From Schistosoma haematobium (lineage: Eukaryota > Platyhelminthes > Trematoda > Strigeidida > Schistosomatidae): 64,000 nt of DNA. Under the pieces are notes generated by a model. It searched no databases. It saw only the letters and a list, made by a program, of their open reading frames with translations, and was not told the DNA's origin. This document shows positions 1-64,000 of this stretch, one piece after another. The position numbers and the translations under genes are program-made. The stretch covers positions 86,686,569 through 86,750,568 of the forward strand of contig NC_067195.1 in the NCBI RefSeq assembly GCF_000699445.3. Direction: 5' to 3'. Each line of letters opens with the position of its first letter. The stretch's first letter is position 1.

Positions 1-129
1 GTCAGTGGATGAAGCTGAGTTCTCATCCACCGAGGTGTTTGGGATATACATTATCGATGAGCAACTGAAATCTACCCTTGTGCGAGAAAGTAACTGGAGT
101 AGGAATAGGTTGTAAGAGGGATAAAAGGG

Positions 130-300
130 TTCGAACAATTAAGTTATTGACTGATAGTCTGAGCCGCGTTGGTAGGTTCAGACTATTCAGTCGGGATCCG
201 TATAACAATCGTGGCCAATGGTCGAAGATCTTAGATGACATGACTTAAGATCCGTCGCAGTGGCATGGATGTATTCACTCTTCTTGTCTTAGATCTTAAG
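130..300 (+). repeat. RTE (SR3-like) 3'-end fragment
   Basis: The stretch from the 'ggtaggttcagactattcag' region onward is a diverged copy of the segment at 21425-21560, and of 49990-50190 on the opposite strand. In the better copy on the minus strand that segment encodes the C-terminal end of an RTE-type ORF (NQWLETLGDMAQNRSQ). No intact frame remains here. The assignment rests on similarity inside the window. Confidence 0.5.
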
Positions 301-3045
301 TGAAATTTACTGTTAGAAAGTTAGTCGCATTTCCTCTTTGACCAAGCCTATGTAGATATGTAACTAACTAGTTCACATTCAAATGCTTACACCTCAACGA
401 ATCACAACTTTAGAGTCATAGAATAACACGCAACAAAAATTAAATAAATTAATCATAGTTATCACAAGTTAGGATGAGTGTACACAAACATGATATTTCT
501 TACCCTTATCAATATTTAACGATAAAATTAAATAAAATCGATGAACCAAACTACTTCACAAAATAAAATGAGAAGTAGTTACCTTTGATACTACTATTTA
601 ACTTTAAATCAAGGATACTAAAACTCCTTAGTTCATTCATCAACAATAACAATAAAAAATTGTAGCACAATAGTTCAATGGGTGAAAAATTTTCATATTT
701 TGTTTAATAGAACAAGACACAACAGCTAGAAAGTAAATGTATTCTAGTAAACAAGAAAACATGGGATGGTGAGTTATCCACTGAACGGTTCGGGTTCCAA
801 TTCTATATACTTTGTTTCAAGTAGCTGAGTAGCATTACTACTCCTTAGACAAACAATAGGATTGGACAGGAGTGAATGGACGTATACTTGATGAGTTACA
901 CTATGGTAAGATATATCATCATATCAATGAGATCAACACTATTTCATGTTTTTCAGTTGTTAACGCGTTTAACCTTAAGAATCACGTTCTGGTAGTCCGC
1001 AGTTTTATAAACGATTGAGGCTGATAAATAATGATTTCATACGGATTTGAGCAACGCACTTTGTATGACGACCGGTAACGCTGCTCCCCAGTTAAAACCC
1101 AAAGCAAACGAGGAGGGGGTCCGTATCAGTAACGGTTAAAAGTTAGACAGGTTGACCACTAAATTACAGCACTAAATGAGAGAATACAAAATATTCATTA
1201 AAACTAAGGAGGGTGTTAGCGGAACCTAGACTGGATTAAAGCATGCTCAATGTACATTGCCTTTGCGCACGCTGATTGGCTAATTATTATCCAGCCAGCT
1301 TTAGCCAATACTTAGTGAACACTAGAAATCTCATGTGAAAAAACTATAAATATACTAACGTTTTCCCTATTGCATTTACTCACTTCCTAAACAACCGTGT
1401 TCTTATTTGGGGAATTGTCGAGTGAATCAGTGTCCGAGAATACTAAGCAATAGGAATAGCTGGGTTATAACCCTAAGAGAGAATTATAACAGAGGGGAAT
1501 ACAAAAACTGATGAGAAAAAATCTTTACTCAAACACTTACCCAAACGGTTCATCAAAATAAACAACTGTCTCACTAATCAAGTCAATTATTCCTGTACTT
1601 TTTGGCTCTTGACATATGGGTATATTAATAAAAGCTGAATTGAAGTTAAGTTTTGACCTAAACAAAAGTCAATGAGAAGGAAAGGAGTATATATATTTAC
1701 AATATAAATGGCATTTAGATAATTAAACTAGTGAATTTGAATAATTTTCGATCGGATTTGGGTAGACATTGAGACTAAACATTATTCGTCCACTAGTCAA
1801 TATTTCTAAGTGATGTTCTCCTGCTAATATGACCACTACTATATTATTACTACCAATAGTATTGATATCACCTGGCTCCCCAGATCAAATCAAGTAAGAT
1901 TTGAAATTTAGATCTACCAGTTGGAAGCCGAGAGGGTTTATCTCTAAGCCTCTATATAAAGCATGCTTAAGGGCCGTGAAACATTAAAAAAAACTTACTT
2001 TAAATGGCATCCAAAGGTTATTTTATACACATACCCTAAGTTAGTACACTAAGATTGGGAATTAATGAAACGAGAAGCAAAGGATAGAAATTAGTTTCGA
2101 CTAAAATGCGAATAAGAACGTAAAAAATAGTTTTAACGGAATAAACGGAACAAATGACTGAAAACCTAGGAATGGCATAACTAGTGCTTTGGGAGAAGAC
2201 AAAAGAATGCGATTCGGTTAGTACAATCGATATTGAGTCATGTAACTCAAAAATTGAGAGTATTGTAGAGACCCAAACCAAGAGGTCTGCACCTACCGAT
2301 AAGGCTTGAACTAGCAGTCAATAATTTCATACAATAACCATTTTATGTCATCTGCCAAGTGTTTTAATATTTAGTTTTGTTTATTTATTTGCAAATTCCC
2401 TGTAATTAGAAGTGAACAATTTCTACAGCTAAATTTCTATATAAAGATCATCGAACAAACTCAATAAATCGGATGCATAACGATAACACTATTATCATGA
2501 TTATGAACGAACTATGGTGTAGTTATTGTTGACAGAGAATTGTGTCAATAAAGTCAAGTTACTTTTGCATGGTTCATTAAGATTCTCAATAGTTTATTCA
2601 AAAAAGAATATATTTAACGCATACGTAGCCCTTCGGGCACGATGAGTTCATACTTCCTTTTGTGCTAACTATTGATGCAGCTAATCTTTTGTCAACTGTG
2701 ACAGTCATAATCAGTGTAGAGCGCGGAACAAATATTTGATTTCACGAGTTGGCATATTATGTTAGTACGACGAGAGGAAATTAACAAGTCGAAATAATGC
2801 ATTAGTAATGATAATGAGAAAGACTAAACATCGATAATACGGTTCGAAAACTGAATGAAAAGGTATGCATGAAGGAATACTAAAACTCAAGATTCAGATG
2901 AAAATAAAAAGTGGACGAACCTAGGCCACTGTAACCAATCCTAAGTCATTTCATCTACCATCTTCAATCACTGATAGCAACTATCGCAGTGACCCCAACT
3001 AGGGGATCCAGACATATCTATATGGCTCAAACTAGTGGTCAATGA
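301..3045. other. AT-rich stretch, no supported gene
   Basis: This is the side on which the 3' exons of the minus-strand GFM1 gene should lie. I searched by eye for the next EF-G segment (end of the G domain and domain II) and found none. Short open frames, such as 2036-2281 on the minus strand, have biased composition and no recognisable motif. The stretch is most simply intron sequence. Confidence 0.4.
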
Positions 3046-3049
3046 CTAT

Positions 3050-3250
3050 AATTTTCGCCCAATTTGTCACATTTAACTAACACCCTAAGCTTAACCTCAG
3101 CATTACACACTCGGTTGCTCCATGGGACGCGAGCAACATTTCGAAGACATCTATCATCAAAAACCTGCAGCTTATGCATGCCTCCAACTTCCAAAGTCCA
3201 AGTTACATGCCCAAAAAGTGATTCATCAGCTCTACTTTTACTGAATCAAA
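3050..3250 (-). repeat. RTE (SR3-like) C-terminal fragment, degenerate
   Basis: The string 'aacaccctaagcttaacctc' and the following 'gaacatttcgaagacatcta'-like wording resemble the RTE 3' segment at 50370-50410, which belongs to a minus-strand copy. The frame is not open. The similarity is short and read by eye. Confidence 0.35.
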
Positions 3251-3664
3251 TACTAATTTCAAATTAGCTTGATATACGAAATAAGTTATATGAACTGGGT
3301 TCAGAATTCTAGTCGCGGACCATTACAATAACATCCTACTTAAAACATTTAAGAATGGTTTACGAAGTTTCCTCTCGTAAAAAGATTTATTTCAATGACG
3401 GTGAACTGTATTGACACAAGCTATCGTTTATTCAAATATGGCCTAAATTGCACTCGATTTTCTGTGCAACTGATTATTCTGAACTAGTACAGATAGGAAA
3501 ACCAGTAAATAATAATTCATTATATTGGTAGATTCTACAACTACGATCCAGACAATAAGTTGTGGAGTTAGAATGTGATTGGTTTAAAAGTTGCTGAAAC
3601 AGTGATAATCAATTAAAAACTAGATAAAACTAGCAAATTTATGAAGCTCGGTCTTAGGAATCAC

Positions 3665-4002
3665 CTTATTTGATTAAGAACTCGAACATGATCTGCACCT
3701 TGGCGATCAAGTTTGTTAATAAATGCGATTCGAGGTATATTATAACGATCCATTTGCCTAGTCACTGTGATTGTTTGACATTGGACTCCACCGACAGCAC
3801 ATAATACTAGAACTGCACCATCAAGTACTCGAAGAGCTCTTTCAACTTCGACTGTGAAATCTACGTGACCGGGTGTATCAATGAGATTGATAGTGCAATC
3901 TTTCCACATTGTAAAGGTTGAAGCAGATTGAATTGTTATTCCACGGAGTCTCTCTAGCTCCATTGAGTCCATTACAGCACCAACTCCATCTTTGCCTCTA
4001 AC
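3665..4002 (-). CDS. GFM1: GFM1 exon with G2-G4 motifs
   Basis: The exon is 338 nt, enters in phase 0 and leaves in phase 2, so another exon must follow downstream. It begins [13 protein letters not shown] and ends VLNQIR. It carries RGITI, DTPGH, the motif [12 protein letters not shown] typical of EF-G1, and NKLD. The reading frame has no internal stop. Confidence 0.93.
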
Positions 4003-7000
4003 CTATATCAAAAGCGTCATTTTTACAAAACATACGTAAACTTTATATGCAACTATAATTGACCGATATTTATTCATCATACCAGTAATTCAAAAATAGG
4101 CTAATATAATATTATATGACCAAGATAAAACTAATAATAGCAATGATAAGGATACTATATAGTACGTTGTGGATGGGAATGAATAAAATCAAACCTAATC
4201 GCACTTCATAATACAACATACTGTTAATGGAGAACATAACAGTAATAGATTACCAACTATTAGAGAGCTGTACTGTGATCATGTGTTTGTTCTGTATACT
4301 TGCATTGTAAGGAGACGTATACAGCCGTAAAATAAAGGATGTCAATATTATAATATCCAGTATTGGATCCCAAAGATTGTACAACTCATTAGATTGATTT
4401 TAAAGGCGACTACAATTTATGGATGAACTAATAGAATTAAGAATAGCGTCTTGGACTTCAGCACACACTCCGTTCACTCCTATAGTTAAATAGCATTTTG
4501 AAACCATAGCTGATATCAGTTCGCGATGAAAAACTTTACTTTAACTCCTAACTCTAAATACAAACTCGAAATCCTAATTTCTCATACTAATTTATAGCCC
4601 TCTTTAGATCTTTGTAAGTAGGTGGGCTGTCTCGAGATCTTTTCAGCGTCACTCAAAGGTCGTCTATAAATAAGTCTCATTTGAGATTAGAAATAATATA
4701 ACACAGAACCTAATGGTTATATTGCAAAAGCTTTAGAATATATTCTCCATTAAAAGACAACGTAGTTTGCAACTAAATGCAATCCACGCTAGGTATGTTT
4801 TTATTCAAACTGCATTTCCTAACAGATTCTAGAAAGAGTTTGCTCATACACAACGGGCACGGTAATAGTTACCATTATACTATTGATGGTACATCTCTTC
4901 CACGCGTTCAAGAACATTAAGATTTAGGAGTAATAATAAGTCATTACTTCAAAACAACTACGCATTGCAACGCAGCTGCTGCCAAACGTTATCGTGAGTT
5001 ATGGTCACTCTGCCGAGCATTCAAATGCTTTGACGAGATGTTTCAGATTTTATATCCCACCTATGTAAGACCACACTTAGAGTACTGTATCCAAGCAGCT
5101 AGCCCATGTCTGATAAAGGATACTAACTTACTTGAGAGTGTGGGAACAAAATTAGTGAAGGGTCTTTCTAGACTCCCTTACGATTAGCGCTTAAAACGCC
5201 TAAGCCTTTTCCCCGTGTCGTATCGTAGGACGCGAGATGACCTTACACTGGCATTTCGTATCTTTAATTATGATTTGGGTGTTAATATTTCTTATCTTTT
5301 TGCTCCCTCTAGCACTAATAATCTCCGACATCATAGCAAGAAGGTTCACAAACCGCGATCTAATAAACTTAAAGTGGGTCCCGTTTTTTTCGAGTAGTCA
5401 ATGACTGGAACGCCTTACCCAAGCAAGTGATATCAGACCCATCAGTGAATAGTTTCAAGGAGCTGGACCTTCACTGGAAGGTAATCTGTTAGGATTGACA
5501 CAGGCTCACCAACCTACTATCCTTATTACTGAAGACTAAATCAGTGTTCAAGTGATTTCATTTACTCATCCCATGGTTGCAAGTTTCCCAGGTCTATATT
5601 TCTTTAAAAAAGATCGGGAAGCCTGTGCGTTGTAGGTACATACTCAAGGGGGCGAGAATCTAATTTATGGACAAGCCAACCAGAGGCATTTTAGAGATTT
5701 CAAGGTTACGGCTCCAACTTCTGGCATTATAACTGATGTCAGTTCATGATGAAAACCCCATATATAATTCCTAAGGCAAATTACGACAATTATTGCGAAC
5801 TGGATAATAAAAGAACAAGTAACACTGGCTGCAGCCAGGTACGACAAAATATACGGATGTTTGGAAGGTGTACAAACTCCTACATAGGCTTGGTTATGTG
5901 CATCGTGTCGTTATCCACAAGTAGTACTTTGTGCACTCAACAACCGGACTGCACATAAACAATATTGAAGCTATGTGGTCGAGGCTAAAAGAGTTTTTGA
6001 GACTTTATCATGGAACACTACAGATCGATAAGAAACGAGTGTATAACTAAAATTCGGGAAGCGCAAAGAAAATATGAAATGCAGCTGGCAGAATCCGCAC
6101 TCAAGCAGCCCAAGAGGATATTCTCGTACATAAACTACAGAACAAGGATTCATCACTGGATTCCCAACCTAATTAAAGTAGGAAGTGAATCTGAAATGAT
6201 AGAGGAAGATCAGGAAAAAGCTGAGGTTATGGCTGACTATTTTGGGGCAGTTTTCACTCAGGAACCTCCTCTAGAGAAAGAACCAGACCCAATTACAGAG
6301 TCAACAAACCAGCTGCTCACCGTGGACTTCGACCAAAACGATGTGCTTAAGGCTCTTAGCACCCTAAACATGGAGAAGTCAACAGGACCAGATGAGCTAC
6401 ACCCCAAAATCTTGAGACATATTGCCCAATATATCGCAGCCCACTGACTGTGATATTCAAAACGTCACTTGACCAAGGTGTGTTACCTATGGACTGGAAG
6501 GACGCAATCGTCACTCCCATACATAAAACTGGTCTACGACAAGTTCCATCAAATTACAGACCCGTAAGCCTCACCAGTGTTGTAATTAAAATACTGGAAA
6601 GGATAATCAAACGGACCATAACAGCATTTATGGAAACCAATAACTTGCTGAACATGGCACAACATGGTTTTAGAAAGGGTCTATCCTGTACAACGAACCT
6701 CCTTATAGCTAGGGAGCTCTGGATTAATGCGCTAGACAATGGAAACTCAGTGGATGTTGTCTACATAGACTTCAGTAAGGCTTTTGACAAGGTGCCAACT
6801 AATAGACTGCTATTGAAGTTGGCAAACCTTGGTATTGCCGGACCTCTTTTAAAATGGATTAAGGATTTCCTAGTAGGTCGTAGGCAAAAAGTAAGAATAA
6901 ATTCCAAGTGCTCCATCTGGAGACCAGTACTTAGTGGAGTACCCCAAGGTTCCGTCCTAGGTCCTTTACTTTTTATAATGTACGTTAATGATCTTACAAG

Positions 7001-8258
7001 TATAGTACAGTCTCCAATGTTATTATACGCTGACGATGTAAAAATTTGGCGAGTTATAACTGGAGACAAAGACGTATTTACTCTTCAGACCGACTTAAAT
7101 AATATGATAAACTGGTCTAAAGAGTGGCTAATGCCTATCAACTCGGAAAAGTGTGTCTACATGCACTTGGGGGATTCAAAGGTTAATACGTACAACATAG
7201 GGGATGTGTCATTACCCGTAGTCCGGTCTCATAAGGACCTAGGGGTGACAGTGAGCAATGATCTTAAGACGACGGCCCATTGCCGGGAGGTCGCAGTTAA
7301 GGGGTTTCGAACCCTCTGGGCTTTAAAAAGGACATTCACTAAGCTTGATACTACCATGTTCACCACATTATACACATCCTTAGTGAGAACTAAGTTAGAG
7401 AACTGTGTTCAGGCTGCAAGCCCCTGTTTAAAAGGTGACTCAGACATACTAGAAAAGGTACAGAGGGCAGCTACGCGTGCAATTCCGGAACTCCGGGGTT
7501 TATCATATAAAGAGCGGCTTGAAAAACTGAACCTCTTTACTCTGTCCTATCGCAGACTAAGGGGAGATCTAATATTGATGTACAGAATACTAAGAAATGA
7601 TTTCGGACCTAACTTATTCTCTCTCTTTCTTCCCACTAGATCGGGACACCTCAGAGGACATAGCAGGCGAGTAGAAAAGCCAAGAACGAACAAAATACCC
7701 GTGGCATACAGGTTTTCACACCGAGTCATCAATACTTGGAACCTGCTGCCTGAAGCAGTGGTATCTGCACCTTCAATTGACTCTTTTAAGAAAAGACTGG
7801 ACACTCACAGAAGCATACTAGAAAAGGAATAACATAGGCCGTAGGCCTTCTGTCCTTACTACACAAATCTGAATCTGAATCCAGAGGCCGACTATTCTGT
7901 AGCCATATGGATAATTTCCTCTACCGCATGCACTACGGTTTTAGAACGCCTAAGTCTTTCTAATTTTGACAAGTTTGTGAACCACGTAAAAGAAGTGTAT
8001 CCACTTTATTTCCTTGGTTTTGTACATATTTTTACTCTATATTGACTGTTTGCTGATTAGCTAATATTTCTCAAGGTCACTTAAGATTTGTTCAAAGGTC
8101 GTCCATAAATTAGAACCTTGCCAAAAGTTTGAACTCACTTCGTGCATCTCGTTTATTCTGTTGGTGTAGAAAAGAATTCTTTCGGAAAGTGTTGTCTTCC
8201 CACTATCAATGTGAGCAGATATACCGATATTACGAATTTTAGAAAGGTCCGAGACATT
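3665..8258 (-). CDS. GFM1: Mitochondrial elongation factor G1, partial gene (two exons)
   Basis: Two exons on the minus strand, 8258-8139 and 4002-3665, join in phase 0 to encode 152 continuous residues of a translational GTPase. Motifs in order are G1 (AHIDSGKTT), G2 (RGITI inside [13 protein letters not shown]), G3 (DTPGHVDF) and G4 (NKLD). The signature [16 protein letters not shown] fits mitochondrial EF-G1 better than EF-Tu, EF2 or the recycling factor GFM2. The family protein drives GTP-dependent translocation on the mitochondrial ribosome. Splice sites are canonical: acceptor tttgtctag before 8258, donor gtgagt after 8139, acceptor tatag before 4002, donor gtgatt after 3665. The first exon with the transit peptide should lie above 8258 and the remaining domains below 3665; neither was found. 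The 4.1-kb intron holds CR1 and Merlin remnants on the opposite strand. Confidence 0.92.
4003..4915. other. GFM1 intron, unclassified sequence
   Basis: The stretch is AT-rich with no coding frame or repeat that I can support. Confidence 0.4.
4915..5545 (+). pseudogene. CR1-like reverse transcriptase C-terminus, decayed
   Basis: From 4919 the frame reads [16 protein letters not shown], then [34 protein letters not shown] and, after an in-frame stop near 5187, [16 protein letters not shown] (about 5212). These are the C-terminal landmarks of the CR1-like ORF2 seen intact at 6450-7832. The copy is 5'-truncated, starting after the YADD box, and carries stops and shifts. It lies inside the GFM1 intron in antisense orientation. 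Confidence 0.8.
5853..6035 (+). pseudogene. Merlin-family transposase C-terminus, fragment
   Basis: In the frame through 5934 the sequence reads [20 protein letters not shown], a stop at 5922, then [20 protein letters not shown] and [10 protein letters not shown]. The [13 protein letters not shown] motif is the conserved C-terminal end of the IS1016/Merlin transposase, a cut-and-paste DNA transposon superfamily described in schistosomes. The catalytic core upstream is not recognisable and no terminal inverted repeats were found. The fragment runs directly into a CR1-like element, so it was probably cut by that insertion. Confidence 0.72.
6035..7875 (+). mobile_element. CR1-like (SR1-type) non-LTR retrotransposon, 5'-truncated
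   Basis: The copy begins inside the linker before reverse transcriptase, abutting the Merlin fragment, and ends in a short untranslated tail with the terminal repeats 'ctgaatctgaatc' near 7868-7880. That tail has the same plan ('aacataggcc...ctcctgtcctt', then a short tandem repeat) as the CR1-like copy ending at 47704. Short tandem 3' repeats and 5' truncation are normal for CR1-type target-primed insertions. Confidence 0.85.
6040..7832 (+). pseudogene. CR1-like ORF2 reverse transcriptase, one frameshift
   Basis: Two frames, 6010-6447 and 6450-7832, form one ORF2 C-terminal half of roughly 600 residues. The break sits at a C-run near 6439-6442, where the first frame ends at a TGA. RT landmarks are [13 protein letters not shown] (before the break), [53 protein letters not shown], the catalytic [10 protein letters not shown], then [18 protein letters not shown]. 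No endonuclease domain is present because of 5' truncation. Apart from the single shift the frame is open, so the copy is fairly young. Confidence 0.88.
8139..8258 (-). CDS. GFM1: GFM1 exon with the P-loop
   Basis: This is a 120-nt, 40-codon exon too short for a simple ORF screen. It reads [20 protein letters not shown], continues through [12 protein letters not shown] and ends at NEMHE. It contains the G1 P-loop [12 protein letters not shown]. Both splice sites are canonical, and it joins in phase 0 to the exon at 4002, exactly as expected for EF-G1. Confidence 0.92.
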
Positions 8259-8423
8259 CTAGACAAAAGTTGTACTAAAATACTAGTTTACATTATTGGT
8301 TGATATGTTTCTTAAAATAACTGGAGGGGCCTTCAGTAATGCGCGTATAGCGCGCACAACATGAAGCATACTGTTGACCTTCAAATGAAACTAGGCGCCT
8401 TCGTTTTCAAATGGATCTGGACG

Positions 8424-9390
8424 ACTAGAAGCTTTCGCTTAACGGGCTTCCGCATCTAGTAGCGGTGAATCACCGATGCCTTCAGTTTAGCACCAAGGCG
8501 AATTAACGATAAAAGACGAAGAAGAAAAAAACTTGGTAAGTTATGGTAAAATTTTGTCCTTAGTTCATAGAGAAATATATCAAGTTTTCTTCAAAAGGAC
8601 TCCTGGAAAGTCACTTCGACTACCTCAGACGTTAGCGATTTCCGGAACTTGACTTCTCTCGAGTACTAAAGTGCGAGCCTACAGTCTGTTGGTGTATGTT
8701 GTATTCCCAGTTCCGGGGTGTTACTCCTAGGCTTTATGTTGCCACTAAGCTTAAGTAGGTGTTTAAGAGGATGGTCAGAAGTATTTAGGATTATCTACGT
8801 CATTGAAAGGTCACCTCTAAGACGCCCGTTCTCTAACGGGTAAAGGTCCAGTGGTTAGAGCTGCTCTTCATGAGACTTGAATTTCAGTCACTGGACCGGT
8901 TTCGTGGCTCGTCGTTTGAATACGTTCCATTGTGTTCTTATCCTGTTCAGATGAGGGAGGGAACACTATGTTTCCATAGACGGGGACAACTTAAACTACT
9001 GAAGGTTGTGTGGGAAATTCTTCCATCGAACTGACCGAAAATGCGCTTCAACGTTACCAACTCAAGATTTGCTCGGAAGGCATTTTTGTCGCCGGACCAG
9101 GAGAAGTGTCTTTTTTAGATGCTGCAGTTTCCGGTATACCGAGTCAGAGCTTAGGTTCACTTCGGAAAGTCTTGTGGAGTTAAGGATGAGGCTTTCATCT
9201 ACGACGTTGATGTGAGTCCATCGAAATGTCCGAGTGTTGTCCTGTCACTGTCGTTGTTGTTTGAGCCACTAAGACCTGGCAGTTAGGAAACTCTAGTTTC
9301 GGCTTGTTGAAGCGAGGCTGCGTGAAAGAATAAGGTTTTAAGATTGAAGACAAATTTATCGATAAGCTTTATCTGGTAGTGAAGCCTGTC
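8424..9390 (+). repeat. Unclassified dispersed repeat, copy 1
   Basis: This stretch is similar, in the same orientation, to 39360-40010. Shared blocks include 'gaagctttcgc', 'gtgaatcaccgat', 'ttagcgaactccgg'-like wording, 'cagaagtatttaggatt' and 'aattcttccatcg'. Its last 150 bases ('gattgaagacaaat...atcgat') match 42770-42890. No protein motif was recognised on either strand. It could be the untranslated part of a retroelement. Confidence 0.6.
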
Positions 9391-9975
9391 TTCTCTTATT
9401 GTGTTTTTTACATACGTTACTTATTTGTTTGAATCGCCTGTATGTGCTGTTGTTACCAGTTCATTTGTATTCCTTCCAGTGGTGCGCTTTGCAGCCTAGC
9501 AAATAAAGGTTGCGATTCTTGATGACTGCACCACAATCTGACGTATCGTCTTGATTGCACTGCCCCAATTGTCCACCATGTTATTTATAATACCAATATG
9601 GGCCAAAATGCTTCTAAGACATTAGATAGAAAGTTATGGAAATTAAAGCACCAACACCACAAGCACCATGTCGTATATCGGCTTCAGAGCTCACTTAACT
9701 TGATTAGCAGAAATAATTCACTCCGAAGCAAGTATTTTCGACCATTCAGAATAAAGCTTAATGTAGTGAAAACTTAGACTTGTCAATGAATCGGCATTTC
9801 CAATCATGTATGGAATCAAATTCTCTTAACACAACCAGATTATTCATAATTAATGACAGCAATGTAGATGACCCCAGTATTATTTATAAACAATTCAAGC
9901 ACCATCTCCTGCGGTGCTTCATTACGGAAAACGGAACCACTATCGATGCACTAACAATATTGACAAATAAGCATG
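9391..9975. other. Stretch without recognisable content
   Basis: No gene or repeat can be supported. The 66-codon open frame at 9780-9980 has no motif and runs into the LTR-like repeat. Confidence 0.35.
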
Positions 9976-10392
9976 TGTAGAATTTTGGTCTACTATGATA
10001 TCAGTACTGCTCCAATAATAGACCTAATCCTAAAATTGTAAATTTGTCATGATATAACCGCCTAATCTATAAGATCTTACGTGGAAGTCACACCATCGAC
10101 TACACCAACTCACTGTATCGTATCAGTTACCAATACATGATGTAGAACAAGGTTAGGCTAGAGAAAGAACAATATATTTAATATGAATAGAAGATATAAG
10201 GTAACATTCAGCAGAGACCACGCCTGCATGGCCGAGCCATGCCACTCGATCAACTCCAGTCTATTCAATTCATTCTCCGCGCCTTCTCCATTGTTAGGCA
10301 TTTCCCCGAGTTAAATATTGAATATCTATTTTCTGAGTAGTCTCGTGTTCACAGCTTTGTGGATTGTGTGGCTATTGTCCAATGCCACTACA
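9976..10392 (+). repeat. 417-bp LTR-like direct repeat, copy 1
   Basis: The repeat begins TGTAGAATT and ends GCCACTACA, giving inverted termini TGTAG/CTACA like the gypsy LTRs in this window. A copy of equal length and nearly the same sequence, in the same orientation, lies at 18726-19142. The ends are sharp: flanking sequences differ on both sides. Flanks 'catg' before copy 1 and 'catc' after copy 2 could be a decayed 4-bp target duplication of one element. No purine tract or primer site is convincing. Confidence 0.6.
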
Positions 10393-10640
10393 CTACTCTC
10401 CCACCAGAATCGACGTGATGTTGGTTCGATACCGAACTGGATGGGATTGTCGTGCGCCGAAGGTTACCAAGACTAGGAAGAGTCCCCCGGGGTAATGATA
10501 AGCTGGAAGGTAAATCAAAAAGAAGGCGGCAGCATCTGGTCGGGAAATACATGTAATAATCTTAAAATATCTGCTTTCATGATTAACACGCTTAAAATGA
10601 AAATTTGGTTGAAGATTATTTGAACTATAAAAAATGGGAT
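10393..10640 (+). repeat. Direct repeat partner of 19545-19800
   Basis: The stretch starting 'ctactctccca' and running through 'gttggttcgatacc', 'gataagctg' and 'aacacgcttaaa' recurs at 19545-19800 in the same orientation. In the second location it is separated from the 417-bp repeat by about 400 bases. It may be internal sequence of the LTR-like element. Confidence 0.5.
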
Positions 10641-11772
10641 TACAATAATAATAATAAAACGATGCGTGTTAATAACTTAACTTATAGGCAGTAATTATTT
10701 TGTGTTTAGAAATATTAAAATAATGAATATTGTAGAAATGTTAATACTGGTATTAGTTTTGGTTTAAATTATGAAATCAAATAACGATTATGCCGGTAAG
10801 TTGTCCATATGAGTTGAATTCCAATTGCATCTGTATTAGTAGGCTAACTGAAAGAACAAAAGTATACCGTGGAGAAGAATTCCAACTAGTGTTCCAGTTA
10901 GTTTGATACGGTTTATTTAGTTACGGGGAGATTTTCTCAACCTCATTTTTACTTGACCGTGATAGAATTTAGTAATATTACTAATACACATGAATGGTTA
11001 TCAAAATAAAATTTAAATACATCAGTGATAATTATATGAATTTTGGACAGATAGCTAGGAACAAATCGTTAAACATGAGTGTATTCGTAAGAGACATGCT
11101 CTAGACTCAATGTTCTGATCTGCGGCAGACTATTTATTTATATTTATACTTGCCGGCTGATTGGGCATACAAGTTAGTTGCAAGTATGCAGTTTATTATA
11201 AGGCGGAATACGATTTAATTGAGATATAGTGGTTGTAAGTTATTAAAATCAGTTAAGCCTATGAATCATATTACGAAGTGATGTGGTGCTGCAAGATGTA
11301 TTTAGCTAAATAAGTTTTTACAAGATGATTAATAGTGAGTGATGCTCATGTGATTAACAGGGAGAACATAAGTTGTAACCAGGGGGAGTACACTCCCAAC
11401 TCATGTCTATGATAATGGTTTGAACCTTAGTCAGTGTTGTGGTAAATTCGACATTGATGTTTTCAGTTTGCAGGAGATTTGCTTGACTGCTTATACTGAT
11501 TATTTGCATGCATGATTGTGTCGCTAAACCATCAATTAGACTGACAAGGTTTTGAGATATTTACTGAGTGAGCAACAGATAGAGAAACACACTGTAATCA
11601 TCTGTGATGGATGAAGATACCAAGAAAACAACACCATTTAATGGTAATTATAAGTCGATTTGCTGACCGGTTATGTTAATAGTTTCATTAATTTTATCAG
11701 TCATATTACGTGATTGTCAAGTTATGACAATGCTTTATAACGATATCCTGAAACTATTAAATTTAAGTAGTT
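10641..11772. other. Stretch without recognisable content
   Basis: The sequence is AT-rich with scattered 'aataataata' runs. No gene, repeat or motif can be supported. Confidence 0.35.
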
Positions 11773-11776
11773 ATAG

Positions 11777-12139
11777 TGTAGTGACTCACATTTATCACGA
11801 GAACACGACTGGTTTAATAAAAACAATTATTATTATTATTATAACCAACTGTACCAGTGTTTGTTTTAATGTGCTTTTGTTTAACTGTGCTAATTATAGC
11901 CATTTTGTGCTTCCATTACCTTCCATCATTGTTCCGCGGTTTTTGGTACTGTTCGCGCGTACTCCTGTCTTCTGCTTCCACTTGTACCACTTCTTGGCAC
12001 GATCTCGGTATTCGTTCAATACCACGAGATCGCCAACGAAATAAATCTGGTTACACTCGATCCTCGCCTTCTGATTTATCTGGCACGTGTTTCTGGGTAG
12101 CGGTGTTCACAGTTAATCTCAACTCGACGCCACGCTACA
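11777..12139 (+). repeat. 5' LTR of the gypsy element
   Basis: The LTR starts TGTAGTGACTC and ends ACGCTACA. It matches 16929-17291 over 363 bp with no difference that I could see. Two open frames inside the LTR (11673-12044 and 11857-12147) recur at the 3' LTR and are LTR sequence, not genes. Confidence 0.92.
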
Positions 12140-12160
12140 ATTGGTGATCCCAAAGTTTGG
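12140..12160 (+). promoter_or_regulatory. Putative primer-binding site
   Basis: Immediately after the LTR, two bases (AT) precede TGGTGATCCC. The position and TGG start fit a tRNA 3'-end primer site. The tRNA identity (Trp) is inferred from the clade. Confidence 0.55.
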
Positions 12161-12278
12161 AACACGCCTCAACCCCGGGTCAAATCTTCTAAAGAAGCCA
12201 ATTTGGTGAGTCTATTATTTATCTATCCACGTCTGTCGTATATTTTCATATTAATTTTTAATATATAATATACACGAC

Positions 12279-13144
12279 ATGACGGATAGCGAGAAGAATA
12301 CTATTAATGTTATAGACTCAGACGTACAGGCCATTCATTTTCGACCTGTATCATTTATCCCCCACGACCCTGAGGTCTGGTTTGCTGCTTTAGAGTCTCA
12401 GTTCGAGACTCGTCGCATCACGAGCCAAAGGCAAAAATACGCCTACGCTCTCGAATCATTACCCGGGGACCATTTAGTAGCTGTTCGTGAGGTCGTCCTC
12501 AATTCTAACGTGCCTGATGTTTATGACCGCCTCAAGGAGGCAATTCTCCGACATTTCCTCCCATCGAGGGAGGAACGATTGAGGACCCTGTTAGCACGTC
12601 ACCCCTTGGGTGATGCTAAACCAAGCCATCACCTCACGCGCCTGCAATCTCTTGCAGGACCAACAGCATCTGACTCGGAGATAGTTAAGGAATTATGGCT
12701 CGAGTCACTACCAGCTCATATCCAACCTACTGTGACGGCACTGCTCGAGGACTCACCGCTTAACCAGGTAGCCCTCATAGCAGACAAAATTTTGGCGAGG
12801 ACTAGTAATAGAGACACCTATGTAGTTGCTTCGACGGCACGTCCTAAAGTAGACATGGACGCCGGTCATTCCTCAGCTCATGGTGACAGGGCCGGGTGTA
12901 TTCACACACGTCTTAGTTTTCGAGACCGTTGTAACGTACCCCAACCCTACGTCCCCCGAGCTCGCTCAAGTTCTCGCAAACCCGTCACCACTCGCCCAAA
13001 AAGGGATCTTCCAGGCCACGCCGAAAGGCGGCTACGGAAGCGAGTGACAGTTGGTGCTGGTTCCATAGGTCCTTCGGGTCCGGCGCCCGCCGTTGTCGAG
13101 CACCATGCTCATACAAGGCGGTAAACGCCAGCGCCGGCGAGTAA
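12279..13144 (+). pseudogene. gag: gag of the gypsy element, frameshifted before the zinc finger
   Basis: The frame from the ATG at 12279 runs to 13124 and encodes a capsid-like region (FIPHDPEVWFAALESQFETR, then LARHPLGDAKPSH). The expected nucleocapsid zinc finger lies in another frame at 13055-13108, with spacing C-x2-H-x9-C-x3-C, ending at a TAA at 13142-13144. This CHCC pattern is diagnostic of the CsRn1/Boudicca clade. The two frames meet at an A-run, 12998-13002, the likely site of a one-base change. The pol frame overlaps the end of gag from about 13093. Confidence 0.82.
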
Positions 13145-16100
13145 AAGCGGCCGTACTCGCCGGCCCTTCACCCCAGGTTGGTCGCCTATTCTATGTGCAC
13201 GATTACCGCACGAACGCTAGGTTCCTAGTAGACACTGGGGCCCAAGTTTCTGTCGTACCACGAGGTAGCAGCAAGTCACAAACCACAGTGCTTCGACTAC
13301 GCGCTGCGAATGGCTCAGTCATTCCTACCTACGGTACACGACAACTCGCGGTCAACCTGGGCAACCGACGACGGTATCTGTGGACGTTCATCATTGCTGA
13401 TGTTCCCACAGCCATACTAGGTATCGATTTTCTACAGCACTATGAATTGCTTGTCGATTCACGTAGGCTGCAGCTAATCGGTACTTCGTCGAACAGCAAA
13501 TTCATGGGCTGTAAAGCCCACATGAACGCGTACCGAATCCTGGGCACTTTTTATTCGCGTGACGATAAATTCCACGCTTTATTCGAGAAATTCCCCGTAA
13601 TCACTAAACCACTCGAGGAGCTTCCATCGGTGACCAATCGTGTGGTACACCACATAGTCACCCGCGGACCGCCAGTCACAGCACGACCTCGCCGACTGGC
13701 ACCGGACAAATTAGCTTTTGCTAAGCGTGAGTTTGACAATTTACTAGCTACTGGTATTATTCGTCCTTCTCACAGTCCATGGGCCTCTCCTCTACACATG
13801 GTGCGCAAAAAAGATGGGGTTAGTTAGAGACCATGCGGCGACTACCGAGCTCTAAACGTAGTTACGCGCTTTGATAGCTACCCCATCCCCCACATACACG
13901 ACATCATCGCATCGCTCAAGGGCACGACTATCTTTTCTAAGATCGATCTGGTACGAGCATATCATCAGATCCCAGTCGCTCTTGAAGATATCGAAAATAC
14001 CGCTATCACGACTCCTTTCGGTTTGTTTGAGTTCCTACGAATGCCATTTGGATTACGGAATGCTGCTCAAACTTTTCAAAGGTTTATCGATAGCATTGTA
14101 CGAGACCTCGATTTTGTTCACGTCTATATTGATGACCTGCTAATCGCATCATCAAACGTAGATGAACATTATCAACATCTTACGCTATTATTCCAACGCC
14201 TTTCGGATAATGGAATAGTAGTTAACCCAGACAAATGCGAGTTAGGTAAACGAGAAATAATATTTCTGGGTCATGTTATCAAGCAAGAGGGTATTCTTCC
14301 TTGTGAGGACAAAGTGCAAGCAATAAAGGAGTACAACGAGCCGTCCTCACTCAAGGGACTGAAAGCTTTTCTCGGTTTGGTTAACTTCTACCGTCGTTTC
14401 ATCCCACACGCGGCAGAACGGTTACGACCACTAACCGACTTATTACGCGGCAACCCACGCAGATTGGAAATGAACGATTCTGCACGTACTGCATTCACTG
14501 AAATCAAAACGGCTCTTGCGCAAGCCACTCTTCTCGCCCATCCCGATCCATCAGCCACGCTTAGTATAGCGGTTGATGCATCCGATGTTGTTATAGGAGC
14601 AGTTATGCAACAAAACATCTCCGGTAGTTGGCAACCTCTCGAGTTTTTCTCACGACGCCTTACTACCACGGAGACGAGATATAGCGCTTTTGGTCGCGAG
14701 CTGCTAGCAGCCTACTGCGCCATCAAACATTTTCGGCACGCAGTAGAAGGACGTCAATTCATTTTATTTACCGACCATAAGCCCTTAACGTATGCTTTGC
14801 ATACCAAGTCTGACCGCTACTCACCACGAGAGTGCAGACATTTGGACTATATCTCCCAGTTCACGACAGAACTTTGTCACATCCAAGGCAAGTCGAACTG
14901 TGTTGCCGATGCTCTATCACGAATCCAAATGAATGCAGTTACCCTGCCGGTGCTCGATCTTCCCGCTATGGCCGCTGCCCAAGCAAACGATCCCAGTTGT
15001 ACAAAAGCATCACACTCTACGTCCCTTCAGTATCAGGAAGTACCTCTAGCCACGACTTCTGGCACCATTCTATGTGATACTTCTACCGGTCTTCCCCGAC
15101 CCATCGTACCCTCTGCTTATCGCCGTCTCGCATTCGATGCCCTGAATGGATTATCTCACCCAGGTATCGCAGCTACATTACGCCTCATCACTGCACGATA
15201 CGTCTGGCCGTCCATGAATAAAGATGTTCGTATGTGGGCGAAGCAATACTTACAATGTCAACGATCAGAAGTGCACAGGCACGTAGCCGCCCCTCTCGGT
15301 ACATTCGCTACGCCTGATGCTCGCTTCGATCACGTTCACTTAGACATTGTAGGACCACTGCCACCATCGCACGGGTATGATCACATACTCACGTGCATCG
15401 ACCGCTTCACCAGATGGCCCGAAGCTATACCCATCACGTCTATCACGGCGGAGACAGTTGCTCACCGCTTCGTAGAACGATGGATAGCTTTATACGGTTG
15501 TCCCTCGACTGTCACGACTGACCGAGGACAACAATTCGAGTCCGCACTATTCTCCTCACTTACTCGGCTGCTTGGTACGGAACGCATACGCACTACCGCC
15601 TACCATCCAGCTTCAAATGGTTTAGTTGAAAGGTTTCACCGTCAACTTAAAAGTGCTCTTCGGGCACACGAAAACGACGACTGGTGCGAAACCTTACCGC
15701 TCGTTCTACTAGGTATTCGAACGAGCTTGAAGGCAGATATCCAATGTTCCGCCCTTGAACTTGTATACGGCACGACATTGCGTCTGCCCGGAGAATTCTT
15801 CACACCACGGAGCAGACCTAATTTCGCTAAATCAGACTACGTCCATCGACTGTCTGCATTTATGCGAACGCTGCCTCCGGTGTCAACTCGAATACAACAT
15901 CGACAGGTCGCTCTCCCTCGAGAGTTATCCACCTGTTCACATGTTTTCATACGAGTAGATTCGGTACGCAAACCTTTGCAACAACCTTACGAAGGCCCTT
16001 TTCGCGTGATCGCTCGTCACGAAAAGACCTTCAAGGTTGATCGACACGGCCGCGTCGAGATCGTCAGCATTGATCGTCTCAAACCAGCACACGTCGATGA

Positions 16101-16368
16101 CAGTACCCTATCTGATAACCTGAGATTCAATGCTAGACCAAGCAAACCTACTAGCGGGATCCTCAAACCATCTTCAGGTCCCACGCTAGATACACCTGAG
16201 ACCTCACTCTCACGTCCCAGTCAACAGCACGCGTCATCTGCACCGTCTACGGACGAGACGACAGTCTCACGTCCAGATCAGCAGACCACGCCGCCCTTGA
16301 CTTCGGATGAGATTGCAGGCTCACGTTCCGGTCGCCGAGCACGTTTACCCGTACGCTTCCTCGACTAG
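13093..16368 (+). pseudogene. pol: pol of the gypsy element (PR-RT-RNaseH-IN) with one nonsense codon
   Basis: One frame runs across the region, interrupted only by TAG at 13825-13827, just before the RPCGDYR motif of RT. Protease has DTGA at 13231-13242. RT has [30 protein letters not shown] and YIDD at 14125-14136. RNase H has SIAVDASD and [10 protein letters not shown]. Integrase has a zinc-binding region followed by the catalytic acidic residues in [17 protein letters not shown] and [10 protein letters not shown]. The first Cys of the integrase zinc finger is replaced by Tyr at 15247-15249, while the second Cys (15256-15258) is present. The copy therefore cannot supply complete enzymes without suppression. 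Confidence 0.93.
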
Positions 16369-16928
16369 TCGCACAGTCGACAACCGATACGGTGTAGGAA
16401 TACTCCTATGCTACTTGCATGCTACACTCTTCTCTTTTTTTGATTTTCTTTTTGTTTCCTGAGCCCTCGGCCTCGACCATCTCCGTTTGGTTCCGTCGAC
16501 TTCAGTCAACTTTGGCGAAAGCTGGATTGGCCACCCACGCTCTTGTCAACGCACTCAGTCGATATATTGGTTTCGAATGCTTGGCATACGCTTGGTCTCG
16601 AACTTGGTCGTTATGGTCGCTTCTGGTCTTTTGGCTCAACGTGGTTTCGTCCTTCGTCTGCAGCGCTTCTGGTCCGCATTCCCTACGAACGCCATCTTCA
16701 GATTCTGGATACAAACCACTCTGGTGTAGCATGCCAACTCAAACAATAAATACAACACATCGCTCCTGGTACCGTTCTCCGAAAACGACCTTCGTTGGCA
16801 ACTCGACGATCAACGATCGCTTTTCTGTTCGCCAATTCTTCCGTCCTACAATCGCTCGTCAGCCGATCAGTCCCACGATTCAAACCGCTATTTATCGAAA
16901 GTGTAAACCCTTTCTAGCGGGGGGCTCC
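16369..16928 (+). other. 3' untranslated region / ORF3-like stretch of the gypsy element
   Basis: This stretch lies between the pol stop and the 3' LTR. An open frame from 16419 runs through it into the LTR. It includes a hydrophobic, Trp-rich segment (WSLWSLLVFWLNVVSSFVC). No envelope or known domain is recognised. It ends with a G-rich tract that would serve as the polypurine tract. Confidence 0.5.
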
Positions 16929-17291
16929 TGTAGTGACTCACATTTATCACGAGAACACGACTGGTTTAATAAAAACAATTATTATTATTATTATAACCAA
17001 CTGTACCAGTGTTTGTTTTAATGTGCTTTTGTTTAACTGTGCTAATTATAGCCATTTTGTGCTTCCATTACCTTCCATCATTGTTCCGCGGTTTTTGGTA
17101 CTGTTCGCGCGTACTCCTGTCTTCTGCTTCCACTTGTACCACTTCTTGGCACGATCTCGGTATTCGTTCAATACCACGAGATCGCCAACGAAATAAATCT
17201 GGTTACACTCGATCCTCGCCTTCTGATTTATCTGGCACGTGTTTCTGGGTAGCGGTGTTCACAGTTAATCTCAACTCGACGCCACGCTACA
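16929..17291 (+). repeat. 3' LTR of the gypsy element
   Basis: The second LTR starts TGTAGTGACTC and ends ACGCTACA, followed by the target duplication ATAG. Confidence 0.92.
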
Positions 17292-17295
17292 ATAG

Positions 17296-18725
17296 TGTTG
17301 ATTGAGGATTAGTCAGTGGAAAAATAGGTATTGTTGCTTTAGGTGATTCGAAATCATCAGAAACTTATAACGTTAAAGAACCCGAGACGCCTAATTTAAT
17401 TATAAATTTCAATTCAGAAATATTCGTTTAGTGTTAATTCTAGTAGGCTAATGAGTTTTGATTTTAAACGTTTGTTTAGCCAACAGCCACCTAGGGATTT
17501 AGTTATTTTACTAGTGCAGTTGATAGTACCTAGTTTTTTAATCTTATTATCTAAACTATGTTCGCATTTTAGGCTGCTAATATGATAAACCAATCCATAA
17601 ACCCAAATACGATTAGCAACAACGACTATGATGGGTTTATTGATAAATGTTAAAGGCGATTCAGATGATTTCTAAATTCAAAAGATATGAAGATATAGTG
17701 TAACGTATGTACGGGCCAGGTTAACATGCAGGTTGTTGACGTATATAAAAATTTAAAAATAATGAACATGACCAGGGAAAGTAATTTTAAAGTCAAGACT
17801 GCTTACGAAACTTCAGGCAGGAATATAACGCGTTATAAACATTCCATAAGAAGTTACTGCATTTAGCCTAGGGACACTTGCAAATGTGGCAAAAGCAACT
17901 GGAAAACATATACATGTTAAGTACAAAAAAATCATCCAGTAAAATAGTTGAACTCGCCTGGATTATTTTTGAAAATTAGATTATTCAGTGGACGACATAT
18001 ATAACTCCATTCGTGAGTAGTAATTATCCAAAAGCATCCAGAATAAAACATGCAGTATGGTAATCACTTCCAGGGTGCTTGGTGCTGTTGAGGTTTTTGG
18101 GACTCGCTCTGATCAGAACAACTGAATGAATCCAGATAATTGTGTGTGCCATTGAATGAGCCATCTAAAATGAACTTATGATTGCAGAAAACTTATAGCT
18201 GGAACTCACCGTATTTTTTTGGAGAAGTGTCACCCTTGTTGTTTGGCAATGGAACTCGAGAATATGAAATTAGGCAGGCAGTGGTCGGAAGGAAAGATAT
18301 TACAGGATAGTGCGTAGTTTAAAACAGGATGAGGTGTTAAGTGTATGAACACTGAGAATTAGATCCATATAACTATTTAGTCCTTGATTGCATTGTTAGT
18401 CAATGTATATTTACGCTATTAACAGGTCATATTTGCTAGAGCTTGATGTTTAAACAAGTCTATGTCGCTGAAGCAGGTAAATGCTATTAAAGCTTGCTAA
18501 CGAACCATCAAAGCTAATTAGTTGATATAGATGATCAACTTTTATTATCGATTGAGCTAGTAAGTTATGTGAACTAATAGATATAACATTACGATAATAT
18601 ATGTGACCATTAATCAGAGGACTATACGAATACTGGGTTTACAAAAATAAAAACCGATTGAGAAGGTTAAGGTGGAAATAAGGATTAACAGTAATGGGTT
18701 GCGTTTCTTTAGTTGGGTTCACCAA
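17296..18725. other. Stretch without recognisable content
   Basis: The AT-rich sequence shows no gene, RNA or repeat that I can support. If the 417-bp repeats are LTRs of one element, this is part of its decayed interior. Confidence 0.35.
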
Positions 18726-19142
18726 TGTAGAATTATGGTCTACTATGATATTAGTACTGCTCTAATAATAGACCTAATCCTAAATTTGTAGATTTGTCAT
18801 GATATAACTGCCTAATCTATAAGATCTTACGTGGAAGTCACACCATCGACTACACCAACTCACTGTATCGTATCAGTTACCAATACATGATGTAGAACAA
18901 GGTTAGGCTAGAGAAAGAACAATATATTTAATATGAATAGAAGATATAAGGTAACATTCAGTAGAGACCACGCCTGCATGGCCGAGCCATGCCACTCGAT
19001 CAACTCCAGTCTATTCAATTCATTCTCCGCGCCTTCTCCATTGTTAGGCATTTCCCCGAGTTAAATATTGAATATCTATTTTCTGAGTAGTCTCGTGTTC
19101 ACAGCTTTGTGGATTGTGTGGCTATTGTCCAATGCCACTACA
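18726..19142 (+). repeat. 417-bp LTR-like direct repeat, copy 2
   Basis: This is the partner of 9976-10392, with the same length, the same TGTAG/CTACA ends and few substitutions. Sequence after it (catcactctt) differs from that after copy 1. Confidence 0.6.
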
Positions 19143-19544
19143 CATCACTCTTCCTACTTCTGATTATTTACGTGTGTTTATTCTTCCAATACTGGAAACC
19201 ACCCCTTTTTGTCGATGACCTAAATGTGGTTTATTCATTCTGGTCAGTTACCAAAGAAGGCTGTATTTCAGCTGTAACCAAGGATGGCACAAAGACGTTG
19301 CACGAGTGGGCTGTGTCGTATGATATTATTATAGTATATTGTTATCACATTATTTATTTACATATCTGGTTCTGCATAATGCGGAAAGGCATGAATTACG
19401 GAAAAACGATAACTCCATGCCGAATAATTGTTCCTGCATTCTCCATTGCCAACCTCCTCCAGGTATTGCGTGCCAAATACCAATGTTCTGAATAATTATG
19501 TGATCACTTTAGAGAGTCGTGTAGTTAGGAACGAATACCACTAC
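19143..19544. other. Unclassified stretch between two repeat blocks
   Basis: About 400 bases separate the LTR-like repeat from the 10393-10640 homologue. The open frame 19109-19495 crosses the LTR end and has no motif, so it is probably chance. Confidence 0.3.
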
Positions 19545-19800
19545 ACTACTCTCCCACTAGAACCAAAGTGAAGTTGGTTCGATACCAAGTCTAGTGGAAT
19601 TTTCACGCTCTGGAGGCTGTCAAAAGAGAGATAAAAATCCTCCGGGTATTGATAAGCTGAAAGATAAATCGAAAAGAAAACGGCATGGACTGGCCAGTAA
19701 ACATATGTAATAATTTCGAGATGTCTGGTGAAATGCTTAACACGCTTAAATTGAAAATCTGCGTGAACATTGTTTAAACGTCAAGTAAATTGGGAAAGTA
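19545..19800 (+). repeat. Direct repeat partner of 10393-10640
   Basis: It is the diverged second copy of the block beginning 'ctactctccca' and includes 'gttggttcgatacc' and 'aacacgctta'. Confidence 0.5.
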
Positions 19801-21420
19801 ATTTAGTATAGAAATATTTTAACAAGTCACATTAAGATGCATAATAACAGTTTTTGGACTTAATGACAACTTTCGTAGCACCATTCCAAACTATTGCTGC
19901 TCAAACTATCATTTTGCCACCGAATCTTATTACATTAAAGATTTATTTTCTTATTTACTTATTTTTTGATTCATTTTGTAATACATACATTGTCATTCAT
20001 TCCTATCCAGTTTTACAAACGCACTTGTTGAATTGTTTACATATTTTACTTTTCTTTCCCTCACTTTTCTCCTTTTTTTCTCCAAAGCCAACCGAACATT
20101 CCTCTAAGTTCCACATAACTGGTTTAATACAGCGAATGTTATTTAAAATATATTGGGACTTGTGTATGATTGCATTTTTGAAGGAACCCGAAGTGGTTTC
20201 TTCACAACACCTGTGTACTGAAAAGCTGTTTTTGGGTAATAAAAATTGTTACTTATATTCTATCCATCTCAACAACCCACACATACCGGTTATCATTTTG
20301 ACTAGATTAATTATTCTGATCTTTCTGGTTCTTTTCTCATTTATATATGACCTTTAGAATGTGTGTGTTGTCAATGTATGTGTCAATATATATTTGCTTG
20401 TATCTGCCACCCTCACAAATGTTGAGTCACGTTGAATTGTTGCCTTTCTTACTACTTGTCTATGTAAATAAATTCCCAGAATATACTCTTTCAACTCAAC
20501 TTGTAACACCATCGAACAATTAGATTAGCCTACGTATAAAATACAGAGTAAAAAGGAAAAATGATTTATCCTAGTTTATCCATACAACCGTTCATCGCCA
20601 TGCATCATAAAGTCAAACCAGATGGTTAATCTTTCAGCAGTTTCCTCCAATGTTTTCTGTTCTGTTCCCCAATTAAGACTGATTCCCTGAACACAGTCGA
20701 AGGGACGATATACTCTTGTTATTTGAAGAGCTGTAATTATCATCAGCCCTGTCACCAGGTATTTCAGAGTACAGCTTATAACCTGCTGCAATCCGCATCA
20801 ATCATGGTCATTTATAAAGCAAAATAGAAGTTATAGGGCATAACAACCACTCAGATTGACTGGCTGTTCAGCATCAGCTCAAAATCTCTCTTGAAGTCAG
20901 TTAGCTCACACTGATTCTGGGGCAGCCTATGCTTAAGGTTCCGTTGGAGGCCTGTTCGACAATAATCAGTCTCACATTGGTGGCTTTTTTCAATGGGGTT
21001 GGCAGGATGTTGATTGATAAATAATATTTGGTCGTAAATACAACTGCACTATTAATCAGTATCCTAAAATCTCTATCAGAGGAAGCCACTAGAATGAGAT
21101 TGATTATTACTGAATAGTGCGAATGTGCTTATTTCCCTGTTTTAAACTTAGTATCTCGATGAGCATAAAATCATTAAATGGTTTTCATTGTTACAACCTG
21201 AGTTCAATCTAAGTTTATGGAACAGAATATTTAATATATATGACCTCAGTTCGAAGTCACACCGTTGTCTGCATTGACTCTTCCTATCGTGGCGATAAGC
21301 AGTTACTTCCGAGGACTTTTGAAGATCACATATTGGATGGGGATAGAATAATATGTTTAACATAAAGAGGAAGAGGTTATATATAGTGATCGCGCCAAAC
21401 CGAAGCACGGCATCAGTCGT
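19801..21420. other. Stretch with unassigned open frames
   Basis: The frame 19854-20357 (plus) is AT-driven and Leu/Phe-rich without motifs. The frame 20576-20791 (minus) contains WGTEQKTLEETAERLTIWFD, which looks protein-like, but I do not recognise it and see no splice partners. Neither is called as a gene. Confidence 0.3.
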
Positions 21421-21424
21421 TTAA

Positions 21425-21785
21425 GTCACTAACTTCTGGTAGGTTCAGACTACTTGGTTGGGGTGCATGTGACTATCGTAACCAATGGTTGGAGACTCTT
21501 GGTGACATGTCTCAGAATCGATCACAATGGCGTCGGTGTATACACTCTTTGTCTTCCCTCAAACTATGAGATTAAAATCGCTTCATTTCTTTCTTTCTAT
21601 GTACTAATTCTTTCTTCCTGTACTATATTCTTATATGCGATCTTTGTTTTACATATTACCACCATTGAATTAACTACTATGAACCCGGTGTTCATCTTGC
21701 TGTGCTAATGCGGTATGGCAACTTGGACTGATGCATATATGTGCCTGGCCCTACTTTGTGGTTGACTGACTGGCACTGCCTTGGT
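21425..21785 (+). repeat. RTE (SR3-like) 3'-end fragment
   Basis: The stretch is the reverse-strand homologue of 49850-50200. It encodes a trace of the RTE C-terminus and ends with the family tail 'gtgcctggccctactttg' followed by gactgactg repeats. The same tail occurs at 31165-31215. Confidence 0.65.
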
Positions 21786-22224
21786 TCAGAGTTCTTTTAT
21801 CCACCTTTTTGATATTCTTCAGGTGCTCGTAGTCTATTGCAAGTCTTCTCAGATATTCTATGTTCAGCTTTAATGATCATATGGTTAGAAACCAGTGCCA
21901 CTACTATATAACATTCAGTCACTTCTAATATATCCATAAATCTCAACACAATCCTTCATCTTCTAAGGTAGAACTTATTTTTTCCAGTTCCTTTACAATC
22001 GTACAGATAGATGCCTAGTTATTGCTTCAATCACTGGCGAAGAATTCAATTCACGTTCTGTGTTTATAGGCAGCAAAGCGCTTCTGGACACGAACGCACT
22101 ATCGAAGAACTCCATTAACTCTTCTGAGTTGTCCTTAGCTGGTAATCACTGCTCTTTGCTACTTCTGACACTGTTGAAGTATGTTAAGGACTTTTCACTG
22201 GATCGCCGATAAACACTAGGGATT

Positions 22225-22560
22225 AAATACAGTACCTAGTGGAGCACCCCAAGATTCTGTTCTTGGTCCTTTACTTTTCGCATTTTGTTTGGATGACTTC
22301 CTGCGTTTCGTTAAGCTTGTGATTCTACTTTACACTGATGTTGAAATCTGGAGAGCTAAGATAGAGGAAGGGGATGTATGTGCACTCCAGGCTAATCTAG
22401 ACGTCCTGACTCAGCTTCTGGTTTATTTCAATCAACGTGGCCGTGCGCATTTATATGCATCTTGGGCACAAATATTTGTATTGCTCCAACAAAGGAACGG
22501 CGTTATTGTATTTGGTCTTGTCAAATAGTGATATGAGCTTACTGATGAATCATATCTTCA
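22225..22560 (+). pseudogene. CR1-like reverse transcriptase fragment
   Basis: The frame reads [14 protein letters not shown], then VILLYTDVEIWRAKIEEGDV and ALQANLDVLTQL. This is the RT palm region, with the catalytic YADD box decayed to YTDV. It is a short, old fragment. Confidence 0.7.
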
Positions 22561-22599
22561 AAATCAGGGCTTACTGTAGTCTGGTTGGCGCTTACTTAA

Positions 22600-24326
22600 T
22601 TACTTACGCCTATTACTCCTAATGGAGCATAGGCCGCCGGTCAGCATTCTCCAACCCACTCTGTCCTGGTCCTTCTTTTCTAGTTCCATCCAATTCTTCT
22701 TCATTTTTCTCATGTCCATTTCCACTTCTCGGCGTAATGTGTTCTTTGGTCTACCTCTTTTCATTTGGCCTTGAGGATTCCATGTGAGGGCTTGTCTTGT
22801 GACGTAGTTGGGTGCTTCCCTCAAGGTATTTCCTATCCACTTCCAGCGCTTCTTCCTGATTTCTTCCTCCGCTGAGATCTGGTTTGTTCTCGCCCACAGT
22901 AGGTTGTTACTAATAGTGTTTGGCCAACGGATCTGAAGTATTTTGCGTAGACAACTGTTAATAAACATCTGTATTTTCTGGATGATGGATTTCGTAGTTC
23001 TCCAGGTTTCCGCCCCATACAGTAGAACTGTCTTCACATTTGTATTGAAAATCCTGACCTTGATGTTGGTTGACAGTTGTTTTGGGTTCCAGATGTTATT
23101 CAGTTGTAAATATTCTGCTCTTGCTTTGCCGATCCGCGCCTTCACATCTGCATCAGATCCACCATGTTCATCAATGATGCTGCCCAGATATGTAAATGTT
23201 TTTACATCTTCCAAATCGTCTCCGTCAATTGTGACTGGATTGGTGCACGCTGTGTTGTATCTGAGAATCTTGTTTTTCCTTTTGTGTATATTGAGACCTT
23301 GTACTGCTGAGGCTGCTGCCACACTGTTCGTCTTCTCCTGCATTTGTTGTTGCGTTTGGGATAGAAGGGCCAGATCATCTGCGAAGTCCAGATCGTCCAA
23401 CTGCATCCTAGATGTCCATTGTATCCCGCGCTTCCCTTCAGATGTTGACGTCTTCATGATCCAGTCGATCACCAGGAGAAAGAGAAAGGGTGAGAGTAAG
23501 CAATATTGCCTAACACCGGTCTTCACTTCGAATGACTTTGTCAACTGTCCTCCATGCACGATTTTTCAGTGTAATCCATCATATGAACTCTGTATGATAT
23601 TGACTATCTTCTGAGGCACGCCGTAATGTCGAAGAAGTTTCCATAGTGTTGTTCTGTCCACGCTATCAAATGCCCTTTCGTAGTCAATGAAGTTGATGTA
23701 GAGTGATGAATGCCATTCAATTGATTGTTCCACAATGATCCGTAGAGTTGCGATTTGGTCTGTACACGATCTATCCTTACGGAATCCTGCCTGTTGGTCA
23801 CGAAGTTGAGCGTCTACGCAGTTCTTCATCCTGTTTAACAATACCCTGTTGAAGACTTTTCCCGGTATTGAGAGAAGAGTGATGCCCCTGTAGTTATCAC
23901 ATTTGCTGAGATCGCCTTTCTTCGGTATTTTGACCAGAAGTCATTCTTTCCAGTCTTTTGGTATGTTGGAATGTTGTCTGGTTCTGCTGCTTTGCCACTC
24001 TTGATTTGTCTGATGGCCATGATGATTTCTTCAATTGTTGGTGGGCCAACATTGATTGGGAGGTCCTTGTGTACTATTTCGATATTGGGTGGGTCCAGTG
24101 GGGCTGGTCGATTCAAGAGTTTATTGAAGTGTTCCACCCACCCGTTTCGTTGTTCTTCAATGTTGGTGATTACCTTGCCTTCCCTGCTTTTCACTGGTCG
24201 ATTTCTATAGAGTTTCTTCGTTATGTCATGCAGTTGTCTCATGTTTCCTTCTCTTGCAGACTTTTCCGCCGTCGTTGCTAAATCTTCCACATATTTCCGT
24301 TTGTCAGTTCTGATGCTTCTCTTCAC
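22600..24326 (-). pseudogene. SR2-like ORF, reverse transcriptase portion
   Basis: Three overlapping frames (24326-23835, 23841-23566, 23559-22600) carry the RT in order: IRQIKSGKAAEPDNIP, DQQAGFRKDRSCTDQI, YINFIDYERAFDSVDR, then [10 protein letters not shown] as the catalytic box and [13 protein letters not shown] with [11 protein letters not shown] near the C-terminus. At least two frameshifts separate the pieces, and the usual Gln-Gly before the polymerase box reads [12 protein letters not shown]. The ORF is inactive. Confidence 0.88.
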
Positions 24327-24374
24327 TTGTTTGTTTACTTCTGCATTTTCAGCTTCTGCCTTGTCTTTCTCTGC

Positions 24375-25523
24375 TCATGTTCGGCTGGTATTGATTGCTG
24401 CCTTCTTGTTCCTCATTTCTTGAATCTTATCCAGTGTATCAACAGTGATCCATTCCTTGTGATGGTGCTTCTTGTGATCCATGACCTCATGACATGTTGA
24501 AGTGATTGCCTCTTTGATCCCCTTCCAGTTGTTCTCCACAGTAGTTCCTTCTCCATTGAGTAGATCATGAAAGGCTTGGAACTTATTGCTGACGACTATC
24601 TTGAATTTGTTGAGTTTGTTAGTATCCTGAAGAAAGGCCGTATTGAACTTTTGTGATATTGTCCGCCCCATTGTCCAGTGCTTCTTGAGTTTCAATTTCA
24701 TCTTGGTGATCAGCAGGTGATGGTCTAATGCTATATCAGCTTCTCTCTTGGTTCTCACGTCCTCTATAGTCCTCCTGAACGTTTTGTTGATGCAAATATG
24801 GTCGATTTGGTTTTGTGTAGTGTGATCCGGTGAAGTCCATGTGGTTTTGTGAATGCGTTTATGTGGGAATATGGTGCCGCCTATGACTAGTTTATTGAAG
24901 GCACATAGATTTGCAAATCTCTCACCATTTTCGTTCCTTTCTCCCAGTTCGTGTCGTCCCATGATGTCTTCATATCCAGTGTTGTCCACTTCAACCTTGG
25001 CATTGAAATCTCTCATCAGAATGGTCAGGTCCTTTGTTGGGCACTTCTCGATGATTGACTGCAGCCTATTGTAGAATTGATCTTTAGCGTCTTCATTGTA
25101 GTCGTTGGTAGGCACATAGCATTGGATGATGTTCATTGAAATGCCCTCTTTCTTTGTTTTGAAGGAGGCTTTGATGATCCTTGGTCCATGAGATTCTCAT
25201 CCTATAAGTGCCTTTTGCGCTTGTTTGGACAGCATCAATGCAACTCCTTGTGTATGTGTGGCATTTACTTCTTCATGGCCGGAGTATAACAGAAGCTCCC
25301 CTTAAGTTAGTCGTTGTTGTCCAACTTGTTTCCAATGTGTTTCACTGATCCCAAGCACCTCTAGGTTGTATCTCCTCATTTCTGCAGCAATTTGGAAGGC
25401 TCTCCCGGTGTCCCACATTGTACGAACATTCCATGTACCTAAATAAATGGTTGCTCTGGTTGTCAGAAGGGGCATCGGCCTCGTAACTTCCGAAGGAATT
25501 CGGCTTTCATCATGAGGCGTCAT
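24375..25523 (-). pseudogene. SR2-like ORF, endonuclease portion
   Basis: Reading from 25523 downward: IYLGTWNVRTMWDTGRAFQI and LEVLGISETHW form the N-terminal endonuclease motifs. The frame stops near 25302 and again near 25199. It then resumes with MNIIQCYVPTNDYNEDAKDQ, the D-x-N-A box (MRDFNAKVEVDNTGYEDIMG) and HTTQNQIDHICI, which matches the conserved region before the final catalytic His (ALDHHLL). The order is normal for RTE elements. Confidence 0.85.
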
Positions 25524-25685
25524 AGTTCTTCTAAATTAAGACCCGACTCCGAATAATTTTTTTGGTTAGCGTTTTTTTAGCGAGTTAGTTTTCTACGGGA
25601 TTGGGACACAAACCCCATGCCAAACCCTCCTCCTTTATCCGGGCTTGGGACCGGCAGTAGCCCCCGGAGGGACTCCAGGAGGAGT

Positions 25686-28398
25686 TAATTTTACAGAATG
25701 TACATAGATTAAAGGGTTCAGGAGTTTTTATTCGTAAGAACTTACCGTTAGCAGACCGCGTAAAAAGATGGGAAGCGGAAAAAGAACTACAACTTAGGTT
25801 AGACGCTAGCGAAAAAGACCTGAAAATTGTAAATTTTCGGGTTGTAAGTCTTCGACAGAAAATGATGCCTAAACCACTCTGGGTGAAGAACGAAGTCACT
25901 TAAATAGGCTTCGGATCTGTTGCATTAATGCCCGAAGCTTACTCAATAAGCGATCGGAACTAGGTGTACAGATTGACTCTACAAAGCCAGACATAATCGC
26001 AGTAACAGAAACCTGGCTGACACAGGATATAGATAGTATAGAACTTGATTTCGAGGGTTTTACGTTAGTAAGGGCCGACAGAACACAAAAGCGCAAAGGA
26101 GGGGGAGTAGCTCTATTCATTAGGAATGCTATCCCATTTGCCATTTTCGGTAGTGTATCCCATGAGAGTGGGACGTGTGAATTAGTTAGTCTTCGCTTAA
26201 AATGCAAGGGACAAGAGCTGCTGATTGGTTTGGTCTATCGCAGTCCAAGCTGTGAGACAAATGGGATCCTGTTAAGCAGTCTCAATACTTGGTCCCAAAG
26301 TGGTCGATATCTAATCCTAGGGGACTTTAATGCACCAATGGTAGACTGGGTAAAACCGCGAATTGAATCGTCAGAAAATTCCTTCAACGGGAACTAGTTG
26401 ATGTGATTATCACATGTGCCTTAGTGCAACATGTGAAGAAGCGACTAGGTACAACCCGGACACTGAATCATCCTTACTAGATCTTATATTGACTCACTAT
26501 GAGGATGATGTTGCAAACCTCCATTACATGCCACTCCTAGGTAAAAGTGATCACGCAGTTTTAACTTTGGACTTCCATATAACTGTCAATCACAAGCACG
26601 CGTCAGTCCAATCCAGACCCAACGTCTGGAAAGCAAACATACCAGACATCATGCTTTCAGCATCGTTAATAGATTGGACAATAGACCCAGAGTCCTCCAT
26701 TGAAACGGCCTGGGACGCATTTCGAAATTCATACTTAAAAGTTACCACACCTCATATCCCTTGAACTATACCAAAGGGCCGAAAAACTCACCACCATGGT
26801 TCAGTACGGAGGTCCGTATCCTTCTCCGTAAGAAAAGGAAAATGTGGGATAGATTTAGGTTACTGGGGACTGATGAGTCAAAATCTCAGTATCGAAAGGC
26901 TCGGAACACTTGTGCCTCGACCCTCCGTAAGTCTAGAAAACTGTACGAAGAAAAACTTGTTAAGGAATCCATAGAATGTCCTAAACGCTTGTATTCCTAT
27001 ATAAACCAAAGGACAAGGAGAAAAGGAAATATTCCTGCTCTATGGGGAGACAGTACTGCTTCATCATTAGTGGAGGACGACTTTGGTAAGGCTCAAGTGT
27101 TCTCGAACTACTTTAGCGAACCCTTTAAGTATATGCTTTAATCTGTTCGTAATCCAGGGTCGTTTACCCAAAGACTGGAAAAACGCCATAGTAAGTCCTG
27201 TCTTTAAAACAAGTACGAAACACAAAACTGAGAGTTACCGCCCCGTTAGCCTAACTAGTGTGGTTGTTAAAATCTTAGAAAAGATTATTCGGAAGAAGCT
27301 GTTTAAGTATCTCGATAAAAACCGGATCCTCTCGGAGAAGCGGCACGGTTTCCGAATAGGTTATTCTTGTCTCACTAACTTATTAGTGGCTCGTGAAAGC
27401 TGGTGCGCTCTTAAGGACCAAAAGCTACCTGTAGACGTCGCCTTCATTGACTTCAGTAAAGCTTTTGACAAAGTTCCGCACAACCGGCTGTTATATAAGC
27501 TAAGAAATGTCGGAATTGGAGGCAATTTATTGATGTGGATAAAAGACTTCTTAGTTGGGCGTCAACAAAGAGTAAGGGTGAACTCAAAGTTATCTAGCTG
27601 GGAAACTGTGCTTAGTGGAGTGCCCCAGGGCGGAGTTTTGGTGTCAGTGCTATTCCTCTTGTATGTAAATGACCTTCCTTGTCTCCTATCATCATCGGTC
27701 TTGCTATATGCTGACGATGTCAAGATATGGAGAACGATACGATGTAAGAGTGATAACTTAGAACTACAAAATGACCTGAAGAAATTATCTGAATGGTCTC
27801 AAACATGGCAGTTGCCGATAAATACTTCCGAGTGTGTTGTGATGCATATCGGTCATAAAGGTACAGATACATGCACGATGAATAACTCTGAGCTACCTGT
27901 CGTCCAGACATATAATGACTTAGGAGTCATCGTTAGCCAAGACTTAAAGACTACTGCACACTGCCGTGCAATAGCCGCCGAAGATTTTAGAACCTTATCG
28001 TCCATACATAGGGCTAAAACGTTTTTGACTTTGTATACGGTCTTCGTACTTCCGAAACTTGAGTACTGCATACAGGCGGCTAGCCCCTGCTTAAAAAAGG
28101 ACAGTGAACTTTTGGAGAAGGTTCAGAGAACGGCGACTAAGCTGATTCCCGGAATGGTGAAGCTTTCGTATGATTCTCGACTGGCCTAGCTAAACCTCTT
28201 CCTGTTGTCATATCGTAGAACTAGAGGCGACTTGATTATAGTTTTCAAATTGCTTAGTGACACATTTGCGCCTGATATACCCTCATTTTTCTTGTCTTCC
28301 AAAACAGAGAATTCGCGAGGACACTCCAGAAAGTTCACAACCCGAAGACAAATTACTTGTCAGCTGACTATCGACTTTCCCGTCGAATCATTCAGTTG
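25686..28398 (+). mobile_element. CR1-like non-LTR retrotransposon, 5'-truncated copy A
   Basis: This copy is closely related to copy B (about 43.5-47.7 kb). It starts inside ORF1 (GSGVFIRKNLPLADRV, ending at 25903), then covers endonuclease and RT. It lacks about 190 bases present in copy B at 46076-46264 and about 18 bases near 28005. It breaks off at about 28398, before its own 3' end. Over 26000-27110 it differs from copy B by only a few bases. Confidence 0.88.
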
Positions 28399-28480
28399 CA
28401 GTTTGGAAAGGACAAGAGGCTTGATGGCCTGTGTTAGTCCTGGCAATGGTGGTCTCTCAGTTGATCCAAGTTTCTCTTGA
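25905..28480 (+). pseudogene. CR1-like ORF2 (endonuclease + RT), copy A, multiply broken
   Basis: The endonuclease reads ARSLLNKRSELGVQIDSTKP, VTETWLTQDID, then LILGDFNAPMVDW, stopping at a TAG near 26396. It resumes at 26414 (ATRYNPDTESSLLDLILTHY, LLGKSDHAVLTLDFH) and stops at TGA 26762-26764. The RT frames 26761-27141 and 27083-28189 include [40 protein letters not shown] and [11 protein letters not shown] 190-base deletion at 27113 removes the motif upstream of RT. A further stop occurs at 28187. Confidence 0.88.
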
Positions 28481-28518
28481 AAGGGTCGACGGATGGAGCC
28501 TCAACCACGTGCTGAGGT
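28400..28518 (-). repeat. Inverted CR1-like 3' end, part 1
   Basis: Read on the minus strand, this is the 3' end of the CR1-like family: end of ORF2, 'agagaccaccattgccagga', the 'ctaacacaggccatcaagcc' tail and terminal 'actgcaactg'. It faces copy A tail to tail. It is interrupted at 28519 by a solo LTR and continues at 28878. Confidence 0.85.
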
Positions 28519-28877
28519 TGTAGCGTGAGGTCGAGTCGCGATTGACTATGAACACCACTACAAGGAAACGCATACCAGAGACACCAGAAGGCGAAGATGG
28601 AGCGTAACCAGATTTACTTCGTTGGCGATCTCGTGGTATCGAACGGATACCGAGATCGGACCAAAATGAGTACAATTGGAATCAGCTGGCAAGAGTACGA
28701 ACGTACGAGGTCACAATCCGCGGAAAAAGTAATGGAGAGTAATTGAGTAGTAATATGGCTGTCTTTAGCACAGTTAAACCAACGAGCTCGGTAAAATAAT
28801 CACTGGTACAATTGGTTATAATAATGGTTGTTTCCATTAAATCAATCGCGTTCTTTAGGTAAAAGTAGGTCACTACA
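28519..28877 (-). repeat. Solo LTR of the CsRn1/Boudicca-like family
   Basis: On the minus strand it begins TGTAGTGACC and ends ACGCTACA, 359 bp, diverged from the 363-bp LTRs at 11777 and 16929. It is flanked by AGGT on both sides (28515-28518 and 28878-28881), a 4-bp target duplication. The interrupted CR1 sequence resumes exactly after it. Confidence 0.9.
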
Positions 28878-28902
28878 AGGTAATGAATTCCACTCAACGA
28901 GG
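28878..28902 (-). repeat. Inverted CR1-like 3' end, part 2
   Basis: After the solo LTR the sequence 'gaattccactcaacga' continues the interrupted CR1 3' fragment and then stops matching. Confidence 0.75.
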
Positions 28903-30072
28903 GGAGACTGATATCATGCATCATCACGACGGCATCGTTTTCGTTACTTGAAGGATGGACGTCATCAGACACATTGTGGCTGAACTCAATCCAAATCTAA
29001 AAATGTATTAATTTGGCCGCTCCGGCAAAACTTTACAAACTGTCGAAGTGACGCACCAATCGTTTTACAACAGCTTGACCTTCAAGTGCTTGCAACCTCC
29101 ATCAGTGGACGATACCCTTGAAGCGCCGTTTTTTGTAACAGGGTTGGTTACCTACTAGGAGATACGATCCCAAGTTTTTCTTAATTTAAGGCTTGTGTTA
29201 TTGCTGTCTATTACTTTCCTTTATAAATGTAAGTGCGTTGTTAACGCTTAATGAGTAGTCGGCTCACTTTTTTCCTCTTTTCCACATCTCTTCATTCTAT
29301 CCCAAGCTGCCAATTTTGGGGGAAAATTTGGTACATTTTGGGGAAATTTTGGAGAAGCCGCTATAGTAAATTTTGGGGAAATGGCACAAAAACCCCAAAA
29401 TTTCCCCAGACTTGGGGAAACCCCCAAAGTTGGGAGCTTGGGAGTACACAATGTACCTCTGGTTAAGCCTGAACCACTACAGTGTCAGGCGTTCGGGGTT
29501 TCATTTTGTCAACTTCTAGTCCTAATCATCAGATTATTTTCACCACATACTAAGGGCATTCTATGAGCTCTCTGAGTTAGTACGTATTAACACTGGATCA
29601 GACTTCACCCATGACATCAACATAATGGAAAATCTACAGAAAGATGAAACTAACATGATTGGACACTGCAATGATGAGAAAGGTTTGTAGTTCGGATGGA
29701 TGCTTTTGATTGTGTTATGGTATCTGAGCTTGGTGACTGTTACTAAGTCTTCATTTTCGTTCTGGTCATCATCCATACTTCTACGTGTGAGTGTATTTCT
29801 TTCTGTCGTCTCAAGTGAGCCAGTCATAGTTTCTATAGTTTTGTGGATCAATAGTGTTTCTATTTTAGTATTGTGTTCTGATAAAAAAATCCAAGGTACC
29901 AGATATTTTCATCATATCTCTTGAGCAACAAAAGTATGGATACCTTAAACAACTTATAACACTGCTACTTAAGCATTTCTTTTCGTTGTGTGAGGTTATT
30001 AAGTATAGTTTACTCTTAAACTGATTATTTCTTGACCGTTTTAACTTTTAATTTAAAAACCACTCGTTCTAG
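28903..30072. other. Region upstream of TRUB2
   Basis: No gene is supported. A G-rich/C-rich inverted repeat lies at about 29318-29440. The minus frame 29561-29851 has no motif. The final bases 'cactcgttctag' before the TRUB2 ATG form a plausible 3' splice acceptor. Confidence 0.4.
29318..29440. repeat. G-run / C-run inverted repeat
   Basis: Blocks such as 'aaattttggggaaat' are followed by 'ccccaaaatttcccc', with further runs of four or five G or C on both sides. The stretch can fold as a hairpin, and G-tracts on both strands are spaced as in potential quadruplexes. Confidence 0.6.
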
Positions 30073-30205
30073 ATGAATAAGGTTATGTACAATCCAGGAC
30101 GTATTCAACTGTTCAATCTACTGAACGGAATATTATGCGTTTATAAATCACCTGGGTTGAATGTTGAAAAATTAACCAGAAATGTGAAATGCTCTTTGGC
30201 AGATG
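30073..30205 (+). CDS. TRUB2: TRUB2 exon 1
   Basis: It starts at ATG 30073 and ends in phase 1 at a donor gtttgt. The following intron is 43 nt and ends cctaatag. It encodes [20 protein letters not shown]. Confidence 0.75.
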
Positions 30206-33200
30206 GTTTGTCACTTTATATAAAATCAATTGTTTTCTTTCCTAATAGCTTTTAATTCACTTCCAGCTGAGAAACAGTCGATCAGAACGATCATTCAGAC
30301 ATCCGGTGATGTCAACTGTACTCTACCAAAAATAATTACAGAACCTGATATTGTTGATAGTGATCTTGGTACTTGAGTAATGTATTTCATTTATTTATTT
30401 ATCTAATTCAAGTATTGGGTAAACGTTTTCTTCCAGGAGATGTTATGTTATATCCTATTGATCCCCTTAGTGATTTTATGTCTGGTGTGCAAGGTGAGTT
30501 TTGTGTTTATTTATGTTTGTTTATTTAATAGTCTATGGTATTGGAGAAGATGGTATTTACAATTATGCTGATAAGTTCGAACAATCTTCTTGGCTTAAAA
30601 CCTATCACTTAACATGCATGATGGGACGTGCATCAACTGATGGAACAGCCAATAGTACAACATTACTAAGAGCTTCATGGAGTGAGTGATAACTCCTAAA
30701 TGATATTTAAGAATAAATTCTTAATTTTGTTCGGAATCTCATCTATCTGTGGTTGTTTTTCCTGGAGTTGGCCATTAAAAAATAGACCTTTGTTAGACTA
30801 TTTCAGACAGGTCGCAATAGCATAAATACTTTCGTTTTTATGTTTCGCTGAATCCTGAACACTTTGTTCCTGCGGTCTCACTTCTTAATTATTTACTTAA
30901 TGTGGTCACTCACTTTAAATTACATAGTGTTTGTGTATTGTTGAGTTAATGGGTCAGTTCGACACAGTTACCATTTATTATTAAGCTAGACTAATATGAT
31001 TGCGAAATCTGCCTTTTCGGCAAAATCTCTTTCAGTATAGCTCAAAAGTATGTAAAAAAGGTGATCTAGTAGCATTGTGATCGAATTTCGGGTGAAAAGT
31101 ACATAAAGCCGAAAATCTATTCACGTACATACATGTATGCAAGACTAGATCTCTGGCAACTTGAACCGATGCATATATGTGCCTGGTCCTACGTTGTAGC
31201 TGACTGACTGAGATCTCTGTATACATTGTATGACTAACCAGAAGGTTTTCTTATCTACATGGCCTAGAAGGATTAACTCGGTCTAGGTGATATATAACAG
31301 TTTGTGAGTAATCCAACCGAAATTTAAATAATATCATGCGAACACTTTCATTTTAAAACGTAATACATAGCGCATGCGTTGATGATGCGTAGGTTAAAGT
31401 AAGCCATGACTACCTAGTGAACGAAGACTGATATATCTAGCTATATTAGCCATGAGTTTATGTAAGACTGATTTCACTTGTGTTCCGCTTACTAACTGCT
31501 CGTAACTTTGTGTCTGTAAACTATCGTGTGGTTTTATCTGGTTTTCAATCGGTTGTCAGATAATTGAGTAGAGTGCATCACATGATTAAGTATTGTGATC
31601 TTTCTATCGATCAACTCATCGAGTGACCAGTCTAGAGTTAATTTATGCCGATCTGTGTATCGAGTGTCTATTATCGGATAGTCCAGTGTCCAGCACATAA
31701 TCAATCGAATTCATTCCCAATATATCAATTAACCGCTATACTTTTGAGAACCTCACAACTATTATTCGTACATGCCATGGTGTATATTGTTTTCCTGTTT
31801 TCAAACGGGAAACATGTTCTTAGCCTATGAAAAGAAAAAAAGGTGACTGTTATATTACAAAATTGGTAATATTTAGTCATTTTATGTAACCTACATTTAT
31901 TGACCATTAGTTTCTGTTATAAAATTGGTTCTCATTACGGATTGAAATCAGCTGGTAAGTTGTGTGAGGAAGAAGTAATCACATAACCCAGTAAATTAGT
32001 TACACTTGTTAGTTCTAACATTTCAATCCTGTGGTATTGAAAATTGTGTTCATACATTGTTATTGATCTAAACGTCTAGGACTGCCCAGTTCAATTAATT
32101 CAAATTTCTATGTTGACTAATATCAGCAAAATGTGAATTCAGATATATTTTTAGTGCATAAATTTTCTGTTGTCTTAGTCTTCTGCCTTACGTTGCGCTG
32201 TATTAGTTTCTGCTCAGTTATAACACTTAAAGCCACTAGAGTTAATCGCACTGTATCGCAGTTATAAATATGAACTATGGAGTTTCAAGTCATTAATCTA
32301 AATGGCAACATGCCCACCTTATTCACAACTTAATCAACTAAATATTAGTTTGTTAGTGCCCGTTCCGTAAATGTGAATGTGTATGATTTCAACCATTTAA
32401 TGGTTTTTCTTTTGTATCAGGACATGTTCAAAAATGCAAAATAGATCAGGTTCTTGTTGGACTACAAGCTCAATTCAATGCTTCTGGATTATTACAAGCA
32501 GGACTTCGTCCTAATTCACAAAACGCATATCTAGCACTGTGTGGTCGTAGAGCTGGCAGTGATCTTCGTCCGGTAAAACCCACACACGGCGTAGAAGATT
32601 ATGAAGGAGAGGAACAGTTACTTTCACCATGGGAACGTTCAATGCCAGATGAAAATCGAAATCCCGAAACACTACCTGATCGTAAGTATGAGTGGGAAGA
32701 AGAAAGAAGGCGAATGGCACCTTATGTAAATGCGATTTGTTGTGTGGATTTTGATCCTCCGTTTTTTACAATTGGTATGTTGATTTTTATTTAATCCGCA
32801 GAAGTTTTTGGGTTTTACAAAATGCTAAGATATTTATTCTGTAGTTTTTGTAAAATGTTGTTCTCCTTAATTATTAAAATGAATCAGATTTTTTCGTATA
32901 CTTTCATTGGTTATGAACATTTGGTAGGTACAGTGGAATGTCAGGAGTTGGTTTTTCACTTTTGATTATGATTACTATTAGCTCAAATATGTTCTATTTC
33001 TTCAGAATCTTAAATTTTGTTTTCATTATTAGGCTTCAAATCAGTTATTCAAATGTACTATGTAAATGTCTGTACCCACCAGTTTAGTGCCTAAACGTTT
33101 CTGCTCATTCTTTCACTCTTGTTCTCAATATCCCTGTTATACTATTAAAATATATACGATTCCTGTGACTTACTTCATATTTCATATGTATCCAGCTCAC

Positions 33201-35558
33201 TTACCTACGCCTGTCACCCCTCATGAAGGAGCATAGGCCACCGATCAGCATTCTCCATCAAACTCTGTTTTAGACAATTCTTTCCAGTTACTATTTATCC
33301 TTTTGATGTCTGCTTCCGATTCTTGACTCAGTGTATTCTTTGCCATTCCTCTTTTCAGTTTCCTTTCAGGATTCCAAGTTAGGGCTCATCTCTTGATGCA
33401 GTTTAGTGATTTCCACAATGCATGTTCTATCCACCTCCACCATCTTTCCCTAGTTTCCTCTTCAGCTGGGAGTTGGTATATTCTCTCACACAGTTGGCTA
33501 CTGCTGATGGTGCCCGGTCAACAATCGACATTGAGTATCTTGTGAAGACAATTGTTTATAAATGCCTGTGCCTCTTTGATGATGGTTGTAGTAGTTCTCC
33601 AATTTTCAGCTCCCTACAGTAGAATCGTCCTAATGTTCGCATTGAACAATGGGACTTTGATATTGGTTGATGGCTATTTCTAGTTCCGTATGTTTTTCAA
33701 CTGTAGGAATGCTGCCCTTATATTGTCAATCCTCGCCTTTACGTCTGCATCGGGTCTTCATTGTTCATCGATGATACTGTCCAGGTGCGTGAAAATTTCA
33801 ACATCCTGCAGAGTTTCCTGATTAGGTGTGATTGGGTCGCTATTCTTCGTATTATATTTCAGGATCTTGGTTTTCCCCTTGTGTGTGTTGAGGCCCATTG
33901 ATCCAAAGTGTTGTGACTTTATGTCCGGCTAGTTATCACGTGGTTTATCCACCTTTCAAAATACGACTTATAAAATCTTAGCACTGTGCCAAACCAATGA
34001 TCTTCGACCGGTATGAGCAGCCTAGCGTCCTTATTGGTCCTATGTTCGCCTAACCCGTCCACTTGAGTCCAGAACACAAATACCAGCTTCCAATATGCGA
34101 ATCGAATCATTTATTTCAGACATACTGGGTTTATATATCAACCAAACAAACCGCAACACATTATAAAATAGGAAATAACATTCATACACAATAAAGCCAA
34201 AAAGTGGCTGTGAACGTGGGAGGCAGTAGTCAGTAAACTGAACATAGCTTAAGAACAGTAAATCGTACAATAATAAAATATAAATCAAAATAAAGCTTAT
34301 GGCAGGGGGAATATATACATAATCTAGTTGCTGAATATTTATACCATAAGAATATTTAAGTAATATTAGTTCATTAATATAAACCCAGTATATTTAAAAT
34401 ATTTTTGATTGAGATCATGAAGTGATTGATGTTAGACCCTCACAATTGAAAACCTGGAAGCACTGGACGGCCGTTTCGTCCTATTGTGGGACTCCTCAGC
34501 AGTGCGCATATGCTTTGCATAGTGAGAGCTGGTATTGGTGTTCTGGATTCAAGTGGACGGGTTAAGCGAACATAAGACCAATGAGACGCTAGGCTGCTCA
34601 TACCGGTCGAAGGTCATTGGTTTGGCACAGTGCTAAGATTTTACGTGATTTCTAGGGGCCCATAAAGACACAACTATAACATCAAAACGTAAAAAAATAC
34701 AACAATTATGTATCAAACTAAATCTTACAAGTTTCAGTATGCAAAAATACAATAGTTTTAGTATTTAATGTTTGTATAACAAAAATATAAACATTAACTT
34801 CATATAGAACAGTTCCATAGGTTTAACTTTACCGAATACGTATTTCAACATAGCAGTTTTGTCGTATTGTAATGAAAAGTTCAAAATGTTACTGATAAAC
34901 TTACTACTTACAAAAAGACTTACTGATTTTGGTATTAGTTGATATTCTTAACTGAAGAAAAAAACTTTCTGTAAGCTCATAGAAGTCGTTTGATTTGGTG
35001 GGAGGCGGACATAGACTAACTTGGTCTTTTTTCTTCTTAAACTGTATAGCAATAATGCATTACTTAAATTAGTATTTTGTTTACACAATTCCTCCACATG
35101 TTCTTCTTTTTCAAAAAAAAACAAACAAAATAATAGAAATTCAAGTTACACATGAAACATTGAAGTTTTTCACTGATTTAGTTGCTAATCTTGGTCCAAA
35201 ATTACGTACAGCTACTTTATTATCAAAAGTTAGACGAGTTAGACATGGACCAATCACAGCGGAAAATTCATTACTTATGAAACATTTACATAATATACCT
35301 ATTGAATTTTATCATGAATTTATTCAATGTATCAATGATATATTAATACAATATAAAAAACATGATAAAAATTTATCTATACCATTAGAAATGGATTTTA
35401 TAGAAGATTTGAACTTATTAAAATGTTTAATGAATCGTACACAAGGTAAATATGGTTATCATGTATTTGAGAATTTGTTTCAATGTAATCAATTATATTC
35501 AATAGGATTTGAATGTACTAAACAATATAAATATCGTATGATTCCAATAAATTCTTAA
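30073..35558 (+). CDS. TRUB2: TruB-family pseudouridine synthase, TRUB2-like, six exons
   Basis: Exons: 30073-30205, 30249-30368, 30413-30493 (or from 30437), 30532-30681, 32421-32774, 35137-35558 (TAA). All junctions are GT-AG and keep frame, giving 419 aa (411 with the alternative exon 3); human TRUB2 is about 330 aa. The N-terminus [18 protein letters not shown] fits the TruB 'vYKPxG' motif. Other matches are [21 protein letters not shown] and a C-terminal [12 protein letters not shown]...[14 protein letters not shown] block typical of the TRUB2 subfamily. The family modifies uridines, and TRUB2 acts in mitochondria. The catalytic Asp motif is not convincing (nearest SDFMSGV). Extra length sits in exon 5. 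Three introns are 38-68 nt; introns 4 and 5 are 1.7 and 2.4 kb and hold repeats. The ATG directly follows a splice-acceptor-like ttctag. Confidence 0.85.
30249..30368 (+). CDS. TRUB2: TRUB2 exon 2
   Basis: It joins as [16 protein letters not shown] and ends DIVDSDL in phase 1 at donor gtactt. Confidence 0.75.
30413..30493 (+). CDS. TRUB2: TRUB2 exon 3
   Basis: It encodes [18 protein letters not shown] and then SDFMSGV. An alternative acceptor, tttcttccag, would start it at 30437; both keep frame. The donor is gtgagt. Confidence 0.65.
30532..30681 (+). CDS. TRUB2: TRUB2 exon 4
   Basis: It follows a 38-nt intron ending ttaatag. It encodes [16 protein letters not shown] and [14 protein letters not shown]. 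The donor is gtgagt, phase 1. Confidence 0.8.
31165..31215 (+). repeat. RTE (SR3-like) tail fragment in TRUB2 intron 4
   Basis: The sequence 'gcatatatgtgcctggtcct' followed by tgactgactga repeats the family tail seen at 21735-21780. Confidence 0.6.
32421..32774 (+). CDS. TRUB2: TRUB2 exon 5
   Basis: The acceptor is ttttgtatcag. It begins [20 protein letters not shown], matching the family's helix after the catalytic domain start, and ends [19 protein letters not shown]. The donor is gtatgt. The charged middle (WEEERRRM) is extra relative to the human protein. Confidence 0.82.
33195..33905 (-). repeat. RTE (SR2-like) 3' fragment in TRUB2 intron 5
   Basis: The fragment is a diverged homologue of 22600-23310, with the landmark 'gagcataggccaccgatcag' at the tail and 'caggatcttggttttcc' at the other end. 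It holds only decayed RT C-terminal sequence. Confidence 0.8.
33909..34378 (+). repeat. Diverged LTR related to the 542-bp LTRs at 40389/42075
   Basis: It begins TGTTGTGACTTTATGTCC and follows the 542-bp LTR through 'ccttattggtcctatgt', 'cacttgagtccagaacac' and 'aaaaagtggctgtgaa'. The last 60 bases of the LTR are missing. It lies in TRUB2 intron 5. Confidence 0.8.
34445..34528 (-). repeat. Smalpha-type repeat fragment carrying a hammerhead motif
   Basis: The block 'gaaaacctggaagcactgg' through 'cagcagtgcgcat' is shared with the repeats at 56410-56870 and 57330-57810. Only the ribozyme-bearing end of the repeat is present here. Confidence 0.75.
34460..34505 (-). ncRNA. Hammerhead ribozyme, type I layout, intact core
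   Basis: On the minus strand the parts in order are: stem I strand GCACTG; core CTGAGGA (fits C-U-G-A-N-G-A); stem II GTCC/GGAC closed by CACAATA; core GAAA; minimal stem III AC-GGCC-GT; cleavage-site C; stem I strand CAGTGC. All invariant core bases are present and stem I pairs over 6 bp. Smalpha repeats of schistosomes are known to carry hammerheads with a very short stem III. Activity here is inferred, not shown. Confidence 0.8.
34529..34648 (-). repeat. Inverted piece of the 33909 LTR
   Basis: This block is the reverse complement of about 33971-34088 ('taaaatcttagcactgtgcc' to 'aataccagct'), giving inverted arms of about 117 bp around the Smalpha fragment. Confidence 0.78.
35137..35558 (+). 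CDS. TRUB2: TRUB2 exon 6 (terminal)
   Basis: The acceptor is aataatag. It encodes [16 protein letters not shown], then [18 protein letters not shown], the most TRUB2-like block, and ends at TAA 35556-35558. The codons are very AT-rich (many AAT/TTA). Confidence 0.85.
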
Positions 35559-35754
35559 TTATTATTGATGATTATTATTTGTATATTCCTACAATGTGTA
35601 CATAATGTTTCAATATATTAATTGTATATAAATTTCATGTATTATAACTTTCTGTTTATGAAAATCATCATTTAGAAAAAAATGTTTTGTAAACCTTTGT
35701 ACGAAATGATTATATTATGTTAGGTAAACTCACTTTGAGAGTCTTTTGCTTGTT

Positions 35755-36190
35755 TATTCTTATCAGTCCTACTCACTAACTTCTCGCGGCATTACAGTTG
35801 TTTCCAAAATTGAGAGGACGAATAGCAAACGTCCGGTGTTTTAACCGAGTTAGTGGATACGGAGGATCCACCTAGAAAAGTTGGAAAACCCTAATTCCAA
35901 ACCAATGGTGTACATGGGCTCCAAGATCCTACGGAAACAAATGACGTATGAGCCAGTTATTGATCACGAGCTACCATGTGACTGCATCCTTATGTTGCTC
36001 CACTGTCTTGTGGATTAGACCTTTAGATGAAAGGTTTGAGGTGTTGCCCTCTAAGAAAACCATCTTCTTCGGTTTGAGCACCTGGGCAATATCCCAGCCC
36101 TCACACAATTCGAATGAATGATATATGTGGCGCATATCTGTTTGGTGCCTCCTTGTACCAATGTTTATGTGTTTAAATAAATGAATATAA
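35755..36190 (+). repeat. Dispersed repeat family X, copy 1
   Basis: The repeat shares 'cttctcgcggca', 'gaaattgagaggacgaa'-like, 'ggatccacct', 'tgttgctccactg', 'cagccctcacacaa' and the tail 'ccttgtaccaat...aataaa' with 59640-60160. The reverse-oriented copy is 49160-49445, and the tail alone is at 52190-52250. No coding capacity is seen. Confidence 0.7.
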
Positions 36191-37075
36191 AATTATTATC
36201 AGTAAATGAAAATTGCCTATAAGCACCAGTATTTTTTTTAAATGCATATGACAACCAAGTAGAAAGTGAAGTATGTATGCACTGAATGATAACTATTCTA
36301 CATTAGTTAATTAATAAAATCCAAGAAAATTATATCATTATGTGTTGGTAGCAATTTAGGGCCAGGATTTTGAATGGTGACTTCACGCGGGTTATGGGTT
36401 CAACAAGGCATAACAGAGATTCACTACTGAATCTATAGAACAAAAATGCTAGTTAACATGGAGTCATTGAGGAGTATTACTTCGAGTAATCTCTGTCTGT
36501 GAGACTAAAGTGAGTGTTAGAACTTTTCACAAGGTTCTGTAGAGAGTTCCACTACTATAGTTTCTGGTATAGTGTTCCACTACCTGCTGTTCCTTCTTCT
36601 CCAACTTTAACCTTAGCTGTAATTTGCAACCGAGGCACATACAGGGACTGTTGAGTTTACATAGGATATGTTAGATCATGATTGTATCCATCTATTCTTT
36701 CTGTATTGTACTTGTCACGTGTTTAGGTTCATCTAACTGAGCGGGTTTCATTTCTAAGTTTAAATCGTTTTTTGGTTCCTCTGAACTGACTTTAAGAGTA
36801 AGATACTCTTCTTATCTTTAGGGAACGTGATGGCGTTTTCTCCAGACTATATATTTTGAATCGTTTGAAACCTGGAGTAAGACTCAATATTTGGTACATG
36901 AAAAAGAAGGGTTTATTTAGCGTTAGCTCTTGGTCATCTTAAGAAGTTTGGTTCTGGTGAAGATATCAAGTACACCACTTTTATTTCCTAGTAGTTTTGT
37001 GAAACTACTGCCTGCTATCTGATTTCCGTGTAAAACAGTCGAACAGGAGAACCATTTGCAGTGTTTGACTAATTC
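36191..37075. other. Stretch without recognisable content
   Basis: No gene or repeat was identified. Confidence 0.3.
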
Positions 37076-37079
37076 CTCA

Positions 37080-37260
37080 TCTGAAAACCTCTGAGTGATG
37101 TCCGCTTACCTTAGGAGAGATATCGCTCTCTTAGATAATGTCTAACGAAGAGCGGCAGGAATGATACTCTTCCTCTAAGATAAACTCTACTCAGCTCGTC
37201 TTTACATATTATGAGTGGATTAGGGGAGATGCGATAGAAATGCATAATATCACTTAAAAT
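37080..37260 (+). pseudogene. Possible very old CR1 RT C-terminal fragment
   Basis: The wording 'gagtggattaggggagatgc' followed by 'gatagaaatgcataatatc' resembles the '[11 protein letters not shown]' coding stretch at 7540-7590. No frame is open. This is a weak, by-eye match. Confidence 0.3.
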
Positions 37261-37473
37261 CCGCTTCAGCTAACAAACTGTAGCATTTGTGCTGCACGCA
37301 TCTAACATCGAGTATGATATGATAATTCCAGTTCACTGAATATCTTACAAGACTGGTATCGATATAACTTTAAGAGCCTTTTAGGACTTTTCGAATGAAT
37401 GTTTGACGGAATCCCTTCACGTACAAACTCCTAGATGTAACTCGTTGTTTTGCTTTCTGAAATGAAGTTACTC

Positions 37474-37669
37474 TTAGATGGTGGTTGGAGGTAGTCGACA
37501 GGAAACCCGGGTTCCGTGCTACTTGGGACTCGTCAGCAAGGTGTACCTGTAATCCTGAAGGAACTGGTGCTCCCTGGCGGATTCGATCTCGTGTCACCCA
37601 GCTTCACAGTCAGACGTTACCACTGAGCCATTCAGGGTTTCCTGTCGACTACCTCCAACCACCATCTAA
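37474..37669 (-). repeat. tRNA-like fold-back repeat with perfect 35-bp inverted ends
   Basis: Positions 37474-37508 and 37635-37669 are exact inverted repeats over 35 bases. Between them, on the minus strand, are an A-box-like TGGCTCAGTGGTAACG and a B-box-like GATCGAATCC about 37 bases apart. They are followed by a decayed hammerhead (CTGACGA, GTCC/GCAC, GGAA, ACCCGGGT). The arrangement fits a Smalpha-type, pol III-derived short element. The sequence beyond 37670 ('atatatagtgcccacagtgt') resembles 54068-54190. Confidence 0.75.
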
Positions 37670-37835
37670 TCTCAATATATAGTGCCCACAGTGTCGAGTC
37701 ACCTAGACTGGTGGCCACATGGCAACATGATCGATAGCATTCGATCTGCACTAATGAGGACTAGACAAGCATGACATTGATCGCCACCCAGTGATCAATC
37801 AATTGTGATGAAGTCACTCTCCTTGATTCCATACA
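37670..37835. repeat. Dispersed repeat shared with 54040-54195
   Basis: Shared wording includes 'atatagtgc.cac..tgt.gagtcac', 'gatcgatag', 'gaactaaacaa'-like and 'gaccaatcaatgtg'-like stretches. The identity is moderate. Confidence 0.5.
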
Positions 37836-39355
37836 TGCATTCCTTTGATCCTTTAATTCCAGATAAGACGGTTATAGTTTATTTCTTATTGTAGCCTTTG
37901 TTTTTTAGTCGTTTCTACTGACTTTTTAAGATCCTCGTTATCTATTTCTACGTTGTTTTACTTTGTCCTGATTATAAATGCTGCCATATCGATTTGTTCC
38001 CTCTCAGATTGTTTCACTTGAACAGATTGAAATTGTGTTTTGATTGTGAATTGAGGCACACTTTCATAACTGGAAACACACTGCTATAACGAAGTTAAGT
38101 AGTACTTTTTGAAAATACGATATTCCCAGAAGAAATAGAATAATGTTCTTGCATTAGCAAAACACCAATTTTTGTAACTGAATGGGTTATTATACTGTAC
38201 TGAACATTTAATAGTTGACATAATGGGCGGTGATATTTGTATAGTACAGTTAACTCCAAACGAACGAAGATTGGAATTAGTAATAACTCTGGATGTTAGT
38301 TCAAATGCTAGATCCCTATCCTTAACTTTAACTGGGTAGGAGTACTCCATAGTTTGATGTACAGCTGTCAAGACACATTGAGGCTGCTGAATCTGATGAT
38401 ATGTTCCTTATTGGGTACGCCACACCCAATCTTTCATCTTCAGCAAACGTGCGTGCATAAGAGTTAATTGTTGAAATGGGACTGAAGACATCAAAATGTT
38501 TATGTATTAAATGCCTATAAGGTATCGGAAATTCGCTTAGTTGGCTGTTTGGTTGACGTCAGACCTTACTAGGCTGAAATTATACTTAGGTCGCCACTTT
38601 CTCACATCAGGATTAATTCATGGGTAAACAAAACATTCTATGATGAAAATTGTAGTTGTTTGGATACCGAGATTCGTTAACTCATGGTGTTGGAATATTT
38701 TTGGAATAAAAGGATGATTATTGCCATCAGAGACATCGCAGATGACAGATGTTTGAATATCAGATAAGATTCTTTCCAGTATGTGTCATATGCTTGTTAA
38801 TTAGCCATGTTTTCAAGATTGATATCCTTTTGTCATATTAGAGTGTTGGTTTCTCTTCATGATAAGGTATATGCTATGATACTAGTGTGTCCCCTGATGA
38901 ACCGGGAGTCGGTTTAGAAATGGAAGTTGTCGTTTAGTTGTCTAGCTTTTCGAGGCGAATGCTGATCGTACGGTGAAGAATTAACGTGAGGGTTGATAAC
39001 CGGTAATTATGGTAAACTCACGTCCTTGTAATGAGGGTCTGAAATGTTTGGCAACTAAATACATCGACAGTAATCCAACCCCTTAGGCTAGGCTGCGTGT
39101 TTGTCGGGCAATAATCGGTTGAAAAAGAGCACTAAATGTTTGGTAACGTTGTTGAATTTCTTTTGGAAAACTGTCTCCGGTTTGCGAGACATCGTTGCAC
39201 ATAATAAAGTGGGTCGTATGATTTAAGTTTAGATAGGACACCATAGTGGCATCCTGTCTCACTGTCTTTTAAAGGATAGGACGGGAGACTGAAAACTTCA
39301 CTTTCTTTCGTCCTCATCTTAACGGAATTCATATGGCTCTAATTTTTATGAACGG
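37836..39355. other. Stretch with one unassigned frame
   Basis: The minus frame 38084-38371 (95 codons; FGVNCTIQISPPIMSTIKCS) looks protein-like, but I do not recognise it and found no splice partner. The rest holds nothing I can support. Confidence 0.25.
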
Positions 39356-39359
39356 AATA

Positions 39360-40010
39360 GAGGAAGCTTTCGCCTAGCGGGCTCCCGTAGCCAGTAGTAG
39401 TGAATCACCGATATCCCCATTCTGGGATCTGGGTATTTTTGACGGTAAAAGAGAAAAAATGCTCGCGATTTAGAACGGGATACTGACATGAGTCCATAAG
39501 CATATTACATGTTTTTTCTTGAAGAACTCCTGAGAAGTTACTTGGACCACCCCAGCCGTTAGCGAACTCCGGATTTTGATTGCCCAAGAGTAGTAAATTG
39601 TGTGCCTAAAGTAGGTTGGGGTATGCTGTGTTGGGACTAAGCTTAAGCAGGTATTTAAGAGGATGTTCAGAAGTATTTAGGATTTTCTACGTCATTAAAA
39701 GGTCAGCCCTAATACGCCCTTCCTCTAATGCGTAAAGGTTCAGTGATTGAAGGTGCTCTTAATAAGACTTGAATTTGATACCATGAACTGGTTTCGTGGC
39801 TCGTTGAATACGTTCCAGCGTGTTCTTATTCTTTGGAGTGAGGGAGGAAACACTACCTTTCCGTTCTCTAGATGGGGACATATAAAACTGTTGGAAATTA
39901 TGTAGGAAATTCTTCCATCGGACCTGCCGAAAATGTACTTCAACTTTACCAGTGCAAGATTTGCTCGGTAGGCATTTTTGTTGAAGTTGATGTAAGACCT
40001 CAGACAGTAG
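39360..40010 (+). repeat. Unclassified dispersed repeat, copy 2 (5' part)
   Basis: It is the homologue of 8424-9220 in the same orientation. It is followed at 40389 by a young LTR element, and the matching 3' part of the repeat appears at 42770-42890. The LTR element may therefore have split it. Confidence 0.6.
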
Positions 40011-40388
40011 GGTACTAGCACCTATAGATCCTTTCCAACTTGGAATGCATCTGAAAGGTGGCTATCAAAGTTGTGGTTGTAGTCTGCAACATATCTCTGT
40101 CCGTTGTTATCTTCCCAACCTTGAAGTCAACTCAGATCCTCTTGAAGTTCCATCTTATCATTTTGGCTGTAAGCTACACGTCAGTGAAAATTACTGTCAG
40201 AATACAGTTGCTGAGGAGGGTCTCTTATATAAATCAAGGAGAGAATAAATCCTAGTTCTAAGCCCTAAGGGCCCCTACTAGGATATTCTGTGGCCCAAAG
40301 AAATGTTACGATTACCCTGACTCTAAAATCTCGATCGTTTAGTTATGAAGTAAGCCAGTCTCTTGACACCTAATGGTTTAAACCTCCT

Positions 40389-40930
40389 TGTTATGACCTT
40401 GGATGTCTGACTTTTCGATCACACGACTTATCTACCAATCCGGATACGACTTATACGAATCTTCACACTAGGCCAACCAATGACGTTTAACCGGTGTGGG
40501 CAGTTTAGTGTCCTTATTGGTCCTATGTCCTACGAGCCCTTCCACTTGAGTCCAGAACAAGATACCAGCTTCCGAATCAGGGCAGATCAGACCAGAATCA
40601 GAGCAGATCGTTTATTTCAGGCATACTTAGTTTATATATCAATCACACAGACCGCAACGTACCATAAAATAGGAAATAATATTTGTACACAAATAAGCCC
40701 AAAAAGTGGCTGTGAATGTGGGAGGCAGTAGTTAATAAACTGAACATAACTTAAGAACCGTAAATCGTACAATAATAAGTTATAGGTCAAAATAAAGCTT
40801 ATAATAAGAGGAATATAAATATATGTAATGTAATTGTTGAATAATTATACAATAAGAATATTTATAGAATATTAGTCCATTAATAGTCCTCGGGAGTTAC
40901 CTGTAATTTAATCTCCACTCGGACATAACA
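40389..40930 (-). repeat. 3' LTR of the compact element
   Basis: It is identical by eye with 42075-42616. The 83-codon frame within it recurs in the other LTR and is not a gene. Confidence 0.92.
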
Positions 40931-41002
40931 CCTCCCCCCTTTTTTTTTTTTGAAAAACCCAACTTTAGATTCTGATTAAAAAAAAAAGAATCATATGTGA
41001 CT

Positions 41003-41890
41003 TTAAATTCCTCGACATTCTCCTCCTCCTCGAAATAATGTTGGGTCCTTATGGCTCCAAATTACAACTAGTAGGACTTTATTTAAACCATGTTTCTTGT
41101 ATTGACTGGAGAATCCACTAAAAATGACTAGATGATGATGAACGACCATCGACTTGAGGTCATTACTTCCAAATTCATTATGAATCTCGTTAGTAGATAA
41201 TGAGTCATTAAGAAAGTCAACGCCTAACAAAATTAAATTAGATTTTTGACCATCATTTGAAACAGCCGACATATTTTCTTCATTGTTATAAGAAGTTTCA
41301 TTAAAATTATATGTATTATTCTGAGAACCAATATTTGGTACATTGTCATTAGAAATCGGATAAGTCGACTCAATATCAATTTCTGTCTTCCGGTGATTTC
41401 GAGTAACATCTGGTACAATTGGGTTCATCGTGTTGCTCCAGTTATTTTCTGAATACGAGTCCCCACAGCTTTCTCGACTAATAGCACGTGGATCACAATT
41501 TTGTTCGAGCTGGAGTTTATTTTCAGAGCTAGACAGAACCAGTAGCGTTTCATTCAATTCTGGACTCTGGGCTTCATCTACAGGATCTGGTTCTTGATCA
41601 TCTGGTATTGTCACAACTTCATGAGCATTTAGAACAGTATTTTCTTGCTGTGAGCCGGATACGTTACAAATATTACGTTCTGATTCAGGTATAAGGGGAT
41701 GTGAATCCTCCACAGGATATGCTTCTGAATTGTCCATTGCTGCACCATTATCTGCATGATATATAGATTTCTTATTTTCTGCTTGAATGCAAAGTCTGCC
41801 CAAAACTGTTATAAATAGCTCTTGTTGCAAGGCAAACATCTTCTGCTGGTGCTGTAATATTAACCGCAACTGTTCGAAAGAAATCGACAT
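41003..41890 (-). CDS. Gag-like ORF of the compact LTR element
   Basis: The 295-codon ORF starts MSISFEQLRLILQHQQKMFA, a Gln-rich helical N-terminus typical of gag proteins of LTR retrotransposons. The acidic, Asn/Ser-rich middle has no zinc finger. The end (WSHKDPTLFRGGGECRGI) looks like read-through of the region normally near the 3' end of a complete element, so an internal deletion probably fused gag to the 3' end. ATG 41890 is the first in frame after the primer-site region. The frame is fully open, consistent with youth. Its role, if any, in mobilisation is unknown. Confidence 0.65.
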   Translation of the reverse strand: MSISFEQLRLILQHQQKMFALQQELFITVLGRLCIQAENKKSIYHADNGAAMDNSEAYPVEDSHPLIPESERNICNVSGSQQENTVLNAHEVVTIPDDQEPDPVDEAQSPELNETLLVLSSSENKLQLEQNCDPRAISRESCGDSYSENNWSNTMNPIVPDVTRNHRKTEIDIESTYPISNDNVPNIGSQNNTYNFNETSYNNEENMSAVSNDGQKSNLILLGVDFLNDSLSTNEIHNEFGSNDLKSMVVHHHLVIFSGFSSQYKKHGLNKVLLVVIWSHKDPTLFRGGGECRGI

Positions 41891-41993
41891 TTTTTTTTTT
41901 TGCCAATAATATTAGCTCCAAAAATCACCGGCAATTATACAGCTAATTTATTTCCAAAATCTGAGTCACCACTTGTATTATTATTATTTCTTT

Positions 41994-42074
41994 GTTGCCA
42001 AAATCCCCGTCGCCAGTTGTTATGACCTTGCGTCTCCCAATTATTTTGTTTTTGCCAAAATCCCCGTCGCCAAT
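41994..42074 (-). repeat. Duplicated LTR/primer-site junction
   Basis: The string 'ttgccaaaatccccgtcgcca' plus the first bases of the LTR (ttgttatgacctt) occurs twice, at about 41994-42030 and 42053-42087, about 60 bases apart. The inner copy ends about 13 bases into the LTR. Confidence 0.8.
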
Positions 42075-42616
42075 TGTTATGACCTTGGATGTCTGACTTT
42101 TCGATCACACGACTTATCTACCAATCCGGATACGACTTATACGAATCTTCACACTAGGCCAACCAATGACGTTTAACCGGTGTGGGCAGTTTAGTGTCCT
42201 TATTGGTCCTATGTCCTACGAGCCCTTCCACTTGAGTCCAGAACAAGATACCAGCTTCCGAATCAGGGCAGATCAGACCAGAATCAGAGCAGATCGTTTA
42301 TTTCAGGCATACTTAGTTTATATATCAATCACACAGACCGCAACGTACCATAAAATAGGAAATAATATTTGTACACAAATAAGCCCAAAAAGTGGCTGTG
42401 AATGTGGGAGGCAGTAGTTAATAAACTGAACATAACTTAAGAACCGTAAATCGTACAATAATAAGTTATAGGTCAAAATAAAGCTTATAATAAGAGGAAT
42501 ATAAATATATGTAATGTAATTGTTGAATAATTATACAATAAGAATATTTATAGAATATTAGTCCATTAATAGTCCTCGGGAGTTACCTGTAATTTAATCT
42601 CCACTCGGACATAACA
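42075..42616 (-). repeat. 5' LTR of the compact element
   Basis: It begins (minus strand) TGTTATGTCC and ends GGTCATAACA. It is followed on the plus strand by the target duplication CTCCT. Confidence 0.92.
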
Positions 42617-42769
42617 CTCCTGATGAAACATATGTAGTTGACCCTATCAATAACTTCTGAGAAGTAAATGCGAATAATATCAACTCTCCTTAAGTGACTA
42701 AAGATTATTGTCCATCTGTCCACCGCAGTCAGCAGGTTGGTTGAAATGCTTAAAAACACTGTTCTGCCA

Positions 42770-42900
42770 AAAGATCAGCCTTTAGGGCCTAACAACTTAG
42801 AAACCCTGGTTTTGGCTCGTCTAAGTGGGGCTGCACTACAGAATAAACTTTCGGATTGAAGACAAATTGATCGATTAGTTTGGCTGGAGAAGAATGAGTA
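42770..42900 (+). repeat. Unclassified dispersed repeat, copy 2 (3' part)
   Basis: It matches 9260-9390 ('gattgaagacaaatt.atcgat.ag'). Confidence 0.5.
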
Positions 42901-43450
42901 GATTGGTCTGTCCAGAAGTTAGAATAACCTATGTGGGCTTGACATGTCGCCAACCACTACAAGGTACCCTATAGAAAAAAACACATCTCGTTGAAAAATG
43001 TCTCACACGTATGAGATGCGTTCCTTAAACCGAATATTCTGAATATTCAGAAGGAACAAGAAGGGATTTATGGAACTTCTCAACTAAGAGCTCCACAATT
43101 AGAAAGTAGATCCCAAAAACAAATTGTTCTGAAGCTTATTTGAGCATATTTAGTGGGCAGGTGCTCATATTTTGGGAGGTAATTGTCAGCTAAATACACA
43201 TCAAAGCTATAATTTAAAGAGTCAATTGTCGCTGTTTGTGACTCGGACTAAACTGCTAATAAACTCATCGTAGTTTCGAGAAGTGTGAAAGAACGATATC
43301 TTACCTTCCAGGTTTAAGTATATACCTTTGTTCTTTTAAAAAAGCTTCTTATACACTTTTCTGTATTTCTTCTCGGAGTAATTGAGGGTTGAAGAATGCA
43401 GCATAACATTCATGCCAACGTACAGTTCAGTTTTTGCGTTATTTAAAAAG
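42901..43450. other. Stretch without recognisable content
   Basis: No gene or repeat is supported. The 5' end of CR1-like copy B lies somewhere near its right end. Confidence 0.3.
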
Positions 43451-43740
43451 GACAGTGGTATTTTTCCTCGCTGAGTAAATTTGTTTGTTTTGATCGTTTA
43501 TTATGTATCAAGACTACTGTTTTCACTTTAATTGAATTTATTTCAGTTAAAGTATTCGACTAGAGTATCGTTTTTACTGTTCTCTCAATTAGTTTTGTCG
43601 TTGGTACTCTTGAGTACCTCTTTTTCAACTGTATCTGTTAGTACTTTTGGTCCTAGCAATCTACAGTTCTTCACTTTTGGTCATTGATTATTATTTTTGT
43701 TTCTGAGTATCATCGCGTCTTGAAAAAGAACCCCTCCTAA

Positions 43741-44865
43741 ATGACCGGACAGTGTAAAAAAAGCAGTTATCAACGTCCGGGTTGTCGCTATCCTGTTGAA
43801 AGCGGCATGCAGTGCGACGAGTGCGAAGGCTGGTACCACGAGGTTTGCACGAACTTAACGCCTGCTGCTTTCAAACGGTTCAGTAAGAAGGGTTGTGTGT
43901 GGCTTTGTCAACAGTGCTGCTCGGATGCAAACAGCTTGTTAACCAAGGCCATCTCACTGGTTGATGCTGCAAAGAAGTGTTTTAGCAAGCATAGTCGGAA
44001 CGCGTCAAACAGCACTCGATCTGTCGACACGCAAATCAACGTAAAGGAAACTAAGGTTAGTCTGGTGGTAGATGACTCACGCCCGTCAAAGAAGGAAAAG
44101 CAGTCCCCAAAGTGGCCTGCCTTAAACAAAAGCTCAAGAAAAGTAGGGTCGTCTGTTTCCCGTCTCCCAGATGGGATCCAACAGGAAACACCTAAAAGCC
44201 GCAATCGCAAGGCTCGATCGGTTTCAAACGGTAAACATAACCCGACCTCTCAGGTCGTCGACAACCCCCCGAAATCCAACACTAGGTTTGACGCAACTGT
44301 TATTGCTTCTACCAGCACCGTTGACGAATGGGTAAAGGTTGTAAGGAAGAAAAGTAGGGATATAAAAGGGAACCCTGCCCCCGTAAAAGTAGTTGAGAAA
44401 TCGAAAGCTGATCATAGCGACAGATCAGCTATTTTTCATAGAATCAAGGAGAGCGAGAGCTCTGAACCTAAAGCTCGTTTTGAGCATGACATTGTACTGA
44501 TTAGGCAGCTGTTTAATCAACTCATGCCTCAAAATATGACTGGGGTCACCTTGCTAAAGGTGTACAGACTAGGGAGTCTAACGGACTCGAAACCAAATCA
44601 TTCCAGACTGCTTAAAGTAGTATTCAAATCTTCGAACGAACGTCACCTAATTTTACAAAATGGACACAAATTAAAGGGTTCAGGAGTCTTTATCCGAAAG
44701 GACCTACCGTTGGCAGACCGTGTTAAAAGACGGGAAGCCGAGAAAGAACTACAACATAGGTTAGACGCTGGCGAAAAGGACCTGAAAATTGTAAATTTTC
44801 GGGTTGTGAGATTTCGACAGAGAATGATGCCGAAGCCACTCTGGGTGAAGCACGAAGGCACCTAA
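43741..44865 (+). CDS. CR1-like ORF1 protein with PHD-like zinc finger
   Basis: The intact 374-codon frame starts at ATG 43741. Residues about 10-60 have the Cys/His spacing of a PHD-type finger: C-R-Y-P-V, CDECEGWYHEVC, then KKGCVWLCQQCC. A basic, Ser/Lys-rich middle follows (residues 80-220). The C-terminus has GVTLLKVYRLG, KVVFKSSNERHLILQNGHKL and ADRVKRREAEKELQHRLDAG, a fold-like region of the kind found in ORF1 proteins that bind RNA. CR1 ORF1 proteins with such fingers are thought to act as nucleic-acid chaperones. The end of this ORF is also present in copy A at 25690-25903. Confidence 0.82.
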   Translation: MTGQCKKSSYQRPGCRYPVESGMQCDECEGWYHEVCTNLTPAAFKRFSKKGCVWLCQQCCSDANSLLTKAISLVDAAKKCFSKHSRNASNSTRSVDTQINVKETKVSLVVDDSRPSKKEKQSPKWPALNKSSRKVGSSVSRLPDGIQQETPKSRNRKARSVSNGKHNPTSQVVDNPPKSNTRFDATVIASTSTVDEWVKVVRKKSRDIKGNPAPVKVVEKSKADHSDRSAIFHRIKESESSEPKARFEHDIVLIRQLFNQLMPQNMTGVTLLKVYRLGSLTDSKPNHSRLLKVVFKSSNERHLILQNGHKLKGSGVFIRKDLPLADRVKRREAEKELQHRLDAGEKDLKIVNFRVVRFRQRMMPKPLWVKHEGT

Positions 44866-45726
44866 ACAGGCTTCGGATCTGTTACACCAATGCATGAAGC
44901 TTACTTAATAAGCGATCGGAACTAGGTGTACAGATTGACTCTACAAAGCCAGACATAATCGCAGTAACAGAAACCTGGCTGACACAGGATATAGATAGTA
45001 TAGAACTTGATTTCGAGGGCTTTACGTTAGTAAGGGCCGACAGAACACAAAAGCGCAAAGGAGGGGGAGTAGCTCTATTCATTAGGAATGCTATCCCATT
45101 TGCCATTTTCGGTAGTGTATCCCATGAGAGTGGGACGTGTGAATTAGTTAGTCTTCGCTTAAAATGCAAGGGACAAGAGCTGCTGATTGGTTTGGTCTAT
45201 CGCAGTCCAAGCTGTGAGACAAATGGGATCCTGTTAAGCAGTCTCAATACTTGGTCCCAAAGTGGTCGATATCTAATCCTAGGGGACTTTAATGCACCAA
45301 TGGTAGACTGGGTAAAACCGCGAATTGAATCGTCAGAAAATTCCTTCAACGGGAACTAGTTGATGTGATTATCACATGTGCCTTAGTGCAACATGTGAAG
45401 AAGCGACTAGGTACAACCCGGACACTGAATCATCCTTACTAGATCTTATATTGACTCACTATGAGGATGATGTTGCAAACCTCCATTATATGCCACTCCT
45501 AGGTAAAAGTGATCACGCAGTTTTAACTTTGGACTTCCATATAACTGTCAATCACAAGCACGCGTCAGTCCAATCCAGACCCAACGTCTGGAAAGCAAAC
45601 ATACCAGACATCATGCATTCAGCATCGTTAATAGATTGGACAATAGACCCAGAGTCCTCCATTGAAACGGCCTGGGACGCATTTCGAAATTCATACTTAA
45701 AAGTTACCACACCTCATATCCCTTGA
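44866..45726 (+). pseudogene. CR1-like ORF2 endonuclease region, copy B, broken
   Basis: It has the same content as in copy A: ARSLLNKRSELGVQIDSTKP is preceded here by a substitution near 44890 (atgcatgaag). VTETWLTQDID and LILGDFNAPMVDW follow, with a stop at about 45357. Then comes the frame 45376-45726, ending in TGA, with LLGKSDHAVLTLDFH. Both breaks are in copy A too. Confidence 0.85.
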
Positions 45727-47637
45727 ACTATACCAAAGGGCCGAAAAACTCACCACCATGGTTCAGTACGGAGGTCCGTATCCTTCTCCGTAAGAAAAGG
45801 AAAATGTGGGATAGATTTAGGTTACTGGGGACTGATGAATCAAAATCTCAGTATCGAAAGGCTCGGAACACTTGTGCCTCGACCCTCCGTAAGTCTAGAA
45901 AACTGTACGAAGAAAAACTTGTTAAGGAATCCATAGAATGTCCTAAACGCTTGTATTCCTATATAAACCAAAGGACAAGGAGAAAAGGAAATATTCCTGC
46001 TCTATGGGGAGACAGTACTGCTTCATCATTAGTGGAGGACGACTTTGGTAAGGCTCAAGTGTTCTCGAACTACTTTAACAACGTATATACCATAGAAGCG
46101 CCCTTCTCATCAGCGTATACAGATCCCCCCATACATACACTGGATAGCGTGACCATTAAAGAACTCGATGTCTTTGGTCAGCTAAATAAGCTTGACATAG
46201 GTAAATCCACGGGGCCCGATGAATTACATCCTAGGCTACTGAAGGAATTATCTAACTTCGTTGCGAACCCTTTAAGTATATGCTTTAATCTGTTCGTAAT
46301 CCAGGGTCGTTTACCCAAAGACTGGAAAAACGCCATAGTAAGTCCTGTCTTTAAAACAAGTACGAAACACAAAACTGAGAGTTACCGCCCCGTTAGCCTA
46401 ACTAGTGTGGTTGTTAAAATCTTAGAAAAGATTATTCGGAAGAAGCTGTTTAAGTATCTCGATAAAAACCGGATCCTCTCGGAGAAGCGGCACGGTTTCC
46501 GAATAGGTTATTCTTGTCTCACTAACTTATTAGTGGCTCGTGAAAGCTGGTGCGCACTTAAGGACCAAAAGCTACCTGTAGACGTCGCCTTCATTGATTT
46601 CAGTAAAGCTTTTGACAAAGTTCCGCACAACCGGCTGTTATATAAGCTAAGAAATGTCGGAATTGGAGGCAATTTATTGATGTGGATAAAAGACTTCTTA
46701 GTTGGGCGTCAACAAAGAATAAGGGTGAACTCAAAGTTATCTAGCTGGGAAACTGTGCTTAGTGGAGTGCCCCAGGGCGGAGTTTTGGTGTCAGTGCTAT
46801 TCCTCTTGTATGTAAATGACCTTCCTTGTCTCCTATCATCATCGGTCTTGCTATATGCTGACGATGTCAAGATATGGAGAACGATACGATGTAAGAGTGA
46901 TAACTTAGAACTACAAAATGACCTGAAGAAATTATCTGAATGGTCTCAAACATGGCAGTTGCCGATAAATACTTCCGAGTGTGTTGTGATGCATATCGGT
47001 CATAAAGGTACAGATACATGCACGATGAATAACTCTGAGCTACCTGTCGTCCAGACATATAATGACTTAGGAGTTATCGTTAGTCAGGACTTAGAGACTA
47101 CTGCACACTGCCGTGCAATAGCCGCCGAAGATTTTAGAACCTTATGGTCAATACGTAAGGCTTTTAGTCATGTCGACGCTAAAACGTTTTTGACTTTGTA
47201 TACAGTGTTTGTTCGTCCTAAACTTGAGTACTGCATACATGCGGCTAGCCCCTGCTTAAAAAAAGAGAGTGAGCTTCTGGAAAAGGTTCAGAGAACGGGC
47301 GACTAAGCTGATTCCCGGAATAGCGAAGCTTTCGTATGAATCTCGACTGGCCAAGCTGAACCTTTTCCCGTTGTCATATCGCAGAACTAGAGGCGACTTG
47401 ATTACAGTCTACAAATTGCTTAGTGATAAATTTGCACCTAACGTGCCCTCATTTTTCTTGTCTTCCAAAACAGAGAATTTACGAGGACACTCCAGAAAGT
47501 TCACAAGCCGAGAACAAATTACTTGTCAGCTGACTATCGACTTTCCCATCGAATCATCAACGAGTGGAATTCACTACCTCAGCACGTGGTTGAGGCTCCA
47601 TCCGTCGACTCTTTCAAAAGAAAGTTGGATCAACTGA
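45723..47637 (+). pseudogene. CR1-like ORF2 reverse transcriptase, copy B
   Basis: The 527-codon open frame (45723-47306) carries [92 protein letters not shown] and YNDLGVIVSQDLETTAHC. An extra G at about 47299 shifts the frame; the C-terminus continues at 47269-47637 (ATKLIPGIAKLSYESRLAKL, SYRRTRGDLITVYKLL). It lacks a functional endonuclease, so it could not mobilise alone. Confidence 0.88.
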
Positions 47638-47817
47638 GAGACCACCATTGCCAGGACTAACATAGGCCATCGAGCCTCCTGTCCTTCCCAAACTGAAACT
47701 GAAACAAACCGCGCGTAGTTTGCGCTTGGTGACACGACTGCAAAATCTCAAGGTTTACTGTGCCTATATTTCCAAGGAAGATCCCGAATTAAGACCATTG
47801 AGTTGCGCAACATTTTG

Positions 47818-48009
47818 ATGGAAAATAAAAGGACTGGTTTTAGCGCCCTTGGATTTCCTTATCCATTATATGTTGTTGACGTTCTGGATCGAAACTCTTT
47901 GGTTGTAGCGGGTGGAGGAGGTTCCGTAAAAACGGGTGTTCCTAATCGGATAGATATTATCAATCTCTATCGAAATGGCCTTGATGCTCGCACTCCCGTT
48001 GATGTTCAG
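47818..48009 (+). CDS. PREB: PREB exon 1
   Basis: It has 64 codons and ends at VDVQ in phase 0 before donor gtactg. It holds the GGGGSVKTG loop. The retrotransposon tail ends about 113 bases upstream. Confidence 0.88.
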
Positions 48010-51000
48010 GTACTGTCTCATATTTTAGACCGATTTCAACTAATTTACTAGGGTTTCTAAACCAGGGACCTCGTGATTAATATTCCTATCGTTTTTTTAT
48101 TTTTCTGGTATGCAATAAGTTATTGGAAAGCTTATTTCATAGCTCATCTTTGTGTTGAGCAATTTAATAACACGTACTATATATCATGCATGTATAGTGA
48201 ATCTAGGTGTTTTATCTTCTCCCTAATTTTGGTGTCCACTCTTCGAACATCGACAATGTCTTAAAAATGTGCAATCATTCGTGTATACTCGGTTCATTTG
48301 TATGGCTTCGAGTGCTTAGTATACACTAATTCTTACAACGTCTAACATCGAAATACATAATTTCAAATCTAAAGGCTCAATAACGATTTCTGACAGCCAT
48401 AAGCAATTTAGGTTCGTTAAAGATTTTGCAGTGTAATACAAAATGGGACTTTGGTGCCATGATTTATGATGTATGTGAAAGCAAACGTACTCAGCACATA
48501 CTTATCTAGCATAAGTTCCTACATAAGTTATTTTCCTGGGTTAGTTTTTTCACACTGCTGAAAGGACTGGATAGTCCGCACTAACACTTGCTCTAAAAGT
48601 TTTACAGTGGACTTTTAATAGATTTTGTTGATAACAGTGCTTAGACTTATGGATTACAATATTGTGGCGGGGGGGGTATATCAATTGTTTGTCTTAAGAT
48701 TATTGGCATAGTGTAGCATTGTAGATCCAATGATTCGTGGAATTTCATTGAAATGATTGATAAACGAGTCCAGTGCTGATCCTTATGGTACTCCACTTGG
48801 TCGATTAACGTAGCTGATTTAACAATTACATGTTTGTGTATTCGGGTTTAGGAAACTTTATGTAGGGGCCCATTATATTTTTACCTGGCTTTTAAAACTA
48901 GTAAGCAGAACATGTTTTGAAAAACCGACTTAATGTTTCCAAATCGAGTGCCCAAATCACTGAGCCGCTGCCTCTGTAAAATGCTTAAACCATTGAGACA
49001 GCTTCTACTGAAACAGTTTTTATTCCTACAAACCTACTAAAAATACATCCATGTTATTTCTTTGAGTAGTGAATTATGGTCAGGACGTCCTGCTTTTGGC
49101 CACTTAGTAGTAGTAGTCTGGAGAGGAGCTAGGTCTAGTCAAACCAACGATTGGTTCATACGCCATTTGTTCCCTCAGGATACTGGGGCCCATGTGCACC
49201 AATGGTTTGGAATCAGGGTTTTCCAACTCCCCTAGGTGGACTCTCCATGTCCACCAACCTGGTTAAAGTGCCGGACATTCGCTTTTCGTCCTCTCATTTT
49301 TGTAAACAACACCCCCGCCACGAGAAGGCAGTGAGTAGGACTTCCCTGTCAGAGGCTATTTACGCGTGGCCATGTGAGAGCACTTCGAGAGGGTGAGCGG
49401 ACTCCCCCACTCTCGGCCATACCAGACCATTTGGGGGCCCTATCATTGTAGTGTCAATGTTTTCTTTTCTTTTCTTAGTTCACTGGGAGAGATTTCAATG
49501 ACACGTTTTAATATTTAGATTGCTTTGCGGTTATATCCGTGTAATTTATCTGCAATATTTCTCTTTTTCGTTTTAGAAATCCGGTGGTTTGGACACTGGC
49601 ACAGAAGCTGTTATGAGTTTGACGGTCGTCAATCCTGGAGACGGTGGTTTTATTGCTAGTTTGGAAGGTCAGAAGTGTGTAGAGTACATTGTACAATCAA
49701 AAGTGAATCTTGTTACCTCACTGCCAAAGTTATTAAATGTTGAAAAGCCTGATTCTACTACAGATGTCTTAGAGGAAACTAACTTACGTCACAGATCAGG
49801 TACGTTTTGTCATGTTCTTTTCTGGTTATTAGGTCAATCAGTCATCCACAACGTAGGACCAGGCACATACATGCATCGGTTCAAGTTGCCATACCACATT
49901 AGCATAGCAAGATGAACACCGGACTCATAGAAGCAGTTAAGTCAATGGTGGTAATATATAAAAGAAAGATTGCAGATAAGGATATAGTACAGGAAGAAAG
50001 AATTAGTTCGTAGGAAGAAAGAAATGAGGCGATTTTAATCTCATAGTTTGAGGGAAGACAAAGAGTGTATACACCGACATCATTGTGATCGATTCTGAGC
50101 CATGTCACCAAGAGTCTCCAACCATTGGTTACGATAGTCACATGCACCCCAACCAAGTATTCTGCATCTACCAACATTGCTCAGACCAGAAGTTAGTGAC
50201 TGCAATGAGTGATGCCACGTTTTGGTTTGGCCACCCCTGACTTTCTTCCAACCATCCCCAACACTAGTCAGCATTGCTCATCGTGGTAATCGGTGTTCAG
50301 GAATATGTAACACGTGGCCCAACCACCTGAGTCGATATAGATTCGCAACCTCATCAACTGATGTACCATTATTCACTAATACCCTGTATCTAACCTCACT
50401 ATTACTTACCTGGTTATATATAATGATCAGAAGTAGTCGGATTATTGTACTAGCTAGGAACCAAAATAGTGCAATTTACAGCAAGTAGAACTAAATGAAC
50501 GTATTTTCTTTGGAATTCGTAATAAGCGGGTAATCAAGTACAAAAGAATCATTAGTTCTTACAAATACTGCATAATCCCAGCAGATGTGAGCAATATTTC
50601 TAAGACATCTGTGATCAAATACTAGTAACTCACGAGTATCTTCTACTCTCAATGGCCACGTTTCGCAGCCGTAAAGTAGAACAGAACGAACTGCAGCGCA
50701 GTATACTCGTTCTTTAAATGATAGACGGATATCTCGCCTTCGCCATAGGTGACGTAAGTTGGCAAAAGCCAAGCGAGCTTTTCGAATCCGTGCAGAGATT
50801 TCGTCAGACATCAACCGATTAAGGCTGATTAGACTTCCAAGATAAGTGAAGTTGTCAACGCGTTCGACTACTTCACTCCTTATCCTTAGTTCAGGTGTTG
50901 ACGCAGACCAGTCCTGAAGCAACAACTTGCATTTAGTGGGGGGGAGAAGCGCATCCCAAACATCCTGCCATTGTTGCCGCGTGCTAATAAAAGACTGGAT

Positions 51001-54000
51001 TTTATAGGCGTCTTCACCAAACAGGACTATATCATCTGCGTATTCTAAGTTGATAAGTGAACCTCCTGATAGGAGATAAATGCCCGAAAATTCAGACGAC
51101 GAGGTTATTCCCAGTAGTAAATCAATGATAAAACTAAACAAAAATGGAGATATTGGACAGTCTTGTTGGACATCACGTGAGGTTGCAAAATCTGATGACA
51201 GTTCGCCATAAGCTATGACTCGACTAGTAGTGTTCGAGTAAAGAACCTTCACAAGGTTTATGTACTTCTGAGGTACGAGATTCTAGGGTTCTAGCCAAGG
51301 AAGCCTGTTGACCGATTTGACATAGGGTGCGTACGCTGAAGGCTCCAATGTGTAGTTTGGAGCGAGATTTCAATAGACCTGGGACAGGGTTTTAAGCACT
51401 AGAATCGTTGGCTATGGTGACATTTGAGGAGGAAGCCGAAAAAGGATGTTTGGAGGTGAAAGTCGATGTAGGAGGAATAATAGAAAGTGAAGATGGAGGT
51501 TGATTATGAATACAGTGGTTTTGAGTGCTGTTAGGGGTATGAGGGCGGTTATCACTTGCCGGTTGCCCACACCGTGGAAGGATTCTTCTGGAGGTACCTG
51601 AAAAGGAAATTGGATTAGAGATGGTCTTAGTAACCTGAGAGCGTGACCACAGTGCCCAAGGGTCAACTGCTTGAGGTCGGTCACACACGACCTTTTTATG
51701 GGTAATTTTCGTGTCAGCTCCGTACTTTTTGGGACCTTACGGCCAGAGACGGATATCCGTGGGATAAGGCGAGGTGTGCATTTTTAGGGTCGACCTTTTC
51801 TAACCCCACCCCTTCTTATGAGAAGGCAGCATCGCTGTCATGCTGGTTGTCTGAAGGAAACACCTTACTGCTGTCACACCTCTGTACAGTGAGCAGTACG
51901 ACTTCGCCTTCGGACCTTGGGTTTGTTGCTCTTAGTCTTACCGCTCTTCAACCGACCTGTCTGACGTGGTAGGACCTTGAGAAACAGTTGTTCTAGTCAG
52001 TATAGCTCGGTTGCTTTATCACGATAGGCAAGCCCGACCACCACGTCAAGGTAGCAACAACGGTTATCATTATTATTATTGTTCTTGTTATTACTGTTAT
52101 TCCACTCATACACTAATCCCTTTTCATTATTGTTCTTTTTATTGTACTCACCCTTCATTCTCTTCTCTTCGCAACTTCATTGTTATTGTGTGGCACATAT
52201 GTATTTGGTGCCCCCTTGTCCCAAAGTTTATGTGTTCAAAGAAATAAACTGTTCTGATATGGTGCGGTAACAGATTGATGCAAATATGTGCCAAATGCTA
52301 CTTTGTTTGTAACTGTATGACTGTTTCGCTTTTACATTTTTCCGAGTTGTCATTACGAAAAACCTATGCGTCGCTATGAGATCAACAGGCCGGATTTCGT
52401 AAGGATCGGTCGTGCACAGACCAAATCGCGGCTCTACGGATCATCGTTAAACAATCAGTTGAGTGGGATTCGTCGATTTACTGTTGTGACATCTTAGACT
52501 AGTTCACATTATTATGCTCGATTTTAATTAGCATTTATTTGTATACCTGTTTTATAAAACATCGGACATAAGTTGTCCAGCCAAGTTTGTTTAACTCAAC
52601 TTAATCCCAAGCAAGTAACACAACAGAATTACAAATTTTATATGGTCTTTATAATGAAAATACACTTTTGTCCAGTCTGTATGTTCTTAACAAGCTACTA
52701 TAGGATCTTGGCCCTGTTTAAAATGTTCACAAAAATACATTCATATGTATTGAACCCGTTCATGTTACCTGATTTTATTCACTCATGCTTTCCTTTATTC
52801 TCATATCTAGACATTTTACTTAATAATTACTATGGTGTATTCTGTAAATATCTGGTTTAGGAAGGCATTGGAAGGATGACAAAGATTCTAAGTTGAATAA
52901 GATGTCTACCTCAACGCAGGACTCTGATAAGAAAGACAAGAAAAATAGTGTATGTGAACCAGTGCCTTTAGAATGGGAATTAACCAAAGTTCGTGAATAC
53001 ACACTCATGGAACAGATTTCTTGTTCAGCTGATGATTCTGGCTCTGAATCACCATCGGGATCTGCACCGAAAAGTTTGTCGGGAATGCCTACATGTGTAA
53101 CACATGGTGGACCTGCTGGTACTTGGTTAGCTATTGGTTCTGATAGTGGATCTGTCTTTCTTATCAATCGTCATGTTCAACAACGTTTTCTTGACGAAAA
53201 ACAACTAGGTGATAGTCCGTATCAGGTTTGTTGTATGTCTGACAGTTTTGATATTTTGATGCTTCTTTACACTTCTGCTCTTAAAGCTCTAGTTAATATA
53301 ACAGGATTTTTTCGATAATACAAAGCATAATCGATTAACAAATGTTTCGTTCAATTAATTTTGTTTCTTTTAAACATACAGAAATGACGTGATTGATAAA
53401 ATCCAGCGTGTATTCATTCTACATTTTCCATTGTAAATTGTACACGCATTAATTTAGAATAGATGGAATATAGCTAGCAATGGAACCCAGGATGCGCATT
53501 GGGATGTGCCTGCATCGGAGTGAATGTTCGCAACGGGATTCGAACCCAGTACCGTTCGCTTCAGACACCATCGCGTCATCTCCTTAGCTACTGAGTCCTG
53601 GTTTCGAGTCCCGGATAGAACATCAACTTTGGGATGCAGGTATATCCAGCTGACAAGTCCCAAAAGTAAGACGAATCGCGTGTCTCGGATTTCACTGCTA
53701 ATCTTATTCCAATTGATTTTTGCTGTTCTATATATATATATTGAAAAGTCGATAAATGAGGAAAGCATTTAACGTTGTACAACTTTTTGTCGACAGTTAG
53801 TGAAGAATTTCCTTCAGTTCTTTCCATTTTTAAATTCCAGTAAATAAAGAACAGATTGCAGCAGAATAACATTCATTTTATCATGAACTCTCCTCAGATA
53901 ATTACAATCTGGAAACAATATAGCAATTTCCTAGAAAAAAGTAACTTAGAAACAGGTTTTTTCGGAATCAAAAATTTATACCACGGTTTATATATTACCT

Positions 54001-54438
54001 ATAAGTATAAACTAGCTGAGTAAAACTAGGGTTTTTTTGCCGACTACTTAGTACCACTTAACATCTAAATATAGTGCTCACGATGTTGAGTCACTTACGC
54101 CAGCTGCTATACTGCAATTCAATCGATATAATTTAACCAGCGCTAAGAACTAAACAAACACGACTTTGGCCACTACTCATTGACCAATCAATGTGTCAGG
54201 TGCAAGCATACGCACTCGGCTTTAAGCCTCAGTGTTTATTTCTCATTTTATTATCCAATTCTCCAAACCAAGGTGGATGGGGCAGGTTTTTAACCCATAT
54301 AATCTGTTGTTTAAACGATAAGTGACCGAAGCACTGAGCCATCTCTTTACTGCAGCATAAAAATTATTATTAAGTACGTGATTTTAAACCAATGATATGG
54401 TTACTGGTGGTAGTGATAAACTTATTATCATAAAAATG

Positions 54439-54485
<47 letters not shown>

Positions 54486-57400
54486 CTTCCTTTCTTTGTA
54501 GTCACTGATTGTATATCCAGATGTTAGTGGTGGCTTGTCAACTGGTGTTTGCAGTATGGCTTTTTCACATGCATATGCATCTAAACAGGATGATTCTACT
54601 TCATATCCCCTATTGGCTACAATATGCGATAGACCTGATTGGAGTACATTAAGAGTATGGTGTACTAATGTTAATCTCCCATCAAAATCACTCCTATTTT
54701 TAAATGATATTAAATCAATGCATTCAACACTGAATTCTCGTCAACAACTGGTCAAATTAAAAACTAACACTTCAAAAAGAAATCCTAGTAATGAAAGAGG
54801 TATTCGAATGAAAACTTTCCTATCAAATTCAGACAATGATAATTCATTTAAAATTCAAGATGATATTTTATTCAGTCAATCAATGGAAAAATATCCATAT
54901 GCAATTGCTTCTTGCAGTTCTTTGTCATCTTATGGAACTACACCGCCACCTTCACCGAATCTTGTATCTACATCGAATAAAGTAGTAAGTAGTGATGATA
55001 ACAAATCTGTGTTATTTTATTTTTCATTTTACTTTAATTGATCATATGTAATATAATTTGAACTGTAGTTCAAACTTGTAGTCAGATCATTAAAAATTTT
55101 GTGCTTAGGTAACTAAGTAACAATATTAATTAGCCACTGACATAAGAACCTATTGCATAACTTGACTTTATTTATTTTAGGCCTCGGTTAATTTCATATG
55201 TCTTCTATGGTAATCCCGTTGTCAAGTCAGATTAACTTGACGGCCTGATATTAAAAGTCAGATACTCAATATTTTGGTAATAGATATGTTTCAAATTGAT
55301 TCAATAGACCACAGAGATTGTAGAAAGTATGAAATGTGTCTGATGTGGATCGGTATAGCGGTCAGTCTTTATGTTTTATGGATTGATTAAAGTAGTAATC
55401 AATTGTAGTATAAATTATTGAATGTGCTCATATGTTACAAGTGGTTGATGGATACAGCCGACAAATTGTAACACACAAAAATGGATAAAAGTCAATAGTT
55501 AATTATGGGAATAAGTATAAAATAAATAATAGGACTAAACTTGACATGTTTAGTAGTCAAATGTGTGTTAGGCCGTATACTTGCTTGAACTACTCTAGGT
55601 GTATATAGTAAAGTGTTTTAGGTGAACAATATGAGGCTGTTACAAACTACATTGAAACACCAAACCACAGAATCGAGTCCCATTTGTCAATCAGTGAACG
55701 GATAGTTAAGGAATATAGTTGATTCTTACGTAATAGGTGGTAATTCATTGTTTCAGCCCAGTTGTCTACTATGACTTTGTCTTGGTGATTTATTAGGTGA
55801 GGTTTGTAACAGATAATTTAAGCAATTTATACTGGAACATAGTAATAATTATCCGAAATGCAGTTCCAGGGGGTACCTTCTACTTTGCAATTACTTTGAT
55901 GTGTGGTAGTGACTTGATGGTTAGAGCACTCGGTTACCAACCGTTAGGTTTCAGGTTATAATTAAGTTCTACTTCAGGTTGAACAACCCGGTATTATCCC
56001 ATCATAAAGGTGTATTTCCAGGATTACTACGTTAATGTATAATCTAATTTCAAATTTCTCAAAAATGCATATTCTAGTATCTTAACCCATACTTCTAGAA
56101 TACGATTACCTTATAGTTCATAGCATATGCATGTATAACGACCGTACTTATCACTAAATTATAAACATGTTGCTTCATTTTGACAATTAATTATGCCAAA
56201 ACAGTGGTTTTATGTTGCTTTCTTACTCTTTACTGTACCATTCATATAACCAGTAATCATAGATATCCGATTTCTGTGGTAATATTATTGATAAGATGAC
56301 CTCAAATTATCTAATTTTACAAATAATTGATATTTCTAATGTGTGAGGAAATCCTCAGTAAATTTTTTTTTATCGGAAGGGGTTTTGTGGAGTTTAGTAA
56401 TTTCAATAGTTGAAATCATGAGTCAATTGAAGCTAGCCCACCATGGAAAACCTGGAAGCACTGAACGGCTGTTTCGTCGTAGTATGGGACTTCTCACCAG
56501 TGCGTATCCACGATCCCGCCCCCTGCGAGATTCGAACTCAGGACCTACCAGTCTCGCGCGCGAGCGCTTGACCGTTAGACCACTGAACCGGCATCCAACG
56601 GTGTTAATGTCTAACTTCAACCAATTCACGAAATTGCGCCACCGTACACCATTGTCTTCAGTGGGCTGATATCTCACAACAGACCTGGTTGAACTCCACT
56701 GGTCACGGCTGACAGGTCCTGGGTTCGAATCTCGCTGGGGGCAGGATCATGGATGCGCACTGCTGAGGAGTCCCATACTGGGACGAAACGGCCGTCCAGT
56801 GGTCCTAGGTCTCCCATGGTGGTCTAGCTTCAATTGACTCATGATTTCAACTATTGAAATTTGTTTCTGTTTAGACTTCTACACGGACGCTTTTCTCATC
56901 TGAATGGTCGTTATCGCTTTGATTTTGCCAATTTTATATTTCTTAAAATCGTCCTTTTAGCTATACAAACACTTGTTTTATTACAATTTCAATTTGTTGA
57001 ATATTAAACTTTTTTCTCAGTTTTTAACTCTCTTCTCTTTCATTCACGTGTAAATTCTTGTTGAAGTTGTTATGTGTCAATCTTGCGGTCTATCTGGTTA
57101 GCGTAAATCTCGTTTTGTATTAGAGAAATCTTAAAATCATTCAGAATTCAGAATCACCTCAAAGTATTCCAAAATATAACGATTATTTGGTGAACTATTT
57201 AAACAACAGACGCTATTGTACAATCAAATTTTGTTTTTACTGTTTTTTGTAAGTTTAGTCATCATTAGAATATTATCAGAATTGAGATTTGTGGAAATTG
57301 TAGTAATTTTAGTAGTTGATCTTAGTCGATCTAAGCTAGACCACTATTTAAAACCTGTAGGCACTGGACGGCTGTTTTGTCCTAGTATGGGACTCCGTAG

Positions 57401-60400
57401 CAGTGTGAGTCCGCGATCCCTCACTCGGGACACGAACCCAGTGTATTCGGTCTCGAGTGTGAACACCTAACCTCGTGATCACTGAGCCGGCATCCAACGG
57501 TGATAATGCCTAACTTCAATCAATTCATGATCTTGAGCAACCCTTCATCTATTGTCTGGAGTGGATAACTGTCTCCACCCGTTACCGATTGGACTCCACT
57601 GGTCACGGCTTCTCATTAGAACTCCAAAATGAAGGGTTGTGCAAGATCATGGATCAATTGAAATTAGGCATTGACACCGTTCCATATAGACTCAGTAGTC
57701 TAGAGGTTAAGCGTTTGTGTGCGGGGTCGTGGGTGCGCATTACTAAGGAGTTCCATACTAGGACAAAACAGCCGTCCAGTGCCTCCAGGTGGTCTAGCTT
57801 AGATCGACTGATGAATTCAAATATTAAAATTATTGGAATAATTAAATAATTTGAGTAAATATATGCATAGGATTTTTGTGAACGATTTTCATTTATAACC
57901 ATTGACATGTTATAGTGATCTTATCATTATTATATAATCTAATAGGCATCTTTGTAGTTATTTTCTACTTTACTAAACTGCTAAGTGTTTTTTATCATTT
58001 TGTAAATTGTAGACATCAGAACGTTCTTCGGATCGTTCTAATTATCGCTTCAGACATTGTCAGTTTATGAAATATTCTCTCAAATCTCCAATTTCATCGA
58101 ATCAATCTTTATCTTCCTCTGAAGGTTTAAAGACCAGTGAAATTTATACTGTTGAATCTATGCTTGTTACTACGATTCAGCCTTTGTGTGCAAATCGTCG
58201 GAGTTTTAGTCGTTTAGTTGTATGGTCAGTACCGCATCCTTCTGAGGCGGCAACCTTTGAATCGTTATCGTCAAATAATATAAAAATGCATCAACCAATT
58301 CAACTCAACACTTTTGCAGAAATTACTCTTCCTCAGGGACATTTACCTGCTTGTCTAGCTGTTCATCCAAGTCGGTCACGAGGCTTAATTGGTGTGGGCA
58401 CTATGGAAGGACGTGTTGATGTGTATTTGTAAGTTTACTACTTAAATTTTATTATGTTGGTTATATTTACAGTTTATGTAAATCAATAAACTTATGCGAG
58501 TTCCGTACAATACTAATGACTGATATCTTTCATTGGGCCAGTTAGAATTGATGTAACAACACTCCATCAATAATTTTATTGTTTGGAGTATTGTTTGAAA
58601 TATTTGAAAAAAAAAACGAAACTTAACTATCATAATATCAGTAATTCCTTACTGAAGTTTTATTCTAATGATGAATTTGCCACAGTCTATACAAACAACA
58701 ACTGATGGCACATTCAAATGGCTGGCAGTGTCACCTATTTTTCCTCCCTTTCTTGAGAAAATGTTTCCTTCGTGAACAGATTCTACACTTTCCTTTTTCA
58801 TGGAATGCTCATCGAGTTTATATCATAAGGTTTCCTCCTACATTGGTTATAGATGATGGTATTATAACAACATGAATATATTTCATTGATCTACTAGTTT
58901 CTCGAGTTCACCTTCTATAAGATCGGTTCATAAAACTAACTATTCAAGAAGAACGACAATCTTCTATGGATACTAATTCTATGTTGTCTAATAACTAAGT
59001 TTCATACACATAGTTGTTCCCCTTATCATCATAATGATAACAAGGACAAACATTCTATTTCGTTTGGTTCTCATCAACTGCTTATAACCTGTGATATTTA
59101 AAAGCCTAACTACAAAATGAATTTAAATTACTTACATATCAGCATAGTTATAGCAAGGATATAAACAAATTTAATAGACTGAATAAAATTGTTAATATTT
59201 ACCTTGTGTAAAAGAACATTCTACAACATTGATTGTAACAAGAGTTTAAAGGGTTTAGAAACAAGTGGTTAGTTACCTAATGAATAAACTCTGATAATAA
59301 GTAAGAATAAAATGAGTAAAGTTCATTTGATTAGAATAAGATTACTGATCTAGAAGACAATCGAAATGAACTAAGAAACGTAATGATGTTATTAATTCTT
59401 GCTCTCTTTAATATAATAACTAGGTGTTCCGTTATTATCATCCATCGTCCATATCAGGATTAACATTGATAATCTTCAATGTAGGCATCTTGATTAGGAA
59501 TTCAATAATCCACTTAAAAGGTTAATTGTAAGACCGATATAACAAGTAATAAATTATAATTTTGTGAATATCTTTATTTCTATTATGAAAGGTACTCGTT
59601 TTTCATATATGAACTACTCTTTTGCAGAGAAGTAAAACTGTTATAGTCTATAAAAGCAGAGCCACTAAATGCCCTGGTACGGCCGATAGTGGGGAAAGTC
59701 AGCTCTCCCTCTCGAAATCCTCTCACATGGTCACATGCATACAATCACTGCCTTCTCGCGGCAAGGGTGTTTTTTATGAAATTGAGAGGACGAAAAGCGA
59801 ATATCCTGTAGTTTAACTCGGATTTGTGGGTACGGTGGATCCACTTAGGAAAGTTAAAAACCCTGATTCCAAGCCAATAGAGCACATGGATTTCAGGATC
59901 CTAAGAAAACAATTGGCGTATGAACCTATTGTTGATTACCGGTTACCATGAAAGTGCATCTCCTTACGATGCTCCACTGCCTTGTGGATCAGACCTTCAG
60001 GTCGAAGGCTCCGGGTGTGGCCGCCTAAGTAAATCACCTGCTTCGGTCTGGGCACGCGAGCAGTATCACAGCCCTCACACATATCAAATGAGAATAATGT
60101 GGCGCTTATGTATTTAGTGCCCCCTTGTACCAATATATGTGTTAAAATAAAATAAATAACTACTGGTAACTTTCGAGTATCCTCTACTGTTAATGGTCAC
60201 GTTTCACAGCCGTAAAGTAGAACAGAAAGAACTGCTGCGTAGTATACTTGTCCTTTTATTGATAGACGGATATCACGCCTTCGACATAGGTGACATAAAT
60301 TGGCAAAAGCCAAACGAGCTTTTCGAATCCGTGCAGAGATTTCGTCAGACATCAACCGATTACGGCTGATTAGACTTCCGAGATAAGTGAAGCTTTCGAC

Positions 60401-61033
60401 GCATTCGACTACTTCACTCCCTATCGTTAGTTGAGGTGTTGACACAGACCAGTCCTAAAGCAACAACTTGCTCTCCAAACATTTTGACATAACATTAAAG
60501 ATGTAAATCGCTGATTGATCATAATATTTTGCATAAATCTTTTCCATTGCATTTTCTTTATTTTAATGATAAAAATGACAAGTTAATAATTGTATTTCTT
60601 TTTTTTTCTTTTAAACTTTATATCCTAATTTAGTTTATCACCGTCAAATCATTGTTTAGTCAATATTTATACATTAAATAATGCTCATCCAATATTTGTT
60701 ACTGCTTTAACTTTCTTACGAGAAGATTCATGTGTATTAGCTAGAACATCTAAAAAACCTATATCTCGTCTTCCATTAAAATCAGATTCATTTGATTTAG
60801 TTAGTGTAAGTGTAGATCGTCTTGTAAAATGGCATCATGGTCCAACCTATTCAATTGTTGGTAAATTATCCCATGGTATTATTAATATAAATAATAAGAA
60901 TAAGAATAATGTTAGTTTATTAAAAACTATTATTAATGCAAAAACATGTATTTGTGTATTTTGTTTATTCAGTATATTATTTTTACCAATATTAATGGTA
61001 TTTCTTGAGTCTATGTTATCTAACTTTTATTAG
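47818..61033 (+). CDS. PREB: SEC12/PREB-like Sar1 guanine-nucleotide exchange factor, six exons
   Basis: Exons: 47818-48009, 49577-49799, 52861-53225, 54502-54984, 58013-58428, 60634-61033 (TAG). All are GT-AG and in frame, giving 692 aa against roughly 417 in human PREB. The N-terminus has YPLYVVDVLDRNSLVVAGGG and GSVKTGVPNRIDI, the family signature around the potassium-binding loop region. WD-like repeats follow: GTWLAIGSDSGSV, STLRVWCTNVN, ACLAVHPSRSRGLIGVGTME and GRVDVYF. The C-terminus has one hydrophobic segment (CICVFCLFSILFLPILMVFL) with a short tail. Sec12/PREB sits in the ER membrane and activates Sar1 for COPII vesicle formation. Extra length lies in Ser-rich insertions in exons 3, 4 and 5. 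Start chosen: ATG 47818, the first in frame near the signature. Confidence 0.9.
48010..49155. other. PREB intron 1, unclassified part
   Basis: Nothing recognisable was found up to the family X repeat at 49160. A run of nine G occurs near 48670. Confidence 0.35.
49160..49445 (-). repeat. Dispersed repeat family X, inverted partial copy
   Basis: Read on the minus strand it matches 59670-59900: 'gccgagagtgggggagtccg', 'gcctactgccttctcgtggcg'-like, 'gaggacgaaaagcgaatgtc' and 'aaccctgattccaaaccatt'-like stretches. Confidence 0.65.
49577..49799 (+). CDS. PREB: PREB exon 2
   Basis: The acceptor is ttttag. It begins KSGGLDTGTEAVMSLTVV and continues GFIASLEGQKCVEYIV, the second strand set of the first propeller blade. 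It ends in phase 1 at gtacgt. Confidence 0.88.
49840..52055 (-). mobile_element. RTE (SR3-like) non-LTR retrotransposon with internal deletion
   Basis: The minus-strand copy lies in PREB intron 2. Its 5' leader near 52055 reads 'gctaccttgacgtggtggtc'. ORF sequence follows from about 51690 (DRPQAVDPWALWSRSQVT) to the beginning of the endonuclease (LHIGAFSVRTLCQIGQQASL). It then jumps at about 51270-51290 straight into the middle of RT. The 3' tail near 49840-49870 has the family wording 'gtgcctggtcctacgttgtg' with gactgatt repeats. Confidence 0.82.
50491..51252 (-). pseudogene. SR3-like reverse transcriptase, C-terminal half
   Basis: The 253-codon open frame begins VLYSNTTSRVIAYGELSSDF. It contains QQDCPISPFLFSFIIDLLLG, the catalytic LEYADDIVLFGEDA, FTYLGSLISLNRLMSDEISA, LLYGCETWPLRVEDTRELLV and CLRNIAHICWDYAV. 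The first half of RT and most of the endonuclease are deleted. The C-terminal continuation (GGQTKTWHHSLQSLTSGLSN) is in another frame at 50080-50274. Confidence 0.88.
52185..52258 (+). repeat. Family X tail fragment
   Basis: The sequence 'gtgtggcacatatgtatttg' followed by 'gtgcccccttgtcccaaag' and 'aaataaa' repeats the tail of the copies at 36130-36185 and 60100-60155. Confidence 0.6.
52385..52485 (+). pseudogene. RTE (SR2-like) RT scrap
   Basis: The frame reads QAGFRKDRSCTDQIAALRII then VKQSVEWDSSI, which matches 23830-23690 on the other strand. Confidence 0.75.
52861..53225 (+). CDS. PREB: PREB exon 3
   Basis: The acceptor is ctggtttag. A lysine- and serine-rich insert precedes TCVTHGGPAGTWLAIGSDSG, a propeller blade. 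It ends DSPYQ in phase 0 at gtttgt. Confidence 0.87.
53515..53720 (+). repeat. Smalpha-type repeat with decayed hammerhead
   Basis: It contains a B-box-like GTTTCGAGTCCC near 53601 and an inverted box-like GATTCGAACCC near 53530. The hammerhead-like block is followed by 'tttcactgctaat', matching the layout of the classic schistosome Smalpha repeat. It lies in PREB intron 3. Confidence 0.7.
53644..53690 (+). ncRNA. Decayed hammerhead motif
   Basis: The order is ATCCAG, CTGACAA, stem II GTCC...AGAC, GAA, TCGCGTG, TC, TCGGAT. The G of C-U-G-A-N-G-A is replaced by A, so catalysis is not expected. Confidence 0.6.
54040..54195. repeat. Dispersed repeat shared with 37670-37835
   Basis: It is a moderately diverged homologue, lying in PREB intron 3. 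Confidence 0.5.
54441..54482. repeat. (ATT)n microsatellite
   Basis: Fourteen ATT/TTA units lie just upstream of the acceptor of PREB exon 4. Confidence 0.95.
54502..54984 (+). CDS. PREB: PREB exon 4
   Basis: The acceptor is ctttgtag. It begins SLIVYPDVSGGLSTGVCSMA, includes WSTLRVWCTNVNLPSKSLLF and a long Ser/Asn-rich insert, and ends at donor gtaagt in phase 0. Confidence 0.85.
54985..56405. other. PREB intron 4, unclassified part
   Basis: No gene is supported. A block near 55912-55970 ('gacttgatggttagagcact') resembles a worn tRNA-like A box. Confidence 0.35.
56410..56685 (-). repeat. Smalpha-type repeat, first of an inverted pair
   Basis: On the minus strand it has a B-box-like GAGTTCGAATCTC and an A-box-like TGGTCTAACGGTCAAGCG, then the hammerhead end and 'ccatggtggg...tcaattgactcatgatttca'. 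The partner at 56690-56870 is inverted. Confidence 0.78.
56458..56503 (-). ncRNA. Mutated hammerhead motif
   Basis: The order is as at 34460, but the core reads GTGAGAA in place of CTGAGGA, so the invariant C and a G are lost. GAAA and stem I GCACTG/CAGTGC remain. Confidence 0.65.
56690..56875 (+). repeat. Smalpha-type repeat, second of an inverted pair
   Basis: It has a B-box-like GGGTTCGAATCTC at about 56730, then an intact hammerhead and the terminal 'tcaattgactcatgatttca'. It lacks the A-box end, so it is 5'-truncated. Confidence 0.78.
56757..56802 (+). ncRNA. Hammerhead ribozyme, type I layout, intact core
   Basis: The order is GCACTG, CTGAGGA, stem II GTCCC/GGGAC with loop ATACT, GAAA, stem III AC-GGCC-GT, cleavage-site C, CAGTGG. 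The core is complete and stem II pairs over 5 bp. The outermost stem I pair is lost (CAGTGG instead of CAGTGC). It lies in the sense strand of PREB intron 4, so it would be transcribed with the gene. Confidence 0.8.
57330..57600 (-). repeat. Smalpha-type repeat, first of a second inverted pair
   Basis: It is homologous to 56410-56685 but older. The hammerhead end (57358-57405) reads CTACGGA and AAAA in the core positions. Confidence 0.72.
57605..57812 (+). repeat. Smalpha-type repeat, second of a second inverted pair
   Basis: It contains an A-box-like TAGTCTAGAGGTTAAGCG near 57697 and a decayed hammerhead at 57747-57792 (CTAAGGA, AAAA core). Confidence 0.72.
58013..58428 (+). CDS. PREB: PREB exon 5
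   Basis: The acceptor is aaattgtag. It begins TSERSSDRSNYRFRHCQF, includes SRLVVWSVPHPSEA and ACLAVHPSRSRGLIGVGTME, and ends in phase 2 at gtaagt. Confidence 0.88.
58429..59635. other. PREB intron 5, unclassified part
   Basis: AT-rich, nothing recognised. Confidence 0.35.
59640..60160 (+). repeat. Dispersed repeat family X, copy 2
   Basis: It has the most complete 5' part ('cctggtacggccgatagtgg') and the family tail with AATAAA. It is directly followed by an RTE fragment. Confidence 0.7.
60165..60475 (-). pseudogene. RTE (SR3-like) RT C-terminal fragment
   Basis: The 82-codon frame 60197-60445 reads FTYLGSLISRNRLMSDEISA, RIRKARLAFANLCHLCRRRD and VLLYGCET. It is homologous to 50640-50930. 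Confidence 0.85.
60634..61033 (+). CDS. PREB: PREB exon 6 (terminal, membrane anchor)
   Basis: The acceptor is cctaatttag. It begins FLSPSNHCLVNIYTLNNAHP, then FVTALTFLRED and DLVSVSVDRLVKWHHG (last blade), then the hydrophobic anchor near the end and TAG at 61031-61033. Short polyadenylation-like AT-rich sequence follows. Confidence 0.88.
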
Positions 61034-61155
61034 TTCTTCTATTTTCTTTTACTAGTTGAAATTCTTTTTTGTTTGTTTGTTTGTTTGTTCGTTACCTGTT
61101 GATTTGTTTCCCTTTTTTGTGTACCGCTGTTCATCGATTTCAGCTCTCCCCATCT

Positions 61156-61159
61156 CTCC

Positions 61160-61190
<31 letters not shown>

Positions 61191-61191
61191 A
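61156..61191. repeat. (CT)n(TA)n microsatellite
   Basis: A CT run leads into about ten TA units, 120 bases after the PREB stop codon. Confidence 0.9.
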
Positions 61192-61344
61192 ACGTGTATA
61201 TTTTGTCAGGCGTAGTTTACTTCAATATGACCGATATGTCTTTCATTAGTCCAATTCATCTACTCATTTATTCTCTTATTCATCTTTTGACATTATATAA
61301 TTAGATAATAAAATTGTAATTTCATTTTGCCTAATTTGTTTCAT

Positions 61345-61465
61345 ACTTACTTACGCCTGTTACTCCTCGTGAAGGAGTATAGGCCAGTTACTAGCATTCT
61401 CTATCCAACCCTGTCATGGGCAATCTTTTCCAGCTCCTTCCAATTGTTATTCATCCTTTTCATAA
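61345..61465 (-). repeat. RTE (SR2-like) 3' tail fragment
   Basis: It contains 'cttacttacgcctgttactc' and 'ctcgtgaaggagtataggcc', homologous to 22590-22700. Confidence 0.8.
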
Positions 61466-62580
61466 TTATAAATAAATTATATATGCATAGAAAATGATGT
61501 ACTTGTATACCGTGTACACAATAATCTTTATGATGTGTGTGTGTGTATGCTTTGTTCTATTCTATTCTATTCTGTTTTGTTCTAGATCATCTAAACATAC
61601 TATCCATTGAATATTTATCGTTCCTGTTAATAATTGCCTTTTATGGTTTCGGTTACTGAATGTTTTAATTGATTGTAGATATAATTAATTAATTAATTAG
61701 TTAAATGAAAGTGAATAATGTATGGGTGTATGTATGTGTGTGTGTTTGTATGTGATACATATATACAGTCAATCACTTGAGAACTAAATTGATTTCTTAA
61801 AAGCTTATTCTTTCTCTTCTAATTTAGATTAAAGGTTGTTTGTTTGTTTGTTTTTCACAAGAAAAATGTTTACTTGGTTTCATTCAATTTTTATCAATCC
61901 AAATGAATCAGTAGTATCAGTCATTTGGATTCATTCATTGATTATTATCAATTTTGTTATTCTTTCTAGTTGATCATTATTATTATCTTTATTGATTTCG
62001 TCATATTCACTTCTCTTCAAATTGTACTTGTTTTTTTCTTTTCTTTTCTTTCTTTCTTGTCTTCTTTCATCTTATTCCACAAGTAATTCAATGGTTATTA
62101 TTATTATTATTATTAAAACTAATCATCTTGATGAGTTATGTTTTGCAAAAGCTTAAAAATTAATAAATAAACAGAATAGAGACAATTTCCTTCACTTATC
62201 AGACTAGTTTATAAGAGCGTAAAATTTTAATGAGTATTTCCCCCCCTCTAATTTTTCTTCCTCTTTTTTCTCCCCTCCCCCTCTATAAAACAGCATTATT
62301 CATGATTTAAATAATAAAAAAAAATTTTTTAAAGGATGATCTGTTTGATGAATATCTAGGCTACTTGTTCCTGCTATGTATCTAGATATTTTGTTTGTTT
62401 GTTTGTTTTCACATATTATTATGTTAATTAATTGCATAATCTATTCAAATGGGTTTATGAATAGTTTACAACCTTTCGTTATAAAAGTTATAAAAACTTA
62501 CAATCGGAGACATTATGATGGTTGATAATATGTATTGAAAAGAGTGTATATTATTCAAATGTTGACTTTTGAAATCTCAA
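61466..62580. other. Low-complexity downstream region
   Basis: Many simple repeats: tgtgtg near 61535, (tctat)n near 61556-61575, attaatta near 61686, gtttgttt near 61838 and 62391, (att)n near 62097-62116, and C-runs near 62241-62280. No gene is seen. Confidence 0.6.
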
Positions 62581-62582
62581 TA

Positions 62583-62945
<363 letters not shown>

Positions 62946-63295
62946 GATTATTCAATATGTTATTGTCAGGATCGTTCAAGAAATAAGTAAAGTATAACTT
63001 ATTGAAATAATTTGTATTGAGAATTCTATATTATAACAAGTAATACAGTGAGATCAAATTATAAAGTTGAATCATAAAAATAGTAGTTCTATCAATGATA
63101 GAAAGAGATAATGGGAAAACAGATTATGATTATAGAAAAGAAGAATATTTAATAGGATATAAAGTTGAAATTTAAGGTCTATATGATGGACACACAAAAA
63201 GTGTGGATGTATCTGGATCATTATTACTTATTTTAAATTACTTTATCCTATTTCTTCTACTATTAACTAGAGTTTTGCATGAACTTCAATCACAT
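62946..63295. other. Stretch without recognisable content
   Basis: AT-rich, nothing supported. Confidence 0.3.
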
Positions 63296-63299
63296 AGTT

Positions 63300-63720
63300 T
63301 GAACTTACCAACACTGCTCAAATCAGTCAGTAACTTCAGTATGGTGACTGTACTTATTTCAGAGTACTAAGCCAGTCAGGATTGTATGTTGAGGTAAGGT
63401 GTGATTGGTTATGTCACATACCAGCCGTTTCAGTGGATGAGGATTCACAAATTCATAGTCTCACATGGAGTCATTAACTGATATCCTACATCTAAGACTA
63501 TAACTACTCACTTGGTGGTCCTAATGTATACGAGCAATGGTCTGAAGACACTAAAGCCAGTTGAGTATTCTAAATCTGTGCTAAGATTTCGCTAAACGAT
63601 AATTCACCAGGATCTATAAGACTTTCAAGACAAATAACTTGGTCGATGTGCTTAACTATATCACTCTCCATTGTTAGTTTTGGAGTTGATGCTCTGTTTC
63701 TGAAGATAATAGGATTTTAA
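63300..63720 (-). repeat. RTE (SR3-like) decayed fragment
   Basis: The start 'cttaccaacactgctcaaat' resembles 50165-50190, and 'catcgttagttttggagttg'-like wording near 63670 resembles 60415-60440. The order fits a worn minus-strand copy. Confidence 0.45.
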
Positions 63721-64000
63721 AAGTAATTGTCAGAAGCAGTCTGTTGCAAATGATTTTTCATTGATTCTGAGTTTAGTCAGGGGTCACAGATATCCCGGAT
63801 ATTGCCGTTTACGATTATTGGACATGTGTGGTGCATATTCCAACCTGCTAACTCACTGGTGATTCACAATCAACATACCATTTTCATTTGTCACTCTATA
63901 CCGACCTAGCTACAACATTACTTTGTTGGTTTAGCTTTAGTAAACCAAGTACCTTCAACAAACCTAGATTGGTATGTAAACTCAAATACGTGGTAAATGT
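63721..64000. other. Window end, nothing recognised
   Basis: No gene or repeat is supported. Confidence 0.3.

Follow-up and report, generated by a model that had tools for sequence, protein, structure and literature searches.

Structure of the insertion

At 40389-42616 of the window, which is the whole stretch of 64,000 nucleotides of Schistosoma haematobium DNA analysed here, there is an LTR retrotransposon of 2,228 bp on the minus strand (40384-42621 including the target site duplications, TSDs; Table 1). Its two direct LTRs have TG...CA ends and are 100% alike over 542 bp (0/542 differences), the same 5 bp flank both outer ends, and a primer binding site (PBS) and a polypurine tract (PPT) adjoin the LTRs on the inside. 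The open reading frame runs on the minus strand and therefore the LTR with the higher coordinates is the 5' LTR. The element encodes no protease, RT/RNase H or integrase. The matching LTRs, the CTCCT duplication, the purine tract, the primer site and the single 295-codon frame had all been described in an initial annotation, which considered the element non-autonomous and proposed a base-by-base alignment of the LTRs, and all of this is borne out. The leader also has a tandem repeat of the PBS, which was absent from that annotation.

Table 1. Features of the element and their positions in the window
Feature	Position	Strand	Remarks
TSD CTCCT, 5'-LTR side	42617..42621	.	flank comparison
5' LTR, 542 bp, TGTTATG...CATAACA	42075..42616	-	TATATAA 42318-42324, AATAAA 42297-42302
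57-nt cassette, from PBS1 through second LTR-end copy CAAGGTCATAACA (42018-42030)	42018..42074	-	
PBS1, TGGCGACGGGGATTTTGG	42055..42072	-	12/13 to tRNA-Ser(GCT) complement; begins 2 nt inward of 5' LTR
PBS2, 18 nt identical to PBS1, 57 bp further inward	41998..42015	-	12/13 to tRNA-Ser(GCT) complement
Degenerate third PBS-like copy	41954..41971	-	9/13 to tRNA-Ser(GCT) complement
295-codon ORF	41003..41890	-	open frame, moderate purifying selection
Gag-derived N-terminus, residues 1-49	41744..41890	-	helix 5-38 predicted, low confidence
Tail, residues 144-290, terminating DPTLFRGGG	41021..41461	-	common to gag+CCHC+tail family
Polypurine tract adjoining 3' LTR	40931..40951	-	
3' LTR, 542 bp, equal to 5' LTR	40389..40930	-	LTR comparison
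TSD CTCCT, 3'-LTR side	40384..40388	.	flank comparison

The reference for the primer sites was the complement of the human tRNA-Ser(GCT) 3' end (first 13 bases; PMC9072684), which may differ from the schistosome tRNA; PBS1 and PBS2 are the only sites with at least 11/13 matches to it on both strands of the 64-kb window. The TATATAA and AATAAA motifs of the LTR are both retained in a diverged LTR copy at 33909-34379.

Regarding the age of the insertion, the 0/542 LTR differences and the rate estimated for S. mansoni (8.1e-9 per bp per generation, with 0.2 years per generation; PMC4754680) give a 95% upper bound of ~340,000 generations, i.e. ~68,000 years, which supports the recent insertion suggested by the initial annotation. 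LTR conversion could mimic such a youth.

Alternative LTR ends

The ends of the LTRs were examined in 31 loci, namely the window, L012-L027 and L051-L064, leaving out L009-L011, a part of the C8 array without its right end, and L001-L008, which are shorter stretches of places otherwise covered. The loci were taken from the top matches and therefore young copies are over-represented among them. In each locus we asked whether the 5 bases to the left of the LTR recur immediately behind the 542-type end or behind any additional ATAACA-type end within 180 bases. A perfect TSD was found at exactly one candidate end in 30 of the 31 loci; when the left flanks were swapped between loci as a control, 4 of 930 comparisons matched. 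The 30 loci fell into the following end classes:

i) LTRs of 542 bp. This class comprised 18 loci, four of them solo LTRs (L019, L020, L022 and L025).

ii) LTRs longer by 53 bp, found in 2 loci.

iii) LTRs longer by 57 bp. We found 9 cases, among them the solo LTRs L021 and L024.

iv) LTRs longer by 110 bp, with a single case, the solo LTR L026.

In the remaining locus, L018, which was cut from an array, no single end was fixed by a TSD. Use of the third PBS-like copy was not seen among the 30 resolved loci.

The 57-nt cassette is leader in the window copy and part of the LTR in sister copies. The standard logic of strand transfer predicts this pattern: a primer at PBS2 would have the cassette copied into the strong-stop DNA, and therefore into both LTRs, while one at PBS1 would keep it out of the LTRs, in the leader. 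The element RNA would carry two cassettes in tandem, each made of an LTR end and, behind it, a tRNA-Ser PBS. Priming at PBS1, the putative primer site of the window copy given that its TSD lies at the 542-bp end, would yield 542-bp LTRs and a cassette that stays in the leader; priming at PBS2, as we propose for the sister copies ending at +53 or +57, would bring the cassette into U5 and lengthen the LTRs by 53 or 57 bp. Every alternative end reads CATAACA, so integrase would be able to use each of them.

Two loci, L061 (542) and L064 (+57), belong to different end classes and show 4 differences in 1,659 aligned bases (3 gap columns). This is the sole very close pair of this kind that we found, the next closest pair with differing ends having 26 base differences. 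From the alternative ends marked by TSDs, together with this near-identical pair of unlike class, LTR length therefore appears to change with the priming PBS and seems to vary between successive new copies. We consider it probable that LTR length is a reversible, non-mutational state, in which each round of reverse transcription picks 542, +53-57 or +110 bp and the cassette that was not used persists in the leader or in U5, and that the pol-less element meanwhile keeps a selected Gag-tail protein in several Schistosoma species.

The encoded protein

No Pfam family matches the 295-residue ORF at E <= 1, and neither a capsid nor a CCHC zinc knuckle was found in the ORF. Its homologues amount to 39 proteins including the query, and all those with a legible source name come from Schistosoma; the ones covering at least 90% of the ORF are 56-86% identical to it and belong to several Schistosoma species. 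In the S. spindalis homologue P0021 the frame continues past a PPT-like stretch into what is apparently the same LTR start. AlphaFold2 predicts a disordered chain (mean pLDDT 28.9), except for the helix listed in Table 1.

The two ends of the protein have different relatives. For residues 1-49 the relative is the Gag start of L068, a 4.9-kb relative described below; this alignment scores 96, which none of 1,000 shuffles reached (shuffle maximum 57). Beyond this point no alignment with the L068 Gag exceeded chance, as 650 of 1,000 shuffles reached the score of residues 50-120 and 862 of 1,000 that of residues 120-295. The tail, on the other hand, has a profile match (probability 99.9) to proteins whose N-terminus is gag-like and which contain a CCHC knuckle, and profile comparison with autonomous gag-pol gave no match (0.04). 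Outside its own family the N-terminus had no match in the protein database (candidates of 0.55-1.75 times the query length), and the scan of IMG/VR gave 0 confirmed cases.

The initial annotation had called the ORF gag-like, which is right for residues 1-49 but not for the ORF as a whole, given the missing capsid and CCHC knuckle, the disordered model and a profile match to the tail alone. It had also seen in the ORF end what looks like a deletion fusion of gag to the 3' region. The ORF is indeed a fusion of 49 Gag residues, but the other part is the tail common to another non-autonomous family, and the fusion is present family-wide, so a recent, copy-specific deletion was rejected. Judging from the 56-86% identity of the homologues, the fusion is old and common to several Schistosoma species. 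The product is probably an accessory protein, which may dock to the Gag of the helper or to the element RNA.

Relatives and candidate helpers

A 34-base pattern formed by the LTR end and the PBS, CAAGGTCATAACANNTGGCGACGNGGATTTTGGC, has 494 exact matches in the genome (201 forward and 293 reverse), and its reversed control has 0. Among about 100 matches listed, a spacing of ~4.9 kb occurs, for example, in a group of nine at C1:49414806-49454055 and in the pair C1:25572355/25577262. In the 531 bases read of the latter relative, the U5 end and the PBS are the same as in the element, the leader is 91.8% identical to that of the element (LEAD 45-184), and the Gag start extends past the part common with the element ORF. 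An apparent cassette of the 53-nt type is cut by the edge of the stretch read, and the autonomous candidate seems to carry the LTR-end and PBS cassette as well. On these 531 bases, which cover the U5 end, PBS, leader and Gag start, the 4.9-kb relative is the best helper candidate, in line with the need for an autonomous relative stated in the initial annotation. The element would then be mobilised in trans by the autonomous family that has these four parts in common with it. Altogether, we put at roughly three in four the probability that this is a young non-autonomous Ty3/gypsy-type LTR element moved in trans, with a two-PBS RNA, a primer-dependent LTR length and an ORF made of a Gag start and a tail.

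Other autonomous elements were also considered. One family, with a 1,484-codon open frame in 5 of the places listed, has a different LTR body, and what it has in common with the element is limited to TGTTATG at the LTR start, the final 16 nt of U5 and the beginning of the PBS. The LTR ends and the PBS start are shared with gag-PR-IN elements too, and the placement of the pol-less element in the Ty3/gypsy lineage is indirect, through this likeness and through the leader and Gag start of the 4.9-kb relative. P0100-type gypsy elements were rejected as helper, L028-L035 having no match to the element LTR within 1.5 kb of pol, and a further gypsy pol, L065, had no match to the element LTR either.

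The second non-autonomous family, which has gag, CCHC and the same tail, was found in L036-L043, at C7:17630133-17663306 and at C2:22618298-22628979, and it is also arrayed. Its LTRs of ~150-166 bp match those of the P0100-type autonomous element, which on this likeness is the likely helper of that family. In L050 (C4:38544200-38554000, reverse complement 4342-8568), identical LTRs of ~553 bp enclose gag, zinc knuckle, protease and integrase, with a Ser/Asn/Asp-rich spacer in place of RT/RNase H. Many relatives of L050 have 1,004-codon open frames and recur ~3.67 kb apart.

Copies in the genome

The search over the 400-Mb assembly, in which the window occupies C1:86686569-86750568, gave 133 scored ORF copies out of 2,475 first-look candidates. 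The LTR search, which the initial annotation had recommended, recovered both window LTRs in place together with many relatives; the element is multicopy. Head-to-tail clusters, 10 in number and with 2-31 copies each, contain 117 of the 133 scored copies, most of them spaced 1.6-1.8 kb, and the other 16 are single places. A collapsed assembly of a full-length element was rejected in view of these single places and of the fetched copies, which have the same structure. The window copy is itself a single insertion, and its ORF score equals that of 6 of the 7 units of the array at C1:79.99 Mb.

Regarding the arrays, a 30-kb stretch of the C8 array contains 15 units with 0-5 pairwise base differences, all of which fall in the final columns of the unit; gaps at homopolymers come in addition. 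The two-unit tandem L012 lies between unique flanks and is bounded by a 5-bp TSD, CATTC, which would fit the expansion of a single insertion by unequal LTR exchange. The family array at C5:42247947-42319521 has mixed spacings of ~1.77 and 6.28 kb, such as a repeated higher-order unit would give.

Alternative explanations

LTR length could instead be a fixed trait of subfamilies, mixed occasionally when co-packaged RNAs recombine or the template is switched between them, with no choice of primer site in each round. On a tree of the 23 two-LTR copies the end class is somewhat clustered, with at least 5 changes of class against a mean of 7.3 after shuffling (30 of 500 shuffles were as low), as would be expected of a subfamily trait; the starred branches, for which bootstrap is not settled, force just 2 class changes. 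Furthermore, nine 542-class copies of the 23 are without an intact second PBS, seven because the second cassette is missing and two (L053 and L055) because PBS2 is altered within it. However, five other 542-class copies of the 23, including the window, keep both PBSs, the pair L061/L064 is unlike in class at 4 differences in 1,659 bases, and LTR-LTR conversion would not be expected to shift the outer integration end together with a perfect TSD. We therefore consider a fixed trait improbable and prefer a switch of LTR length with the priming site.

As for the ORF, it might be a passive remnant in an element for which cis signals alone count, as in a TRIM. The disordered model of the ORF would agree with this, as would the between-species substitutions, which are near neutral by BLOSUM score (20 sequences; p about 0.01-0.18, varying with kappa), so that this test was not decisive and was set aside as proof of selection. 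Among the copies in the genome the median NG86 omega is 0.44 (172 of 276 pairs, dS > 0.05), but these pairwise ratios overlap the biased neutral range, since simulation without constraint gave medians of 0.59-0.83 with wide ranges. Against a remnant, a codon model (22 distinct rows, 288 codons, copies treated without recombination) gave omega 0.53 and kappa 3.0, and fixing omega at 1 costs 7.5 log units (2dlnL 14.9, p about 1.1e-4; the best of five kappa values on the same tree, where a finer kappa grid would soften p slightly). In addition, the frame stayed open in 0/1,000 neutral simulations to 58% identity with kappa 2 and in 2/1,000 with kappa 4, a comparison to be read with the caveat that databases favour open frames. 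We read the frame as being under moderate purifying selection, and a passive remnant as unlikely. Doubtful too, but somewhat less so, is that the arrays arose in the assembly from extrachromosomal LTR circles and are not chromosomal DNA: the small contig C44 alone holds 31 scored copies and the 15 C8 units are nearly identical, but several arrays lie within chromosome-size contigs and the L012 tandem has its own unique flanks and outer TSD.

Relation to known elements

For the Nonaut elements of S. mansoni, the primary paper is reportedly DeMarco 2005. A review (PMC8293314) names Nonaut-1.1, -3, -4.1, -5 and -6.1, which are likewise non-autonomous LTR elements of a schistosome, compared here by name alone; for schistosomes the open-licence literature gave us the Nonaut names only. 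Animal TRIMs, as described for ta-TRIM of taeniids (PMC4558846) and biv-TRIM of bivalves (PMC6934838), are also small and pol-less, with TSDs, solo LTRs and tandem copies; a helper for ta-TRIM was proposed from its PBS and ends (PMC4558846), and the biv-TRIM tandems of a clam reach TDR58_I57 (PMC6934838). Our family differs from them in its ORF of ~295 codons, which is under selection, and in alternative LTR ends that go with repeated PBSs. At 2,228 bp and with a selected ORF, the element is not a TRIM in the sense of a short LTR element without coding capacity. Cassandra of plants (PMC7215508) likewise forms arrays of LTR-internal units with common LTRs, but it has a 5S sequence in the LTR and is described there without gag, pol and env.

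The kind of element and the arrays were thus already known, head-to-tail arrays of LTR elements having been published for plants (PMC7215508), taeniids (PMC4558846) and bivalves (PMC6934838). No S. haematobium paper on such arrays was found by title in the open-licence literature, nor, judging by titles and abstracts there, any relevant precedent for duplicated or alternative PBSs in retrotransposons. What is new, as far as this search goes, is the switching LTR end. In annotation, the length of the LTR and the point where it gives way to the leader serve as fixed family traits; if in a natural family this boundary moves with the primer site, it would record at which site reverse transcription began, and the TSDs would make the record readable. 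The element also raises the question of the role of a selected protein without capsid or enzymes in a dependent retroelement, in a genome with long arrays.

Other features of the window and the genome

Another young LTR element lies at 11777-17293 of the window, on the plus strand, with the exact repeat pair 11777-12141/16929-17293 (LTR about 363 bp), ATAG on both sides, and DUF7041 gag-like, protease and RT-RNaseH-integrase frames. A diverged repeat at 8428-9369 was rejected as the empty site of our element, its flanks aligning partly and the junction not. Old relatives of the element LTR, 76-77% identical, are present at 33906-34379 and 34527-34640, the second inverted, and between them there is a hammerhead ribozyme match (34460-34505, minus strand); a second such match lies at 56757-56802. 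Two matches to the mir-3492 family (50776-50853 and 60317-60394) are inside a direct repeat. Finally, L045 and L046 each have, near 1501-1551, a stretch of ~30 nt that resembles the tRNA-Ser(GCT) complement behind an LTR-like end TAACA; the likeness extends well past 18 nt, and the stretch is perhaps a copied primer tRNA.
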